A stretch of DNA of 64,000 nt. Origin: Tribonema minus (lineage: Eukaryota; Sar; Xanthophyceae; Tribonematales; Tribonemataceae). Location of the stretch: contig JAFCMP010000039.1 of assembly GCA_017506865.1 (NCBI GenBank), positions 186,001-250,000 of the forward strand, in the 5' to 3' direction. The notes beneath the pieces were generated by a model, which was not told where the DNA came from, did not search any database, and worked only from the letters and a program-made list of their open reading frames with translations. Position 1 is the stretch's first letter. Every line of letters begins with the position of its first letter. This document shows, piece after piece, positions 1 through 64,000 of this stretch. A program made the translations under genes and the position numbers.

Positions 1-242
1 GCAACGCTGTTGGTGGTGGCGCGAGCAGGCATCTCAAGCGTCGAAAACCGACCCGCACTCTTGATGGCACGGCGGGAGGCAGTTGCAGCGCAGAAGGGGG
101 GCACACTGAGAGAAGCTCCTCGCCGCCGACACCAGCAGAAAATGGTTTGCATTTACAAAGTAGCCAACGGGCTATCGACAGGGGGGCCACGCACGGAGTA
201 CGACACACCACATTTCCACAACCAAACACCCACGCCTGGTGT
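1..242. other. window edge, no gene seen
   Basis: Nothing supported here. It lies downstream of the stop codon of the small basic protein at 243-521 and probably contains its 3' UTR. The open frames crossing it are antisense shadows of that gene's GC-rich, repetitive coding sequence. Confidence 0.4.
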
Positions 243-521
243 CTATTTTTTACCCTTGGGAGCCGCCTTCTTTGCGGGGGCCTTGGCGGCCTTCTTGGGA
301 GCCTCCTTCTTAGCCGGCGCAGCCTTGGCCTCCGGGGCAGGCGCCTCCGCCTCCTTCTCCACGGGTGCGGGCTCGGGTGCCTTCGTTTCCTCTACTTTCT
401 CAGCCTTTTTGGTCGTTGCCTTGGGGGCGGCGGAGGCTGCCTTCTTGGTGCGGGGCTTCTTGACGAGGGGGGGCAGGACGACGGCTGGCTTGACGCCGGT
501 GGCGGTGCGGGTGGACACCAT
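243..521 (-). CDS. small Lys/Ala/Pro-rich basic protein, histone H1-tail-like
   Basis: The 92-residue frame starts at the ATG at 521 and ends with TAG at 243-245. Residues 1-30 contain a short non-repetitive segment (TGVKPAVVLPPLVKKPRTKK). The rest is a low-complexity run of Ala, Lys, Pro and Glu, with AKKAAPK- and KKAAKAP-type repeats ending in PKGKK. This composition resembles the C-terminal tail of linker histones or other nucleic-acid-binding basic proteins, but no globular winged-helix domain is visible, so function is inferred only from composition. The frame stays open upstream to about 584 without an ATG, and AG dinucleotides lie there, so this could be the last exon of a longer gene. 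It is convergent or unrelated to the next gene, whose stop lies 730 bp away on the same strand. Confidence 0.5.
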   Translation of the reverse strand: MVSTRTATGVKPAVVLPPLVKKPRTKKAASAAPKATTKKAEKVEETKAPEPAPVEKEAEAPAPEAKAAPAKKEAPKKAAKAPAKKAAPKGKK

Positions 522-1251
522 GCTCTTGCCTTCAGCTGCGCGTCTCTGCGTGTGTGATTTTTTTCTTTTCGAACTAACCGCCACATTTCAATGTTGTTGT
601 GTTCAACTAGGGTTTGCAGGGCTTGGGGAAGTGAAATATGTCAGTGTTTTTTTTGCCCTGCAGTTGGAATCTGCACATCATGAAGCACTCAGTATTCATC
701 AACAAGTCCGTATGTGTGCACGCGCAGCATATTCTCGCCTCTGTATCCAGAAATGCTTGCACAAGCTGAGCGCTCTAGTCAGGGGGGGCGCTGCGCATGG
801 CCTCACAGGAATCTGCACATGCAGCATATTGTCCTAGGTCTGCGGCATATTTGACATGTCAGCATCAGCATGCACACGAAGGCACTGATGTCAGCCACCA
901 TGCGGCATGCACCTGGCCGACTGACTTTTGTTTGTTCCAACAGCTCGATGCCACCACCAGTCAGCTGTAAATCTGGCAATTCAGCGAGAGTTTGCGACAT
1001 GGACAGTGGACATCATCATCAGCACATACCCATTCTACAGGCTCACAAAACATACCACTAGTTTTTGCTCTGCATGACAAGCCGGGCATCAGCACAGTGC
1101 ATGGCAGCCGGCAGCCATGTAGCAGGGGGGGGGGGGTGCTCAAAGGAGTCCCGTCGCTCTCGCATGCGAAACACAACACTGTCTTGGGCGAAGTATCTAC
1201 GCAGGGCAAGCAGCGCAGTCAGCGCACACACTCTCGAGAGCTGCGTGCCAA
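522..1251. other. intergenic, no gene seen
   Basis: This is the 730 bp between the basic-protein gene and the 3' end of the DUF3395-repeat gene. It has a G-run at 1126-1136 and no convincing exon on either strand. The short open frames here lack splice sites or a family signature. Confidence 0.4.
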
Positions 1252-4200
1252 TCAGATGTGCGACGTGTGATTCAATCCGAGCCTCCGCCTCACGCCGCCC
1301 AAGCGCATTCTCGCAACGGGGAGCGCCCCGGCCGGCTCCTCTTCCCCGCCGCCCTCGCCGCCACGCGCCCCGCCCCCCTCAGCCAACCCCTCTAGAGACC
1401 CGGGTGCAGCCGCAGACGATGCGTGCAGCAGTTCTGGCTCGGGAGGTGCGATCGTGGACGCAGCCCCCAGCTGGTTCAGCGAGTTCCGCAGCTCGCGCGC
1501 CTTCGAGTACTTGAGCGCGCGCAGCGCCCCCCCCTCCTCCGCCAGCGCCGCCCACGCCCCCTGCAGCCCCCCCAGCAGCGCGGCGAGCTCGGCCGCGAGC
1601 TCGGGCGCCGTGACGCCGCCGCGTGCGAAGCGGCGCGTCAGCTGCTGCAGCGCCTGCGCACGCGTCGGCGGCGCCGCCTGCGGCCGCTCCGACGCGGGCG
1701 CGGCGCTGTCGGGCGCAGGCGTCGCCGCCGCCGCCGCGTTTGCCGCCGGACGTATGCTAGGGTGCCGCTGCGGGCTCTTGTGCCTGCGCCGCGTGCGCGG
1801 CAGCAGCGCGGGCAGCTGATTGATGCTGGCAGCAGCGGCGGCAGCGTCAGCAGCGGCGGCAGCAGCGGCAGCAGCGGCGGCTTGCGCGTCCGCCGCTGCG
1901 GACGACGAGAGGGTGCTGTGGGGTTGAAGTGGGTTGCCGTCCGCGTCGCGCTCAAAGTTGTCGCGCCCGTAGTAGCCGATGATGAGGTCCGCTGTGAGGT
2001 GCCCCTCGGCCTGCGGCAGACCAGGAGCGCGCAAGCGGTTGAGCGCTCGCTGCATGATCACACGGTGCGGGCGCGGTGCGCATCTACAGGACCCCTGCGG
2101 ACACGTTGACGTCCGAGGCGCGGCTGGCGTCCTGGCAATGTGTACTGCTGTGGCATGCGTCACTGCGCCTGCCGCGGTCGCGTGCCGTGTGCTGCTGCCG
2201 TGGTCGGCCGTTCGCTGTGATGAGCGACGCTGTGGCAGTGCTCTCAACCAGCACCGCGCCGCACATCTGCATGCTCCGAGCGTGCCCTGCGCACCCCAAG
2301 GGCGGCATCAAAGGTAATGGAAGCATGCAAATATGCGGGACGTGCAGCACCCTGGAGAGTGAACACACACGGGACATGGTCCTTTCCGTCAAAGCGACTG
2401 TCGCAGTGCTCGTGCCCTCATCGACTTGTGCGCTGCAGCAGGTCGCGACATCGCGCGCACAGTGCGCAGCGCCGGCAAAGCGTCAGACGCGGACGCTGCA
2501 GACGGCTGCCACCGCGGCGCCGCACGGGGCCGCATTCGGCCACATGCCACTGTGACATGCAGCACCGACGGGGGTCATGTCAGGGCTCGCCCCTCCTCAC
2601 CCATCTGCCCGCTGCCACCAGCTGGCCTGGTATCAACCATCAGACGCACGGCTGCCAGGCCCTCACACAAGGCCGCGTGTGCAGCGCGCGCCGCCAGGCG
2701 CAGCCGGCAGCCCGAGTTTCACAGATGCTGATTTCCATGCTGCACGCACTCCTCTGTACCAGCCCGCACAGTTCCACACGCGCGGCAAGCCTAAATGCGC
2801 AAGGCAGCAGCGGCTGCAGCGTCAGCGGCAGCAGCAGCAGCAGCGCGCGCACCGCTCACGCACCTCGTCCACCTGCATGCTGCCGTGCAACCCTCTTGTC
2901 GTGAAGGCGATCCTCAGGCGCTTCCTCACGCCGCGGCAGGGGTCGCGGAAGAGCGCGGCGAGGTCGTCGCGCGGCGCGATGACGAGGCGGTCGCCGCCCT
3001 GGCGCTCCACGGCGGCGCGCACGCGCGCCGACACGTCGAACGCCTTGGACACGTTGTCCGGGTGGCCGTACGTCGCCGACAGGACCTCCAGGACGGGGAG
3101 CACGGGGGGGGAGCGGATGTGCACGTCCTGGGCGGGGGGGGGGCGGGGGGGGGGGGGGCTGAAATTTGTCAGCATCGTGCTGAGCGACGCGCTGTTGGGA
3201 CGCAAACGCCGCGGGGCATCAGAAGGCGAGACTGAAACATCATGGGGTCGTGCATCGGCGGGGCGTGTGCGGGGAGCGCAAGCGCGGTGTGCGGCATAAG
3301 CCGGCAGGTGTCGCGCACGCGGACATCACGCAGGGCTGTCGACTTGCAGACGCGTGTTCACACGGCGGCGGCCGGTGTTGCGACGCGGCGCAGACCGTCA
3401 CTGCTCAGAATGACATGACCGCGAGCGGAAAAGAGAGCAGCTGCGCTCTCAACGCTGCATGCGACATTGCATCGGCAGTCCAGTTGCACGCTCGGCCGCA
3501 GTGTGCAGTCATCATGGCGTCTTGCCTGTTCAAGGCGGCTGCAGCCATTCTCGTCGTCCAGCACAGCCACGGCGAGCTCGCCCTTGCGCTGCAGGATGAA
3601 GTTGCGGGGGTAGCCGCTGCGCGGCGACGGGGAGTCACGTGCGCACACGCGTGAGCGACAGGCACGCAGAGGTCTGTAAATACAACACACACACACACAA
3701 TAACACACACAAGGACACACACAAACACACACGCATACAATTACAGAATCTGTCGGAGCATGCACACGCACACATGTCTGTATTCACAATGCACGTGCAG
3801 CAGCACGGATTGGTGAGCGCCGCTTCATGAGATATGGGCAATGCGCCTGGCGCAGGCGTAGCGTGCAAGCAGCGCTGCACAAGATCTCAGGCGCGCGGCT
3901 GGCTGCCTCACGGCAGCGGCGGAGCGGCAGTGGCAGCTGTCCGTCACCACCCGGCAACGACGCTCCCGCAGCTGCCGAGCACTGACATACGCAGCGCGCA
4001 CCTGCTCGTCTGCTCGTCGAGGCTGGTGTTCCTCTCCGCGTCGTGCCCGACGATGCGGTAGCGCACGCGCAGCTGCTTGGGGCGCGCGGGCAGCGGGTCC
4101 GCGGCGCCGAACAGCGCGCGCACGTCGTCGTCCTCGCCGCGGTCGCGCCGCAGGTGCAGCGCGCCGCCGCCGCAGCTGTCGACGCGCCGCTGCAGCGCGG

Positions 4201-7200
4201 CGGTGACGTCGACGGAGGCCGGCTGCGCTAGGGGCGCGCGCGAGCGGCGGGGCGCGCGCTGTGTGAGCGACAGCTGCTTGTGGCTGCGGCGCTCTCAGCG
4301 GGGGGCAGAGAGAAATGGCTCACTGACTGGGCCAGACTAGCGTTAACATCTGCTCTTGCACATAATCTACTGCATGGGGCACGGCATGTGCCATCGCGGC
4401 CAGCGCCGCCGCCGCTATCGTTGTTGCCGCCGCAGGTGCCGCATGCGCCTGTGCTGATGCAACCAGTGTGCTGCCACAGCTGCCATTACGCCAGCGCTCA
4501 TGGCGGCGGTGAAGCGCAGGCTGTTAGTAGGGACCGTGTGGCAGGCGATCGTGAAAGCGCGCATTGCAGCAGGCATATTCTAGCACCGCGCCTGGACCTC
4601 CCGCTGCATAATTTGCGCTACCTCGGCGTCGTACAGTGCGTTGAGCTCTCGCGCGAGCGCCTCCAGGTTCTGGATGCCCTCCCTCTGCCACTCCGCGATG
4701 GCGAGGCCGCGCTCGCGCCGCTGAGCCGCTGACACGAGCCCGGACAGCCGCTGCTCCAGCTGCCGCTTGCGCGCCTGCCGCGAGCAGCCGGGAGTGGGGA
4801 AAACAATGCATGCCGTGATGACTGCATCAGATGTTGAGTGCGCAAGGGCAGGGGGCTTTTGCGTGCCCTGAGCATGCAAGTGGCGCCATGGCAAACTGTA
4901 ACTTCAATCACAGATCTTTGCGGCATGCTTGAAGTTTCTTGCTTCTATAGGCCCTGCAGAGATTGTTTCTTCCGCAGCCGCTTCCACGCCTGCCATGCTG
5001 GCAGTCTCTGAGGTGGAGATGATGGAAGCGCAAACATGCAGGTTTTTCCAGCGAAAAACATGTACTTCTTTATATATACAGCTATTTGTGTTGCATGCAG
5101 CAGTGCTCAGTTATCGAACGCACTCAGCGCTCCGCCACCGCGTCGTTGCCACACGCACGCGAAGCTCACTTCACAAAGCGGCGTACTGCGCGCTCAGTGC
5201 CTCGCTGTAGCGGTGAAGTACTGTAGGACCATGAGTGCACCTGAAGCCCATGCGCCTGGCGACATGGCCAGATCACAGCAGTCGCCGCATCGATACCGCC
5301 ACAGCACTGCCAACTGCTGACATTGTGTAGGGTGCCGGCGCAAGTCCACGTCGCAGTGGCACCGCATATATGCACTGTCGAGTGAAGGACTACTCTGTAT
5401 GCCACGCGGCGTGCGGTGCTGGCGCAGGCGCGGTAATGCAGGCAACCCTGCACAGCAGAGTGGGCACGCGAGCACTCGTGAAGGGCTCATGGAGGGTGCT
5501 CGAAAGCCCAGTTGAATGCCAGCGTCTGTCCGTACGCGCACTTCGCCCTCTGCAAGGGCGCCCCGCCCGACCGTCACGGCACTGCCTCACGTGTGTGTGT
5601 GCGTGACACGTGCGCACATACTCATGCGCGCTGCGTGCACACCACTTCCTGTCTCCGGCCAGCAGCATATGGGTGTGAGGGGGGGGGGGGGCACGTGGAA
5701 CTGCAGTCGAGGCGCCAGGCAGGCCGGCTTCTTGCCTCACCTCCAGCCCTGCTGGCGTCTGGCCGTAAGTGGCGCTCTCGATAACCAGCAGCGGAGCGAT
5801 GATGGGCGTGCAGCTGCGCGCACAGCGCAGACACACAGCGCGTGTGCAAGGGCATGAGATTGGGTCTGATGGTGCGGTCAAGGTTGGGAGCGTCAACTGC
5901 AAGGCATTGTTGCAGTACTGCGACAGCGTGAGGCAGCGGCGACGGCAACACCTGCATTCTGCAAGAACCAAAGGCACACTAGAACTGTGCCCTCAGTGTG
6001 ATGATGCGTGTGGCAGTCGCGCATTTCATATTGACGCGTGTACATGCTAGTGAGATAATTGTTTTTAAGTGTAGCGCGGACCACGTGTGCCGTGCGGTGT
6101 GTCGCGTGCGTGGGTGCGCTGCAAGACACGCTGCGCGCACAGCGAGCCGTGTCAGCCCGCGCCGCAGAGCGGCGCACTGCAAGAAGGACGTGCTTGCGAC
6201 ACACGCACGTGTGTCGCGAGCGCTGCCGGAGGAGGCTCACCAAGCAGATCGCGCCCTAGAGCCTCGCCTAGCACATGGATGCACGCTGCGTATCTGCCGT
6301 ACAAGACACTATTTGAACCGTAGAGCGCGCACTGTATGCCTACCGCATAAAGCAACACCTACACCATTCAATCGCGCCGTGCTACATGCACACCTGATCG
6401 CCAGCGGCTTCACGAGCCTGCCGTCGCACTCCTGCGCCTCCGCCACGCCGCCCATGCCAACCACCTCGTAGCGCACCGTCAGCGCCTTGCGCCGCCCCGG
6501 GCAGGGGTCGCCAAACAGCGTCCACAGCGACGTGGCGCGGCTCACAAGAAGGTGCGTGCCGCCTGCCTGCGCGCCGCGCAGCGGGGGGGGGGGGGGACGG
6601 CGGTTGAACGCAGGGCGTGCATCAGATGCAAGCAGACGTGGGCGCGCGCTAGCAGTGGGGGGGGGGGGGGTAACGGGGGCGCAGCAACGCTGGTGCGCGC
6701 CGCTGCTGCAGGCGTGAGTGCACAGCAGCGCAGCACAGCGCAACGGCTTCCGCGCGCCATGCGCCTGCGCGGCCTTCCGTGGGAAAGGTGTGGATGTGCA
6801 CCGCGCGCGACCACGCGGATGCGTCGCTGACAGCGCTCAGTAGGTCGCGATGATGCTGCGCACCGCAGGCACTCTCAGGAGCACGACGGCAGTGCGTGTT
6901 GGCGCGCCTATGCACCCCCGCACAGCAGGGGGGGCACCTGTACGTTGTGCAAACCGCGCGAGCTGCCGTGCATTTGCAGTGGTCAACTGCACGAGCACCT
7001 CCATGTGTGGCGCGCACCTTGCGTGGCGGCTCAAGATCAAGTGACTCGGAGGTTATGCTGCATGTGGTACCGTCGCCACGCGCTCACCGCCATCGTGTGG
7101 ACCTTTCAACACCGGCCCAATCGCTCGTGCGCCCGCAAACCAGCGCACGAAGTCCTGCATGCCAGCAGCTCAAGTGCTTTTGCAGCACGCATGCGGTTTC

Positions 7201-8664
7201 AATTACAGTTGAAGTAAGGGAGCAGACACGATCCGCTCACAGCGTTGCCCGCATTCGCGCACTATCGCTGCCGCCACGGTCTCATTGCTATACAGAGCGC
7301 GCGCGTCGCGGCGCTCACCTGCTCCACCAGCCCCCGCGCAAACTCCGTCACGTCGAACCCCCCGCGCCCCCTGTGCACGCCCCCCGGCGACCCGTAGAAC
7401 GCCGAGAATACCAGCACCTGCGGGGGCCGCCGCGGCAGGCACAGGCGCAGCTCCCGCGCCAGCGCGCCCGGCGCTGCGGGCGACTCGTCGACCCAGACTT
7501 CACTCGCAAAGTCGGGCCCCTGCGCGCCGCCCAGCATGTACAGGTAGCGCACGCGCAGCGCCTTGCGGACGCCGGGGCAGGGGTCGCCGCGCCAGGCGTT
7601 GAGGTCCGCGGCGGCGTCGATCTGCGCGCGGCGCGGCGCGGCGCGGGAGCGTGAAGAAGCGGGCCGTGTGATGGTGTGGGCATGCGCAAGGTGCATGAGA
7701 CGCGCTGTGCTGTGGCGGTCATGTGAAGGCGCCGACGTAGCAGCTGTCGAGAGCCGCCGGCCCGTTGCATCGCGTGCCGGTTGCAGCTGCCGAGCTGGTG
7801 AGCGCCTCAGCAAATGCTGAGGAACATGGTTTCCAGGTGCGTGCTAGCCTGCTCCATGCACACAGAAGCGTCCCAGCACGTTCGCCGTGCTGAAGTGGGT
7901 TCATGACAAGAGTGACTCTCCCCTAGCCCAGACTTTTCGCACCTCACTGAAACTGAAAAGCATTTGAACAGACACAGCATTCGCTTTCACCTTCAAGCCA
8001 TCCTTATGCCGCGTCTTCAGCACCAGCTCCTGCAGCTGTCGGGTGACGCACACCGCTCTTGCAGGGTCACTGGGATCACCCCACGAAGCCGCAAGCACCC
8101 TCAGCAGCGCTGGATCAGCCTTCAGATCACTCTGTGGCTGCTTCAACAGAAACGAGGGCTCCCGCAGCACAGTGCAGCAGCGCGGGCACCACCTGCGCCA
8201 AATTCGAGGGTGATCAGCGCATGCAGTGAGCGTTGCTGCGGTGGCCTGCTGCAGCCAGCTGCTTTGTTTATGGTAGTGTATTCATGTGTCTTGTGAAACG
8301 AGCATTGGTCAGCAACTTGCGGCACCGATGCAATGTCACCTGTAGGTTCTGTGCTGAAGTTTCCACTATTTGTTATGAAAAATGAATTCTGCTGGTTTCG
8401 AGTGACACTGGCGACTCTTGTCCAGCACCAGCGGGCTCACCTGTACAAATCCAGTACCTCTTCGTTTCCATGGTATCTGCCGCAGTTGGGACATCTGGTC
8501 ACGCCTGCCTCAGATGGCAGCTCATAGCACCGATGCCTCGGAGACAGCATCTCAGGCTTGGGCTGATGCTTCAGCTCATTTTCCTGACTCCAAAGCCCGC
8601 TGCCGCGACCACCGCTCTCCGCAAACTCCTTCCATGTAGGACCCCTGCCATCTAGTACCGTCAT
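1252..8664 (-). CDS. zinc-ribbon protein with four DUF3395-like (DNAJC11 C-terminal type) modules
   Basis: Exons (minus): 8664-8441, 8192-7943, 7621-7319, 6566-6394, 5813-5741, 4774-4622, 4222-4002, 3616-3526, 3127-2864, 2010-1252. Phases join into 836 codons plus TGA. Residues 58-61 (CPNC) and 77-80 (CPRC), split by intron 1, form a probable zinc ribbon. Then come four copies of a module with the pattern YG (or WG), DVT, DPCPG, K-L-VRY: GDPCPGVRKALRVRY (exon 3), GDPCPGRRKALTVRY (exon 4), the VDVTAAL/PKQLRVRY copy (exon 7), and RDPCRGVRKRLRIAF (exon 9). The third copy is interrupted by a 51-residue charged coiled-coil exon (exon 6). This pattern is that of DUF3395, known at the C-terminus of the mitochondrial J-protein DNAJC11; no J domain is seen. 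Exon 10 adds an Ala-rich, disordered C-terminal region (a poly-Ala tract). Intron 8 has a GC donor (3525-3524). The cellular role is unknown. The gene is divergent from the nitronate monooxygenase, 103 bp away. Confidence 0.75.
3683..3740. repeat. imperfect CA-dinucleotide microsatellite
   Basis: About 58 bp of mostly (CA)n interrupted by AATAAC and AAGG, within intron 7 of the DUF3395-repeat gene (minus strand sense: GT-rich). Confidence 0.8.
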
Positions 8665-8767
8665 GGCGCCTGTTCTGCATACTGCGTTTCAGGCAAGTTC
8701 AACATCAACTTGACGTTGAAGTTCGGTTTTGAGAGAAGGTGGCCTTACTGTCAGCCCCAGCAGCAGC
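8665..8767. promoter_or_regulatory. short divergent promoter between DUF3395-repeat gene and nitronate monooxygenase
   Basis: Only 103 bp separate the two start codons (8664 on minus, 8768 on plus), so both transcription starts and any 5' UTRs must lie here or inside the neighbouring exons. The segment holds AACTTGACGTTGAAGTT, an imperfect palindrome built on the ACTTGAAGT-type motif seen repeatedly in this window. No TATA box is evident. That it acts as a bidirectional promoter is inferred from geometry. Confidence 0.5.
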
Positions 8768-11700
8768 ATGTTGCAAACTCGAATCACCAGGCTTTTTGGC
8801 ATCAAGCACCCTCTTATCCTACCAGGGTAAGTACATCGAGAGAAACAGAGTTCAGCCGAACACAGGTTTTGAAGTGCCTGGCTTCCATGGCTTGTGACAT
8901 CCGCGTGGTGGCTTGTGGCCTGCTCAGTCATACCATTGTGCTCACACCATCTGTGTCGTCGACGACTCTGATGTGGGTTCTTCAGCCGGCAGAGCGTCCG
9001 GCCACGCCTTCTGCTAGAGTGGTCAATGTGCAGCAGCGATCACCATGCACCAACACCGTGCTAGTGATCATGCATGCAACCGCACTTTACCTGCAACCTG
9101 TGTGTGTTGTCTTTCAGGATGTCTTGGATCTCTACGCCGGAGCTGGTGGCAGCTGTGAGCAACGCTGGCGGGCTGGGCATCCTGGCAACTGGCCCTCTCA
9201 ATGCTGAGCAGGTACGCTCGTCACCCTGTTGCGCCTGCGTGTATAATGGGCCGTTGTTCTGATGCTTCGTCATGAGGCAAGCTGGGCTCACCAGACAACT
9301 TAAATCTTACAATGAGTGCGCCAGTTCCAGGGTTGCCTCAAAATGCCCACTGCCTCCGCCAGGAACATGTCTGCATTGGATGGCTAAAGCCCTGTCAAGA
9401 AGGTGCAGCCGCAGGCTGTACAGCCTTTGCTATAGTGTCTGAACACAGTTTCTGGTGTGATGCGCGCGACAGATTCATCTACAATCCTTGTGTACGCTGT
9501 GTACGTCAGTATCGTGTAGGCCTCACTGATTCCAGGCAGATGAGGGCGCAGCTGGTGTGCTGCGACATGCCAGTCGAGTTGACACGACCTCGATGCCGCT
9601 GTGAACTCTAACCGCAGACGCGCAGCAGCATCAGGCGCGTGCGGGAGCTCACAAAGCAGCCATTTGGTGTGGGGGCAACGCTCCTCATGCCAGGAGCCAA
9701 GGAGGCAAGTCGAGGCACATGTAATGCACCTATGCTGTGCACCGTCACCATACCTCTCGATGCGGTGCTTTTCTGCATGAACACAAGTTGTTGTGAATCG
9801 CAGGGCGATCTGGCGCGCACGTTATTCAGGCACATGCTGGCTTCCTCAATGCGCTGCTGCGCATGCACTAGATGCTGCTGACTCGGGGGGGTGCTCGGCA
9901 ATCGCCGTTGCGGACACGTCATCTTGCCATCAAACGCGGTCGGACAGCGCAGCAGTGACCGCGAGGCGCACAGCGCGCTCTTGTGCCCGTGGTACATAGC
10001 TGTCACCGCCGATGCGTGGCGCACGCAACGTGCTGACCTACGCTCTCTTCTCGTGCACTGACGCGCTGCGCGCGGCGCAGAACGCCGAGGTGGCGCTGGA
10101 GGAGCGCGTGCCCGTCATCAACTACTCGCTCGGCAAGGGGGAGTGGATCGCGACCGCGGCGCACGCGTACGGCGGCAAGGTCAGCGCGTGCGCAAGAGAC
10201 CCTCGTGAGCACATAACCGCACGCGCGGCGCTCGCGATCGCAGGGGCGCTCCACGCCAAGCGAACGGACCTCTGTACGTGCGCGCAGCCGCTGTTTGTGG
10301 CGTCGCCTGAGAAATCGAGCATCCGGTGGTTGTGACTGAGATGCTTGGCTGGTTCAGGTGCAGCCAGCAACGCTCAATAGGTTGACATCTGTACTCGCAG
10401 CGTGGCACGTGGGCGCATCGCGAGTCGGGCACGGTGGGGGGGGGGGGGCGCGGTGGATTCTGCTGACGACTGCTGCACCGCGCCGGCGAGTGCCGCAGTC
10501 CGTCCGCCCCAAGTGGGCCGGCTCTCATGGCATCTCAACACCACTGATGACACGGCACCTTTGCGAGCACACCACCCTCTACGCGGCGCTTGTGATCGCA
10601 GCGGCGCCACGCACTGCTAACCTCCGTGCTCCGCCCCCCCAACCCCCCCCCCACACACACCAGGTCATGGCCACCGTCGTGAGCGACAAGCACGCGCGCT
10701 CCGCGGCGGCGGCGGGCGCGGACGCGCTCATGGTCACGGGCCACGAGGCCGCGGCGCACGGCGGCGACGTCGCGTCCATGGTGCTCGTCCCCGCGATCGC
10801 GGCGCGCGCGGCGCTGCCGCTCGTCGCGGCGGGCGGCTTCGCGACGGGCGGCGGGCTGCTGGCGGCGCTCGCGCTCGGCGCGGACGGCGTCGCCATGGGC
10901 TCGAGGTGAGAGAGAGGGAGGCGCGGAGGCGCGTGTTGCGGCTGCAGCAGCGCCGTCGCACCTGGCGGCAGCAGCTGCCGGTGTGCGCAGGAGAGCTGCG
11001 ACCGCACGGGGGGAGGGGGGGGCGTTCGCAGTCTCTGCGCGCAGCGTCAGTCATTCGTCGAAGTTGTTTTTGAGCATTGCTGCAGGGGGTAGGACTGCGC
11101 GTCGCGCCATGGGCGCAAACTGCAGCTGGCGGCGCAGGTGCGTACTGCGCGGCAGGCTGTGTGCATGGGTAGCCGTTGTGCCGCGCGTCTGCGCCTCTGC
11201 GTCAAGAGCAGGGCGGCAGCCAAAACGGTTTTTCTTTTTAAAACTGGTGTCTGTAGGGGGCAGGACTGTGCATGGTGTTATGAGGGCATAATGCGGCTGT
11301 GGCACTGACAACTCTGGCGTGCGTGGGTCAGCAGGCGCGGAGAGCAGAATGTTCACAAGCGTATGCGGTGGCTTCCAGTGGATGCATGTACTTTAGCAGT
11401 GTGTATATATGAATATTTTACTTGAAGTACAGGATCTTTGGATCCATCCGGGCCACCTGCTTGACGTGCCTCTGTGCACATGTTCAAGCGATTGCAACCG
11501 GATGTCATGCTGAGCCACACCATTACACAAAGTCTGGCAGTGTGCATCTACAATGACGCACAGGTGGCGGTGTTTATGGTCACGGCCTGAGCATTGAAGC
11601 CATGATAGCACACTTCTTCGCATCTGCCTCCTGTTGCACAGCAACGAACATCCTGCTGGCAAAAACATCAATCTCACTGTAAGAGATCTGACTCCTGCTG

Positions 11701-14424
11701 CCCTGTCGCTGACTCAGGTTTGCTGTGAGCAAGGAGAGCCCACTGCACAGTACGGTGAAGGACCGCGTTGTCCAGGTGAATCTTCATAGAAGTACTTGAT
11801 GAAAGCACGTTGCACTGTGACAGCGACGCCGCCGCTGCAGGCGCAAGACGCTGCACTGGGAGGTGCACGGACGGCGGTTCTGGGTCATTGACGTCTTGAA
11901 ACGGCACATTGAAGAGGTTCAGAGGTAGTCATAGTGCCGCCTGGCTGACCCCCATGTGTTTGACGGCACAGCAGCGCTACACCTCAACGCAAGAATCAGA
12001 TGTAATGTATTGCGCGAGACTCGTGCCATTCCGCTGCCTGGGATTGAAAGCCCCCCATTGAACCGGCGCGGCGGGTGATGGCATGCGTGCATGATGCACA
12101 TGAGGGCAGACCTCCCTCGCTTGGCACAAACATAGAAGTATTTCAAAGTTGTTCGTGTACCTCGTCCACGCAGTTCGCGGTATCCCGCATCGCGTCACCG
12201 CAAACAGCAGGGCTGCAACGCTCAACACCAAGCGCACGGCGCCGCGTGCGCGCCCGTCCGTGTCACCACCGCGCCATCTACAGCAAACGCAATCAGTACG
12301 CGGCGGCGACGCCCCGGCGACATGCCGCCGTCGCAGCCCAGCACCACCGCTCACGAGTGCTTCAGTTTCAAATACTTGAAGTTGTGCAACAATTCACCCC
12401 CCCCATCCATGGCGCCGCCGCGCCAGCTCACGGAGGCCGACACCATCTACAGCAAGAACTTTGACGGCCTTTGGGCGCGCGTGATGAAGACGCCCGCCGC
12501 CCAGCGCGCGTGCGCCAAGCCGACGGGCGCGCTGGCGGCGGCGCTCGCGTCCGTGCGCGCCGCGCGCCGCATGGGCATGCCGCTGTGGAAGGTGGCGCCC
12601 GCGCTCGCGACGCAGTGGGACAAGGTGATGATGAGGCGTGCTGCAACGGCGCGGATATTGTGCGTAGTGTAGGGGTTTCAGCTGGCGGGTTGTGCCGCTG
12701 CGCGCAAGCGTGCGCTGCCTACATAGCAGCGCTTTCTATTTGTCGCGTGGACTGTTGCACTCTCGGCTTTGTTATGCCGTGTTCAGGGCACCATTAGAGT
12801 GGGTACAACGGGTTTTGATGGCAGCATTTAGTTTTTAATATCAGCACGTTACAAGCAAATTTGCATGTCCTCAGTTCGTGAAACCGGAACGAACGTAATG
12901 CAGAGGTAAGGAAGGTATATTGGACCTGCGGAAAGGCATACTGCGGATCACCCGCAGCATGTACTGGCTAAGCAAGTAGTTTGGAGTACGTCATCACTTT
13001 CCATTTTGTGAATGAGCGCTGATGACCCAACCCCAACCCTAGCCCTCACTGAAAAGTATGCTCACTATGCAGTATGCACACACAGCTACGAGAGAGACTT
13101 CTATTTGGACACCAACCATGGCCCTATCCATGTGATTCAGGTCTCGGTTCAGTTCAGGTGTGCGGGGTTGCAGACTTGCCCTGCCCGCCCCTGTACCAGA
13201 GAGCACGGCTAAGCTGCAGATGTGAGTCGCGCAATAAAGGCAGTGTGCGTGCACGCACTCGTCACTGCCCCTGCGCCAATGCTGCAGTGCCGACGCGTCA
13301 ACGACTTGAAAGCATGCGGCTTACGCCGCTGTATATAGTTTGAAGTTGAAGTTGAAGTATGTGCATACACTGAAGCGTACGACTCTCCTTGTCCTGCTTG
13401 GCGTCACGTGCGCCCACTCGCGCCCCATGGCTGTGTCACACGTTACCTTCACGCGCAACCTCTTGCGTCGGGACAAGCAACGTGCAGCTCTTCCTGTGCG
13501 TGTGGCGCGGCTGCGGCCCAGTGCCTGCTGTGCAGTTGAGCATCACAGTGCGCATTGGCGTGAGCGCCTGCTTGTGTGATACAAGCGCGCGAGGTGACTC
13601 AAGGCTTGCTCCACATCATGCAGCTGCTCTGCCTTTGCTACAACAAAGTCGCAAAGGCACTGAGATGGTAGTCCCTCCTTGCGAGCACTTGGCGGTGGTG
13701 TGCGCTGCCATGTACAGGCTTGCCACTCACAGAATTCATTTGCACCCATTTCAAGTGACATTGAAACCTAACCCTAACTTGCCCTAACCCTTACCCTACA
13801 TCTGCAGATGTACACGCTGGCCCTGTTTGGCGCCGCCACGGAGGCGATACAGGCGGCCACGGTGGATGGCAACCTACAGGATGGCGTCCAGTTCATCGGA
13901 CAAGTGCAGGGGCTCATCAACCAAGTTTTGAGGTGTGTAGGTAGCAAGAATACCTTGCAATCACCACAGTGACATGCAGCGCAGTCACGACCAGAAGCTG
14001 AGACTTGGTGACAATCGTTGACCCCAAATTGCCATGCAAAGGTGAAACGCAGGGAGGGTCGCGGCGCCACTGCCCTGATACAACTGAGACCGCGTTCAGC
14101 TTGCGTGGGGCCGTTCGTTACGAACCGGTGGTACTCTCTGCGCTGATCTGCACGCCAGTGCTCCGCTGATGCTGCGTGCGCCACATGCCCTCATGTTTCA
14201 GCGGCAAACTTTCCTCCTGCAGCTGATTGCGCAGTACACGTCGGACCCACGGCCTTCCCCCCCCCCCCCCCCCCCCCGTGTCGCCTCTGTGCAGCGCCGA
14301 GGAGATCGTGCAGCTGGTGATGGCGGAGGTGCGGGACGCGCACGCACGCAACTCGCGCGCGTTCTCGGCGGACGAGTCGCAGACGACCAGCGACAGTGAA
14401 CATACGCACGAGAAAGTCGCCTAG
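8768..14424 (+). CDS. nitronate monooxygenase (2-nitropropane dioxygenase family, FMN-dependent)
   Basis: Exons: 8768-8826, 9118-9211, 9618-9704, 10081-10179, 10664-10905, 11718-11775, 12427-12624, 13808-13932, 14295-14424, giving 363 residues, the usual family size. The enzyme oxidises alkyl nitronates using FMN and O2. Landmarks are the N-terminal MLQTRITRLFGIKHPLILPG then MSWISTPEL, the FMN-binding AVSNAGGLGI (about 33-41), VNYSLGK-like strand VPVINYSLGKG, the His motif TGHEAAAHGGD (His about 145, candidate catalytic base), the phosphate-binding LVAAGGFATGGG, MGSRFAVSKESP across introns 5/6, and the C-terminal DTIYSKNFDGL and VQFIGQVQGLI. The start ATG fits the family's usual N-terminus, so no targeting peptide is seen and the protein is probably cytosolic. 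Intron 3 uses a GC donor (9705-9706). Intron 7 contains telomere-like CCCTAA repeats. The C-terminal tail is Ser/Asp/His-rich. Confidence 0.9.
13766..13799. repeat. interstitial telomere-like CCCTAA repeats in an intron
   Basis: Several CCTAACCC, CCCTAACCC and CCCTTACCC units lie within intron 7 of the nitronate monooxygenase gene, just upstream of the exon 8 acceptor (13807). A weaker CCAACCCCAACCCTAG cluster sits at 13025-13041 in the same intron. TTAGGG-type repeats are the common heterokont telomere repeat. The C/T-rich strand may simply serve as a polypyrimidine tract here. Confidence 0.6.
14257..14277 (+). repeat. poly-C tract before the last exon of the nitronate monooxygenase gene
   Basis: An uninterrupted run of about 21 C lies 17 bp upstream of the acceptor AG at 14293-14294. 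It is one of many C-homopolymers (in the sense strand) placed just before acceptors in this window and probably acts as the polypyrimidine tract. Confidence 0.6.
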
Positions 14425-16065
14425 TGCAATAGAAGGTCTAGACAACTGATATGATGGGGCTGCGGCCAGTCAAAGGAGACGGCGGCAGTGGGCGTGCTCG
14501 GGCAATTTTGTAGCGATGCAGCAGGTGCTGAGGACCATCAGCAGCAGTGGCGCATTCTAGAATGCCATAGAGGATCGATGCAATTGGGCAGACGCGAGTC
14601 GATTGAGACAGCGGCCGTAGAGGCGCCCAGGCAATTTTGCGGCAATCGAGCGGTTGAACCACCTGCTTTTCGAGTGCAACGTGACGGATTATTTGGCACA
14701 CTCTCAACAACAATGGTCACGACAGCCCACATGCAGCGCTTTGAAGGGTTTCTTATGTGATTCTGTGCCTTTTCAAAATGCATGTGGTCATACCTGTGCA
14801 GGAATGTGACTGAACATGATTTTCCATGCTCTCATGTATGCGCATGTACGTACACTTACTACTAGCAAGTACGGCTAGTGCATGTGTCTGGACCCACGCC
14901 TTCAAGCACCGTGAACTATTCCATGAAGTTTTTGTACTGATGCGAAAGGGCATGTAGCCTTGACGACCTTGCATAAAGCATGATTGTCGCCAATGGGAAG
15001 ATTACAATGGACTGTGAACTCCCTGCACCTCATCAGACTATCACGATGGACTTCCTGGCTGCATTATCGCGGATGCCTGAGTGGCAGTGTATGCGACTGC
15101 ATGCTCCCCAGACATGGCGGAACACATGCCTGACTATATGGGTTCAAAGCCATCTTGGCAGCCATCTTGACACGACATGTTAGATCGGTGCGCATGAACG
15201 TGGCCTGTATGCACAGGCTATTTGGAGCCCGGAATGGGAGCAGTGCGCATGCATGACATGAAGCGACATTGATTGGGAGTACGCCGCAAGATACCCGGAA
15301 TGGTCACATGGAATGCTTTGCATGCGTTACTAGGCACTCTTAGCACCAGGCATGCAGGCAGTTGCGCGACGATGTTTGCATGTCACTGAACATGTGACCA
15401 TCTGCTTGTGCTAATGCAATGCAATGCGAACACGTCATGCCTTTCAAGTTAGAATCGGAGCGCGAATGCAGAACGATCACATCGCATGTCATGGAACATG
15501 TGACCATTTGCTTGTGCTAATGCAAGGCATGCAAACGCGTCATGCCTTTCGAGTGTGAATCGGAGCGTGGATGCAAACCAATCATCCAGGCACAGCTGGC
15601 CCAGTAAAGCGCAAAATGGTGAGCACTTTCTTGGTGGGGGGGGTCACCAACTGCACATGTCACGAGTCGCATTCACTCAGTGAACAACAGGCAGCGCAGG
15701 AGAAAGCAGCTACGGCTGCAGGCAACATGAGCAAACAAGAAACAAGTTTGATGAGAACAACTGGCCAGTGTGCCATTCGTGAAAGGCGGTCCAGCATATG
15801 CTATCGACACGCGCACTTACAACACCATGGACCGCGCATCTATGATATACTTTTGGTTGCGCCGAGTCCTTCTGCCAGAGGCGGCACCACTGCCGCTGCC
15901 GCTGCTGCAGACGCTGGCGGCGCTCTCTAAGCTAACATAATACGGAGGCACGCAGCGCGCGCAGGCCCAAAGTGCGCTGCGCGAAGCCGTGCGGGACGCG
16001 ACACTTCACAACAACCGACGTGGTGCGCTTGCACACACAGACCAACGGATGCGCCCCCTTGCGCG
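14425..16065. other. intergenic between convergent genes, contains a 106-bp tandem repeat
   Basis: This is 1.6 kb between the stop codons of the convergent nitronate monooxygenase (+) and aspartyl protease (-) genes. No exon is supported. It is less GC-rich than the flanking exons and contains a two-copy diverged tandem repeat at about 15378-15588. Confidence 0.5.
15378..15588. repeat. two-copy tandem repeat, unit 106 bp
   Basis: The first copy starts at about 15378 and the second at 15484. Both contain CATGTCA, then GAACATGTGACCAT, TGCTTGTGCTAATGCAA, CGTCATGCCTTTC and GAATCGGAGCG in the same order, with scattered substitutions and one or two small indels. The divergence suggests it is not very recent. 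No coding or structural role is apparent. Confidence 0.75.
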
Positions 16066-19000
16066 TCACAACACCCCCGACAGGCGCGCCGTACCGGAAG
16101 CGCGCCGCAGCGCCGCCGCGCCCGCCGCCGCCGCCGTGCCCACGACCTCAATCTGCCCCCCAAGCCGCGCCAGCGGCTCCCTCTCAGCCTCCGTGACCCC
16201 CGCCCCAGCCCCCCTGCCGCCGCCGCCGCCGCGTACGGACAGCTTGCGGCGCCACACGAGCATCACCAGCGCGAGCGCGCACAGCAGCAGCAGCAGCGCC
16301 GCGCCCGCGGGCAGGCCGCCGAACAGCGAGCCGTCGCCGCTGCCGCCGCCGCCGTCGCCGTACGCCGCCGCCGCCGCCGCCGCCGCCGCGGCGGAGACTG
16401 CGTACGCCGCACCGTCCGACGCGGTCGCCACCGCCACGCTGCCCGCGTCGACGGTGATCGTCGCCGGCGCGTGCGCGGAGGCGGCGTCGACGGCGATGCG
16501 CGCCTGCAGGCGGCGCAAGAACGACGACGCGCGCAGCTGCGCGGCGACCGCCGCCGCCGCCTCCTCGTCCACCTTGGGCTGCACGTGCACCGTGAGCAGC
16601 ACATCGAAGCCAACGGTGCTCGCGCTGCTGGCACCGCCGCCGCCGCCGCCGCCGTCCGCGCTCGCGACTGCGGCGGCGCTTCTGGTGTCGTTGCCGTCCG
16701 GGGCGTGCAGATGCCGCAGTTCGTGAAGCTGCTGGGGCAACAACGGCCGTGGCCACGCCTCTGCCGCTGCCACGGAGCTGCTGACGCCAGCAGCAAACTC
16801 CGCGCCGCCGCCGCTGCTGCTGCGCGCCCCGCCGCCATCGTCGCCGGGCAGCGCCGCCGGCAGCCGCCTGCGCAGCGGCGGCGGCGGCGCCTGCGCTATC
16901 TCCACGTCGCCCGCTGCGACGGAGCCGCCGTTCGGCAGGCGCAGCAGCGCGGCGACCTCCGCGCCGAGGGCGTCGCTCAGCAGCGGCGACAGCGCGAGCG
17001 CAGCTGCTGCAGATGACGGCGGCGCGGCGGGCAGCGGCGCGCGCAGCAGCGCGCGCGCGGTGACGAGCAGGCCCATGCGCGCCGCCGCGCAGTGCGCGCC
17101 GGTGTGGCACTCGCGCCGCTGCTGCAGGCAGGCTCCGTCGGCCTGCGGCGGCAGAGAGCGGCGGGTGTCAGTTGAACGGGGACGGCCTGACACTGCCATT
17201 GAAAGGACGCAGCAGCGGCGCCAGCAGCCAGCGTTGTGGGCGAGCGTTGCGCGGTGCGCTCATCCTTCTGTAGTCAACTTGGTCAGCCGCGGCGGTGGCG
17301 CAGCGATGCGTGGGTCCATAGACCTTCTGCAAAGGCCCACAGAACACCGGCAGTGCTGCGTTCCGCACCACGCGAGGATGTAACAAGGCACCGCTGCTTC
17401 GTCGCTCACAGCAATTCGACTGCGACTGCAGGCGTCCAGCGACAGTGAAGCTCAGTGTGGCCACGCAAAGATCTCCAATTGCAGAGTACTCATGCATGCT
17501 GTCAGCAGCGCTCGCATGCAAACACCCCCCGCCCACCAGTGACGTGCAGCGTGCTCACACACACACAACTGCATACGGTATGGTACGCGCGACCGCAGCG
17601 CTCACCTCGCGGCGCCACACGCGCGCCTGCTCGCAGCGCTCGTCGCACGCTCTCCACGCCGTAGCCGCGCACTGCACGCCGCCGCCGCCGCCGCCGCAGC
17701 GCACCGCGCACTGCCGCGCCTCCGTGCGCGGCGCCGCACACCCCGGCCTGCGCGCCGCGCCGCCATTTGCGAATGTTTGTCCCCACGTCTCCACCCCCTC
17801 CGCGGTCGCACCCGCTTTGATGTCCTCGTCGGTGCACAGGGCGTCGCAGGGCTGCAGCAGCTGCATGTTGGGGGCGAGCGCGCAGGCGGCGGCGGGGGGG
17901 GCGCCCCCCTGCGCAGGGGGGGTTTGGGGGTCTGCGGGCGGTTCGGACGTCGCCGCCGCCACCGCCGCTGCTTTGGCCGCCTCCAGGGCGGTCCAGTTGC
18001 AGTTTGCTGGCGCAAAGCCGACCCTGGCGGCGCGCAGGCGGGCAAGGGGCGTCGCCCGTTCGATGTGACGATGTGCAGGTGCCCACTAGCACGTTACGAT
18101 GTTGCGATTGAAGGGGATGAATGCGGGGGACTGCCGAGATCTGCTGCTGCGCTGACTCTGCATGACGCATGATCATGAATGGCGAGCCTCGCGGTAGGGA
18201 GCATCACGCGCGCATGCATTTTGATCCGCATGCATAATATAATATAGTCCTTATGCACGTGCAACTTGCTGTCGAAAGAAAACTGCATGATGCATGGCCA
18301 CGCAGGGGGGTAGGGGGAGCGGGAGGAGCACAAACAGGCCTCCATGTCCCCCCCTTGCCCGCAACTTGATGCTCAGCAGGAGCGTCACGGCAGCGGCAGA
18401 CTGACCTGCTGTTGGCCTGGTCGAAGAAGACGTCGTGGTCGCGCATGAAGTTGGCGCCCAGCACTGCGCCGTTGGCCTCGTCCAGGTACACGCGCGCAAC
18501 GTAGGACTTGCCCACCTTCTCCTGCGCGCTCGCGGCCAGGCGAGTGAGCGTCAGTGCGGCGCGCGCTGCGGCGCCGCATGCGCAGCGCGTGCATCACAGC
18601 GTGCGTGCGCGCATGACAAAGCGACCACCTAGACTTATGATGCAGCATGAGCGTTCTACGCAGTCGATAAAGGTGAGTGTTTCACTAGCAGCAGCGAGAC
18701 GAGCGGACGTTGGCGCGGCGCAAGATGCGCCGCTGGCGTCGAGTGCCGTAGTAGGGCGGAGCAAGGCGCACGCCACCCCAGCGCTGCTGGCTGCAGCACG
18801 CCGTGCCGCAACATGGTCATTCGACGCGCCTACTGCCGGCGCATACGCTCTTGAACTTGAACCACTCGTGAGCAATGCAGCGGCATCGGTAGGCGCATCT
18901 CTGCGCCGTTAATCACCACTGAAGCTGCACAATGGCGCAGGAGACCACCACGCACGTGCGCTGTGCGCGAGCGCAGTGCGGCGAGATGTTCACGACATGG

Positions 19001-21508
19001 GGCGCTGCTGCGCGGCAGGCAGCGGCGGGCGCGGCATCGAGCGCGCGAGTCCCAGCCATATGCGGTCTGCGTGTCAATGCCGTCCGTGATTGAGGCTCGC
19101 TGTCCTCAGCAAGAGCATGGATCACGCACGAAGCGTGTGCTCCACTTGGATGTAACTCGACGCACGTCTCGCAAAGCGCGGTCACGAGCTCAAAACCACA
19201 AGCTCAAATTGAAGTTGAAGCTAATGCGCCGGTAGCAGCCGCCGCCGCGGCGCGCGCACCCACCATGTACGCCTCCGGCAGCACGTCGACGCGCGCGCCG
19301 CCGCGGAAGACGAACGTGAGCGCCGGCAGCGCGGCGAGCTCCGCGCGCGCGAGGCGCTGCGGCGCGCTCTCCGAGTAGTCGCGCCCCGTCGCGGCGCGCC
19401 ACGCGGCGCGGAAGCGCGCCGCGCACGCCTCGGGGAGGTACGTGTCCGTCGTGCCGGAGTCGACGATGGCGCCCTTGCCGCGCGCGTAGACGGCGGCGGG
19501 CGCGCCGATGGAGGCGCCGCCGATCTGGACGTCGATCAGGTCGACCGTGAACCAGCCCGTGCGCTTGAGGGACGGCGTGAACTGCATGGGCGCCGTGTGC
19601 AGGAGCGGGTCGCTGCCGCCGAGGACCATCGCGCCGCCGCCGGTGCCGAAGCTGGGGGGCGAGGGGGGGGAATGGAGGGGGGGGGGGGGAGTAGATGTTA
19701 CACGGGCGGGGCATCGTTGCCTGCAGTCATGCAGATGCTGCAGTGCCTGTTTGCGAGCTACAGTCTGCCACCGGCACCTCGGGCAGGCCTTGACAGGCGC
19801 TTGATGAGCGCAGCACAGCTGATATAACGCACAGCTTGCACGCCTGGGCGGGTGCCCGACAACAACGAGCGCCTGCGATGCGCTGGTGAGGGGTAGGCAC
19901 AGGTGTAGACGCGCAACACTTTCTGAGGCTCTGTGGACACCAGCGCTCGCAGCACACACGCCAGTCATGCATCTAAGACACAGGGAAGCGTCAGCTGTGT
20001 GCGCACATTGCAACTTCGCTGCAGCGCATTGCTGTGAGACCCCCCGCCCCACCCCCTGCCGCCAGCAATCCCATCCCCCCGGCCGTCAGCATTCATGCAT
20101 GTACTCTTGCTGACAGTTGCACCGCATCGTGTGCGGCACTGCGCCGCCGATGGCAATCTCCCTCTACACACTCGACACGCCAGCTCACGCACGCCCCAGC
20201 AGCAATGCGCGCGGAGAGAGTCACCGCCACCACCCGACGCCACGCACCACAGGCTCAGCGCGAGCGCCGGCACCCTGTGCGCGCGGTGCAGCGTCCACAC
20301 GAGCGTGCTCTCGCTCGCGCTCATGCCCATGATGCCGTCCGCGAGCTGCGTGTTGAAGAGGCCCGTCTGCGAGTCGATGCAGCCGAAGGCGAAGCCCACG
20401 CCGGAGGCGGCGGCGGCGGCGGGCGCGACGTCCGCCGCGCTCGCCGGCCCCGCGAAGACCGTGTCCAGGACCTGGAACGCGTGCCAGCTGCTGCCCTCGC
20501 TGTAGCTCTGGCTGTAGATGCACCTGCGCGATCGCGGGTGCGCGGCGGCGGGGGGGGCGGCAGCAGCAGCGGGTGAGCTTGATAGCATGCATCACAGAGT
20601 CGGCGGCGGCGGCGCACGAAGAGCAGCGGGGACACGGGTTCTGAGCACTGAGTGGGCATAGCGCGCACTGCGTCCTCCTGACGGTGACTGTGAGGGTGCC
20701 GGTGCTCGTGTAGCTGTGGCGGCAGCTGCACATGTGGAAGTGGCAGGCTCAGCCATGTGCAACTATTGAGGGCATACAAGGCGGTGCGTCGCGCCATGCA
20801 CCCTTGTGGACACCGCACACTTTCTGCCTCAGCGCGACATGGCAGCAGCTATTGCACGCGCACCTGTCCTGCGAGCCGCATGTGAACGTGCCCTTGCAGG
20901 CCGCGCACGTGGTGATCTTCGCCGTGGAGCTCGCCGCAAAGTCCCAGTACGGGTCCGTATGCTTGCCGCACGCCTGGCAGCCCTTGCACGGGAACGCCGT
21001 GAGGTGGGACCCCGTGTCTATGATGACGCTCACGCGCTGCGGCGGCGTCCCCACGTATAGGTAGGCAATGTGCGTCCCGTACCCTGACAGAAGTGGAAGG
21101 TGCACAAGAAAAGGTGTGCTGAGAGCGTGTTGGGCCTGAGAGGCCTGATGTAGCACAGGCTACTCGCTTACATGCATAGTATTCACAGGTAAGGCGCTTG
21201 CAGCGTGAAAGAGGGGCTCACAGGCTGCGCTGATGTACTACAGACTAAGGTGCTGATCTGCATACTTCTGTACGATATCAGGCAGTTTACACAGGAGGGG
21301 GCCTTCTTGCTGAGCACCCACCTGGCACTAAAGGCACCTCCTGCAGCTGCGTCAAGCTTCCATCCAGCCTTCGCCTCATCCGTATTGGCCGCTGATGCAA
21401 TGCAACAGCTACTGAACTTGGAAAGAGACTGCTCGACGCCTCTAGCTGGTCCATCACACCACCAGTGATGCTGCCTGACACAGCAGCGCTGTCAATGGGT
21501 GTTTCCAT
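16066..21508 (-). CDS. membrane-anchored pepsin-like aspartyl protease with Cys-rich C-terminal region
   Basis: Exons (minus): 21508-21322, 21083-20864, 20523-20248, 19651-19264, 18521-18406, 18023-17606, 17142-16066, giving 893 residues from this ATG. The peptidase A1 domain has both catalytic motifs, VIIDTGSHLTAFPC (Asp about 85) and GAIVDSGTTDTYLP (Asp about 292), separated by a long Cys-rich loop (CKGCQACGKHTDP ... CAACKGTFTCGSQDRC), SYSEGSSWHAFQ, and the LGANFMRDHDVFFD and RVGFAPANCNW segments that close the fold. Exon 6 and the start of exon 7 form a Cys-rich stretch (CDERC, RRECHTGAHC) recalling thrombospondin-1-like modules of heterokont proteases. Exon 7 then has a Gly/Ala-rich stalk, a TM helix (AALLLLLCALALVMLVW, about 812-832) and a ~60-residue cytosolic tail. 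The expected signal peptide is missing: the ATG at 21508 opens a propeptide-like region ending VPLVPGYGTH, so a further 5' exon is likely. Lumenal or surface proteolysis is inferred. Confidence 0.85.
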
Positions 21509-22255
21509 GAAGGGAGCGCCCGTTCACGCCAACCTGCCCTGCAACGCCGTGCTCCCAGGATCAGGAGCTGTGTACAGCTGGTCGATCTGCGACGTACAAA
21601 GGCACAGCAGGCACACATGCAGAAATGATGTACAGAGGCGAAGATAAGATTGTGTCATGAGACGTCAAGGTCTGCAGGGTTGTGGCAAGAGAAGAGTGCG
21701 AGCATCAACAACACTCTATTGAGCTTACTGAAATGCTTTTAACGCCCAGTCGTAAGCGTCAGTGACACCGTGTCTAGCGCTGCCTGAACATGTTTTTGCT
21801 GGTAGTGGACATGCAGACCATCTTAAGTGTGTCTGACCGGCACTGGGCCTAAAAAAAAGCACAGGTCAGATCTTGTCAAAGTGAGGGCAGGTGCGGACAC
21901 AACTGGTAAAGTCCGAAGCAAATACGTGCACGGAGTGCCTGCGCACTGTCCGACTGTCAGCAAAACAGTTGTGAGCATCTTCGATCTGCGATGCCTGCAG
22001 AACACATGCTTGATGCGTACTGAGGACTTGGGGGCATTTGACACAATTTGACTGACCGCATACCTTAAAGCGAGCTTACCTGGAGCACCTGACATCGTGG
22101 TTCGACAACACGTTGTGATACTTGAGGTACCAGTTGCTGGCCGGGAACAGGTACCACTACTGTACCAGTGCTGCCGGGCGCACACGTTTCTCATCGGGCC
22201 GGCACATCGTTTCTTCGCCTCACATTCACTGCTGAAGCTCTTCACTCATCCCAGA
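21509..22255. other. intergenic upstream of aspartyl protease; missing 5' exon may lie here
   Basis: The protease model lacks a signal peptide, so a short 5' exon on the minus strand is expected within this stretch or beyond, but none could be fixed. A 141-codon minus frame (22245-21823) has no recognisable content or signal peptide and is not called. Confidence 0.35.
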
Positions 22256-22328
22256 GACATCGTCGTCTAGTTGGTTAGGACACCTCGTTGTGGCCGAGGA
22301 AACACGAGTTCGAATCTCGTCGAAGTCA
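22256..22328 (+). tRNA. tRNA-His (GTG)
   Basis: This is a 73-nt cloverleaf. The acceptor arms GACATCG and CGAAGTC pair except for A-A at position 4. The D arm is GTC...GAC around TAGTTGGTTAG, the anticodon stem CCTCG/CGAGG has loop TTGTGGC (anticodon GTG), and the T stem ACGAG/CTCGT has loop TTCGAAT. The discriminator is A, as in eukaryotic tRNA-His; the extra G at position -1 is not encoded. A Pol III terminator-like run of six T lies at 22338-22343. Confidence 0.9.
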
Positions 22329-25265
22329 GTCGATCTCTTTTTTCACTTTTTGCACCCTGCCCAGTTCAGTGGAGTACACTCGGACACTTGGACAGTACAG
22401 GAGACATCTGGCGCTATCAGCTTCGAAATTCAGGCTCGTCTATATGATGCCACTTCATATGTTCATGGCGCCACTTCACATTCTGTTGCTGAAACTTTAA
22501 AGCTGGCAGCCTGCAAGCCTGCTACCCCCCTCTGCTTGGATGGTATCTCCGTATTGCTCATCCACACAATTTGAAGGCAGAATGGGTTTTGACGGCTTCT
22601 TCTTGATGCACGGTTGCTCAGAACGGCACTTGTGCCATGTAGCATGCTTCATGCTTTGTTGCGCCTTGCTCAATTGGCCGAGCACTCGTACATTGAGCGC
22701 GTTAGGGCTAGTCACATCATCATACTGCCAGTTGTGTGGCTGAGAGGTAAACGTGGTGCCGCTGCGTCTGCCCCCATCATGATTTCTGTAGAAGCCTGCG
22801 CTACGGGGCGCTAAGGGCGTGTGTGTGCCTAGTTTGCACATGGTCGTGCAAACCCGCCTGCACCTCAGGGCATGTTGGCATGCTGCTCGCAGCTGTGGCT
22901 GCATGGAAAACGCGGAGCGCGTTTGCAGTATTTGCTTCGCGCCTTCATCTTGCACTCATCAGGCTCCTCTGCCCGCAGCGCATGCCGCAGCATGTGCATT
23001 GTGTATGATTGATTGGGTATGACTGCCGCTGTTCATCTGACGATGGCATTCAGCCACAGGCACCTGGCCTGGCGCCACGCACGTACACACACATTCGCGC
23101 CTTACTTCAAACTCAGCTTGCAGTGCTGTGACGCGCCCAACTTTTGTTCTTTTTCTCGCGCTATGGCATTGCCTTGCCCGGGCCTTCAGAGGCAGCTGGA
23201 GCTCATTGACACCAACGTCACAAGCAGGGCGCATACCAAGGCAGGGGAGCCTTTGCACCTTTGACTGCTGCCACCAGCACTGCAGGTGAGGGTCATGAGT
23301 GTGGCATTGTCATGACCTGCGCCTGTTACAGTAGTGTTGCGGAGCCTTCGTGCTGCAGGGCGCTTACGGAGCAGCATCATCAGACGAGGGTACGACACTG
23401 TCTGCCTGTGCTTGCTACTTTCATTCGCAGGTTTTGATCATCTCATCACATATATGTGAACTATCGAGTGAGCTACTTGTCTTCGCCGCACTGCCGAGGG
23501 CACTATGCGTCGGTCAACTACAAAGGTGTGTTTTGGCTGTTGCATGCCGAAATACTTTGCCCGCTCATGGAAGTGTGGTTCTCATTGAGGACGTTTGCAG
23601 CACGCGGTTGGCTTTGAGATTGACTGCTCCTGGCCAGCAAATTGGCAGCACGTGTGATGCTCCCTGTTGCATCTGGTGGACACCAAGCCGCAGGCTGTAG
23701 TGTACAATCACTGAGCAGCCCATGATGCATTTTGTTTTGTGAGAACGTCATCGTTTTGTTCCCATGTGAACACCATGTGCACCACAAGTGACTGACTCGC
23801 TCTCCTCAGCAGCACGCATGAGGAGCAGCGCTCGTTGAGCGCATGCATTGGTGCTTGTGTGCGCATATGGGAAGTGGTGCCAGCCCCTCAGCTCACTGAC
23901 AGCTGCCCGTCTCATGCTGGCAGTGCATGATATCAGCTGTTGGAGCGCAGGCGCCAACGCTTATCGTGGTACCATGATGCTTTCAGCTGTGCTCAGGAGC
24001 GAGTGCCGCTGTAGCGCTCTGCCCTTCCGAAGTCCTGCGCATCTCTGCGCCGGCAAATACACGCACGCCATTATTTTTCATCGTTCCTGTAGACGGACAG
24101 AGTCATTGATTCAGGCACCATTTTATAGCACTCCAGCTCTGTGACGCAGTGCTAGCTGACCAAGACATCCTCACGGCCTCATCGACGATGACAGAACCCT
24201 CTGCTGATCAGGCTTTTGAGCGGTTGCTGAGCGCTCACACCGTGTGATGATGTATTGATGGTGTATTCGCCTTACTTCAGGTCAGCTTACTGTGACGCGC
24301 CTTTTTGTCGTGTTCTCCCAGGGAGTTAGTTGCCTGGGCCTTCAGAGGCAGCAACTTGAGCTCAAGAAGGCACACGCAGGGCACATACAAACGCTGCTCG
24401 GTCTTCAGGGCGTTTGCTGAGAACTTACCCCACACATGGCAGTTAGGTCTATTCGCCTTAGTTCAGCTTTCGCCTTACTTCAGCTTCAGCTCGCTGTGAC
24501 GCCCTTCTCCTGTCTCGCGCCAGGCATTGCCCGGGCCTTCAGAGGCAGCAGCTGGAGCTCAACAAGGTCACAAGCAGCTGGAGCGCAACAGGATCACAGG
24601 CAGGGCGCATACAAAGGCGGGGGGGCCTGCGCACGTCTGGCTGCCACCAGCAGGTGAGGAGCATGAGTGTGGCATCGTCATGACTTGCGCCATCCGGTCG
24701 TCTTGCAGAGGCGTGGTGCTGCAGCAGCATCACCATATACGTGAGGCTGAGTTTTGCTCACGCTCGCGTTTATCTAAATCAGCAAATTCTGAACATTTTT
24801 TACTTGTGTATTGCCAATGATTTGTTGTGCTGCACCTCACCCAGGGATCTGCATCGGTCAGTTGAATCACTGTTGTACGTGGCTGTGTATCATCACTCGG
24901 AGGTGTCGAGTCTGCGGAGGAGGCCAGAATGCTGCGGAAATTGCAGTGTGTACCACACAGCAGGGGTCGCACTGCACTGATCGAAGGTGCAACTGGCGAG
25001 CAGGCGCATCAGCAAGTCGGTGTCCTGCTGTAGTCGTGCTCTACCAACTTTGAAGCTGACCAACTCGACGTTCTGTTCTGTTCTTCGTGTGCGAGTCTCA
25101 CACCTGGAGTGGGCATCATGCAGTCTGCTGCTGGCAGAATCGCAGTAGCAGAGAGTCACAGGCCCTGGCGCTCTCCCTGCGGGGAAGTGACAATGGAACT
25201 GGTTGCGTTGCGGCTTTCGTCTCTCGGTACCTCACAATCCAAAAATCTTGGTCGAAAGCGCTACT
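22329..25265. other. gene-poor segment between the two tRNA-His genes, with a local duplication array
   Basis: No protein gene could be supported in about 2.9 kb. The main content is a repeated segment in three copies (23094-24745), described separately. Many short frames occur on both strands without splice-site or family support. Confidence 0.4.
23094..24745. repeat. three-copy locally duplicated segment
   Basis: Each copy starts with a CGCCTTACTTCA block, then a TGTGACGC block and GGGCCTTCAGAGGCAGC (at 23180, 24336 and 24533). Copies 1 and 3 continue through CAGGGCGCATAC, CTGCCACCAGCA, GTGAG and GAGTGTGGCAT; copy 2 is short. Homology between copies 1 and 3 also reappears further on (TGCATCGGTCAGTTGA at 24849 versus TGCGTCGGTCAACTAC at 23507), so the duplicated unit was longer than 500 bp and is now eroded. 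No element ends, polyA tail or open frame marks it as a transposon. Confidence 0.65.
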
Positions 25266-25338
25266 GCCACGATCGTCTAGTCGGTCAGGACACCTCGTTG
25301 TGGCCGAGGAAACACCAGTTCGATTCTGGTTCGGGGCA
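25266..25338 (+). tRNA. tRNA-His (GTG), second copy
   Basis: This is a 73-nt cloverleaf. The acceptor arms GCCACGA and TCGGGGC pair except A-G at position 4. The D arm and anticodon arm are nearly identical to the first copy (anticodon GTG), and the T stem ACCAG/CTGGT has loop TTCGATT. The T stem differs from copy 1 by paired changes that preserve base pairing, whereas the acceptor stems are largely different. The discriminator is A. A TTTT run follows at 25349-25352. Confidence 0.88.
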
Positions 25339-25379
25339 TTTCAATTTCTTTTCACTCCACCACCACCACTTCCGTTCTT

Positions 25380-25930
25380 TCTTTAGGAAAAAGAAATCGA
25401 TGCTGATTTTTTTATATAACAAATTTTGCAAGGCTCAAGGTAATATAAATAAATACAGCAGTAATACTGTAGTATGCGATAGTGAGGTCTCTGTGGCTGT
25501 CAAGATCACCTGACAGTTGAAGTAGAGCGCTCCTTTGGTAGCAAGAAAAAGCAAGTATTCTAACCATCCCTTGTCACCTAGAGCTCTACGATCTTTTGAT
25601 TCGTTTTCATTCAAACAACGAAGGTAGCACAAGACACAGACGGCTACAACGAAACCACCTGATATTGATGATAGTATCTACCTTTGCCCTGGTGATTTTA
25701 CTGCAGGACTATGGTCTCGGTTGCTTTGTGGCGTTCTGGGTTGCGTGTGTGCTGAGGGATCCTCATTGGAAAAACCTCGAAATACGAATGACCATCACCA
25801 GCATCTGCGGAGCTGGAATTATTTTTAAACCACAGTCACAACATCGATTTGATGCGCTGTGCCATGATGTATGCATCAAGACGGCAGGATAACCAACTTC
25901 AGCAGGAGCCCAGTGATTTATCTGTGGTGC
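25380..25930. other. AT-rich island downstream of the second tRNA-His
   Basis: Base composition shifts sharply to AT (for example TTTTTTTATATAAC and TAATATAAATAAATACAG) right after the tRNA. A plus frame at about 25596-25892 encodes a hydrophobic stretch (LILMIVSTFALVILLQ) but has no clear start or family. It could be an inserted foreign or mobile fragment; no terminal repeats were found. Confidence 0.4.
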
Positions 25931-26405
25931 ATGGTTGGAGCTGGTGCTGTCTAATGATCGCGTTGGCACACAAGAGGCATTTTTTTTTTGGTGGAGTTCG
26001 TGTGCAAGCAGCATCAACCACAGCTGGTATGCTGCCATGAATGCCTTGAGCGGGCTGGAAGACGTGCATGCAAAAAAGCAGTACACTGCTTCAGTGTTGT
26101 TGTTGCAGTACATAGATAGTCCCACTTTCAACCATGTATTTGCCTGCAGACTACTTGAAGGGTGGCATAGCGTGCTATGAACAGCAATGGTCCTGAAATG
26201 CTGCCAGAACCTCCTAGCATCTCAGAGAGCTCTAGATCACTCAAAACTTGCCCTGTGGGCGGCGCAACCATATTCGAGCCAACGTATATACATACCAACA
26301 AATGTATCGCTCGAATCAGAGCTGCGCACGTGGTTTGTTGCAGCAGTGTATACAACAAGTACATAACTTGAAGTAGGGCTGCTGCGTGGTGCATGCTGGT
26401 ACCTT

Positions 26406-26699
26406 ATGACACAACCTCAAGCCTATATTCAATTCACATCAGTTACGCAAATGACATCACTTCAAGGGGGTGGCGAATATGCGCGCCCAGGTGACATTTT
26501 GCTCACTCTGCTCAGATTTGAACCAAGTAATGGCAGTGTCACTGCACGCCAACTGGCACCAGAATTAGCACCAACAGTTCTCAATCAACTCAAACCGTGT
26601 TGCGAGCAAAGTAAGGGCCACAGCTCATGGCCCATAGCTCACGTGTGCTTCTGTTGGTCTTGGGCGGCTCGTTGCAGACCCCATCGGTGTCTGCTGTAA
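26406..26699 (+). CDS. uncertain 97-codon ORF
   Basis: The frame opens with ATG at 26406 and runs 97 codons. Its first 70 residues look protein-like (mixed composition, GEYARPGDILLTLLRFEPS) and the later part is low quality. No domain, signal peptide or neighbouring exon was recognised, and base use is close to the surrounding non-coding DNA. It may be a chance frame or a single exon. Confidence 0.2.
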   Translation: MTQPQAYIQFTSVTQMTSLQGGGEYARPGDILLTLLRFEPSNGSVTARQLAPELAPTVLNQLKPCCEQSKGHSSWPIAHVCFCWSWAARCRPHRCLL

Positions 26700-26929
26700 G
26701 GCTGCGGTCGAACTTGCCCGCACCAATCATCTGAGTGCCTGTCACTGCTGGCCATACAGGTGGCATAAGTCATTGTTTGCGTTCCCTGGATCCTTGGTGA
26801 TCACTCGATTGGTACCTACTGGAGCAGACTGAGTGACTTGAAGTTCACAGCCTCTGCTTCACCTTCCCTTCTTCTGTGCAGATGATAATGACACTTACAG
26901 GCGTTGTGAATCAGCGGGGGGCTCGGCTT

Positions 26930-27650
26930 TGACGTCACCATCAGGAACCTCGCCGATGGCTACGAGGGTTGGCACGCCGCGTGCCCGCCAAATCATGCAC
27001 AACCTCGGGATCCCGGCGCCAGATGCACAGCTGCCAGCGCTACATCAAACGCGGCCGATGCTGCGAGACCGACAGGCCCGACCCGCAAATGGCACTTAGG
27101 ATTGGATGTTCCTGCAGCTGGAGGTGGCTTCATCCTGCACCCTGCAGACTGCCGATCGTGCGGCTTCGCGTTCCCAGGACCATCATGCGCTGACCTTCTG
27201 CGCAGCGCCCTGCATGGGGTTCAACTACGACGGCACTGAAAACATTGTCAGCGCAGTCAGCGCCCTCAACCCGCCCCTCAGGCGACTGCGCAACTACACG
27301 TTGAGGGAGTTCACGAGACGTTAGAATATCACCATGAGCTCAATGGCGAATCATCACAGGCACGGGCGCTTCTTCGAAGGTGCTGATGTGGCACATCTGC
27401 AGAGCCGGCAGCACGGACTTCAAGGTCAACCTTGTGGTACCTCACTCAGCCACCGGCCTGAAGCAGATGGCGGAGTAGCTCGAGGGGCTCAGGCATCATC
27501 ACGGCCCTGGGGACACAGCTCAGCATGCCTTAATGACGGAGCTCTTCGACTTGTGTGCACCAGCAGCAGCAAAGCGCACTGCCGTTGATAACCTCGGCAA
27601 GGACGTGGCAGACCCACCAATGTGCGGCCACGGCAATGTGACAGATTGAG
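26930..27650 (+). pseudogene. degenerate coding-like stretch, family not recognised
   Basis: A GC-rich patch within AT-richer DNA keeps protein-like segments in different frames: DVTIRNLADGYEGWH, then PAAGGGFILHPADC, GFNYDGTENIVSAVSALNPP, and FKVNLVVPHSATGLKQMAE followed by HALMTELFDLCAPAAAKRTA. The segments lie in the same order on one strand, are interrupted several times, and are not separated by convincing introns. This fits a decayed intronless gene or retrocopy. I do not recognise the parent family. Confidence 0.4.
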
Positions 27651-28488
27651 TCTGTATGATTTTGCATGTCTTGTCGCAATGATATCAATCTTGGATCATC
27701 TCTTCCTGCTGCAAGCGAGAAGTTCAAAGTCGCATGTTGCAAAGTTGCATGTTGGGGGACTCTGCAAGCATATCATCAAGGATTAAAACGGGGCTGCAGC
27801 AGCGTTCACGGCAGATACAGTCTCAGCAATCTTCAACTTCAACCTGACTCCTCGGACCTCCGACCCCACCCGCATCCTCGGCGTGCTTCTGTATTCCTGG
27901 TGATGTATTAGGCACAGGACAAATGTCACAAAGTGGGATATAAACGCGTGTTTTGCCGGAAGCGATTGCAAGAACACGATTTGACAGCAGCACTCGCATC
28001 GCTCCAATTTGCATGACGTATGCTGTTTTGAGGTTGCTCCTGAGCTGCATCGGTCAAACCACAAACTTCACACATGATGCCAGCGTATTATGCATGATGC
28101 TACACAATGGCTGCAGCATCAGATGCTTTGCTTTCAAAAGCTCTACGGTAGATTGTACAGAGTCATACTGGCTTTTCACACGTGCCTTAACTTATATCCA
28201 CACAATCTCTGTCCGCCTATGGCTCCACTTTGACATTCCAATGGCACTGATGTCATCGTGTTGTGGCCAAACCACGGGTTGTTGATATGCGAGTGGCTGA
28301 AGGTTGCGATTGACCTTAAAATGACAACTTGTGGCTTCAGCCAAGCATGACCATGGAGCATGAGTGTCTCTTGAACGCCAAGCTCTGGTTGTTGCCCGCA
28401 GGGCGCATGCGATAAACAAGCTACTTTCATCTGAATCAGTTGCCTATTGTGCAGATAGATTTGCTCGCCATATGCACCTCTTTTAAAA

Positions 28489-28701
28489 ATGGAAAAAATG
28501 CTTGCATTCCTGCAGTCTTACATGGCGACACATGAAGTGCTTGAGGTCAAGGAACAAGATGCTGACATTGGCAGACTGCAACAAACCACTTCAAAGTACT
28601 CAATGCATACCAGCAATGAAGTGGAGTTGCAGCAGCAGCAGCAACACCAGCGGTGGAGTTGCCCTGCTCCAGCTCTCGACAAGGTGAAGGTGAAACGGTA
28701 A
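28489..28701 (+). CDS. uncertain 70-codon Gln-rich ORF overlapping a tandem duplication
   Basis: The ATG at 28489 follows an A-rich stretch. The first 40 residues (MEKMLAFLQSYMATHEVLE...) look helical and charged, followed by a Gln run from a CAG repeat. The last part reads into the first copy of the 121-bp repeat at 28643. No family is recognised; it could equally be non-coding 3' flank of the convergent aldo-keto reductase gene. Confidence 0.25.
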   Translation: MEKMLAFLQSYMATHEVLEVKEQDADIGRLQQTTSKYSMHTSNEVELQQQQQHQRWSCPAPALDKVKVKR

Positions 28702-28884
28702 ATGGAAGTTGCGTTTGCACATCATCAGTGCATAAATGCATATGCTCCGCTTGGATTTCTAGTAACACCAGCGGTGGAGTTGCCCTGCTCCAGCTCTCGA
28801 CAAGGTGAAGGTGAAACGGTAAATGGAAGTTGCGTTTGCACATCATCAGTGCATAAATGCATATGCTCCGCTTGGATTTCTAGT
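28643..28884. repeat. perfect two-copy tandem duplication, unit 121 bp
   Basis: Copy 1 is 28643-28763 and copy 2 is 28764-28884, with no differences seen. Copy 2 ends with TTTCTAGT, which contains the aldo-keto reductase stop codon (TAG on minus, 28882-28880). The unit therefore spans the last bases of that gene and its 3' flank. Identity points to a very recent duplication, or an assembly artefact. Confidence 0.9.
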
Positions 28885-31392
28885 CCGTCTGAAAGATGTT
28901 CTGCTGCGCCTGCACGCGGCACCGCCGCGCCGCGGCGTCGAGCTCCTCCACCTCCGCGGCCGACAGCCGCCAGCCCAGCGCGCCCGCCGCCTCGCGCGCC
29001 TGCGCCGCGCTCTTGACGCCCACTATCGGCACCGCGCCCTTGCACATGGTCCAGTTCACCGCGACCTGGCTGCACGTCTTGCGCCGCGCGTCCGCGACCG
29101 CCGCCAGCGTCCCCAGCAGCGGCGCGAGCTGCGGCAGCAAGCTTCGGAAGAGGAAGCCGCGCGGGCCGGGGGGCGGCGGCAGCGCCGCCGCCGCCCCGCC
29201 TGACCCCCCCGCCTTCCCCCCCATGCCGTACTTGCCCGTGAGCAGGCCGAGGCCGAGCGGCGAGTACGCGATGGGCGTGACGCCGAGCTCGCGCGCGGCG
29301 TCCACGAGCCCGCTCTCCAGCGGCAGCCTGCTGATGAGGGAGAACTGGACCTGGTTGGAGGCGAGCGGCGCGCCCGCGGCGGCAAGCGCGGCGTGCACGC
29401 GCCGCAGGCCGCGCGGGCCGTAGTTGGAGAGCCCTATCTCGCGCACGCGCCCCTCCGCGCGCAGCCCCGCCAGCGCGCGCAGGTACGCCGCCTGCGCATG
29501 CGCCGTCGCGGCGCGAGCGGAGGATAGCGTGAGCTGTTTGCTTGCGTGGACGTCGGGTCATGGTTCAGATGTGCAGACATTGCTGTCGCGCGTATGAAGA
29601 GTGCGGAAGGTCGAACACTGCCCCTCACTGCAGTTTGTGGCACCAGCTCACACACCGCAATCAGCTGCGGTGAGGCAGCCGTTTCACGGCCTGCCTACTT
29701 AGGGGACGCCAATGATGTGACGGGGATGGGGGTGGCAGGTGAACAGCAGAGCAGCAGAAAGGCCGACACTTGTTGATTACTGGTGGTGGGGGCAGTGCTT
29801 GTTGTGGCCGGCAAGTGAGAGACACTGAATGGTGTTTTGACAGATGGGGCTGTGGGGGTGACGCTCCACATAGGGCTCGAACTTACGAGCTAGGGCTTGG
29901 TGCCGCTACTATCAGCAGCAAGCTGGCAACAACAGCTATGCTAAAATCAGCAGTGGCAATGCCAGCTTTACCCATGCACAGCATGCATGTGCGAAGTCTA
30001 CAAAGCTCTAATGCTGCCAGGAACATACCTCCTGCCAGCCCAGCGACGGAGGCCAGTGCAGCTGTGCAACGTCAAGGACGGGCCGTTCTAACCGATCCAG
30101 CGTCTCCTGACACGCCTGCCGCATGGAGCCCTCACCAATGCGGAATGGATCTGCCGCACACACACACACAGACAGATGCAGAATACACGAATGCATCAGC
30201 CAATGCTGCACCCTGGGGCGGGTCTGCTGGACAACGAGCGCCTTCATGTGTTCAACAATGTATGGCAGCTTTAAGTAACACTATGTGCAGCTCATAGCGA
30301 TGGTCCCACATACTTGCAGCTCTGCTCGCTGATAATGACGCGCTACGGGTGCGTTGCTGTGTCAGTCAACAAGCGCTGCATAAGCGCGCGGCCAACCAGC
30401 ATATTTGCTGTTTGGTGTACATTATGTGAACATTCGTCTCAACCGAAGGCAAGTCTGCATCAAACCTCAGCTGCGAAGAACAGTGATTCGTCCCGCCGGC
30501 TCCTCAGCAAAGCACCTAGACAGCAACTGACTGATGTGCTGGTGACTTGCATGCAGCTATGTTCAACCAATGTGTGGTGTCACAACCGTATTTGTTTGCA
30601 CCTCAGCACATACAAGCAAGTCAACGACCCGCCAGCAGCCAGAACCGCTGGCGGCCAAAGAGCAAGACATGGTCAGCCTTTGCTTGGGGGTGCTGGTGCG
30701 TGGACTTGAGATTTGCTTGCAACATATGCTGAAAGCACTGCACAATGTTGCGATCTGACTTACATGGTGCAAATTTTGTTGCCACCCTGATGTCATCGCG
30801 TTTGGAGGCACCTGGGTACTCTCTGATGAACTTTCCAAGCAGCTTTTCGCTCTGTCCTGCTAGCTTGCCCGTCCCATAGCTGTCGGCCGTGTCGAACCAG
30901 TTGATGCCTGCGTCAATGCAAGTGTTGAATGCCGCTTGCAGCTGAGAAGCGAACGTGTAAGGCAGCAGGCGGATTACACGTGATCGAGAGGATTTCAATT
31001 TCCAGATCCAGCAGGCTCACCTCAGCATCCATGGCCGTGTCGTATTGATAGACGAATCTGAGGAGATGCAGAGAGTGATAGCAGCAGAAAGTGACAGCAG
31101 CACACATAGGGTCAGCACGCCTCATGTGTCAGTTGAAGTTGCAGGTGCATGTTTTTTTCATTGTCCTAATTACTCACCGGTTCCCCCAAGCCCAGCATCC
31201 GATGCCCATGGGAGAGACTGACAGGTCGCCTAAGCTCACGCGCTTTGTGCCAGCAGCTGCAGCTGCCCTGGGCTTTGCTTTGCCGAGTCCAAACAACGAC
31301 ATTTGCTGAACTGCAGGACGGGCGCCGAATGCTTGAGCTGTGCAGGCGCATGCTGCAAGCACTGCCGCCACCAGCAGCAGCGCTACATTCAT
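28880..31392 (-). CDS. plastid-targeted aldo-keto reductase
   Basis: Exons (minus): 31392-31178, 31057-31021, 30941-30764, 30150-30029, 29491-28880, giving 387 residues; all phases agree. Residues 1-21 are a signal peptide ([21 protein letters not shown]) followed by Phe22, the plastid bipartite-import signature of red-plastid algae. The mature part is an aldo-keto reductase (NAD(P)H-dependent carbonyl reduction, TIM barrel) with [10 protein letters not shown], the tetrad Asp101/Tyr106 (WFDTADSYG), Lys140 (VATKFAP) and His175 (QLHWP), [47 protein letters not shown] and the cofactor-binding [20 protein letters not shown]. It matches the plant/algal plastid AKR group. The substrate is unknown. 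It shares a 122-bp upstream region with the divergent plastid-targeted repeat protein. Confidence 0.92.
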
Positions 31393-31514
31393 GGCGCTCC
31401 GCGGTGAACACACAGGCACGAACACAATGTGATGACTTCACGTTTGTCAACCCCCGACGTGTCCCCCGCGGCATCTTGCACTTATCAAGAAGCACATAGA
31501 CATCACCAGGCGCC
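31393..31514. promoter_or_regulatory. divergent promoter between two plastid-targeted genes
   Basis: The 122 bp between the start codons at 31392 (minus) and 31515 (plus) must carry both promoters. It includes GTGATGACTTCACGTTTG, with TGACTTCACG resembling a bZIP-type site, and no clear TATA box. Both products carry plastid-import presequences, so shared control is a reasonable inference. Confidence 0.5.
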
Positions 31515-34500
31515 ATGATGTACGGGAGCGCATCGCTGGCTGTGCTGGCGGTAATCCTGGCGGGTGCCAGTGCCTTCGCCCCCTCCAGCTTCGCTGGCAG
31601 GGCTGTGGCAAGCAGGCCCGTGGTGTCTCGACGTCATGAGCTGAGGGCTTCCTTGGAGGACCTGGAGGCGCGCATAGCGCAGCGGGAGGCCGAGGCGGCG
31701 GCGAAGAACAAAAAGGCTGCACCCGCTCCGGGTGAGTGCCAAGTTGCAATTACTGCAGTGCAGCCAATGGCGAGAGCAACGCCTGTCAAGCCTGGTTCCA
31801 TGGGTTTGTGCACTGACAAAACCTGCCTGCGTGCATGCACTCTGCTGCCTCTTGTGCGCAGCCGCACCTGCCGCCAAGGGATCGCTGTTTAAGGCCCAGT
31901 CACGTAAGTGTTTTCCGCAGACTTGCCTGCTGGTTCAAGCTGTGCTTCTCGAGCGGTGACGCGTCGAACCAATGTGATGGATTATTCGCGTGCCTTTGAT
32001 GCGGTGTGGCGGTATGATGCCTCACATGCTCCCTGCGCGTTTGTGCTGAGCAGCGAAGCCGGCAGCTCCCGCACCGAAGCCGGCGGCCAAGCCTGCGCCG
32101 GTTGCAGCCCCCAAGGCCGCCGCTCCTGCGCCTAAGGCTGCTGCGCCGGCGGCCCCTGTGGTGAAGCCCACTCCTCCGGCCCCGGTGGCGCCCAAGGCGG
32201 TCGCACCGCCTGCTGCCACGTCTGGCGCTTCTGGCACAGACGTCGCTGCTGGCGTCGGCCTCGGCGTGCTGCCCTGGCTTGCTGCCCCAGTCGTTGCTCT
32301 GGGTGCCGTGCGTCCTCTGCTCGCGAAGGTGAGTATCTGAAAGCACTGCAGCTTTTGTGAAGATTCCAGATAGGCGAATTTTCATGTAATGGACTTAAAC
32401 TCGCCAATACAGTTTGTTCAGCAGTGTGCCGAATTTGTACGACTATGCAGCTGCTATTGGGCGCGTGCCTTTCTGAGGATATGCCCGGCTCACACATATC
32501 ACTGCTCAGCTGACGTCAAACACTCACATTGGCTAGACATCAGTGGTGAGAGAAGGCGCTTGTTGCCGAGCGTGTGTTGCTGCAAATAGATTATTGGTGC
32601 TACGCCATGTCACTAAACTCATGCTGCGCAGCTTATTTTGCACTGCATGGCAAGACCAGGTGTGTCACAGCTGGTCGCTGACCAGTCACTGTGCAGCACC
32701 ACGTGCGCAATGTGTCACGGCGCAAACTGAGGTTTCCTCAGCGCACTGCATCACCGGAGTCTGACCTCAATGTCTTTCTTTGCCATGACAATCAAAGAGT
32801 CGCTTTGCGGCCAGCTGCTGCATGTGATGCCGATGCCCTCGCAGCCCCCATGGCCTGATGGATCTGCGTGCACCTCCTATCATACAACCCCCCCCCACCC
32901 CCCTCCTGCCAGCAATCACATCACGTTGCGACGCGCCGCTGAGCGCCGCTCCCCACCTACTCTGCCTGCCGCGCGCAGGGCACCGCGGCGCGCGAGGCCG
33001 TGCAGAAGGCAGCGGAGGCGGAGGCCGCCGCCAAGGCCAAGGCGCTCGCCGAGTCCAAGCTCGACAAGGCGGGCCTCACGGAGGCGGACAAGAAGACGCT
33101 CACGGCGGTGCTCGCAGTGGCGGCCATCTCCCTCGGCGGCATCCTCGTGCTGCCCGCCATCAGCACCAAGAGCGAGAGCTCCGCGCCGGCGGTGGTGGCG
33201 CCTAAGGTGGCGCCAAAGCCCGCGGCCGCGCCTGTCGCGCCCAAGCCCGCGCCGGTGGCGGCGCCCAAGCCTGTGGAGAAGCCCGTGGAGAAGATTGTGG
33301 AGGCGGTGAAGCCCGTGGAGAAGGCGGTCGAGAAGGTGGTGGAGAAGGTGAGCGGGCGGGGGCGGGGGGGGGGGGCATTGCCTGATGCGGAAGCGGTGGT
33401 ATGGTCGAAACCCACATGGCTGACATCCTGTTGCTTGTAGTTGGGCGGTGTGCAATTTGGACATGCGTTGATCAGAGCATCTTGCGGTGATTGCCAAAGG
33501 CGCTCGTGGTTCTCGCAACACTCCACGGCTTAGTGCGCTGGGAGCAGCAGATGCGCCGTCACTCCACAGGGAGCGGCGGTGACAGCCGCAGCCAATCACA
33601 CACTCTCAGAAGGAGGCCGTTGATATGGACATTGCAGCGTGACGTCGCGCCGCCGCACGCCTGACGCCCTGTCTCGCGCCGCGTGCTCACCGCTCCAGGT
33701 CGAGGCGCCCAAGCCGGTGGAGAAGCCGGTGGAGGCGCCCAAGCCGGTGGAAGCGCCCAAGCCGGTGGAGGTGCCGCAGGCCGTGGAGAAGGTGGAGCCC
33801 GTGGTGGAGAAGGTGGTGGAGAAGGTCGCTGAGGTGGATAAGCCCGTGGAGAAGGCGCTGGAGAAGCCGGTGGAGGTGGTGAAGCCCGTGGAGAAGGCGG
33901 TCGAGAAGGTGGTGGAGGCGGTGAAGCCGGCGCCCGCACCCGCGCCCGCGCCCGTGGCGCCCACGGTTGACACTGGCGCCCCCGCTGGTGAGTCGCGGTG
34001 CCCGCCCGTTGTCGCCGTGCGGTGACTCTCAGGCAGGTCTGCCGCTTGGTTGGCGACTGCCAGATGTGACGCAGAGGAATCGTATACTTTGAGTCGTTGT
34101 TGGCTGGTTTGTCGTTGCCTGCAAGATGCATTCCCCACACGTAGGCAGCGTGGTGCATATTGTATCTGAATGCTGCGATTGCTGCAGAGAAAGGCTTGCA
34201 AGCGGAGGTTGTTCACTGCGACAAAGTCAGCAGTGCTCAGATGCCTTCACTGCTTCTTGCCCATGATCAAATGGAGCACGTGAACACTGTAACAAATGGG
34301 TTGTACGTGGTGGTCATGGCAGCAGTGTGTGTGATATGAAAACAGATCTTTTAACATCTGCAGATCATGCCCGCGAACAAGTCGCTCAGTGACCATTCAG
34401 TGACGCGTCTTCAACATGTCCAATCAGCCACCAATCCATCAACCGCAGTGTTATGTACAGCTCGAACAGCAGCATACCTTGCCATAGACTCACTAACAGT

Positions 34501-35021
34501 GCTTGCAACCCAACGATGTAGGTTTGTGCACATTGTGTGCGCTTGCATTCAACTGCGCTGTGGTCGTACTGTCAGCAACGACCTTTGCTGTGCTCATTGA
34601 CTTTTTTTGAGATGGTTCATGAAATTAGAAGTATGCATTTGGGGCAGCAATTCGGCATGATACACAGACAGTTGTACTGATAGGGTTCTCTAGCACTGTC
34701 GATGATGAGGACAGGGGCACAAGCGAGGACAGGGAGGGCCGCATGCAACACTGATTGCTTCGCAGCGGGGCTGTTTTCCGTGCACGCTGTGCTACAGGCG
34801 TATGTGCGTACAGTCATATGTGCATGTGTCATACACAGACAGTCATACCATAGTGAGTACTACCAAAAGATCAGGTGTGCACGCCCACCACACTCATGTG
34901 CTTCCAACGTGCCGACACCTTTGCACCAAACTCTGCAGGCAAGGGCCGCGTGCTGGAGGCTGAGACAGTGGACCCCGCCTTCCTGCAGAGCCTGAAGAAG
35001 GCAAAGGCCGCCAAGCAGTAA
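31515..35021 (+). CDS. plastid-targeted membrane protein with Pro/Val/Lys/Glu repeats
   Basis: Exons: 31515-31731, 31862-31903, 32054-32328, 32979-33347, 33699-33987, 34939-35021, giving 424 residues. Residues 1-20 ([20 protein letters not shown]) are a signal peptide followed by FAPSSFAGR, a canonical ASAFAP plastid presequence. Next come a short charged helix ([19 protein letters not shown]), an Ala/Pro/Lys-rich linker, a hydrophobic segment ([16 protein letters not shown]), an Ala/Lys helix, a second TM-like segment ([20 protein letters not shown]), and then about 115 residues of degenerate [13 protein letters not shown] and VEKVVEKV repeats. The conserved-looking C-terminus is [17 protein letters not shown]. 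The long extended PVEK domain suggests a periplastid or stromal tether or scaffold, but no family was recognised. It is paired divergently with the aldo-keto reductase. Confidence 0.85.
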
Positions 35022-36093
35022 GCAGCTGCATGCTGAAGGCACAAGCGACTGCACACTGGTCCCGGGATGGACGGTGGCGTGTGTGGGGACGAGGGGGCGG
35101 GGGGTGCGCATGGCGGCCGGAGCTGCAGCACTGGACAAAGAGCAATTTAAGTGATTTTGTGTGGCCTGAAGGGGCAGTCATTGTTGCGGATGGGGGAATA
35201 TAGTCGGTGGTGGTGATGGGGGACACTCAATTGTGTGACTCAGGGGGTGGATATGCCTGTTGGTTTTGTAGAGGCCGGCGCCAGTAACCGCCGTGTCAAT
35301 CATAAGCACACCAGAGACTGAGAAAGAGTAAGAGCAAGGAGAGATGCAGAGATGGACTACACCAACACCTGACACACTCATGCCACTTGAAGCTAATGCC
35401 ATTCTACAAAGAGATATGCTGTACACTCTTCAAAGTATTTTGTGTGTGTGCATTGCAACATGAAAGCTGGATGGCTGCTGTGTACTCAGCATGTGTTCGC
35501 CAGCAGAGTGGGCGTACTGGTCAGATGAGCCATCAGAAGATCACAACCGTGTTGATGACGATCCACTCATTGGCGTTTGCTGTGTGTACATGGGCCATCG
35601 AACTCGTCCACCCGCAAATGCCTTGCCGATGTGAGGCTGTAGTGGAACGATAATGACAGGAGAGTCACAGTGCATGATAGCTTCAACTCAAGGTATCGAA
35701 GCATTGATGGCGCTCCCACCACTCTTTTCGGCTTGTGCAACAGCATGAACTTTAGATTCTTAATGTACATGGCGACCAGTTGTCCCTGCGGGCCTTCTCG
35801 TGGCACACCTGTGGTGGTGATGCAGCAGTGCGCAGAGCAGCGTGAAAAAGCTGTAACGGCTGCTGCTTTCGGGTCTATATCGCCGACATCTGGCAGTTGA
35901 ATCGGTCCGCGCCTTCCCAGAGATTCCTTGGCAATGAATGTTTCTTTTGCGACACAGGCGACGCGCACCCCGCGAATAATGGTGGCCTCAAGGAGCGGAC
36001 TGGAGAGTTTCAGGGCCGTTGCTGGTATAGCTTCGGCCAGGCTGGAGTTTGGCTGCTACAGCTAGCATCATCGCACCCAGAATTCTGCAAGAA
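35022..36093. other. intergenic, no supported gene
   Basis: This is 1.07 kb between two plus-strand genes. A minus-strand open frame (about 35968-35567) with fair composition (KNLKFMLLHKPKRVVGAPS) has no ATG at its head and no recognised family, and was left uncalled. Confidence 0.4.
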
Positions 36094-39000
36094 ATGCCAG
36101 TGCATATTGTTGCCGCTGCTGCAGCTCTGCTGCAGCTGCTGGCACTAGTTTCAGGCGCTGGAAGGCATCAACATGGAAGCCTTCTGTCCCCAAACCAGCT
36201 GCAGCAGTGTCTGGCTGCCTTCGCCTCTCCACCACGGCACTTCTTGGGCAAAGCTGGCGAGGCAGCAACCGCTTGTCGCAAGCGGGCTGCGCTCGTAAGC
36301 CACAGGCATACGCCGTTCGCCGACCGGAACACGGCCATCACGGACTGGACGCCCAGAAAGAGAGGAGTGTTTGTTGCCCTGCGTGGGGCCGGCAGGACTA
36401 TAGGTGAGCCTGAAGGTTTCTGCTGGTTTGCTTCATCTTGGCTTAAAAGTACAGTAGAATAGTTTGCAAAGTTGACTGCGCGGTTGCGATCTGATGGACA
36501 ATCTGCGACTTTGACACCAACTGGATCTGAATTCGACAGCTTACGATATGACGTTCTGAACCGTACATCCCTCATCGCTCTTCCCCCCTCGAATAATTTG
36601 GGCGGCAGGGGTGCAGGCGCGTGCGCGGCCTGTGGTCGCCGAACCTGATGTCCGGACGCCTGTCGGTACAGCAAGAAGCGAGAGCAGCCCAAGATCTCGT
36701 GCGAAGCCTCTGCCACGGCGCCGTCGTCGGACTGCAGCAAAGGTGGCTGGAGCGACTACTGGTTTGCGCATCATTCTGAAGGTGAGATGATGTAACTGCT
36801 CATGTCCACTTTGGGGAGTGATTTGGGTTGACATATTGTTCAACACACAATATCGTCTGACGATCATGGAGGTCACTGTGGGGTTTATTTCATTTACTGC
36901 ACATAATTAGTATTTTACATATCCTTGGCCTGCCTACAGTATGCCCCCCCCCCCCCCCCCTTTTTCACACCAGCAGTTGCCGTGCAGGTGCAGCATTTGC
37001 GCGATCCTCCCTGCTGCTGCTAGCAGCTGAATTGGGCCTTGAAACCGCTGATCGTGAGCAGCAGGCTGCAGCAATCACTGCATTGGCAGCCACATTGGCT
37101 TTCTCAAAATGTGATGCTGCCTGGAGCTGCTGCTGTTGTGCCTGTATGATGGGACCCTGGACCCTGGAGAAGTCTGTGATGGTAGAAGTAGTTTTTTTGC
37201 ACGCACTGCAGTCTCTTTCAGAGTCAGGGAATTTGTTAACAAAAAGGCCGTGCAGAAACCGAAGTTTTGCGTCCACCTTTCTTGCTCGCCTTATGAAGTC
37301 CACATTCACTCCCCCCTTCTACACTTATGAGCAAAGATACGTCCGGTGATCTTCGTCGTCGACAAGACAATGCTCTCTCGGATACTTACAAGTTTACATT
37401 CAATTTCTGCGGCTGCACTTGCCAACTATCACTCTGCAGGGATATCTGCAAAGAGCCCCCGCCAGAATGGCCAAGAGTCGTTGACTTGCATTTTGATGGT
37501 GTTTGAGCAGGTTGATTCGCGTTCAACAACAGGCGGCCCTGTCACAACACACTCCTGCTAAATGTAAAACATTCTATAATGCAGGAACTAGTGTGTTCTG
37601 TGACAACATGGCTAAGATCTGCGCTGTTATGTGCTCAGCTCATCAGTAGGCCCGATTGCGTCAACAGAAGTTGTATGCGTTGCATCCGCGAAGATCGCTG
37701 GCATGTAATTGACTGGGCTTAGCAACATGCTGCTCCAAGGCCAGTGCGTCAGGCGACAACCAATTGCCATTTCCCTTCACAGCATAGCTCCACGCTGTTG
37801 TCGCAGTCATGGCAGCCTGTTTACAAGTGTTGATTACGGCATGTGGCATATGCAAGCTCCTCAGTACTGTACTGCACAGCTTCCTGACTCGTAGTGCGGC
37901 TGCATGTCCCCGCAGTGCCTGTCAATGCTCGATGCCCTGCAAAAAGCGTGACGATCACCAGAGCCGTGCACAGCAAGCTTCCGCCATACGCCTCTATGCC
38001 CGCCCGCCACTCACACTTGCGCTCTCTCGTCGTGCCCTTCCATCAATATCGCATGCACTGCAGTGGTCGCGCCAGCCCGTCAGGTTTGCCGAGCAGCTGC
38101 TGCGCAGCGCGTGGCCCGTGCGCATCGTCTCGGACGTCCTCCTGTCCACGCTCGCCAGCGCGTCGCCGCTGCTTGCGAGCGTCGTGGTGGGCGCGGCCGT
38201 CTGCGTCAGTTGCGCGGCGGCAGGGGAGCACTGGCAGCAGGGTGAGGTCACCGCGGTCGCGTTGTTCACAGAGGCTGCGTACTGCTGTCGACGAGGAGGC
38301 TCGCGCTTCACGGCAGTCCTACGCGTTACAGCAGCACATACGCATGGCTAGTAGAGGCAATGTGTCACAACATTTTTTGAGCTTGATCGTCATCGCCAAG
38401 AGTACTTGACAGGAACTCATCGTTGACCCCCCTGCTGGAATGTTTCTGCACGAGAACTGCGCACTGTAGGTTCAAGGTTAAGAATTGCACTGCCTGAGAA
38501 AGGCTGTGATTTGGCCTCGGCCACTTTGTATCACAGACGCTGCTTTTTGCAGTGCACACGCCCGATCACCGCAGAATACAAGTTTAAATGTATAGATGCT
38601 GCCAGATTTCTCATCGACCTGAACCGCCTCTGATACTCATTTGACATCTGCAATGTCCACCACCATTCCGTGCCTGCAGCCGCCAGGGTCACGGTCGAGG
38701 TCGCCATCCTGCGCTACCTGCACTGCCTGCCGTGCGGCCTCGGCGTCGCCGCAGAGCTGCGGGAGCACACGTGCGCGCGGCAGTTGCAGCCGCTGGCGGG
38801 CGCCGCGCTGCACTACGCAGGTGCGCCGCCGCACAGCGGATACCTAGGTACCTGGCTGGTGTATGTGACATCTGTCCTGGTGTTGAAAGTCGCAGACACC
38901 TTGCCGCACGCGGCTGCGTGTTGTCGCGGCGCCGCTCAGGAAGTGGTGGCCTGTTGCTCAAGCAGCAGCAGAGCAGACTGAGCCGCTTTACGTTTACGAC

Positions 39001-40971
39001 AGAGAGCCTGCATGAATGCCCTTGTTGCCGCGCTCCGTATACGCGTCGGAGCCCCCTCAAACACACGCACGCACCTTTGCCGAGCAACATTCACGCAGGA
39101 TAGACCGGTGGGAAGCCGCACAAAGTCCTACAGTACCACCGTAAACCGCGCCCTCTGACCTCGCGCAACGTGCCCCCTGACTCCTCACAACAACGCCGCA
39201 GGCCAGCGCGGCTGCGCCGTCGCGGTCGCCGCCGCCGCGCGCCGCGTGCGCCTCAACCTCTTCGAGGCGAACGCGCTGCTGCTCGGCGCGAGCCACGTCG
39301 GCAACGCGTGCGCGGGCAGCCGCCTGTGGTGCCTCGACCTGGGCGGCGGCAGTGATGACGCCGTGGGCTACCAACTGCGCGGCTTCTTCTGCCGCACGCG
39401 CGGGGTCTTCGCGGCGCGGCGCGTGCTGTCGCTGCCGTTCGACTGCGTCGACACGGTGCTCGGGTGCCAGGGCATCCTCAGCGCGACGGAGCGCGAGGTG
39501 AGGGGCGCCGCTGCTGAGCGCTGCTGCTGAGCGCGGCTGCCTGTGACAGTCTTCTGTGTGGTTGCTGCTCGCGTGGCGATGGGTGTACTGAGCGCGGCAT
39601 CACTGGCTGGCGCATGTGCTGCTCTGCTCTATGGTATTGATGCCTCCTATGGGGTGTACCTACCCGCTGCTGCTGCACGAAGTTCATGTACCTAGTGGCG
39701 TCAAGTTGCCTTGTGCGTCAAGTTGCCTTGTGTGGCGTTTTGTGCAAGCCAGTTCGGCAAACAGCAGAGCCTGGTGTTGCTACAACTGAGTTCGAGCCCA
39801 GAGCCTGGGTACAGTATAGTGTGAGAATGATCTGTCATGGGCTTGCAGGTTGGGCGCGCACATGACACGCTCGAGCAGTCACGTCGCAAGTCACACAGAC
39901 TTCCCCGCTTGCTCAACGCCCCCCTCCAAAAGCTGCCCGCTTGCGCCATGTACGAGGCATCACCGGCAAGCGCCGACACCCCTGCAGAGTCAGCACTCAA
40001 CGCGTTACACCGCGCCATGGTGACCGCAGCTTGTGCCACCAATCTCAATTTTTACACCTCCTCCGTGCCCCTGCACGCGCGCGCACACCGCCAGAGCGCA
40101 CTCACACGCCCATGCCCGTGTTTGTGCCGCCGCGCAGCTCGCCTGCACGACGTCCGCCGTCGGCGAGGCGTTCCGCGCGTGGGCGGGCGCGCCGCTGTCG
40201 GTCCTCGACGCGCACAGCCTGGGGACGCTCGGCGCGCGCAACCTCAAGGGCATGGGCCTCGTCGCGGCGCCGGTGCGCCTGTTTGCGCGGCCGTTCATGA
40301 GCCTCGGCTGGACGCACGGCACCAGCAGCATCTGCATGGTGAGCGACGCGCATAACCGTCGGCGCTAGGTCGCAGTTGAGCTTCAAAGTGCAACTGCGTC
40401 TGCATCGCGCTGCGCGGATGGAGCCGTGGAAGCGCCGCAGGCTGCGCTCGCGATGCTTTGTCGTTTGGTCTCGTGGTAGTTAGAGCTGCAAGCATGTAGG
40501 CGCCAGGACGACGGCACGTCTGTCTTCATTCTTGGCGCTGTGCGCGGAATGTCGTCTGTGCATGCTGGCCTTGTGTGCTCACAGAACTTCTTTCCCTGTG
40601 TCATCGCCGTACCCACATCATGGGTACAACAGCAATCCACATCATGGGTACAGCAGCAATGCGCTGCGCGGGAACCCGCATGTACTGCAGGGCAAGCATG
40701 TCTGCTTGCATGAAATCAGATCGTTGATGAAATGTCAGCAACCTCGACTTTCAGCCCCACCGGAGTTGTTGTCCCACGTGCCCAACAGCATCTAACACGC
40801 GCCGCCGATGCTGACCCCTCGTTGGCCTATCAGGTCGGGGACCCCATCTGCGGCAGCTTCCTGGCCAAGCTGCTGGACCCGACGTGCTGCCTGCTCCCCG
40901 GCAGCGGGCACATTTACTCCAAGTACCTCACGTCGTGGGCCGCGGCCACCGCCGGCAGCCTGGGCGCCTGA
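36094..40971 (+). CDS. unrecognised Cys-rich protein with N-terminal signal peptide
   Basis: Exons: 36094-36403, 36609-36781, 38064-38241, 38680-38820, 39202-39497, 40138-40338, 40834-40971, giving 478 residues with all phases consistent. Residues 1-22 (MPVHIVAAAAALLQLLALVSGA) look like a signal peptide. Residues about 104-160 are strongly basic and Ser/Pro-rich (PLPRRRRRTAAK). A hydrophobic stretch follows (SPLLASVVVGAAVCVSCAAAG, possible membrane helix), then a Cys-containing C-terminal region with conserved-looking motifs CLPCGLGVAAELREH, RLWCLDLGGG, FDCVDTVLGCQG, SLGWTHGTSSICM and DPTCCLLPGSGHIY. No family was recognised. The join between exons 2 and 3 (1.3-kb intron) is the weakest; exons 3-7 hold together well by phase. 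It might be two genes if that join is wrong. Confidence 0.65.
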
Positions 40972-42488
40972 CGGCACACACAGCGTACGCCATCTCGCGG
41001 CAGTTTTCCCTGGCGCCCTGCGCCTGGTTTTTGAGTGAAACACACGTACTGTTTGTGCCAGCCTCTGCCAGCACCGAGGCGCCAGCTCCTGCGATTGGTG
41101 CTGCGGTCGGCTAGCCGCCCAAGGGCTGGTGTGCGCAGCAGCGCGCTCAGCACCGGCGACGCTGCTGCCTGGCCGTGGCCTGTGCAGGTTTGGTTCGAGG
41201 CCCCCAGAGCCCCCCACCCCCCCCACCCCCTAACGCTGCAGTATCCGTGGCGTGCACCTGAGCGGTGTGGCCGCCGCGCCTCCATCGCGCCGGCGCCGCA
41301 CAGCGAGGGCCACGCCACACCTGATTGTCTATTTGTGTAATGCTGTAGTATCTATCCGTGTTGCCTGTTGCTGCGTAGGTGTCTTGTAAGTAGTAGTGTC
41401 CACATACACACATGCCACACCAGGGAAGATCAGGGCGGTGCGCGAGCGCTGACGCTGCGAGCATGGCCTGGCGCGGCGGGGCGGCGCGCGCGGTTGTTCC
41501 CCTTCCATATGTATGTGGGTGCACGGGTGCATACGCGTCTCTTGGGACCGGCGTAGCTGTACCTGTGTACTGTGCGATGGTGTAGAGAGAGTGGACTGTC
41601 GTGAGCGGTCAGCGAACATGTGGACTGTCGTGAGCGGTCAGCGAACATATGGTGGCGTGGCGCGCACACACCCGCACAATCAAATATCAAACACAATCTC
41701 TTCCGTGTGCAGCAGCAGCAGGGGGCGCGCTATGTGGGGTGACTGTTGCTGAGTGCTGTTGATGTTGAAGTCTTTCCATGGCAAGATTGCAGGTCAATTT
41801 TTAGATGACATTGCTTTGCCTGCCATCACGCTTCTTCTGTCTGAGTAGTTCGCTTGTGTATACCATACATCCACAGGGCTACGTATTCGAGGTATGATCC
41901 ACAGGGCATGCAGGCAAGCAATTCACCACGCTCTGGTAACTTCAGCTCTCACCGGTGACACTCCAAATGTAACCGACTGAAATCTACAGCACAATCTAAG
42001 CACAACAAGCCTGCTGTGCATGTGCTTGCTTGCATCACGTCCCACTTGAAGTCATCAACCGGTGGGCTACATATATCACTTGAAGTGTTGGCAAAGAAGC
42101 CGCTCACTCAGTTGGACGTGAGGTCTAGCAGCAGGTGGTCTGAGGTGGCACAGAGGCTGTACACCTCTAGGCGTGATTTTTAGGTTTCAGGTTGTTTCTC
42201 AAGTGGCATTGGATGAAGAGTCTCCGTGCTCGTCATGCGCCCCTCAACCTCAACGGTTTAATTACAGTTTAGCGCAGATAAAATGCCGATGCTTTTTGCG
42301 CGCTCCGCTTCTGAACTCCAGGCGTGGCGTGCTGACACAGACGAGCATTCAATCGCAGGTACTGGAGAGGCAAGCGTAAACACTCACATGCAGACGCTGC
42401 CGCCACCAGCAATTGCGCCACCACCACGCACCAGAACGCATTTTTGAAGCAGCAGCTGGACAACTGCAAAACTGGCACAGTTGCTCTT
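40972..42488. other. intergenic with short tandem repeats
   Basis: No exon is certain. Contains a two-copy 29-bp tandem repeat at 41591-41648. The first exon(s) of the receptor gene that follows probably lie in the distal part, since its first called exon is open upstream. Confidence 0.4.
41591..41648. repeat. two-copy perfect tandem repeat, unit 29 bp
   Basis: GTGGACTGTCGTGAGCGGTC followed by AGCGAACAT is present twice back to back. A similar small duplication, GTACCCACATCATGGGTACA-like with period about 24, lies at 40610-40660 in an intron of the preceding gene. Confidence 0.85.
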
Positions 42489-45400
42489 ATGAAACACGCT
42501 GCGACCATCATGAAGGGTAAAAAGGTGGGAGCAGGAGAGGAGGCGGCGGAGGATGATCGCGACAGACAGAGTACAGCCCCCACAACGCCCTTCAGCATGC
42601 TGCTGGCAGAGAAGAAGGCTCAAGCGCTGACCAGGCAATCTGCAAGTGGCAAAGAGACCAGGCAATCTGCAAGTGGCAAGGCGCACAACTGGACGGAGTC
42701 CAGTACCACGCAGTCAGCCACGAATGCGTCAACTGTGGCGCGGTCCAGTGCAAGCACCAGCAAGCTGACGCCCAAGCAGCTAATCCGCAAGTACAAGGCA
42801 AAGGTCAAGCCGAAGACATGGCTCTACACCCTGTTCGCGCTGGTGCGTCTGAGTGCAGCGTGCAGTGCGCTAGTGAATGCTTGGTTGTGATGTTGCAAAG
42901 CACCGAAGCACATGTTGGTGAAATGCCGTCTTATTTTCTGCAGGTAATCGTCAAGTTATCATGGCGCGCAGATGCGCTAATGTGCAGGACGGTGTCACAT
43001 TTTGCTACACAGGGACACATTCAATCATTATAGAACACCGGGGTGACAGGCCTTTGCGTCACCCTGAGCCGGCGCTGCTGTCCTTGGTGACAGTGCTCAT
43101 GCAGTGGCTTTGACAGTGGTACGCCAGGCTAGTGCATCACTGTTCGTGCAGCTACAGTGCGACCACTCTTCTACTGGAAAGCATGAGGACATTGAGCCGC
43201 TGGTTCATTGCTAGCCTTGCGCGCACTCTGGAAGGTCTGACACGGCTCACATGGTTATCTTACATGTTTGCTTGAAACTGTGCATGCGCAGACCGTTACC
43301 AGCAGCATACACCAGAGCGTACCACGCTCTGCGGCCACTGTACATCCAGTCATCCAGTAAACTTTAAATGCGTAGGTCTGCATCAGATGGTCACAGCGTG
43401 TGCCGCAAGAGCTGCAGGCTCATAGCAGATGTCAACCAGAGTGCACTTGTTTTGAGGATGCTGGTGGTGATGTGGAGTGGACCGAGTACACGCCTGTCCT
43501 CTGAGCGCACTTTGTAGCATCATATCAACCGCACCAACATCAGGCATGTCTGTGTGCTGTTGGTAACTGGCAGCGTAGAGAGAAATGAGCTGCAACCGTA
43601 AAGGGGCTGTTTGTTTGCCTGCGTGACCACTCTTTCGCTCAACTTCAACCTTCATGCTTGCAGGTTGCTAGTTGGTGCCGGACTTGCGGCTCCATGCTCA
43701 CCATCGCCGCTTGCGTGTCGTAAACTCCATCCTGCAGGTGGAGCTGATCATGATCGGCACATGCGCCATCTCCATCGCCGCCAGCCACAGGGCCGTCATC
43801 ACAAACTACGAGGGCGCGGCCACGGACGCGCTCAACGGCGTGCACGAGGGGTGAGTTCAAGTTGTGAGTTGAAGTTGCGCGCCACGGACGCGCTCAACGG
43901 CGCGCATGAGGGGTGAGACGCAGCTAGCATCTGCTGGGTCATGTCGCCGCGATCTGGCGGCTGATGCTGGGTGTCCTGCTGGCGATGCGCGTGAGCCGCA
44001 ATAGTGTGTACTGTTGCTGCGCGCAGTATATATGATGATTTGCGACATGTGTCTGAACTGCTCACGCGTGAGCAGGGCACTGCGCAGCAGGCGCAGCAGC
44101 GCCCCCGGCAGGGGGTGGGGTGGGGGGGGGGGGGGGTACCAACTGCTGTAGTGAATGCGCGGTGCGGCAAGTTGTCGCCGCAAGGCGCGCTGACAGCAGT
44201 GCTCTGTGTACACGGTTGCTATCTCACCGCCTACATGCATGTATTGCTGCGCGGCAGGTACACCAAGAAGGTGTTCCAGATGCGCAACCTGCTGGAGAAC
44301 ACCAAGTTCAACTTCGACGTGCAGGTGCGCGACGGAGTGTATGCATATGTATTGCTCATACGCAAGCTTTACGTTGAAGTGTGACATTGCTTCGGGTTTG
44401 CAAATCATGATGACTTGGGATGGTAGTCATCAGGTGTTGCCTTCATGTGCATCAGATCTTTTTGTTCTCTCAAACGGTTTATGCGAAATATTGCGCTTCC
44501 ACGGACAAAAGCATTTATGCGAAATATTGCGCTTCCACGGACAAAAGCATTTGAGAGCGCTCAACGACACAGGCAGCTTGATGCATGCACTCGGGCATAC
44601 TCGCCAGGCTGTTGTGGAGGCAACATCGTATGCCTCCGTTGCACGCCACACTTGAATGTCATGACCAACGGCGCCCGGCTGTGCTGCCAGTGAGGTGCAA
44701 TACACCTCTATGATGCCTGCCTGACAGCAGCTTGGCACAGCGAGCGGTGTTCATGGCCGTTCAGCAGCCCTGCATAGCTCACTGCTGAACCCAGTAAAGA
44801 TGCGGCGCACTTCATGCTGTCTTGCACTGCAATGAACATACACAGTAGCAGCTTTCATAGCCAATGCCGCTCGCGACGTCTGCGGCGGCAGATGGCCGGC
44901 CTCATTGCTAATCTCAACGCTGCACGTGATCTGTCCTTTCTTGTTGCAGTCGTACCTGAACGACACTGCATCCGCGGCGAAGCAGCAGCAAGTGGAAAAG
45001 CTCATTGCGCACATTGCGGTCACCTACAGGGTAAGGGGACTTTAACACTTGACTAAACACTGGCTTGATGAAGCTTAATGACTTCAGCAACACGTACACT
45101 TGAAGCATTTTATGAGCCCACCAGCAGCTATGCCAGAGGATGAATCATGCATGCACCTGTATGCACAGCAATGGATTCAGAAGCTGTTGACCTCTGAGCG
45201 TGATGTCGGCGACCGTGCTATGGGAGCAGCTAGGTCCCGCATTTGCAGGAGTGTACTTCATGACAACAACAATACAAAATATCTATGAATGGTGTTCACG
45301 CTGGTTATTTTCCACAAACCAGCTTTTTTTCCATAATTGGGAAACCAATAATACTTCTGCGGAGTGATCATATGGGAAATGAAACATCTTAGTACCATGT

Positions 45401-48400
45401 AGAAAAATCAAACGAGATGCCGATAGTAGTGGTGAGCGAACTTGGTAAAGGCTTTTGTCTTATTGAAAATTAATAATTTTAAAATATTACGAGAAGTACA
45501 TGCATTCACAACCTGCCGGTCGCATTGCAATAACCTCTCTCACCACAAGCGAGCCGCGCTGCTTCCATCGGCGTATCTGACGTGCATCTCGGAGTTGCGG
45601 CCGCCGCTGACGCCGTCTGTCAAGCAGGCAGCACACAGTGTTGGCGTCTGTCTGCGCTGCAGCATTGCCGCACTCCTCATGCGCGCACCTGAGCAGCGCT
45701 GCACTGCATGCACTAACAGGCGGTGCATGCTGTGATGCAGGGCCCCGCTGTGCGGCTTTGCACTGGCCAGCGCGCATGCGGACGCCAACGCTCGCACAAC
45801 GGCCAACAATCCATTGCAGGGCGCGCCTCGCGCCAGTGGGTCAGAGACGTGCATTGGGGAAGGCATATGTAGTGACGTGAGGATGCTTGAGCACGTTGAA
45901 GTAAGGACGGTGACAGCCGAGTGCTGTGCCGGATAGAGAATCTCGATTCGTATTGCCATCCTTCGCGCAATCTGTACGAGGCTAGTACACGAACACGCAC
46001 CCAATGCGCACACAGAAACCATGCTGGATGAGACACCGGAGAGCGTGATGGTATGTGAGACGCCCTGCGGAACGGCTGCCTTCCTTGCACTCACTGTTCG
46101 CGCAAAACATTTGTGCGCATGCCATGTCAGCATCATTCAGTATAGTCTACAGCAGTGCAGTTAAAGTCAGCCCGGGCGTGGCTTCAGGTGGCCACCACCG
46201 CTGGCGCACTGACAGTGACGAGTTCCACAGACCGCTCGTTGAAACGTCAACCGCCTTGCGCACACCAAGGCGCAGATGTGACTCGCTATAAATGTGATCT
46301 GGTGTGGCCTGCTGCGCAGATAGAGTACGTCACACTCCTGGGCGCAGATATGAAGATCCTGGCGTCCGCCAACAAGGACCGTGCAGGGGAACCCTTTGAC
46401 CCGGAGGTGAGCTGCCCCCCCCCCCCCCCCCCCCGCCCCTGCCGCAGTTGGGGGGAACCCGCAATCAGTGACTGCTGTGGCAGGTGCTCAGTAAGCTACA
46501 GTTCCTGGAAGCCTGGACTAGGGCAGCATGAGATGTGGTGGTAAATCTGGCAACTTGAAGTGTGTGATGCAGTGGCACCACGTAGCTTCTGTCAGATGAT
46601 GTATGTCCATGTGGACGCTGAAGATGGTCAGCTTGCATGAAGTTGGTGTTGCAGCCGTACAGTAGAGCCAAGCGTCGTTCTGCAATGACCAGTTTTGTCT
46701 CGTCCGTGGCCGCAGCGGCGCAGCGTGTAGCTCAGTCGGCACGCTCGCTGTCTCGTTGGTGCGCCTGTGTAGACATACACCGGCAGCGCATTCACTGCGC
46801 GCACAGAGCCCCATGCACCGCCCCATGCACCGACGCGGGATGTTCGCTTCTTCGCTTGCCGTGCACCCACAGGGCATAGTGACCGCGGCCGCTCGAGCCA
46901 ACACGGTGCCGGTCTGGACGTACGCGCGGCACACCATGGAGCAGCTGCTGGCGGAGGACTTCCCCGTCCGCTGGGACAGGGAGTCGCAGCTCGATGAGGT
47001 GCGGCACAGGCGTGTGACGCTCCACGCCCCGCAGCAGAACTGAAGTTGAATTGTTGACTCGCAGGCGTACAAAAGCGCTGATTTGGCCCTGTTGCTTTTG
47101 CTGGCCATGGGTGCGGCCGCGGCGCGACGACACTTCACAGACGGCGCTCGTGTCCCCTTTTCTCTACATATGGTGTGATGCAGTCAAAGGTTACCGCCAG
47201 CCTGCAAGCTATCAACCATCACACGCAGCGTGCCCTGTTCGATCTGCCGCCTCAATGTTGCTATACCCTCAGATTTTGCCGATACACATGCCGGTGTACT
47301 TCAACGCCTCAAAGAATTGCCAGGCGTGATCTGTTCTTACATGACATTTGACACCATTGGTAACTTTCGTCTTGCATTTGACTTCATTGGTAACCTACCT
47401 CCTATATGTTGCCCCTACGATAGGCGTTACTGTGGGAAGATGCGTTTGTGTTTCCAGCCACAATTGTGGGAATGAATGAGCAAACGCAGCATAAGACACA
47501 TCAGTTTTTGCAACACTCCACTGCGCATAGATCTAGACTAATTGGTATTTCACTCATGCATGCCATGCGCGTCCTATCGTGCAGTCGTTCAAGGGTGGCT
47601 CGCAGGCAAACTACAGGGGAGATGCGGTGATACGGTGGTGAGTTACAACTTGAAGTACTGCTTGAGCAATGTGCATTCTTTTGTGTCGCAAAGGATGTGT
47701 GGCGATGTAGGCATCGTGTGCCGGTGCATCATTGCCGGCAGGCTTGCCTGGGAGATCCTCAAGCATTTGGTTGCATGTCACTGCCGAATGCTGCCATGTG
47801 TCAAGTTTATTTTGCATGCTTATCTGTGGGCATGTACTGATTGTGCAATCGCATACAGCTTTGTACTGAGTGATTACCAGGCGCTGACAACCATTGCCAG
47901 CGGGCGCCAAAAAAAAGCTATTCTACTGACACTATGTTGAAGTTGAAGTTGAGCAGCAAAGGAGGTCCGTCAGCATGCCCCTCGCAGAACAAAAGCAGCC
48001 TCCGCTGCTACCATCGCCGACCGCAGATGAAGTCGGACTATACACACCAACACACCAAGATTGTTGAATCGCAGCTGCATCAAGGCACTGCATGGCTGAC
48101 AGCATCATGTCCTGTACCTGCACCATGTTATGCCCCACTCACCGGCCGTGCCGTGCTCCGCCAGGGCGGCCGTGGCCGTGGAAGCCATCGACAAGGAGAC
48201 GTTTGAGGTCATCAGCCCGGGCGAGGCGCCAAGCGGCTTCCTCGTGCTCGGCGACCTCGTGAGTTGGAGCGATCGCTTGCGCAGGAGGGGGGGGTCGAGG
48301 AGGCGATGCGTGTCGCGGCACTTCGCATGCTGATTGAACATTGTGCCGACATGCCACTGGTTTCGACGAATGCAGTCATCAAGAGTTGGAGAAGTGAGCA

Positions 48401-51400
48401 CTTGCGACGCCACTCTGAACGCATGCAGACCAGAAATGATGTTTGCTCCGCTGCCAGCAGCATCGCGCTGACAAGCCACGACCTTTTGAAAGCTGGCTGA
48501 ACCTGCAATGATGGGCGAGACGGCGTGTTATGCAGCATGTGTTGCATCTCATACCCATCTCATGCAAATGCCTACTGTAGTCTTATTGTGCATGTTTCGT
48601 GGCAGTGCTTACATTAGGATGCACGTGCTGAAAGTGCACACCCTACAACTTGAAGCGCAACGCAGGTGGCCTGGACGCCTTCGGCCTTCACTGCATGCGG
48701 TGTTCCCCAGCAACGGCCCCGCCACAATGCTTACGCACAGCGCACGGGCGCGCCGCCTGCCTGCTCACGCTGTGTGGGCCCGCATCCCACTACCGCATGT
48801 ACTCCCTTTGCAAAGGACGCCTGCGTTGGGACCTGGCGTACAGCCCCTTCCGCTGTACCACGCGCTGAGCCCAATGCGCGTCCTCACCGCTCAGCACCGC
48901 TCTGCGCCCACTGCTGGTGCTCGAGCTCAGTCAAAACCACGCTATGATCACAGCCTCCAGCGTTGCCGGCGCAGGTGAACGGCAAGTCCTCCGCGACCTC
49001 GCTCACGGCGTCCACCATCGGCGGCATCGCGAGCATCTTCACGCGGCGCAACGACGCCGACGCCGACCCCCACAAGCGCTGGATCACAGGTGCGCAGCCA
49101 CAGCAGCGCGTCTAACGATTTTCTGTCAAGCGTGCGCCGGGGGGGAGGAGACGGTCGAGGGGCGTGCGCAGCATCGCCGCTCGCAGCCGCCAGACATTGC
49201 GCGCGCTCCTAACATGCGATTGCGCGGCGTGCGGCGCAGCGGCAGCCCAGCCCGCCACACGACACGTCGCGGCGCGCTGCGTTGCTGTGCGCTCCTGGGC
49301 GGTTGCAGTGCTCGGCACAGCCCGCACGCTGTCATTGCTGCGACTCGCTGCAGTCTTGCGCGTCGGTATCGAACTTGCGCTCACAAACTTTGCTTTGGTG
49401 GCGGGGGGGCGCTGCATCACCAGACAGCACCCGAAGCGCGCATGCGCAGCACCGCTTGCACGGCATGATGCCCTGGTGCATGGTCAAAACATGGTTTTCA
49501 CGCTACTGTTGCTGTTATTCACAGCCAGTCCAGGCTCACTTAAGCCCAGCTTGCGGTGATCGCCGTTCCGTGCAGGCATGTCCAGCGTGTCCATGAACCT
49601 CAAGGCGCGCGTCGACGGGTCGTCCGTCGTTCAGAACGTCCTGGTCCAGGCAAGTGGGTTTGGTTCCAAGCACTCGGTGGGCTGTCTGTGTCAGGCGCAC
49701 AAGCTTCAGGGATCACCAGTGGCTGCGCTGCAGTCTCGTCCCCGCAGAGTATGCAGCAAAAGAAGGGTTGTGGAGATGCTTCCACCATAACATTCAGATC
49801 TGTCCTGGTTATCATATGCGTCTTGCAGCAGCATGATGACCAGGCCAGCTCAATCTTTCAACGCCAGATGCTCACGTGAGCTTGACCTGAGCTGGAGTCC
49901 ATGGTCACGATCCGCTCTGCAATGCCACCTTCTGGCAGCGCTTTTTGCCACGCAGCTCATTGACAACGGCCAGGCAGCCACACGCTTCTGCTCACACGAT
50001 CGCGTGCGCCGCGCTTTGCGCGATGTTGCCTGCAAACAGTACCAAGTGACATGCTTGACAGGTCAGCGCTCTGCGGTGCAGCAGATGCGCAGAATGAGCG
50101 GACGTTAGCAGTGATCATCGCCCGCCTTCTGCATCACTCACAAAACTGCGGGCGCACGCACCGCAGTCGACACCTGCCTGACGGCCTCCGCACCCGCCTT
50201 AACGCCCCCCTTGCCCCCCCCCCACCCCCCACCCCCCCCCACCCGTTTGTGCGCGCATGCGCAGGGCTTCTCGCCGTACGACGCGCAGCCGGACAGCGAG
50301 GCGTCCATGGACGCCGTGCAGCTCAAGCCCGACGCCGACGAGAGCGCCAAGTGCTACCAGATCAACCCGTATATGACAGCGCTCAGGAAGTGGCACAAGA
50401 ACGACGAGATGGAGCCGTCGAGCGGCAGGCCCGGCCTGGTCCTCTCGCGCGGCGTCATCATCGACCGCTCGCTGACGTCCGGCTTTGTCACAAAGCAGTG
50501 GATATGCGTCGGCATCATCGTCTTCATCGACGCCTTCACGCTCTTCCTGGCGACGTGGCTGTTTCTGGTGAGTGCGCACGCGCCGCGCCGCCGCGCTGCA
50601 CCTGCCGCCTGCGCTCGACCGCCGCGCAACACGGTGCTGGCGGCGCCTGGCGCGCAGCACGGAGCGCGTCTGCCTGCCTTATGGACAGCTGCGTGAATGT
50701 GTGTCAGTGTGGCACTGATCAGCAGTGCAGCACTGCGGCTGACCGGCCATGCCTGTGAGAGCAAACTGCAGGAGCGGCAGAATTGTATCGACCTCGACAA
50801 TGCTTGCATCACCGCCCGGCGCCGCCACCTGCACCGATCCGCTGAGCATCAGCGCCATCACACACACGCGCGCCGACCCTCGCCGCGCCCGCCGCCGCGC
50901 CGCCTATGCAGGCGCCGCTGGAGGCCATGGGCAAGCGCATCCGCAGCGGCCAGCGCATCGACTTTGGCTTCCTCAAGAGCCTCACGCGGCGCAAGCGGCT
51001 GGGCGCGGTGATCGCCGCGGCGGCGCTCGCGTCGCTCGGCGTGGGCGTCTTCATCCAGCAGAGCAACGCGCGCAATCTCGAGCGCCTCGTGTACACCAAG
51101 AGCGCCTTCGAGGTGAGGGGGGGTGGGTGGTCGCTGGGAGGCGTCTTGGTTCATGTTAGGGCGGCCACGAAGCAGGGCCATGTCACTGCTTGTGGTGCAG
51201 TATAGCAGCGCTCAACAGTCGTGGCAGTAAGCAAGTCGCCTGCCAGCGGCGGCAGCCGCGAAGAGCCGCCGGTCGTACGCATGCGCAACGTGACGGCGAC
51301 CCTGACGACAACTGCGCTGATTACGTAAGCCACGCCGCCGTCGCGCGCCGCCGCGCCTGCGCGCTGCCACCGCCGCCGCGCCGCGTCCTCCGCTCTGCCG

Positions 51401-54400
51401 CGTCACAAACCTCAAGTGCCGCCACCCCGCTGCTCGCGCCGCGCAGCCGGGGAGCACCATGCTCGCGTACCGCCAGCAGCCGGACCAGGTGTCGCGGATC
51501 CTTGCAACCACACAAGTCGGGTCCGGCCTGCTGGGGCTGCTGGCGAACCCCGGCGACACGGCGCGCCTCGAGTTCGCGCACCACCGCCTCGGGCAGATGG
51601 AGGACTCGCTGTGGCTCGACATGGTGCTGGTGAGCTTGTGCGCGTGCAGTAGCAGTCAGGCCAAGGGGTAGCGCCGCAGTTGTCGTGAGGGCACTCGAGG
51701 TCAGTGACTGTTCTGCAAGTTGGTGATGCAGCTCGGGGTGTAAGAGCGCCACAGCGTGAGTGTCTGCGGCACCGACGAAAAGCGTGCGTTGCCGCAGTGT
51801 CAGTTGCAATCACGCACGCGTGCGGCCAGGCACTGCAGGAACGCACAGCGAGCACTTCCAAAAGCCGTTGTCGGCATACTCTGCATTTCACCTGGTGCGA
51901 TAGCCCGCGCACATAGAATATGGAGGACGTGTCGCTGACAGACTGAGACATGTCACGCGCTGAGCACCGCCGCCCATCGCTTGCCTCCGCAGCTCCTGGA
52001 CAACACCGGCAAGGTGTTGGTGGTGCCCGAGGGCGGCACGCAGGAGGGCCAGCTCTTCGACACCGCCAACGACATCGTCAACGCCACCATACAGCAGGGC
52101 ACGAGGTTCACCAGGAGGTGACCCACTGAAGCGTACTGCTGCAGCCAGTGCGTGCGCACGCGCATGCGTATGTATGTCGCATGCTGTCGCGCCCATACGC
52201 CGCCAGTCACGAGCTGTCGGGAGATGCGTTGCGGTGCTCGCAGCCCTCGCTGGCTGCTGCGCGGCGGAGCCTTCGGCGCTTGCGCAGGCCAACGCTGGCC
52301 GCAAGCTCTGCTAGTGCCATGCCTGAGCCGCAGTGACACTGGTTGGTTCACGGCATGTATGCGCGCCACACATGTGACTCGTAGCGGGTAGTGCCAGGAC
52401 GCCTGACCGGTGTCGCTGTTGAGCGCTGAGCAGCAGGCAGCAGGTTAGCGACTGGCGTTCTTCATGAACACGGGGCTATGTCACCCGATATCTCCTGCAG
52501 TGCGACCCAATTCCTCAAAGTGCGCAACGCACATGCATGACCGCACGAGGCACTGATGCTGCACGCGCTCAGCCGCCGCGTGGCACCGTCCCGGACGGCT
52601 GCCGTGCCGCTTCACGCCGCCTCCATGCTGACTTTCACGCGCTCTACATCTGTTCCCTCTCGCCGCACCCGCCGCGCGCAGCGCAACGATGCCGGCGTCG
52701 GAGCTCGCCAAGTTCAACTCCGTGCGCCGCATCGACCGCTACTTCAACACGACGCCCATCAGCGCGCACGACCCGCGCGTGACGGGCGAGGAGGTGTTGG
52801 TGCGCTGGACGTCGTGCCCGATGTGGATCGGCGGTCCCGACTCGGGGGAGCCCGTTGCAGGTGCGACGACGAAAAGCGCCGCAGTGCTCAATGGCAGTTG
52901 AATTGTGTATTGAAAAGACGCACACGCACTCGTGCCCAATGTGGATTGGCGGTCCCGATTCTGGGGAGCCCGTTGCAGGTGCGGTGATGGCGCTCGGTGC
53001 GATGCTCAGCGGCACTTTGATCGTGTACACCAGGCGTGTCAGAAGTGCGATCGACGTCTGGCACCGTGTTTGCATACGGCCTTGCCCTCCTGTCCGCGGT
53101 GCTTGCTGCGGCATGTGGCCAGTGCGCTGCCAGTCACCGACTCGGATGATGACGACTCCCCATATGACATGTGCCGCTTCACCGCGCAAGGCAGTGCCGC
53201 GGTGTGCCCAGAACTGGCAGGTCCCTGCTGTTGCAGTGAGTCACTATTGCTGCTATGTATTGCGGCTTCACGGCGCTTGATGTGTATTGCTGAACCTGCA
53301 ACAGTACCTCCTTGGTGCTCTGGTAAGGGCCCGGGTGATCGTCGTTGGTCTGCGTTTGAGGTGGTCATTGCGCTTACCGTCATCCTTGGGACGGCGCGCA
53401 GCGTCAGCGACAGGCATCTCTTGCTGGGAATTCCTATTTGCGCTGCTCGAGCCAGCACCACCAGGCAGCGGTCAAACGGTGCTTCATGAATACAACCAAG
53501 CCTGTCGTGGGCGCCCCATCACGATGCCAGTCACCCCCTCGAGTCACCAAAAGCGTTTTGCTGATGCTCACAGAAACCTGTCTTGCCTAGCAGTTCTGCC
53601 CCCGTGCCGCTGGAGCCAGCACGACCACCAGCGGTCTGCACTCGCAAGGCACTACGTCTTGTTCATGCAAAACTCGGGCGAACGCTGCACGTCCACCATT
53701 CAGCAGTTCTGTGTGCGTACACGCCTCGCGCGCAGGCGTGCTGCTCGCTGCGGACATTGTCAACGGCAAGACGCGCATCGTGGAGCGCTCCAACAAGATG
53801 GTCGGCCGCGGCTGGAGCGGCATCTACTTCTACAACTCCACGAGCCAGTACCAGATGGCGGCGGCGGTGAACCGCATCGGCGACGATTCGCGATTCAACT
53901 TCGAGGTGGACATCGAGCTGCCGGCGACCAAGTGGTGAGCGCTGCTGCAATCACAGCCGCCGTAATGTAATAGTGGAAGCAGCTGTCTAGTAAAGTCCAT
54001 CTAGTATACTTCGAAGTGCTACGCTACAGTTTAGTATAGTGTCAGCATGAGTGTGGCCCCTGAGGTGGCATTGCGCGCCCCCTAGCAGGGGACGCCGGCG
54101 CGCGAGCGCGGGCGGTCGGTCGTGGTGCTGGCGTGACTGAGCATTGCTGGTCACATATGAGTTGAGCACTGCGACAGGTGGCGCCACTGATCTGATGCTG
54201 CGGCGGCATAGAGGTGCAAGACTGATGACATCCATGCCGTGCAACAGGCAGCAGTTGTGCAACGAAGAGTGCATTTGCCGGAGTACAGCGAGCATGCCAT
54301 GCCCGCTCCGCTTAGCGCCTGCACTCAAGTACGCCTTTAAGAAGCGCCGAATGCGCTCACTACTAACGGCCATGCTTGCGGTGAATGCATTGATTGCCCC

Positions 54401-56887
54401 TGCGGTCGCGCAGGCTGGACCAGTTGCGCCTGTCACGCGAGTGGATCACCAACGACCAATACACGGTGCACGCGCAGGTGCGTCCGAGCGCTGAGCACTG
54501 TGACAGCTTGCAATTTGAAGCCGGCATTGCGCATGCATCGCTGTTTTGGCCGGCCGTACTAGTGAGAGAGGCTGTGCGCGCGTGTATACCCAAGGTGCGC
54601 AATGGAACGGGGGCTTGGCGGACGTGCGCCGCGCCAGACCGACACAGACAGCGACGTCTTCAGTCCGCAGCGTCACGGTCATGGTGGCCTGAACTGCCAC
54701 CTTGCATTCACAAGATGCAGAGACGCTTGCGGCGGGAGTCTGGCGTGCCGCGTTTCCAGATGATGTGCTTCATCGCAAGGCAAAAGGCCATTGTATGTCA
54801 TGTGACAGTCACTGTGGGCAAGTTTGCAGAGCGCTGCAGTGTGCACTCACTGCAAGCTATACCTAGTACAGAACATACCACGCATGTCCAGCCTGAGAGC
54901 TTTGTGTAGGCACCTCGCACATCACAGACTGATGCAGTCACCGCAGCGGTGGGCACGATGCAGTGGTTCAAACCCTTGTGTGCTGTAAATCAGCGGTGAT
55001 AAACCTGTGCCCCAACACATACAAAACCAGCAGACAAGTGGAGCCTGCGTTGTAACTGCTTGTACATCTCGACACGACGGCGCCTGCCGCTGGTGATCAC
55101 AATAAACACCGACGTCAAAATCACCTCTCTTCATCAAAGTTCTCACACCATCTCATGGGACAGTCGCCCTCCAGGCCCGGCAACGACAAGGGCGCTTTGC
55201 TTGCTACTTCACTGGTCCTCGTCAGTGTCAGTGCCTGCCCTGACCCTCGGCCCATCCAAGCTGATCGCATGCAATTAGGTACTGCAATGACTCATTGCCA
55301 ATGAGGTACCGCAAACTGCGTCACGATAAATCATGCGCCGTGCCGCTTTTTCGTTGCGCACGCCACGCACCCACCATGCACACGCGTCGCGCGCGCTGCT
55401 GCTCCAGATCAAGTGGCCAGCCAAGGGCGGCCACTGGGTGTTCTCCGCGCGCTGCCTCAACAAGAACGAGGTCTACAAGGACTTTGGCGCGGACATTGAG
55501 GACACGGACTGGTTCGGGCAACCCCTGGGCGACTGCCTGGGGTACCTCATCGAGGGGATACCGTGGTCGTCCGTAGCGGGCTCGCTGCGGGCGTCGTACG
55601 CGTGGCAGGTGAGAGCCCCTTCCCTTCTCTTTCGTACTGCGCGAGCACCGCGTTGAGTGCCTTGCGGACGTGGTGGCGGCTGCAGCGGGGCCTGCTGCAC
55701 TGCGCCCGCCACCGCGCAAACGCCCATGAGAGTACTCGGGTGTCAGCACCGCGCCGGCTACAGTCATGCAGACTTGTGAGACTCGACATTGGCGGTGTTG
55801 GGTGAGTGTGAGCTCCTCCTTTTGCGCCGTGCAGCGCCAGGGTCGTAGCGGTGCAGGAGCTTCGCTCATTGCGCTCTTGCACATCCTGCGGCACTGACTG
55901 GGTGCCTCATGCTCGTTCACTGCCACATCCTGTAGCCGCGCCACTTTCTCAGCTCTGCAGCCATGGCTGATGGGTGCGTTGAGACCGCGTGCGTGGGTCT
56001 GTCCATGATGGAGTGTCACAGCGGTATTTCCAACATGTGGTCTGTATCAGAGGACCGTACTTGTCAGCATGCCGCTGCAAAAGATAGAGCGGCATGGCAT
56101 GCTGCCCTGCATGATCAAAATGGCTGGCCTTTGCAATCACAGTGCGTGTATATGCTTGCAATGTGGGATCGTCGCCGACCTTTTCCTTTACACTCTTCCG
56201 CTCGCTGCTTGCACGCGCTGCTGCAGTGGATCTTCATCATCACCTGCGCCTTCAAGGTGGTGGCCATGGGGGTGCTCTGCTACCGCGCTTATCTCCCCTT
56301 CAGCAAGATTGTGGTCAACAACAAGGTGCGCAGAGAATCGCTTGCTGCACCGGATGACTCGACAAGACGGAAGGCGGTGGCAATTACTGCACGATGATGT
56401 ATGGTTTGACTGACCCACACTTTGTGAGCGGGGCTGCTGTCTGTTGCAAGCAGGAGCAGGCTTTTTCCATTCATTGATTTGGTGTACCACAGGTACTGCA
56501 GGGCTCCGCCTCCGCTGGTGTTGTTGTGTTCCGCTACCTCAATATTTTGTGCATTGTTGAGAGAAAATTTAAGCGTGTGAGAAATCTCGCACCATGTTCA
56601 TCAAGTCACATCTCAAAGTACTTCGAATGCCTGTGACCTGCAGAACAGACTTTGCTTGTGCCGTTGAAGCTCCTGCGCCGATGCTCTTTGACAACAGAAA
56701 GTATGTCATGTACCACTTGCGGCCTCCCCTGAGACTTGGCTGCCCCTTGTGCTGTGTGCAGTTCGTTCAAGGGAACCACCATGCCGTCGACGACGCGCCA
56801 GCGCGGGGCGGCAAGAACGTGCCTCCTGCCACGGGATCCCGCAAGTACACCAAAGACATCACCGCAAGCACCACCGAGGTCCAATAA
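42489..56887 (+). CDS. large receptor-like membrane protein with two cyanobacterial-type sensor units (paralogue 1)
   Basis: Exons: 42489-42842 (start uncertain, frame open upstream), 43738-43850, 44258-44324, 44950-45030, 46320-46406, 46873-46998, 47585-47637, 48165-48258, 48975-49089, 49576-49649 (GC donor), 50265-50567, 50912-51112, a doubtful small exon near 51215-51270, 51447-51629, 51993-52117, 52682-52860, 53736-53934, 54414-54477, 55408-55608, 56227-56325, 56762-56887: about 947 residues. A cytosolic basic head (LTPKQLIRKYKAKVKPKTW) leads into TM1, then a sensor: IEYVTLLGADMKILASANKD, EPFDPE-GIV, DAVIRW, GFLVLGDL-VNGKSSATSL. TM2 (WICVGIIVFIDAFTLFLATW) is followed by TM3 (LGAVIAAAALASLGVGVF) and a second sensor: LLDNTGKVLVV, EVLVRWTSCPMW, ADIVNGKTRIVERSN, GWSGIYFYN. 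TM4 (WIFIITCAFKVVAMGVLCYR) and a ~50-residue tail end the chain. The order D-R(Y/W)T-DIVNGK-GGYSA(V/I)Y is that of the Cache-like N-terminal sensor of cyanobacterial chemoreceptors. No HAMP, kinase or cyclase is seen. Alternatively two genes, the second starting at ATG 50906. Confidence 0.7.
42632..42680 (+). repeat. in-frame 27-bp coding repeat (TRQSASGK twice)
   Basis: Inside exon 1 of the receptor gene the octapeptide TRQSASGK is encoded twice in tandem with identical codons, separated by one Glu. It lies in the cytosolic, low-complexity head before TM1 and is absent from the paralogue, so it is a recent in-frame expansion. Confidence 0.75.
43819..43916 (+). repeat. duplicated exon end with splice donor (receptor exon 2)
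   Basis: The last 32 nt of exon 2 plus its GTGAG donor (43819-43855) are repeated 62 bp downstream inside the intron (43881-43917). The copy encodes ATDALNGAHEG versus ATDALNGVHEG, with one replacement and one synonymous change. Confidence 0.85.
44478..44549. repeat. perfect 36-bp tandem duplication flanked by an 8-bp inverted repeat
   Basis: Within receptor intron 3 a 36-bp unit beginning TTTATGCGAAATATTGCGCT occurs twice without differences. CTCTCAAA (44467-44474) and TTTGAGAG (44549-44556) flank the pair as an inverted repeat, so the transcript could fold into a hairpin-bounded loop. Confidence 0.8.
45280..45530. other. AT-rich island in a receptor intron
   Basis: Within the 1.29-kb intron between exons 4 and 5, about 250 bp switch to strongly AT-rich sequence (ATTGAAAATTAATAATTTTA). 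The flanks return to GC-rich. It may be an inserted fragment; no terminal repeat or coding content was found. Confidence 0.4.
52812..52978 (+). repeat. duplicated exon end with splice donor (receptor exon 16)
   Basis: The last 49 nt of exon 16 (52812-52860, SCPMWIGGPDSGEPVA) are repeated 118 bp downstream in the intron (52930-52978), again followed by GTGCG. The four differences are all synonymous third-codon changes. Confidence 0.9.
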
Positions 56888-57925
56888 AGGCCTCAACTGC
56901 TGCATTCGGCATGGACAAAAGGCATGGTTACAGCAGCAGCAGGACAGCAAGCGGCACGCCAAAGGAGGTCCCCCGTGTGCTGCGCAGTTTACAGATTGCA
57001 CCGTTCCTCTGGCCAGTATTTGCATGCAGTCATATTTGGGCGCGCCCGTTTCCGCCGGCGCTGGTAGACGCTGCGTGCAGCAGTAGTTGCACTTTCAGTT
57101 GTATTGGCCGCCGTGCCGTTGGCTCACCCCTGCCGCGTGGTACACCCCCATGGGCAACAAGGTGGGACACCGTCCCCTGCCACTCCGGCCTGGTCCAGCT
57201 GGTCCTACATGTCCATGCCGCACCACTTCCGCGCTGCACGTCACCAGCATCACCACCAACCCCCTTCCTCACCCTGAGCATGTCCCTGATCCGGGCTACA
57301 AGTCTGGGCGCTGTGAGCCGCTCTCGTCGACGCGCTCCAATGTTTATGGAAACATGCAACTTTACGCCCATCCGACGTCTTTCTTTCACGTCCTGTTGCT
57401 GCAACGTTCGAGACAGTGTTGGCAGCGTGCACTTCTGCTCTACAGCAACACTTGACGGTCTGCTGCAGCAAAACTGCTTTTTTTCTGCTCATCCATTTCT
57501 TGAGAGCTGATGGCTTTTTCAGGTAGAGCCTGATCCAACGACATGAACCTCTTTCAGCGGCATCGGTGGTTGTTACCCAGGATGGTCACATCACATGTGT
57601 GTGTGTCGCGCCAAACCACGAAAGAGTAAACAAAAACGGTTACGGATTCCGTAACGACAGGGTGGGAGAGACAAATCAGCGTTTGGTCTCCAAAGCACCT
57701 GAGCGAAAATGCCGAGCCCTTGGCAAGCTTGATGGCAGCCTCACTGGGCGCCACGGATATAGCGGTTCGTCTGCAGAGGTTGCAGCCCCAGGAAATCCCG
57801 ATTGGTGGCGCACAGGAAACTCCTCAAATGCTTGATCTGAGTGCTTGTGCTTGAAGCTAGCGGAGCAGCAGCAGCTACGGAGGAGAGAATTATCGTTTTG
57901 ACGTCGCCGACAGAAGGAGGCTGCC
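56888..57925. other. intergenic between the two receptor paralogues
   Basis: The stop codon of paralogue 1 (TAA, 56885-56887) overlaps an AATAAA polyadenylation-like signal (56883-56888). The following kilobase holds no supported exon. Frames such as 57566-57835 have no recognised content. Confidence 0.45.
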
Positions 57926-60900
57926 ATGCCTTCTGCTCCGAGAGTAGCAGTGTCGCAGTTGGAAGACGAGGTGGAGTGTGTGCGAGGCCAGCGGGCAGCC
58001 ACTACGCCAGTTGGAGGGGCTGCGCCAAGCAGCCCTAGTCACATCCCTTATAGCCAGGTGGGCATCTGCTTGTCGCGTGTGTCCTACTGACTGCAGCGTC
58101 GCCCGTCGCTGTTTTAGCGAAATCCACGTGCAGATTGGTTCTGCAGTTCTCGCGTAGACACTAAGTGCACTTCAACCAGCCCACGTCAGCACGTGATAAC
58201 GGTGGCGCAACGACGGCTCTCCTCGAGTTACTGACACACTGCAGATCGTCGGTGCTTCACAGTGCACCAGCATCAGCACTCCCTCTGATGGTCAGGCACT
58301 GTAGCGCAAAACCATGTCGCACAGCGGGTTGCCTGACCATGTACCTGTGGCTGATGCACGGGCTCTGTGCAGGTGTTGGCAGCACGGAAAGCGGAGCTGC
58401 AGGCAAAGACTAAGGCGCAAAGACAGCAGCAGCAGGTGGCGCGCTCGGTGCACGGATGGTCGGACACTACATCGGGGGACGAGACGGGGCGGTCATCCGC
58501 CAACACAAGCATAGGCAACAAATCGGACACCAAACTGACGCCAAAGCAGCTGCTGAGGAAGTACAAAGCCAGGATCAAGCCGCGGACATGGCTTTACATC
58601 ATATTCGTATTTGTAAGTGCACTGCAACTACAATCATTACAGTGTTGCTTACTGTCAGTGTGACATGCGTCGATGGCAACATAATCGTGCCTTACATTAT
58701 GCTTGTGCGCTCAAGTAAGCCAAGGCCGAGCGGATCACCAACATCATCGGCACCCACCAGTGAACGCCGTGGACAGCATAGAGTGACACTGCCGCAAGTG
58801 TCTAAGCGCGCAAGACACACAAAGTAAGGGCGACAGCTGCACTGGTAGATGTCAACATCTGCAGTGAGGGTTCGCGATCGACTGCACAGTATGCGCTGCG
58901 TGGAATGAGTAGGCAACACATCGTATGGGTGCCGCCATGATCTGACAGTGTGTCTTCACGTAGGCTGGCACTTCATCCAGGTTCAGCACAAAGTGCAGAC
59001 TCCACTGTGCCGGGCCCGTGCCGCGCCTGTCCCCTCCCCCCCTCCCCCATGCCCCCCTGGCGGCGTGTGCCACCATTGACTGCTGCCGACAGCGCTGCGC
59101 GTGCCACGGTGTGAAGCAGTAGCCTCCTCGCTCCAGCCCGCATCCCGCTCGCAGTCTCAGCGACACTCTGAGTCTGAGTATCAGCTGAGCCGTGTGCACT
59201 GCGCGATCAGCACTTTGAATTTGAGTCAGCTGAGCAACACTCTGAGTCTGAGTCAGCTGAGCCGTGTGCACCGCGCGGCGCGACAGGTGGAGGCCATCAT
59301 GGTGCTGGCGTTCTTCCTGTCGGCGCACGCGAGCCACCACGCCGTGGTGGTGACGTACGAGAACTCGGCGAAGGACATGCTGAGCAGCGTGCACGAAGGG
59401 TGAGTGAGGGCGTGAGTGAGTGAGCGCGGCGGCGGAGTCGTCGGCAAGCCGTGTGTAAGGGCGGGTGAAGTCTTGGTGGTGCATAGCACAGGGTGGAGCC
59501 GTGTTTGTGAAGGGGAGGGGGAAGGTACTCGGCGGATGATGTGAATGAGTGCTCGTCTCCACTGTGAGCCGCGTGGAATCAGTTGCACAAGCCCGAGCTT
59601 ACAGTCACTGCAGACAACGCATGCAGCGGTGCAAGGTGCGTCGGGAGAATGCCACAAGTGGCAAGTCACGTCTTCGTGGCCATTCGCGAGCACGATGCTG
59701 GCGAGACGCAGAGTGTAGATTGCGTTGGCGGGCACATTGCTGGGCTTGTTCACAGTCAGACGGCGTCGCGTTGTGCAAAGCCTCTTGAATAGGCCAGAGT
59801 AAAAACACCTCTCAGCATCCTCCTGCGCCGGCAGGCAGCGCATGGCCACTGCCTGAGTCAGCCAGCAGGGTGCGGCGCGGCGGCGACAGAGGGGGGGAAG
59901 GGGGGGGGGGGGGGGGACTGCTACGTTACATCAGCTCAGCTGCCCAATGTGCGGGGTACTGCCGAGAGCACCAGTGCTTGTCTGCGGGTGAGACGTGGCT
60001 CACTGCTGCACTCTTCCGCTGCCGCCCGCCCCCCCTCCCCCTGCAGGTATACCAAGAAGGTGTACCAGACGCGTAACCTGCTGGTGAGTGGGCAGTGGTG
60101 ATACTCAAAGCGTGCTGCCACGCGACATCCCTTGCTACATGAATAGTGCGGAGCGCGAAGTAGTAGCCTGCTTGTTGTGGACACGGTGGTGGCGTCACAG
60201 TGTTAACCTGGACGTTTTGCCCGGCGGTTGTGCCAATGTTACAGCATGACTCAGACCGTGTTGCCAGTGCAGATGGTCGCATTGCATGCACAGAGAGTGC
60301 GTCACATATTGCCTCATGCGGGAGCAGCGATGGCAGCGTTAAACAGCAGTACTGGTGCGAGCGGCGCATGTTATTCTCTGCCCAGCGAGGCGCTCGCGAT
60401 TGAACGTGTGGCAGTGGCAGTGCGGAGCCGCGCCTATGCTTGAGCACAGTGCTCTGCTCCCTTCCCAGGCGCGGAGACAGACGCAGTTCAGTGGGTCTGC
60501 CTAGTGCCTATTGCAAGCGTGCCGACGCACACGCAGCACTGCGCGCATTCACATCCAGAAAATAGCGGCAGCAAAGTAGCGCATTGATCACACATGGCAG
60601 CCCGCTCTGCGGACGGTGCGGTGCAGCTGCGAATGCACCCCTAGCTCTTGCGTCACACTCTCAGTGCACGCGCATGTATGGCGACCATCCTGATGTACTC
60701 GGCTGCTGCATGCAACAGACGCACGGTCGTGGTACATGGCAGCTGCGCTGTGAAATTCGCACGCACTCTCCGCCCAGGCTGCGCACCGCACCCGCGCACG
60801 ACCCCCCCCCCTCGCAGGAGGGCACCCAGTACAACTTTGACGTGCAGACGTACCTCGCGGCGGGCGGGCAGACGGCAGCGAACGAGACGCGCATCGTCGC

Positions 60901-63900
60901 GCTCATGCAGAACATCCAGAAGACGTATCAGGTGGAGTTCGCCATGCTGCTCGACCAGAACAAGGCCGTGCTGTACGACGTGAACCGCAACAACTCGCGC
61001 CAGGGCGAGACCGTGGACCCGGAGGTGAGTCGTCCTCGTTTAATTAGGGCTTGGCTGCTAACCCTAGGTTGCAGGTTTAGTGACCAACGGATGGCTTATG
61101 TGTTTAGCTGTCGGCGACAGAGGCGACGGCAACTTATGTCTATGGCTGCGTCCGTAGCGCGCACTGGGCGGGAGCATTGCAGCTGGTGCGTACAACACCG
61201 TCGCAGCTACCTTGCCTGCTTCAACAGCGACGCGTCCCGATGCCAGCTGCTTTGCAGACCGCGCAGTAGCACTCATCTCGCTGGCGCCAGGCTGCGTCGC
61301 CTGTCAAGCATGCACGGCGCCGTTTTTACTGCGCCTGCCCTTCAGCACGGCGCCCAGTGACGCGACTGGCCTCGCGCAGAAGGCACCCGGCGCGCCCCCC
61401 CCCCGCGGCTGCGCAGAGCGCCCCTCTCTGCGCGCCTGCCACACGACAACCACGTCACCAACAAGTACAAGTACAGCGCTGCTGGCACTCTCAGCGCCCC
61501 TCTGAGCACTTCTGCACGTCGCGCCGCGCTGCGCCCTCTCCGTCCCCGCGCAGGGCCTGGTGACGCTCGTGCAGCAGCAGCAGGGCGACACGCTCTGGAC
61601 GTACGGCCTGCTCAAGTACGAGGACTTTGTCGCCGAGGGCTGCCCCGTGTTCCGCGACAGGGAGTCCGAGCTCGACCAGGTACGCGCGCACCGCCTGCTG
61701 CTCCCATCTGCATAGCAGTGCTCAGCGCCGGGGAGCGGCATAGCTGCCGCAGCGCCGCGGTGCGGCGGCGTGAGAGTTTGCGCTTGCGGCCGGGGAGGGT
61801 CAGCGGACGTCGCCTTTGCAGCCGCTGTGAGAGTTGTGCGCTGCGCATGCGTGCGCGTGTATGTGTTTCAGCAAATGGGCAATGCGCTAAACCTGTCAAA
61901 GTGTTGTTGAAATTGGAAATTGCATAGGCCACCGCCGTACCAGAAGTGATGGACCCAGCAGCAGGAGCCAAGTGGTGCAGTGAATGACCAGCAGGGTGGC
62001 GCAACCTGGACCTTTGCAGAGGCAGGCTGTCTCAAAGCATTTGCACGTGGCAGTGCGAGTGGTGCACGTTGTCTCCCAGCTGATCACAGGGCAAACTGAC
62101 TGCATAGATGCATGCATCAATAATGCCGTACGGGCTGGTGCGCACTGTGCAATTTGAGGCTATTGTTGTGCCGCACCAGCGTACTTGCCAGCAGCGACTC
62201 ATGCACGGCAGCACACTGGTAGCTCTAGCTGCCACAAAAGCACTGTAGCAGTGACCAACACGAAATACAACACACATGACATCTGGCACGATGCACAATC
62301 CATAGCCTGACACACAGCACACTGACAGACGCGCCTCAAAAGCATGACAGACGCTGCATTCAGTGCCCCCCCCCCCCTCCCCCCCCCCCCTCTCCCCCAT
62401 ACGTGAACTTTGTAGCCTCAGCTCAGAGCAACCCGTGAAGCTTGCACAGTGCACATGCCCACTTGCGCTCATAGATTGTGCATGCGGCATGCCTGTCATC
62501 CTAACGCATCCTACCCATGAAATCAGTCAACAATATCGCTCAAGCCGCCATATCGCGTTGTGACTGACCTGTGTGAAACGGCTTGACACCTGTGTGAAAC
62601 GGCTTGACATGGTGCCTGCCGCAGGCCTTCAAGGGCGCGCACCCAACAGAGACACAGGCCGACTCGCTCATCCGATGGTACGTGCTCATCTTTAAGCTGA
62701 TCGTTGTGGCATGAACGCTAGTGCCGCCAAGCAAGCCTTGCGCTCCATACTCGCAGACGCAGGCGAGGGACGGCGCTCTTGGTCGTGCCGTTTCCTGTTA
62801 AGTGCACTCTGCTTGTTCTGGTAGTAGAAGCACCGGGGAGCTGATGCGCGGAGCGATGCACGGAGCAGGAACATGTGTTGCGCTGCCTCCACGTTTTGAC
62901 AGTTGCTCTGGGAGTAGGCAGCGCACAGCAGTGCAGTCGACGTGCTGGTCCCGCATGCGCATACCGATTCGCTGTCGAGGCTTGCCAAGCCCCTGCGCGT
63001 GGGCGCCCGCACTGCAGCCCCGCATTCAACAGCAGTGCTCAAAGGAGTGACGTCGCCATCGCACGAGCGCGTTCACTGTGCCACGCGTGCCACACCGCTG
63101 CACTCCTCTGTACTTCAACTTCGAAGGGGAGAGTCCGACAGCGCCGCCGAGTTCACTTCTTCGGAGCGCCGCCGCTGGGTCATTATCACAGAGCTCGAAC
63201 ACTGACCGCAGCGTGCCGTGCGCCTACTCGCTCTCCACGACGCCTGGCCTTCGTGCCCCTGTCCCTGACCCCTGCCCCCTGTTGTGCTGCGCGCCCCCTG
63301 GTCTCAACAGGGTCTCCACGGGCATCTTGAGGGTGGACCGGACGACACTGGAGCCTATCGACGCGAACGAGGCCCCCGCTGGCTACCTTGTGATCGGCGA
63401 TATTGTGCGTACACGTGCGCCACAAGCTGCAGCGCGTGTCATTGTTATTGTTGCAGTGCGGCGGTCACGAGTCGCCGCGGTGTGGCACGCAGGGCGGGCC
63501 GCACTCAGGGGGGGGGTATGTACTGCAGTGTGCCGGGAAGTCGCCGAGGCGGCGAGACTGGTGGTAGAGCGGCTTTCGGCTGCTATGCCAGCAGGCAATG
63601 TAGAAGATGATTCACCAGCGTTATGCTGCAGGTCTAGGACGGAGGTGAAGTGAGGCGGGTGTTGCTTGACGCTGACGTCTTCGCGCGCAACAACCTCAAC
63701 TGCTGTACTATCAAAAGTGTCACGTTGTTGCTGGTGCCCATGACACACAAGCACACGGCGCACTCGGTGCAAGCCTGGACGCAGTTCACACCCTTGCAGC
63801 GTGCGCGCACAGGCCTCACAGCAACTCATGTTTACTGCATTGGTGGTGATGCTCAACTGCCCGCGCAGGTCAACGGCAAGTCCTCGTCGACCTCGCTCAT

Positions 63901-63987
63901 CGGGCTGACGCTCGGCGGCATGGCGGGCGTGTACCACAGGCGCAACAGCTCCAACGCGCTGCTGGACGAGCTGGGCGGCCACCGCTG
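57926..63987 (+). CDS. receptor-like membrane protein with cyanobacterial-type sensor (paralogue 2, partial)
   Basis: Exons: 57926-58057, 58373-58612, 59287-59399, 60047-60083, 60818-61024, 61554-61679, 62625-62677, 63311-63404, 63869-63987, all in phase; the gene continues past the window. The start ATG opens MPSAPRVAVSQLEDEVECVR. Exon 2 carries a Gln/Ser/Thr-rich cytosolic head and KLTPKQLLRKYKARIKPRTW, nearly the same as paralogue 1, then TM1 (WLYIIFVF + VEAIMVLAFFLSAHAS). The sensor follows: SSVHEGYTKKVYQTRNLL, VEFAMLLDQNKAVLYDVN, ETVDPE-GLVTLVQQQQ, CPVFRDRESELDQ, AFKG, DSLIRW, DANEAPAGYLVIGDI, VNGKSSSTSLIGLTLGGMAGVY. The exon boundaries at VHEG, DPE/GLV, ELDQ/AFKG, IRW and GDI/VNGK match paralogue 1, but two introns of paralogue 1 are absent here and one here is absent there. 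The ligand and the output are unknown. Confidence 0.75.
59163..59270. repeat. diverged tandem repeat, period about 74 bp, before a receptor exon
   Basis: ACACTCTGAGTCTGAGT(AT)CAGCTGAGCCGTGTGCAC-type sequence occurs at 59163 and 59237, with an extra TGAGTCAGCTGAGC between. The second copy runs to within 10-20 bp of the exon 3 acceptor of paralogue 2 (59286), so it supplies part of that 3' splice region. Confidence 0.65.
62567..62608. repeat. two-copy perfect tandem repeat, unit 21 bp
   Basis: ACCTGTGTGAAACGGCTTGA plus C is present twice in tandem, ending about 15 bp before the acceptor of receptor exon 7 (62624). Confidence 0.85.
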
Positions 63988-64000
63988 GTGAGCACTGCTG

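What the first reader, a model, noticed from the sequence alone, without database searches (positions are those of the whole stretch)
42489..63987. Tandem pair of eukaryotic receptor-like genes with cyanobacterial chemoreceptor-type sensor domains
Two head-to-tail multi-exon genes encode TM-anchored proteins whose outer domains follow the order of the N-terminal sensor of cyanobacterial methyl-accepting proteins and histidine kinases: a strand like (L)LGxDxKILASANKDRxGEPFDP, then (D)xLIRW/VRWT, then GDIVNGK(x)xIVE, then GG(Y/W)SxxY. The motifs are read directly from the sequence; the family link is from memory of such proteins. A cyanobacterial-type environmental sensor in an intron-rich algal nucleus, expanded in tandem, would be a new sensory system: transferred or plastid-ancestor-derived sensing coupled to something other than CheA or a kinase.
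Basis: partly seen in the sequence, partly recalled or inferred. Interest (0 to 1): 0.9.

Follow-up and report, generated by a model that had tools for sequence, protein, structure and literature searches.

The report
Algal receptors with cyanobacterial chemoreceptor sensors
Two neighbouring genes in the nucleus of what looks like an alga encode membrane proteins whose outer parts are relatives of the sensing domains of cyanobacterial chemotaxis receptors and histidine kinases, but without a recognisable bacterial signalling part, so they may be sensors that the alga has wired to some other output.

Summary
Gene A (42489-56887, +) splices from 20 exons into one open frame of 947 aa. It carries two TM-sensor-TM units. 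Gene B (57926 to the window end, +) is a 43%-identical head-to-tail paralogue cut off in its first sensor; six introns sit at the same position and phase in both.

A pattern scan of a prokaryote genome collection confirmed 3 of 400 candidates, all cyanobacterial chemotaxis receptors. A profile of 32 cyanobacterial sensors scores A at 109.7 bits (51.2 and 53.7 for its two sensors) and B at 46.1; the best of 2000 shuffles scores 5.8. Profile-profile comparison gives E 1.5e-21. The cyanobacterial sensor matches Pfam dCache_3, and a modest-confidence model resembles solved Cache sensors.

No kinase, MCP, HAMP or cyclase domain was recognised in either algal protein (B is incomplete). The likeliest reading is a two-sensor receptor or auxiliary subunit that signals through a separate partner, rather as animal alpha2delta subunits do. 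Ligand, partner, expression, host species and route of acquisition are unknown; the tree does not place the algal copies inside the sampled cyanobacteria, and the algal protein itself was not modelled.

The parts
42489..42842 (+). Gene A exon 1: cytosolic N-terminus, with the stretch LTPKQLIRKYKAKVKPKTWLY that gene B shares, and start of TM1
43738..43850 (+). Gene A exon 2: rest of TM1 (aa 115-133), start of sensor 1
44258..44324 (+). Gene A exon 3: sensor 1, N-terminal helical part
44950..45030 (+). Gene A exon 4: sensor 1
46320..46406 (+). Gene A exon 5: sensor 1, IEYVTLLGADMKILASANKDRAGEPFDPE
46873..46998 (+). Gene A exon 6: sensor 1
47585..47637 (+). Gene A exon 7: sensor 1, DAVIRW
48165..48258 (+). 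Gene A exon 8: sensor 1
48975..49089 (+). Gene A exon 9: sensor 1, GDL|VNGK
49576..49649 (+). Gene A exon 10: sensor 1, membrane-proximal part; followed by the one GC-AG intron
50265..50567 (+). Gene A exon 11: end of sensor 1 and TM2 (hydrophobic window within aa 458-490)
50912..51112 (+). Gene A exon 12: basic loop (aa 491-518) and TM3 (aa 519-537)
51447..51629 (+). Gene A exon 13: sensor 2
51993..52117 (+). Gene A exon 14: sensor 2
52682..52860 (+). Gene A exon 15: sensor 2, VLVRWT
53736..53934 (+). Gene A exon 16: sensor 2, ADIVNGKTRIVE ... GRGWSGIYFY
54414..54477 (+). Gene A exon 17: sensor 2, membrane-proximal part
55408..55608 (+). Gene A exon 18: end of sensor 2
56227..56325 (+). Gene A exon 19: TM4 (aa 874-892) and start of the C-terminal tail
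56762..56887 (+). Gene A exon 20: C-terminal tail and stop TAA
57926..58057 (+). Gene B exon 1 (tentative start exon)
   Evidence: the join is supported only by a weak match of its end to protein A
58373..58612 (+). Gene B exon 2: cytosolic N-terminus, LTPKQLLRKYKARIKPRTWLY, start of TM1
59287..59399 (+). Gene B exon 3: rest of TM1, start of sensor 1
60047..60083 (+). Gene B exon 4
60818..61024 (+). Gene B exon 5: sensor 1, LLDQNKAVLYDVNRNNSRQGETVDPE
61554..61679 (+). Gene B exon 6: sensor 1
62625..62677 (+). Gene B exon 7: sensor 1, DSLIRW
63311..63404 (+). Gene B exon 8: sensor 1
63869..63987 (+). Gene B exon 9: sensor 1, GDI|VNGK; the gene goes on beyond the window; this exon's 3' end is uncertain

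Best explanation
Genes A and B encode receptor-like membrane proteins of a eukaryote, probably an alga. Protein A is a chain of two units, each TM - extracytoplasmic double-Cache sensor (dCache_3 type, of the subfamily carried by cyanobacterial MCPs and histidine kinases) - TM, with a basic cytosolic N-terminus, a short basic loop between the units and a short tail. It has no recognised output domain. Proposed working: a small molecule outside the cell or in an endomembrane lumen binds in a sensor (sensor 1 of A and of B, which keep the conserved N..R.G and R motifs, is the better candidate; sensor 2 has lost several of these residues); the change is passed through the paired TM helices to the short cytosolic parts, and from there to a separate partner protein (channel, cyclase or kinase). 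Shown here: gene structure, homology of all three sensors to the cyanobacterial family, dCache_3/Cache nature of that family, tandem paralogy, absence of a recognised output domain. Inferred: ligand binding, topology, partner signalling.
For: Open 947-aa frame over 20 exons with splice sites throughout and stops in all 19 introns. Pattern scan of the prokaryote collection with the three algal sensors: 3 of 400 candidate stretches confirmed, all three cyanobacterial, and all three are HAMP + MCPsignal proteins. Profile of 32 cyanobacterial sensors: A 51.2 + 53.7 bits, B 41.8 for its best stretch (46.1 whole), best of 2000 shuffles 5.8. Profile-profile: probability 99.4, E 1.5e-21. Reverse search with the algal profile: 33 of 386 cyanobacterial genomes at E <= 1e-3, best 1.5e-15. 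Columns conserved in at least 85% of 40 cyanobacterial rows are kept at 27 of 45 (A1), 23 of 44 (B), 16 of 40 (A2), against 6 of 51, 7 of 48 and 4 of 45 of the variable columns. Pfam dCache_3 over its cut-off for L001 (30.9 against 25.7 bits); 17 of 30 sensors match it at E <= 1, best 1.8e-9. Foldseek of the L001 sensor model: 131 chains at E <= 0.001, the 50 listed being mostly Cache sensors such as TlpA, DctB, TlpQ, KinD and WalK. Basic residues lie on the inferred cytosolic parts. No output domain in Pfam, NCBIfam or PDB sequence searches of A, nor in Pfam or NCBIfam of the B fragment.
Against: In Pfam the algal proteins themselves stay under every cut-off (best Cache hits E 0.044-0.093; B's best hit is fn3 at 0.0092). 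A sequence profile of the cyanobacterial sensors found no Cache chain in the PDB, only an aminopeptidase N stretch at E 7.6e-4. The structure models have mean pLDDT 59.8 and 63.6, from 3 rows each; the second gives only 1 chain at E <= 0.001. No HAMP remnant is established: the tail after TM2 is matched by 109 of 500 shuffles, that after TM4 by 5 of 500. Function, ligand, partner and expression are untested; gene B is incomplete, so it may have an output domain beyond the window.
Confidence: 0.68

Rival explanations
1. The Cache units are structural: A and B are scaffold, adhesion or trafficking proteins in which the former sensor no longer binds a ligand.
For: No output domain recognised. Sensor 2 of A keeps only 16 of 40 conserved cyanobacterial columns and has lost N91 and R94, and sits on a very long branch.
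Against: Sensor 1 of A and B keeps 27 of 45 and 23 of 44 conserved columns while the variable ones have drifted (6 of 51, 7 of 48), including N91, R94, G96, R145 and D167, which suggests that a pocket or a core is under constraint.
Confidence: 0.2
2. The true transcript of A (or full-length B) joins the sensors to an ordinary output domain, e.g. a histidine kinase or adenylate cyclase, so the protein is a conventional eukaryotic hybrid receptor.
For: Cyanobacterial relatives carry MCP or kinase outputs, and published eukaryotic Cache proteins include plant and fungal histidine kinases and a Naegleria cyclase (passages of PMC4822843). B is cut off by the window end.
Against: Gene A ends in a stop after TM4 and a 55-aa tail, and gene B starts about 1 kb downstream. 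In B the first sensor follows A's architecture exon by exon so far.
Confidence: 0.1
3. The resemblance is convergence or drift among Cache domains in general; the eukaryotic sensors are not specially related to the cyanobacterial subfamily.
For: Trees leave the algal rows outside the sampled cyanobacterial rows (90/76, not a firm branch), and non-cyanobacterial dCache_3 proteins were not sampled.
Against: Generic Cache models of Pfam score A at 14 bits or less against 109.7 bits for the cyanobacterial profile; the 3 confirmed hits of the all-prokaryote scan were all cyanobacterial.
Confidence: 0.12

Closest known systems
Cyanobacterial MCPs and histidine kinases with a dCache_3-type sensor (e.g. 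loci L001-L003, L010, L016)
   Same: TM - sensor - TM; sensor homologous along most of its length, with the D(I/L)VNGK, N..R.G and IRY/IRW motifs
   Different: The bacterial proteins have one sensor followed by HAMP and MCP or HisKA/HATPase; protein A has two sensors in tandem and no recognised HAMP or output; it is intron-rich and nuclear
Animal calcium-channel alpha2delta subunits
   Same: Eukaryotic, two double-Cache domains in one protein, no enzymatic output, act through a partner channel (abstract of PMC9901441; partner role recalled)
   Different: alpha2delta has dCache_1 domains, also a VWA domain, and no four-TM layout (the last two recalled); no VWA was found here; a partner is not known here
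Eukaryotic histidine kinases with Cache domains (plant AHK1, fungal Sln1 group)
   Same: Extracytoplasmic Cache region between two TM helices in a eukaryote (passages of PMC6944256 and PMC4822843)
   Different: Those have kinase and receiver domains; none was recognised here

Membership tests
Cyanobacterial MCP/histidine-kinase sensor subfamily (dCache_3-like) | Sequence homology of the extracytoplasmic sensor | tested here: met
Cyanobacterial MCP/histidine-kinase sensor subfamily (dCache_3-like) | Match to Pfam dCache_3 above its cut-off by the algal proteins themselves | tested here: not met
   A: E 0.093, 12.7 bits, cut-off 25.7; the cyanobacterial relative L001 does pass
Cache superfamily | Cache fold of the sensor | tested here: inconclusive
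Methyl-accepting chemotaxis protein | MCP signalling domain | tested here: not met
   Absent from Pfam and NCBIfam lists for A and for the B fragment
Methyl-accepting chemotaxis protein | HAMP linker | tested here: not met
   No HAMP in Pfam list; TM-HAMP profile no better than shuffles after TM2 (109 of 500) and only weakly better after TM4 (5 of 500)
Histidine kinase | HisKA and HATPase domains | tested here: not met
   Absent from Pfam and NCBIfam lists for A and the B fragment
alpha2delta subunit | dCache_1 plus VWA domains | tested here: not met
   Neither appears in the Pfam list for A or the B fragment
alpha2delta subunit | Acts as auxiliary subunit of a channel | not testable with these tools
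   needs biochemistry

The most novel reading that the evidence does not exclude
A sensor module of the cyanobacterial chemotaxis/two-component world was taken into an algal nucleus (from the plastid ancestor or later), stripped of HAMP and output, doubled within one protein and duplicated as a gene, and now works as the ligand-binding subunit of a eukaryotic signalling complex: an independent invention of the alpha2delta plan (two double-Cache domains plus a separate effector) from a different Cache family.
Probability: 0.33. Interest if true: 0.88.

Novelty: new variant of a known kind. Interest (0 to 1): 0.7.

Why it matters
A 2016 survey (passages seen) describes eukaryotic Cache domains as few and due to horizontal transfer: animal alpha2delta subunits, plant and fungal histidine kinases, one Naegleria cyclase. 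A four-helix protein with two dCache_3 sensors of the cyanobacterial receptor type and no output domain fits none of these. If it senses, it would show that a bacterial chemoreceptor input can be carried over and joined to a eukaryotic output, and it offers a concrete protein with which to ask what such algae perceive (nutrients, partners, prey) and through what. My literature searches (open-licence papers only) listed no description of such a protein, but those searches are narrow.

Tried and rejected
Tried without result: tblastn of the two halves of A against plasmids (no match; two matches at E 4 and 9, not followed) and of a cyanobacterial sensor (no match at E <= 1e-3), so that collection says nothing either way; viral contigs (0 of 72 candidates confirmed); NCBIfam; PDB by sequence for A (best E 0.32) and for the cyanobacterial profile (one aminopeptidase N stretch at 7.6e-4, taken as a chance or compositional match because it is not a sensor chain).

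Rejected: a HAMP remnant after TM2 (APLEAMGKRIRSGQRID looks HAMP-like by eye) and after TM4: 109 of 500 and 5 of 500 tail shuffles reach the score. Placing the algal copies inside a cyanobacterial clade: not supported; A1+B pair firmly (98/95, 100/99 without A2), A2 has an end branch of 3.5-4.7 and cannot be placed. Whether A's two sensors arose by duplication inside the protein is also open: the three algal rows are one side of a branch at 90/76 only.

Errors mended: searches used a profile in which 11 of 32 loci were read on the wrong strand; one search repeats them with strands corrected and only its numbers are used. In one search gene B's first junction was written one base off (58058/58374); the protein is the same, and one search uses 58057/58373. 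In one search the start of A sensor 2 is misaligned; searches use a re-trimmed alignment.

Limits: the one genome-contig scan used short patterns and returned exactly 400 candidates, possibly a cap, so 'cyanobacteria only' is not proven; family counts (34 of 292 genomes; 33 of 386) are samples of one phylum. In one search only 10 cyanobacterial proteins were scanned, some cut by the locus flank: HAMP in 9, MCP domain in 2, kinase domains in 5, output not seen in 3.
Full report
What was claimed. I rebuilt the genes, tested the homology in both directions, looked at the bacterial relatives and their fold, and compared with the literature.

Gene structures. Gene A splices from 20 exons (42489-56887, +) into 947 aa with a stop; 18 introns are GT-AG, one GC-AG. 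All 19 introns hold a stop in frame, and so do all 8 of gene B. Gene B (57926 to the window end) gives 373 aa so far. The two are 43% identical over 338 aa, E 2e-90. Six introns lie at the same alignment column and phase; two in A and one in B are private in the compared stretch. Over 269 aligned codons the fraction of differing bases is 0.379, 0.342 and 0.442 at codon positions 1, 2 and 3, the order expected of coding sequence. No whole genome is held for the window.

Anatomy. Hydropathy gives TM helices in A at aa 115-133, within 458-490, 519-537 and 874-892, and in B at 118-136. The inferred cytosolic parts are basic (aa 1-114: 21 K/R against 9 D/E; 491-518: 9 against 2; 893-947: 8 against 4) and the two outer parts are not (34 against 42; 32 against 38). 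B also matches the second half of A (E 1e-6). So A is two TM-sensor-TM units in one chain. A and B share a conserved basic stretch just before TM1, LTPKQL.RKYKA..KP.TWLY.

Homology. Curated models see almost nothing: for A sCache_3_2 at E 0.055 and dCache_3 at 0.093, for B fn3 at 0.0092 and CHASE4 at 0.044, all below cut-off. An alignment of the three algal sensors was used to scan the prokaryote genome collection: 400 stretches matched a pattern and 3 were confirmed, E 1e-13 to 4e-10, all cyanobacterial. Their proteins have HAMP and MCP signalling domains. Whole-genome searches with these three found the family in 34 of 292 sampled genomes of the phylum. A profile of 32 such sensors scores A at 109.7 bits, with two separate stretches, aa 184-352 (51.2) and 627-800 (53.7), and B at 46.1 bits; the best of 2000 shuffled A and B copies scores 5.8 and the reversed copies 2.3 and 0.2. 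Profile-profile comparison of the algal and the cyanobacterial alignments gives probability 99.4 and E 1.5e-21. In reverse, the algal profile hits 33 of 386 cyanobacterial genomes at E <= 1e-3, best 1.5e-15; 27 of these 33 handles are among the 34, and the other six are not listed there. Best identities are 35% (A1), 34% (B) and 30% (A2) over 143-151 columns.

Where the conservation lies. On columns conserved in at least 85% of 40 cyanobacterial rows A1 keeps 27 of 45, B 23 of 44, A2 16 of 40; on columns with no majority residue they match the commonest residue in 6 of 51, 7 of 48 and 4 of 45. A1 and B keep N91, R94, G96, R145 and D167 (numbers of the L001 sensor); A2 keeps R145 and D167 but has lost N91 and R94. 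This is my reason for proposing sensor 1 as the better candidate for binding; that these residues line a pocket is not shown.

What the bacterial relatives are. Of 13 cyanobacterial proteins scanned (3, 10, some cut by the locus flank) 12 have HAMP, 5 an MCP domain, 5 kinase domains, and in 3 the output was not seen. L001's sensor passes Pfam dCache_3 (30.9 against 25.7 bits), and 17 of 30 sensors match it at E <= 1, best 1.8e-9. AlphaFold2 models of the L001 sensor from 3 rows are modest (mean pLDDT 59.8, pTM 0.55; shorter piece 63.6 and 0.69). Foldseek against the PDB: 131 chains at E <= 0.001 for the first (50 of 1240 listed, nearly all Cache sensors of chemoreceptors and kinases, TM-scores to the query 0.29-0.55); for the second 1 chain at E <= 0.001 of 372 at E <= 10, with CitA, DctB, WalK and DcuS sensors on top. 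A sequence profile of the sensors finds no Cache chain in the PDB, only an aminopeptidase N stretch at 7.6e-4.

What is missing. No MCP, kinase, cyclase or HAMP domain appears in the Pfam or NCBIfam lists of A or of the B fragment. A HAMP-like look after TM2 and TM4 was tested and is not established (109 and 5 of 500 shuffles reach the score). B is incomplete.

Origin. In the tree of 43 rows A1 and B are a firm pair (98/95), the 40 cyanobacterial rows stand apart from the algal ones at 90/76, and A2 has a very long branch; leaving either algal set out does not bring the other firmly into the cyanobacterial rows. So an old acquisition fits, but plastid ancestor, later transfer and a source outside cyanobacteria cannot be told apart. 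Other eukaryotes could not be searched.

Host. Eukaryotic by its spliceosomal introns; neighbours include a eukaryotic-type aspartyl protease, an aldo/keto reductase and a nitronate monooxygenase. An open frame at 31500-31889 (+) begins [29 protein letters not shown]; from memory this is the signal-plus-transit presequence with an ASAFAP motif of algae with secondary red plastids. No test of this was made.

Comparison with what is known. The 2016 Cache survey says that Cache in animals is mostly alpha2delta, in plants and fungi histidine kinases, in Naegleria one cyclase, and attributes these to horizontal transfer; its table lists dCache_3 mainly with kinase, MCP and GGDEF-type outputs (passages). 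alpha2delta subunits hold two dCache_1 domains (abstract of PMC9901441). Protein A shares with alpha2delta the plan of two double-Cache domains without an enzyme but is of another Cache family and layout; it is not a member. It is not an MCP or a kinase either, since the defining domains are absent. It is a member, by sequence, of the cyanobacterial sensor subfamily.

Verdict.

Noticed in passing
window 31500-31889 (+), with 32943-33437 and 33624-34025 (+): Open frame beginning like a plastid bipartite presequence ([12 protein letters not shown]), followed by a one-helix protein with long Ala/Lys/Pro/Glu-rich repeats; no Pfam match for the two pieces scanned. The presequence reading is recalled.
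   Followed up: partly
window 2861-7648 (-): Four exon-like stretches that look alike around a DPCPG..K.L.VRY motif; one matches Pfam DnaJ-like_C11_C at E 1.4e-4 and two at 0.036-0.057, all under the cut-off, and the fourth not at all: perhaps a gene with repeated DNAJC11-type C-terminal domains.
   Followed up: partly
window 52800-52985 (+): The 3' end of gene A exon 15 with its donor site (SCPMWIGGPDSGEPVAG) is repeated in the intron just downstream: an exon-end duplication, possibly an alternative splice site.
   Followed up: no
window 22256-22328 and 25265-25339 (+): Two tRNA-His(GTG) genes 3 kb apart in repeated surroundings.
   Followed up: no
window 28643-28884: 121-base tandem duplication, both copies identical, beside the aldo/keto reductase gene on the minus strand.
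   Followed up: no
genes A and B, alignment columns 180, 190 and 218: Three introns are private to one paralogue although six others are shared, so introns were gained or lost after the duplication.
   Followed up: no
window 28883-31016 (-), 19207-21156 (-), 10340-10906 (+): Neighbouring genes: aldo/keto reductase, eukaryotic aspartyl protease, nitronate monooxygenase; none is an obvious signalling partner.
   Followed up: partly
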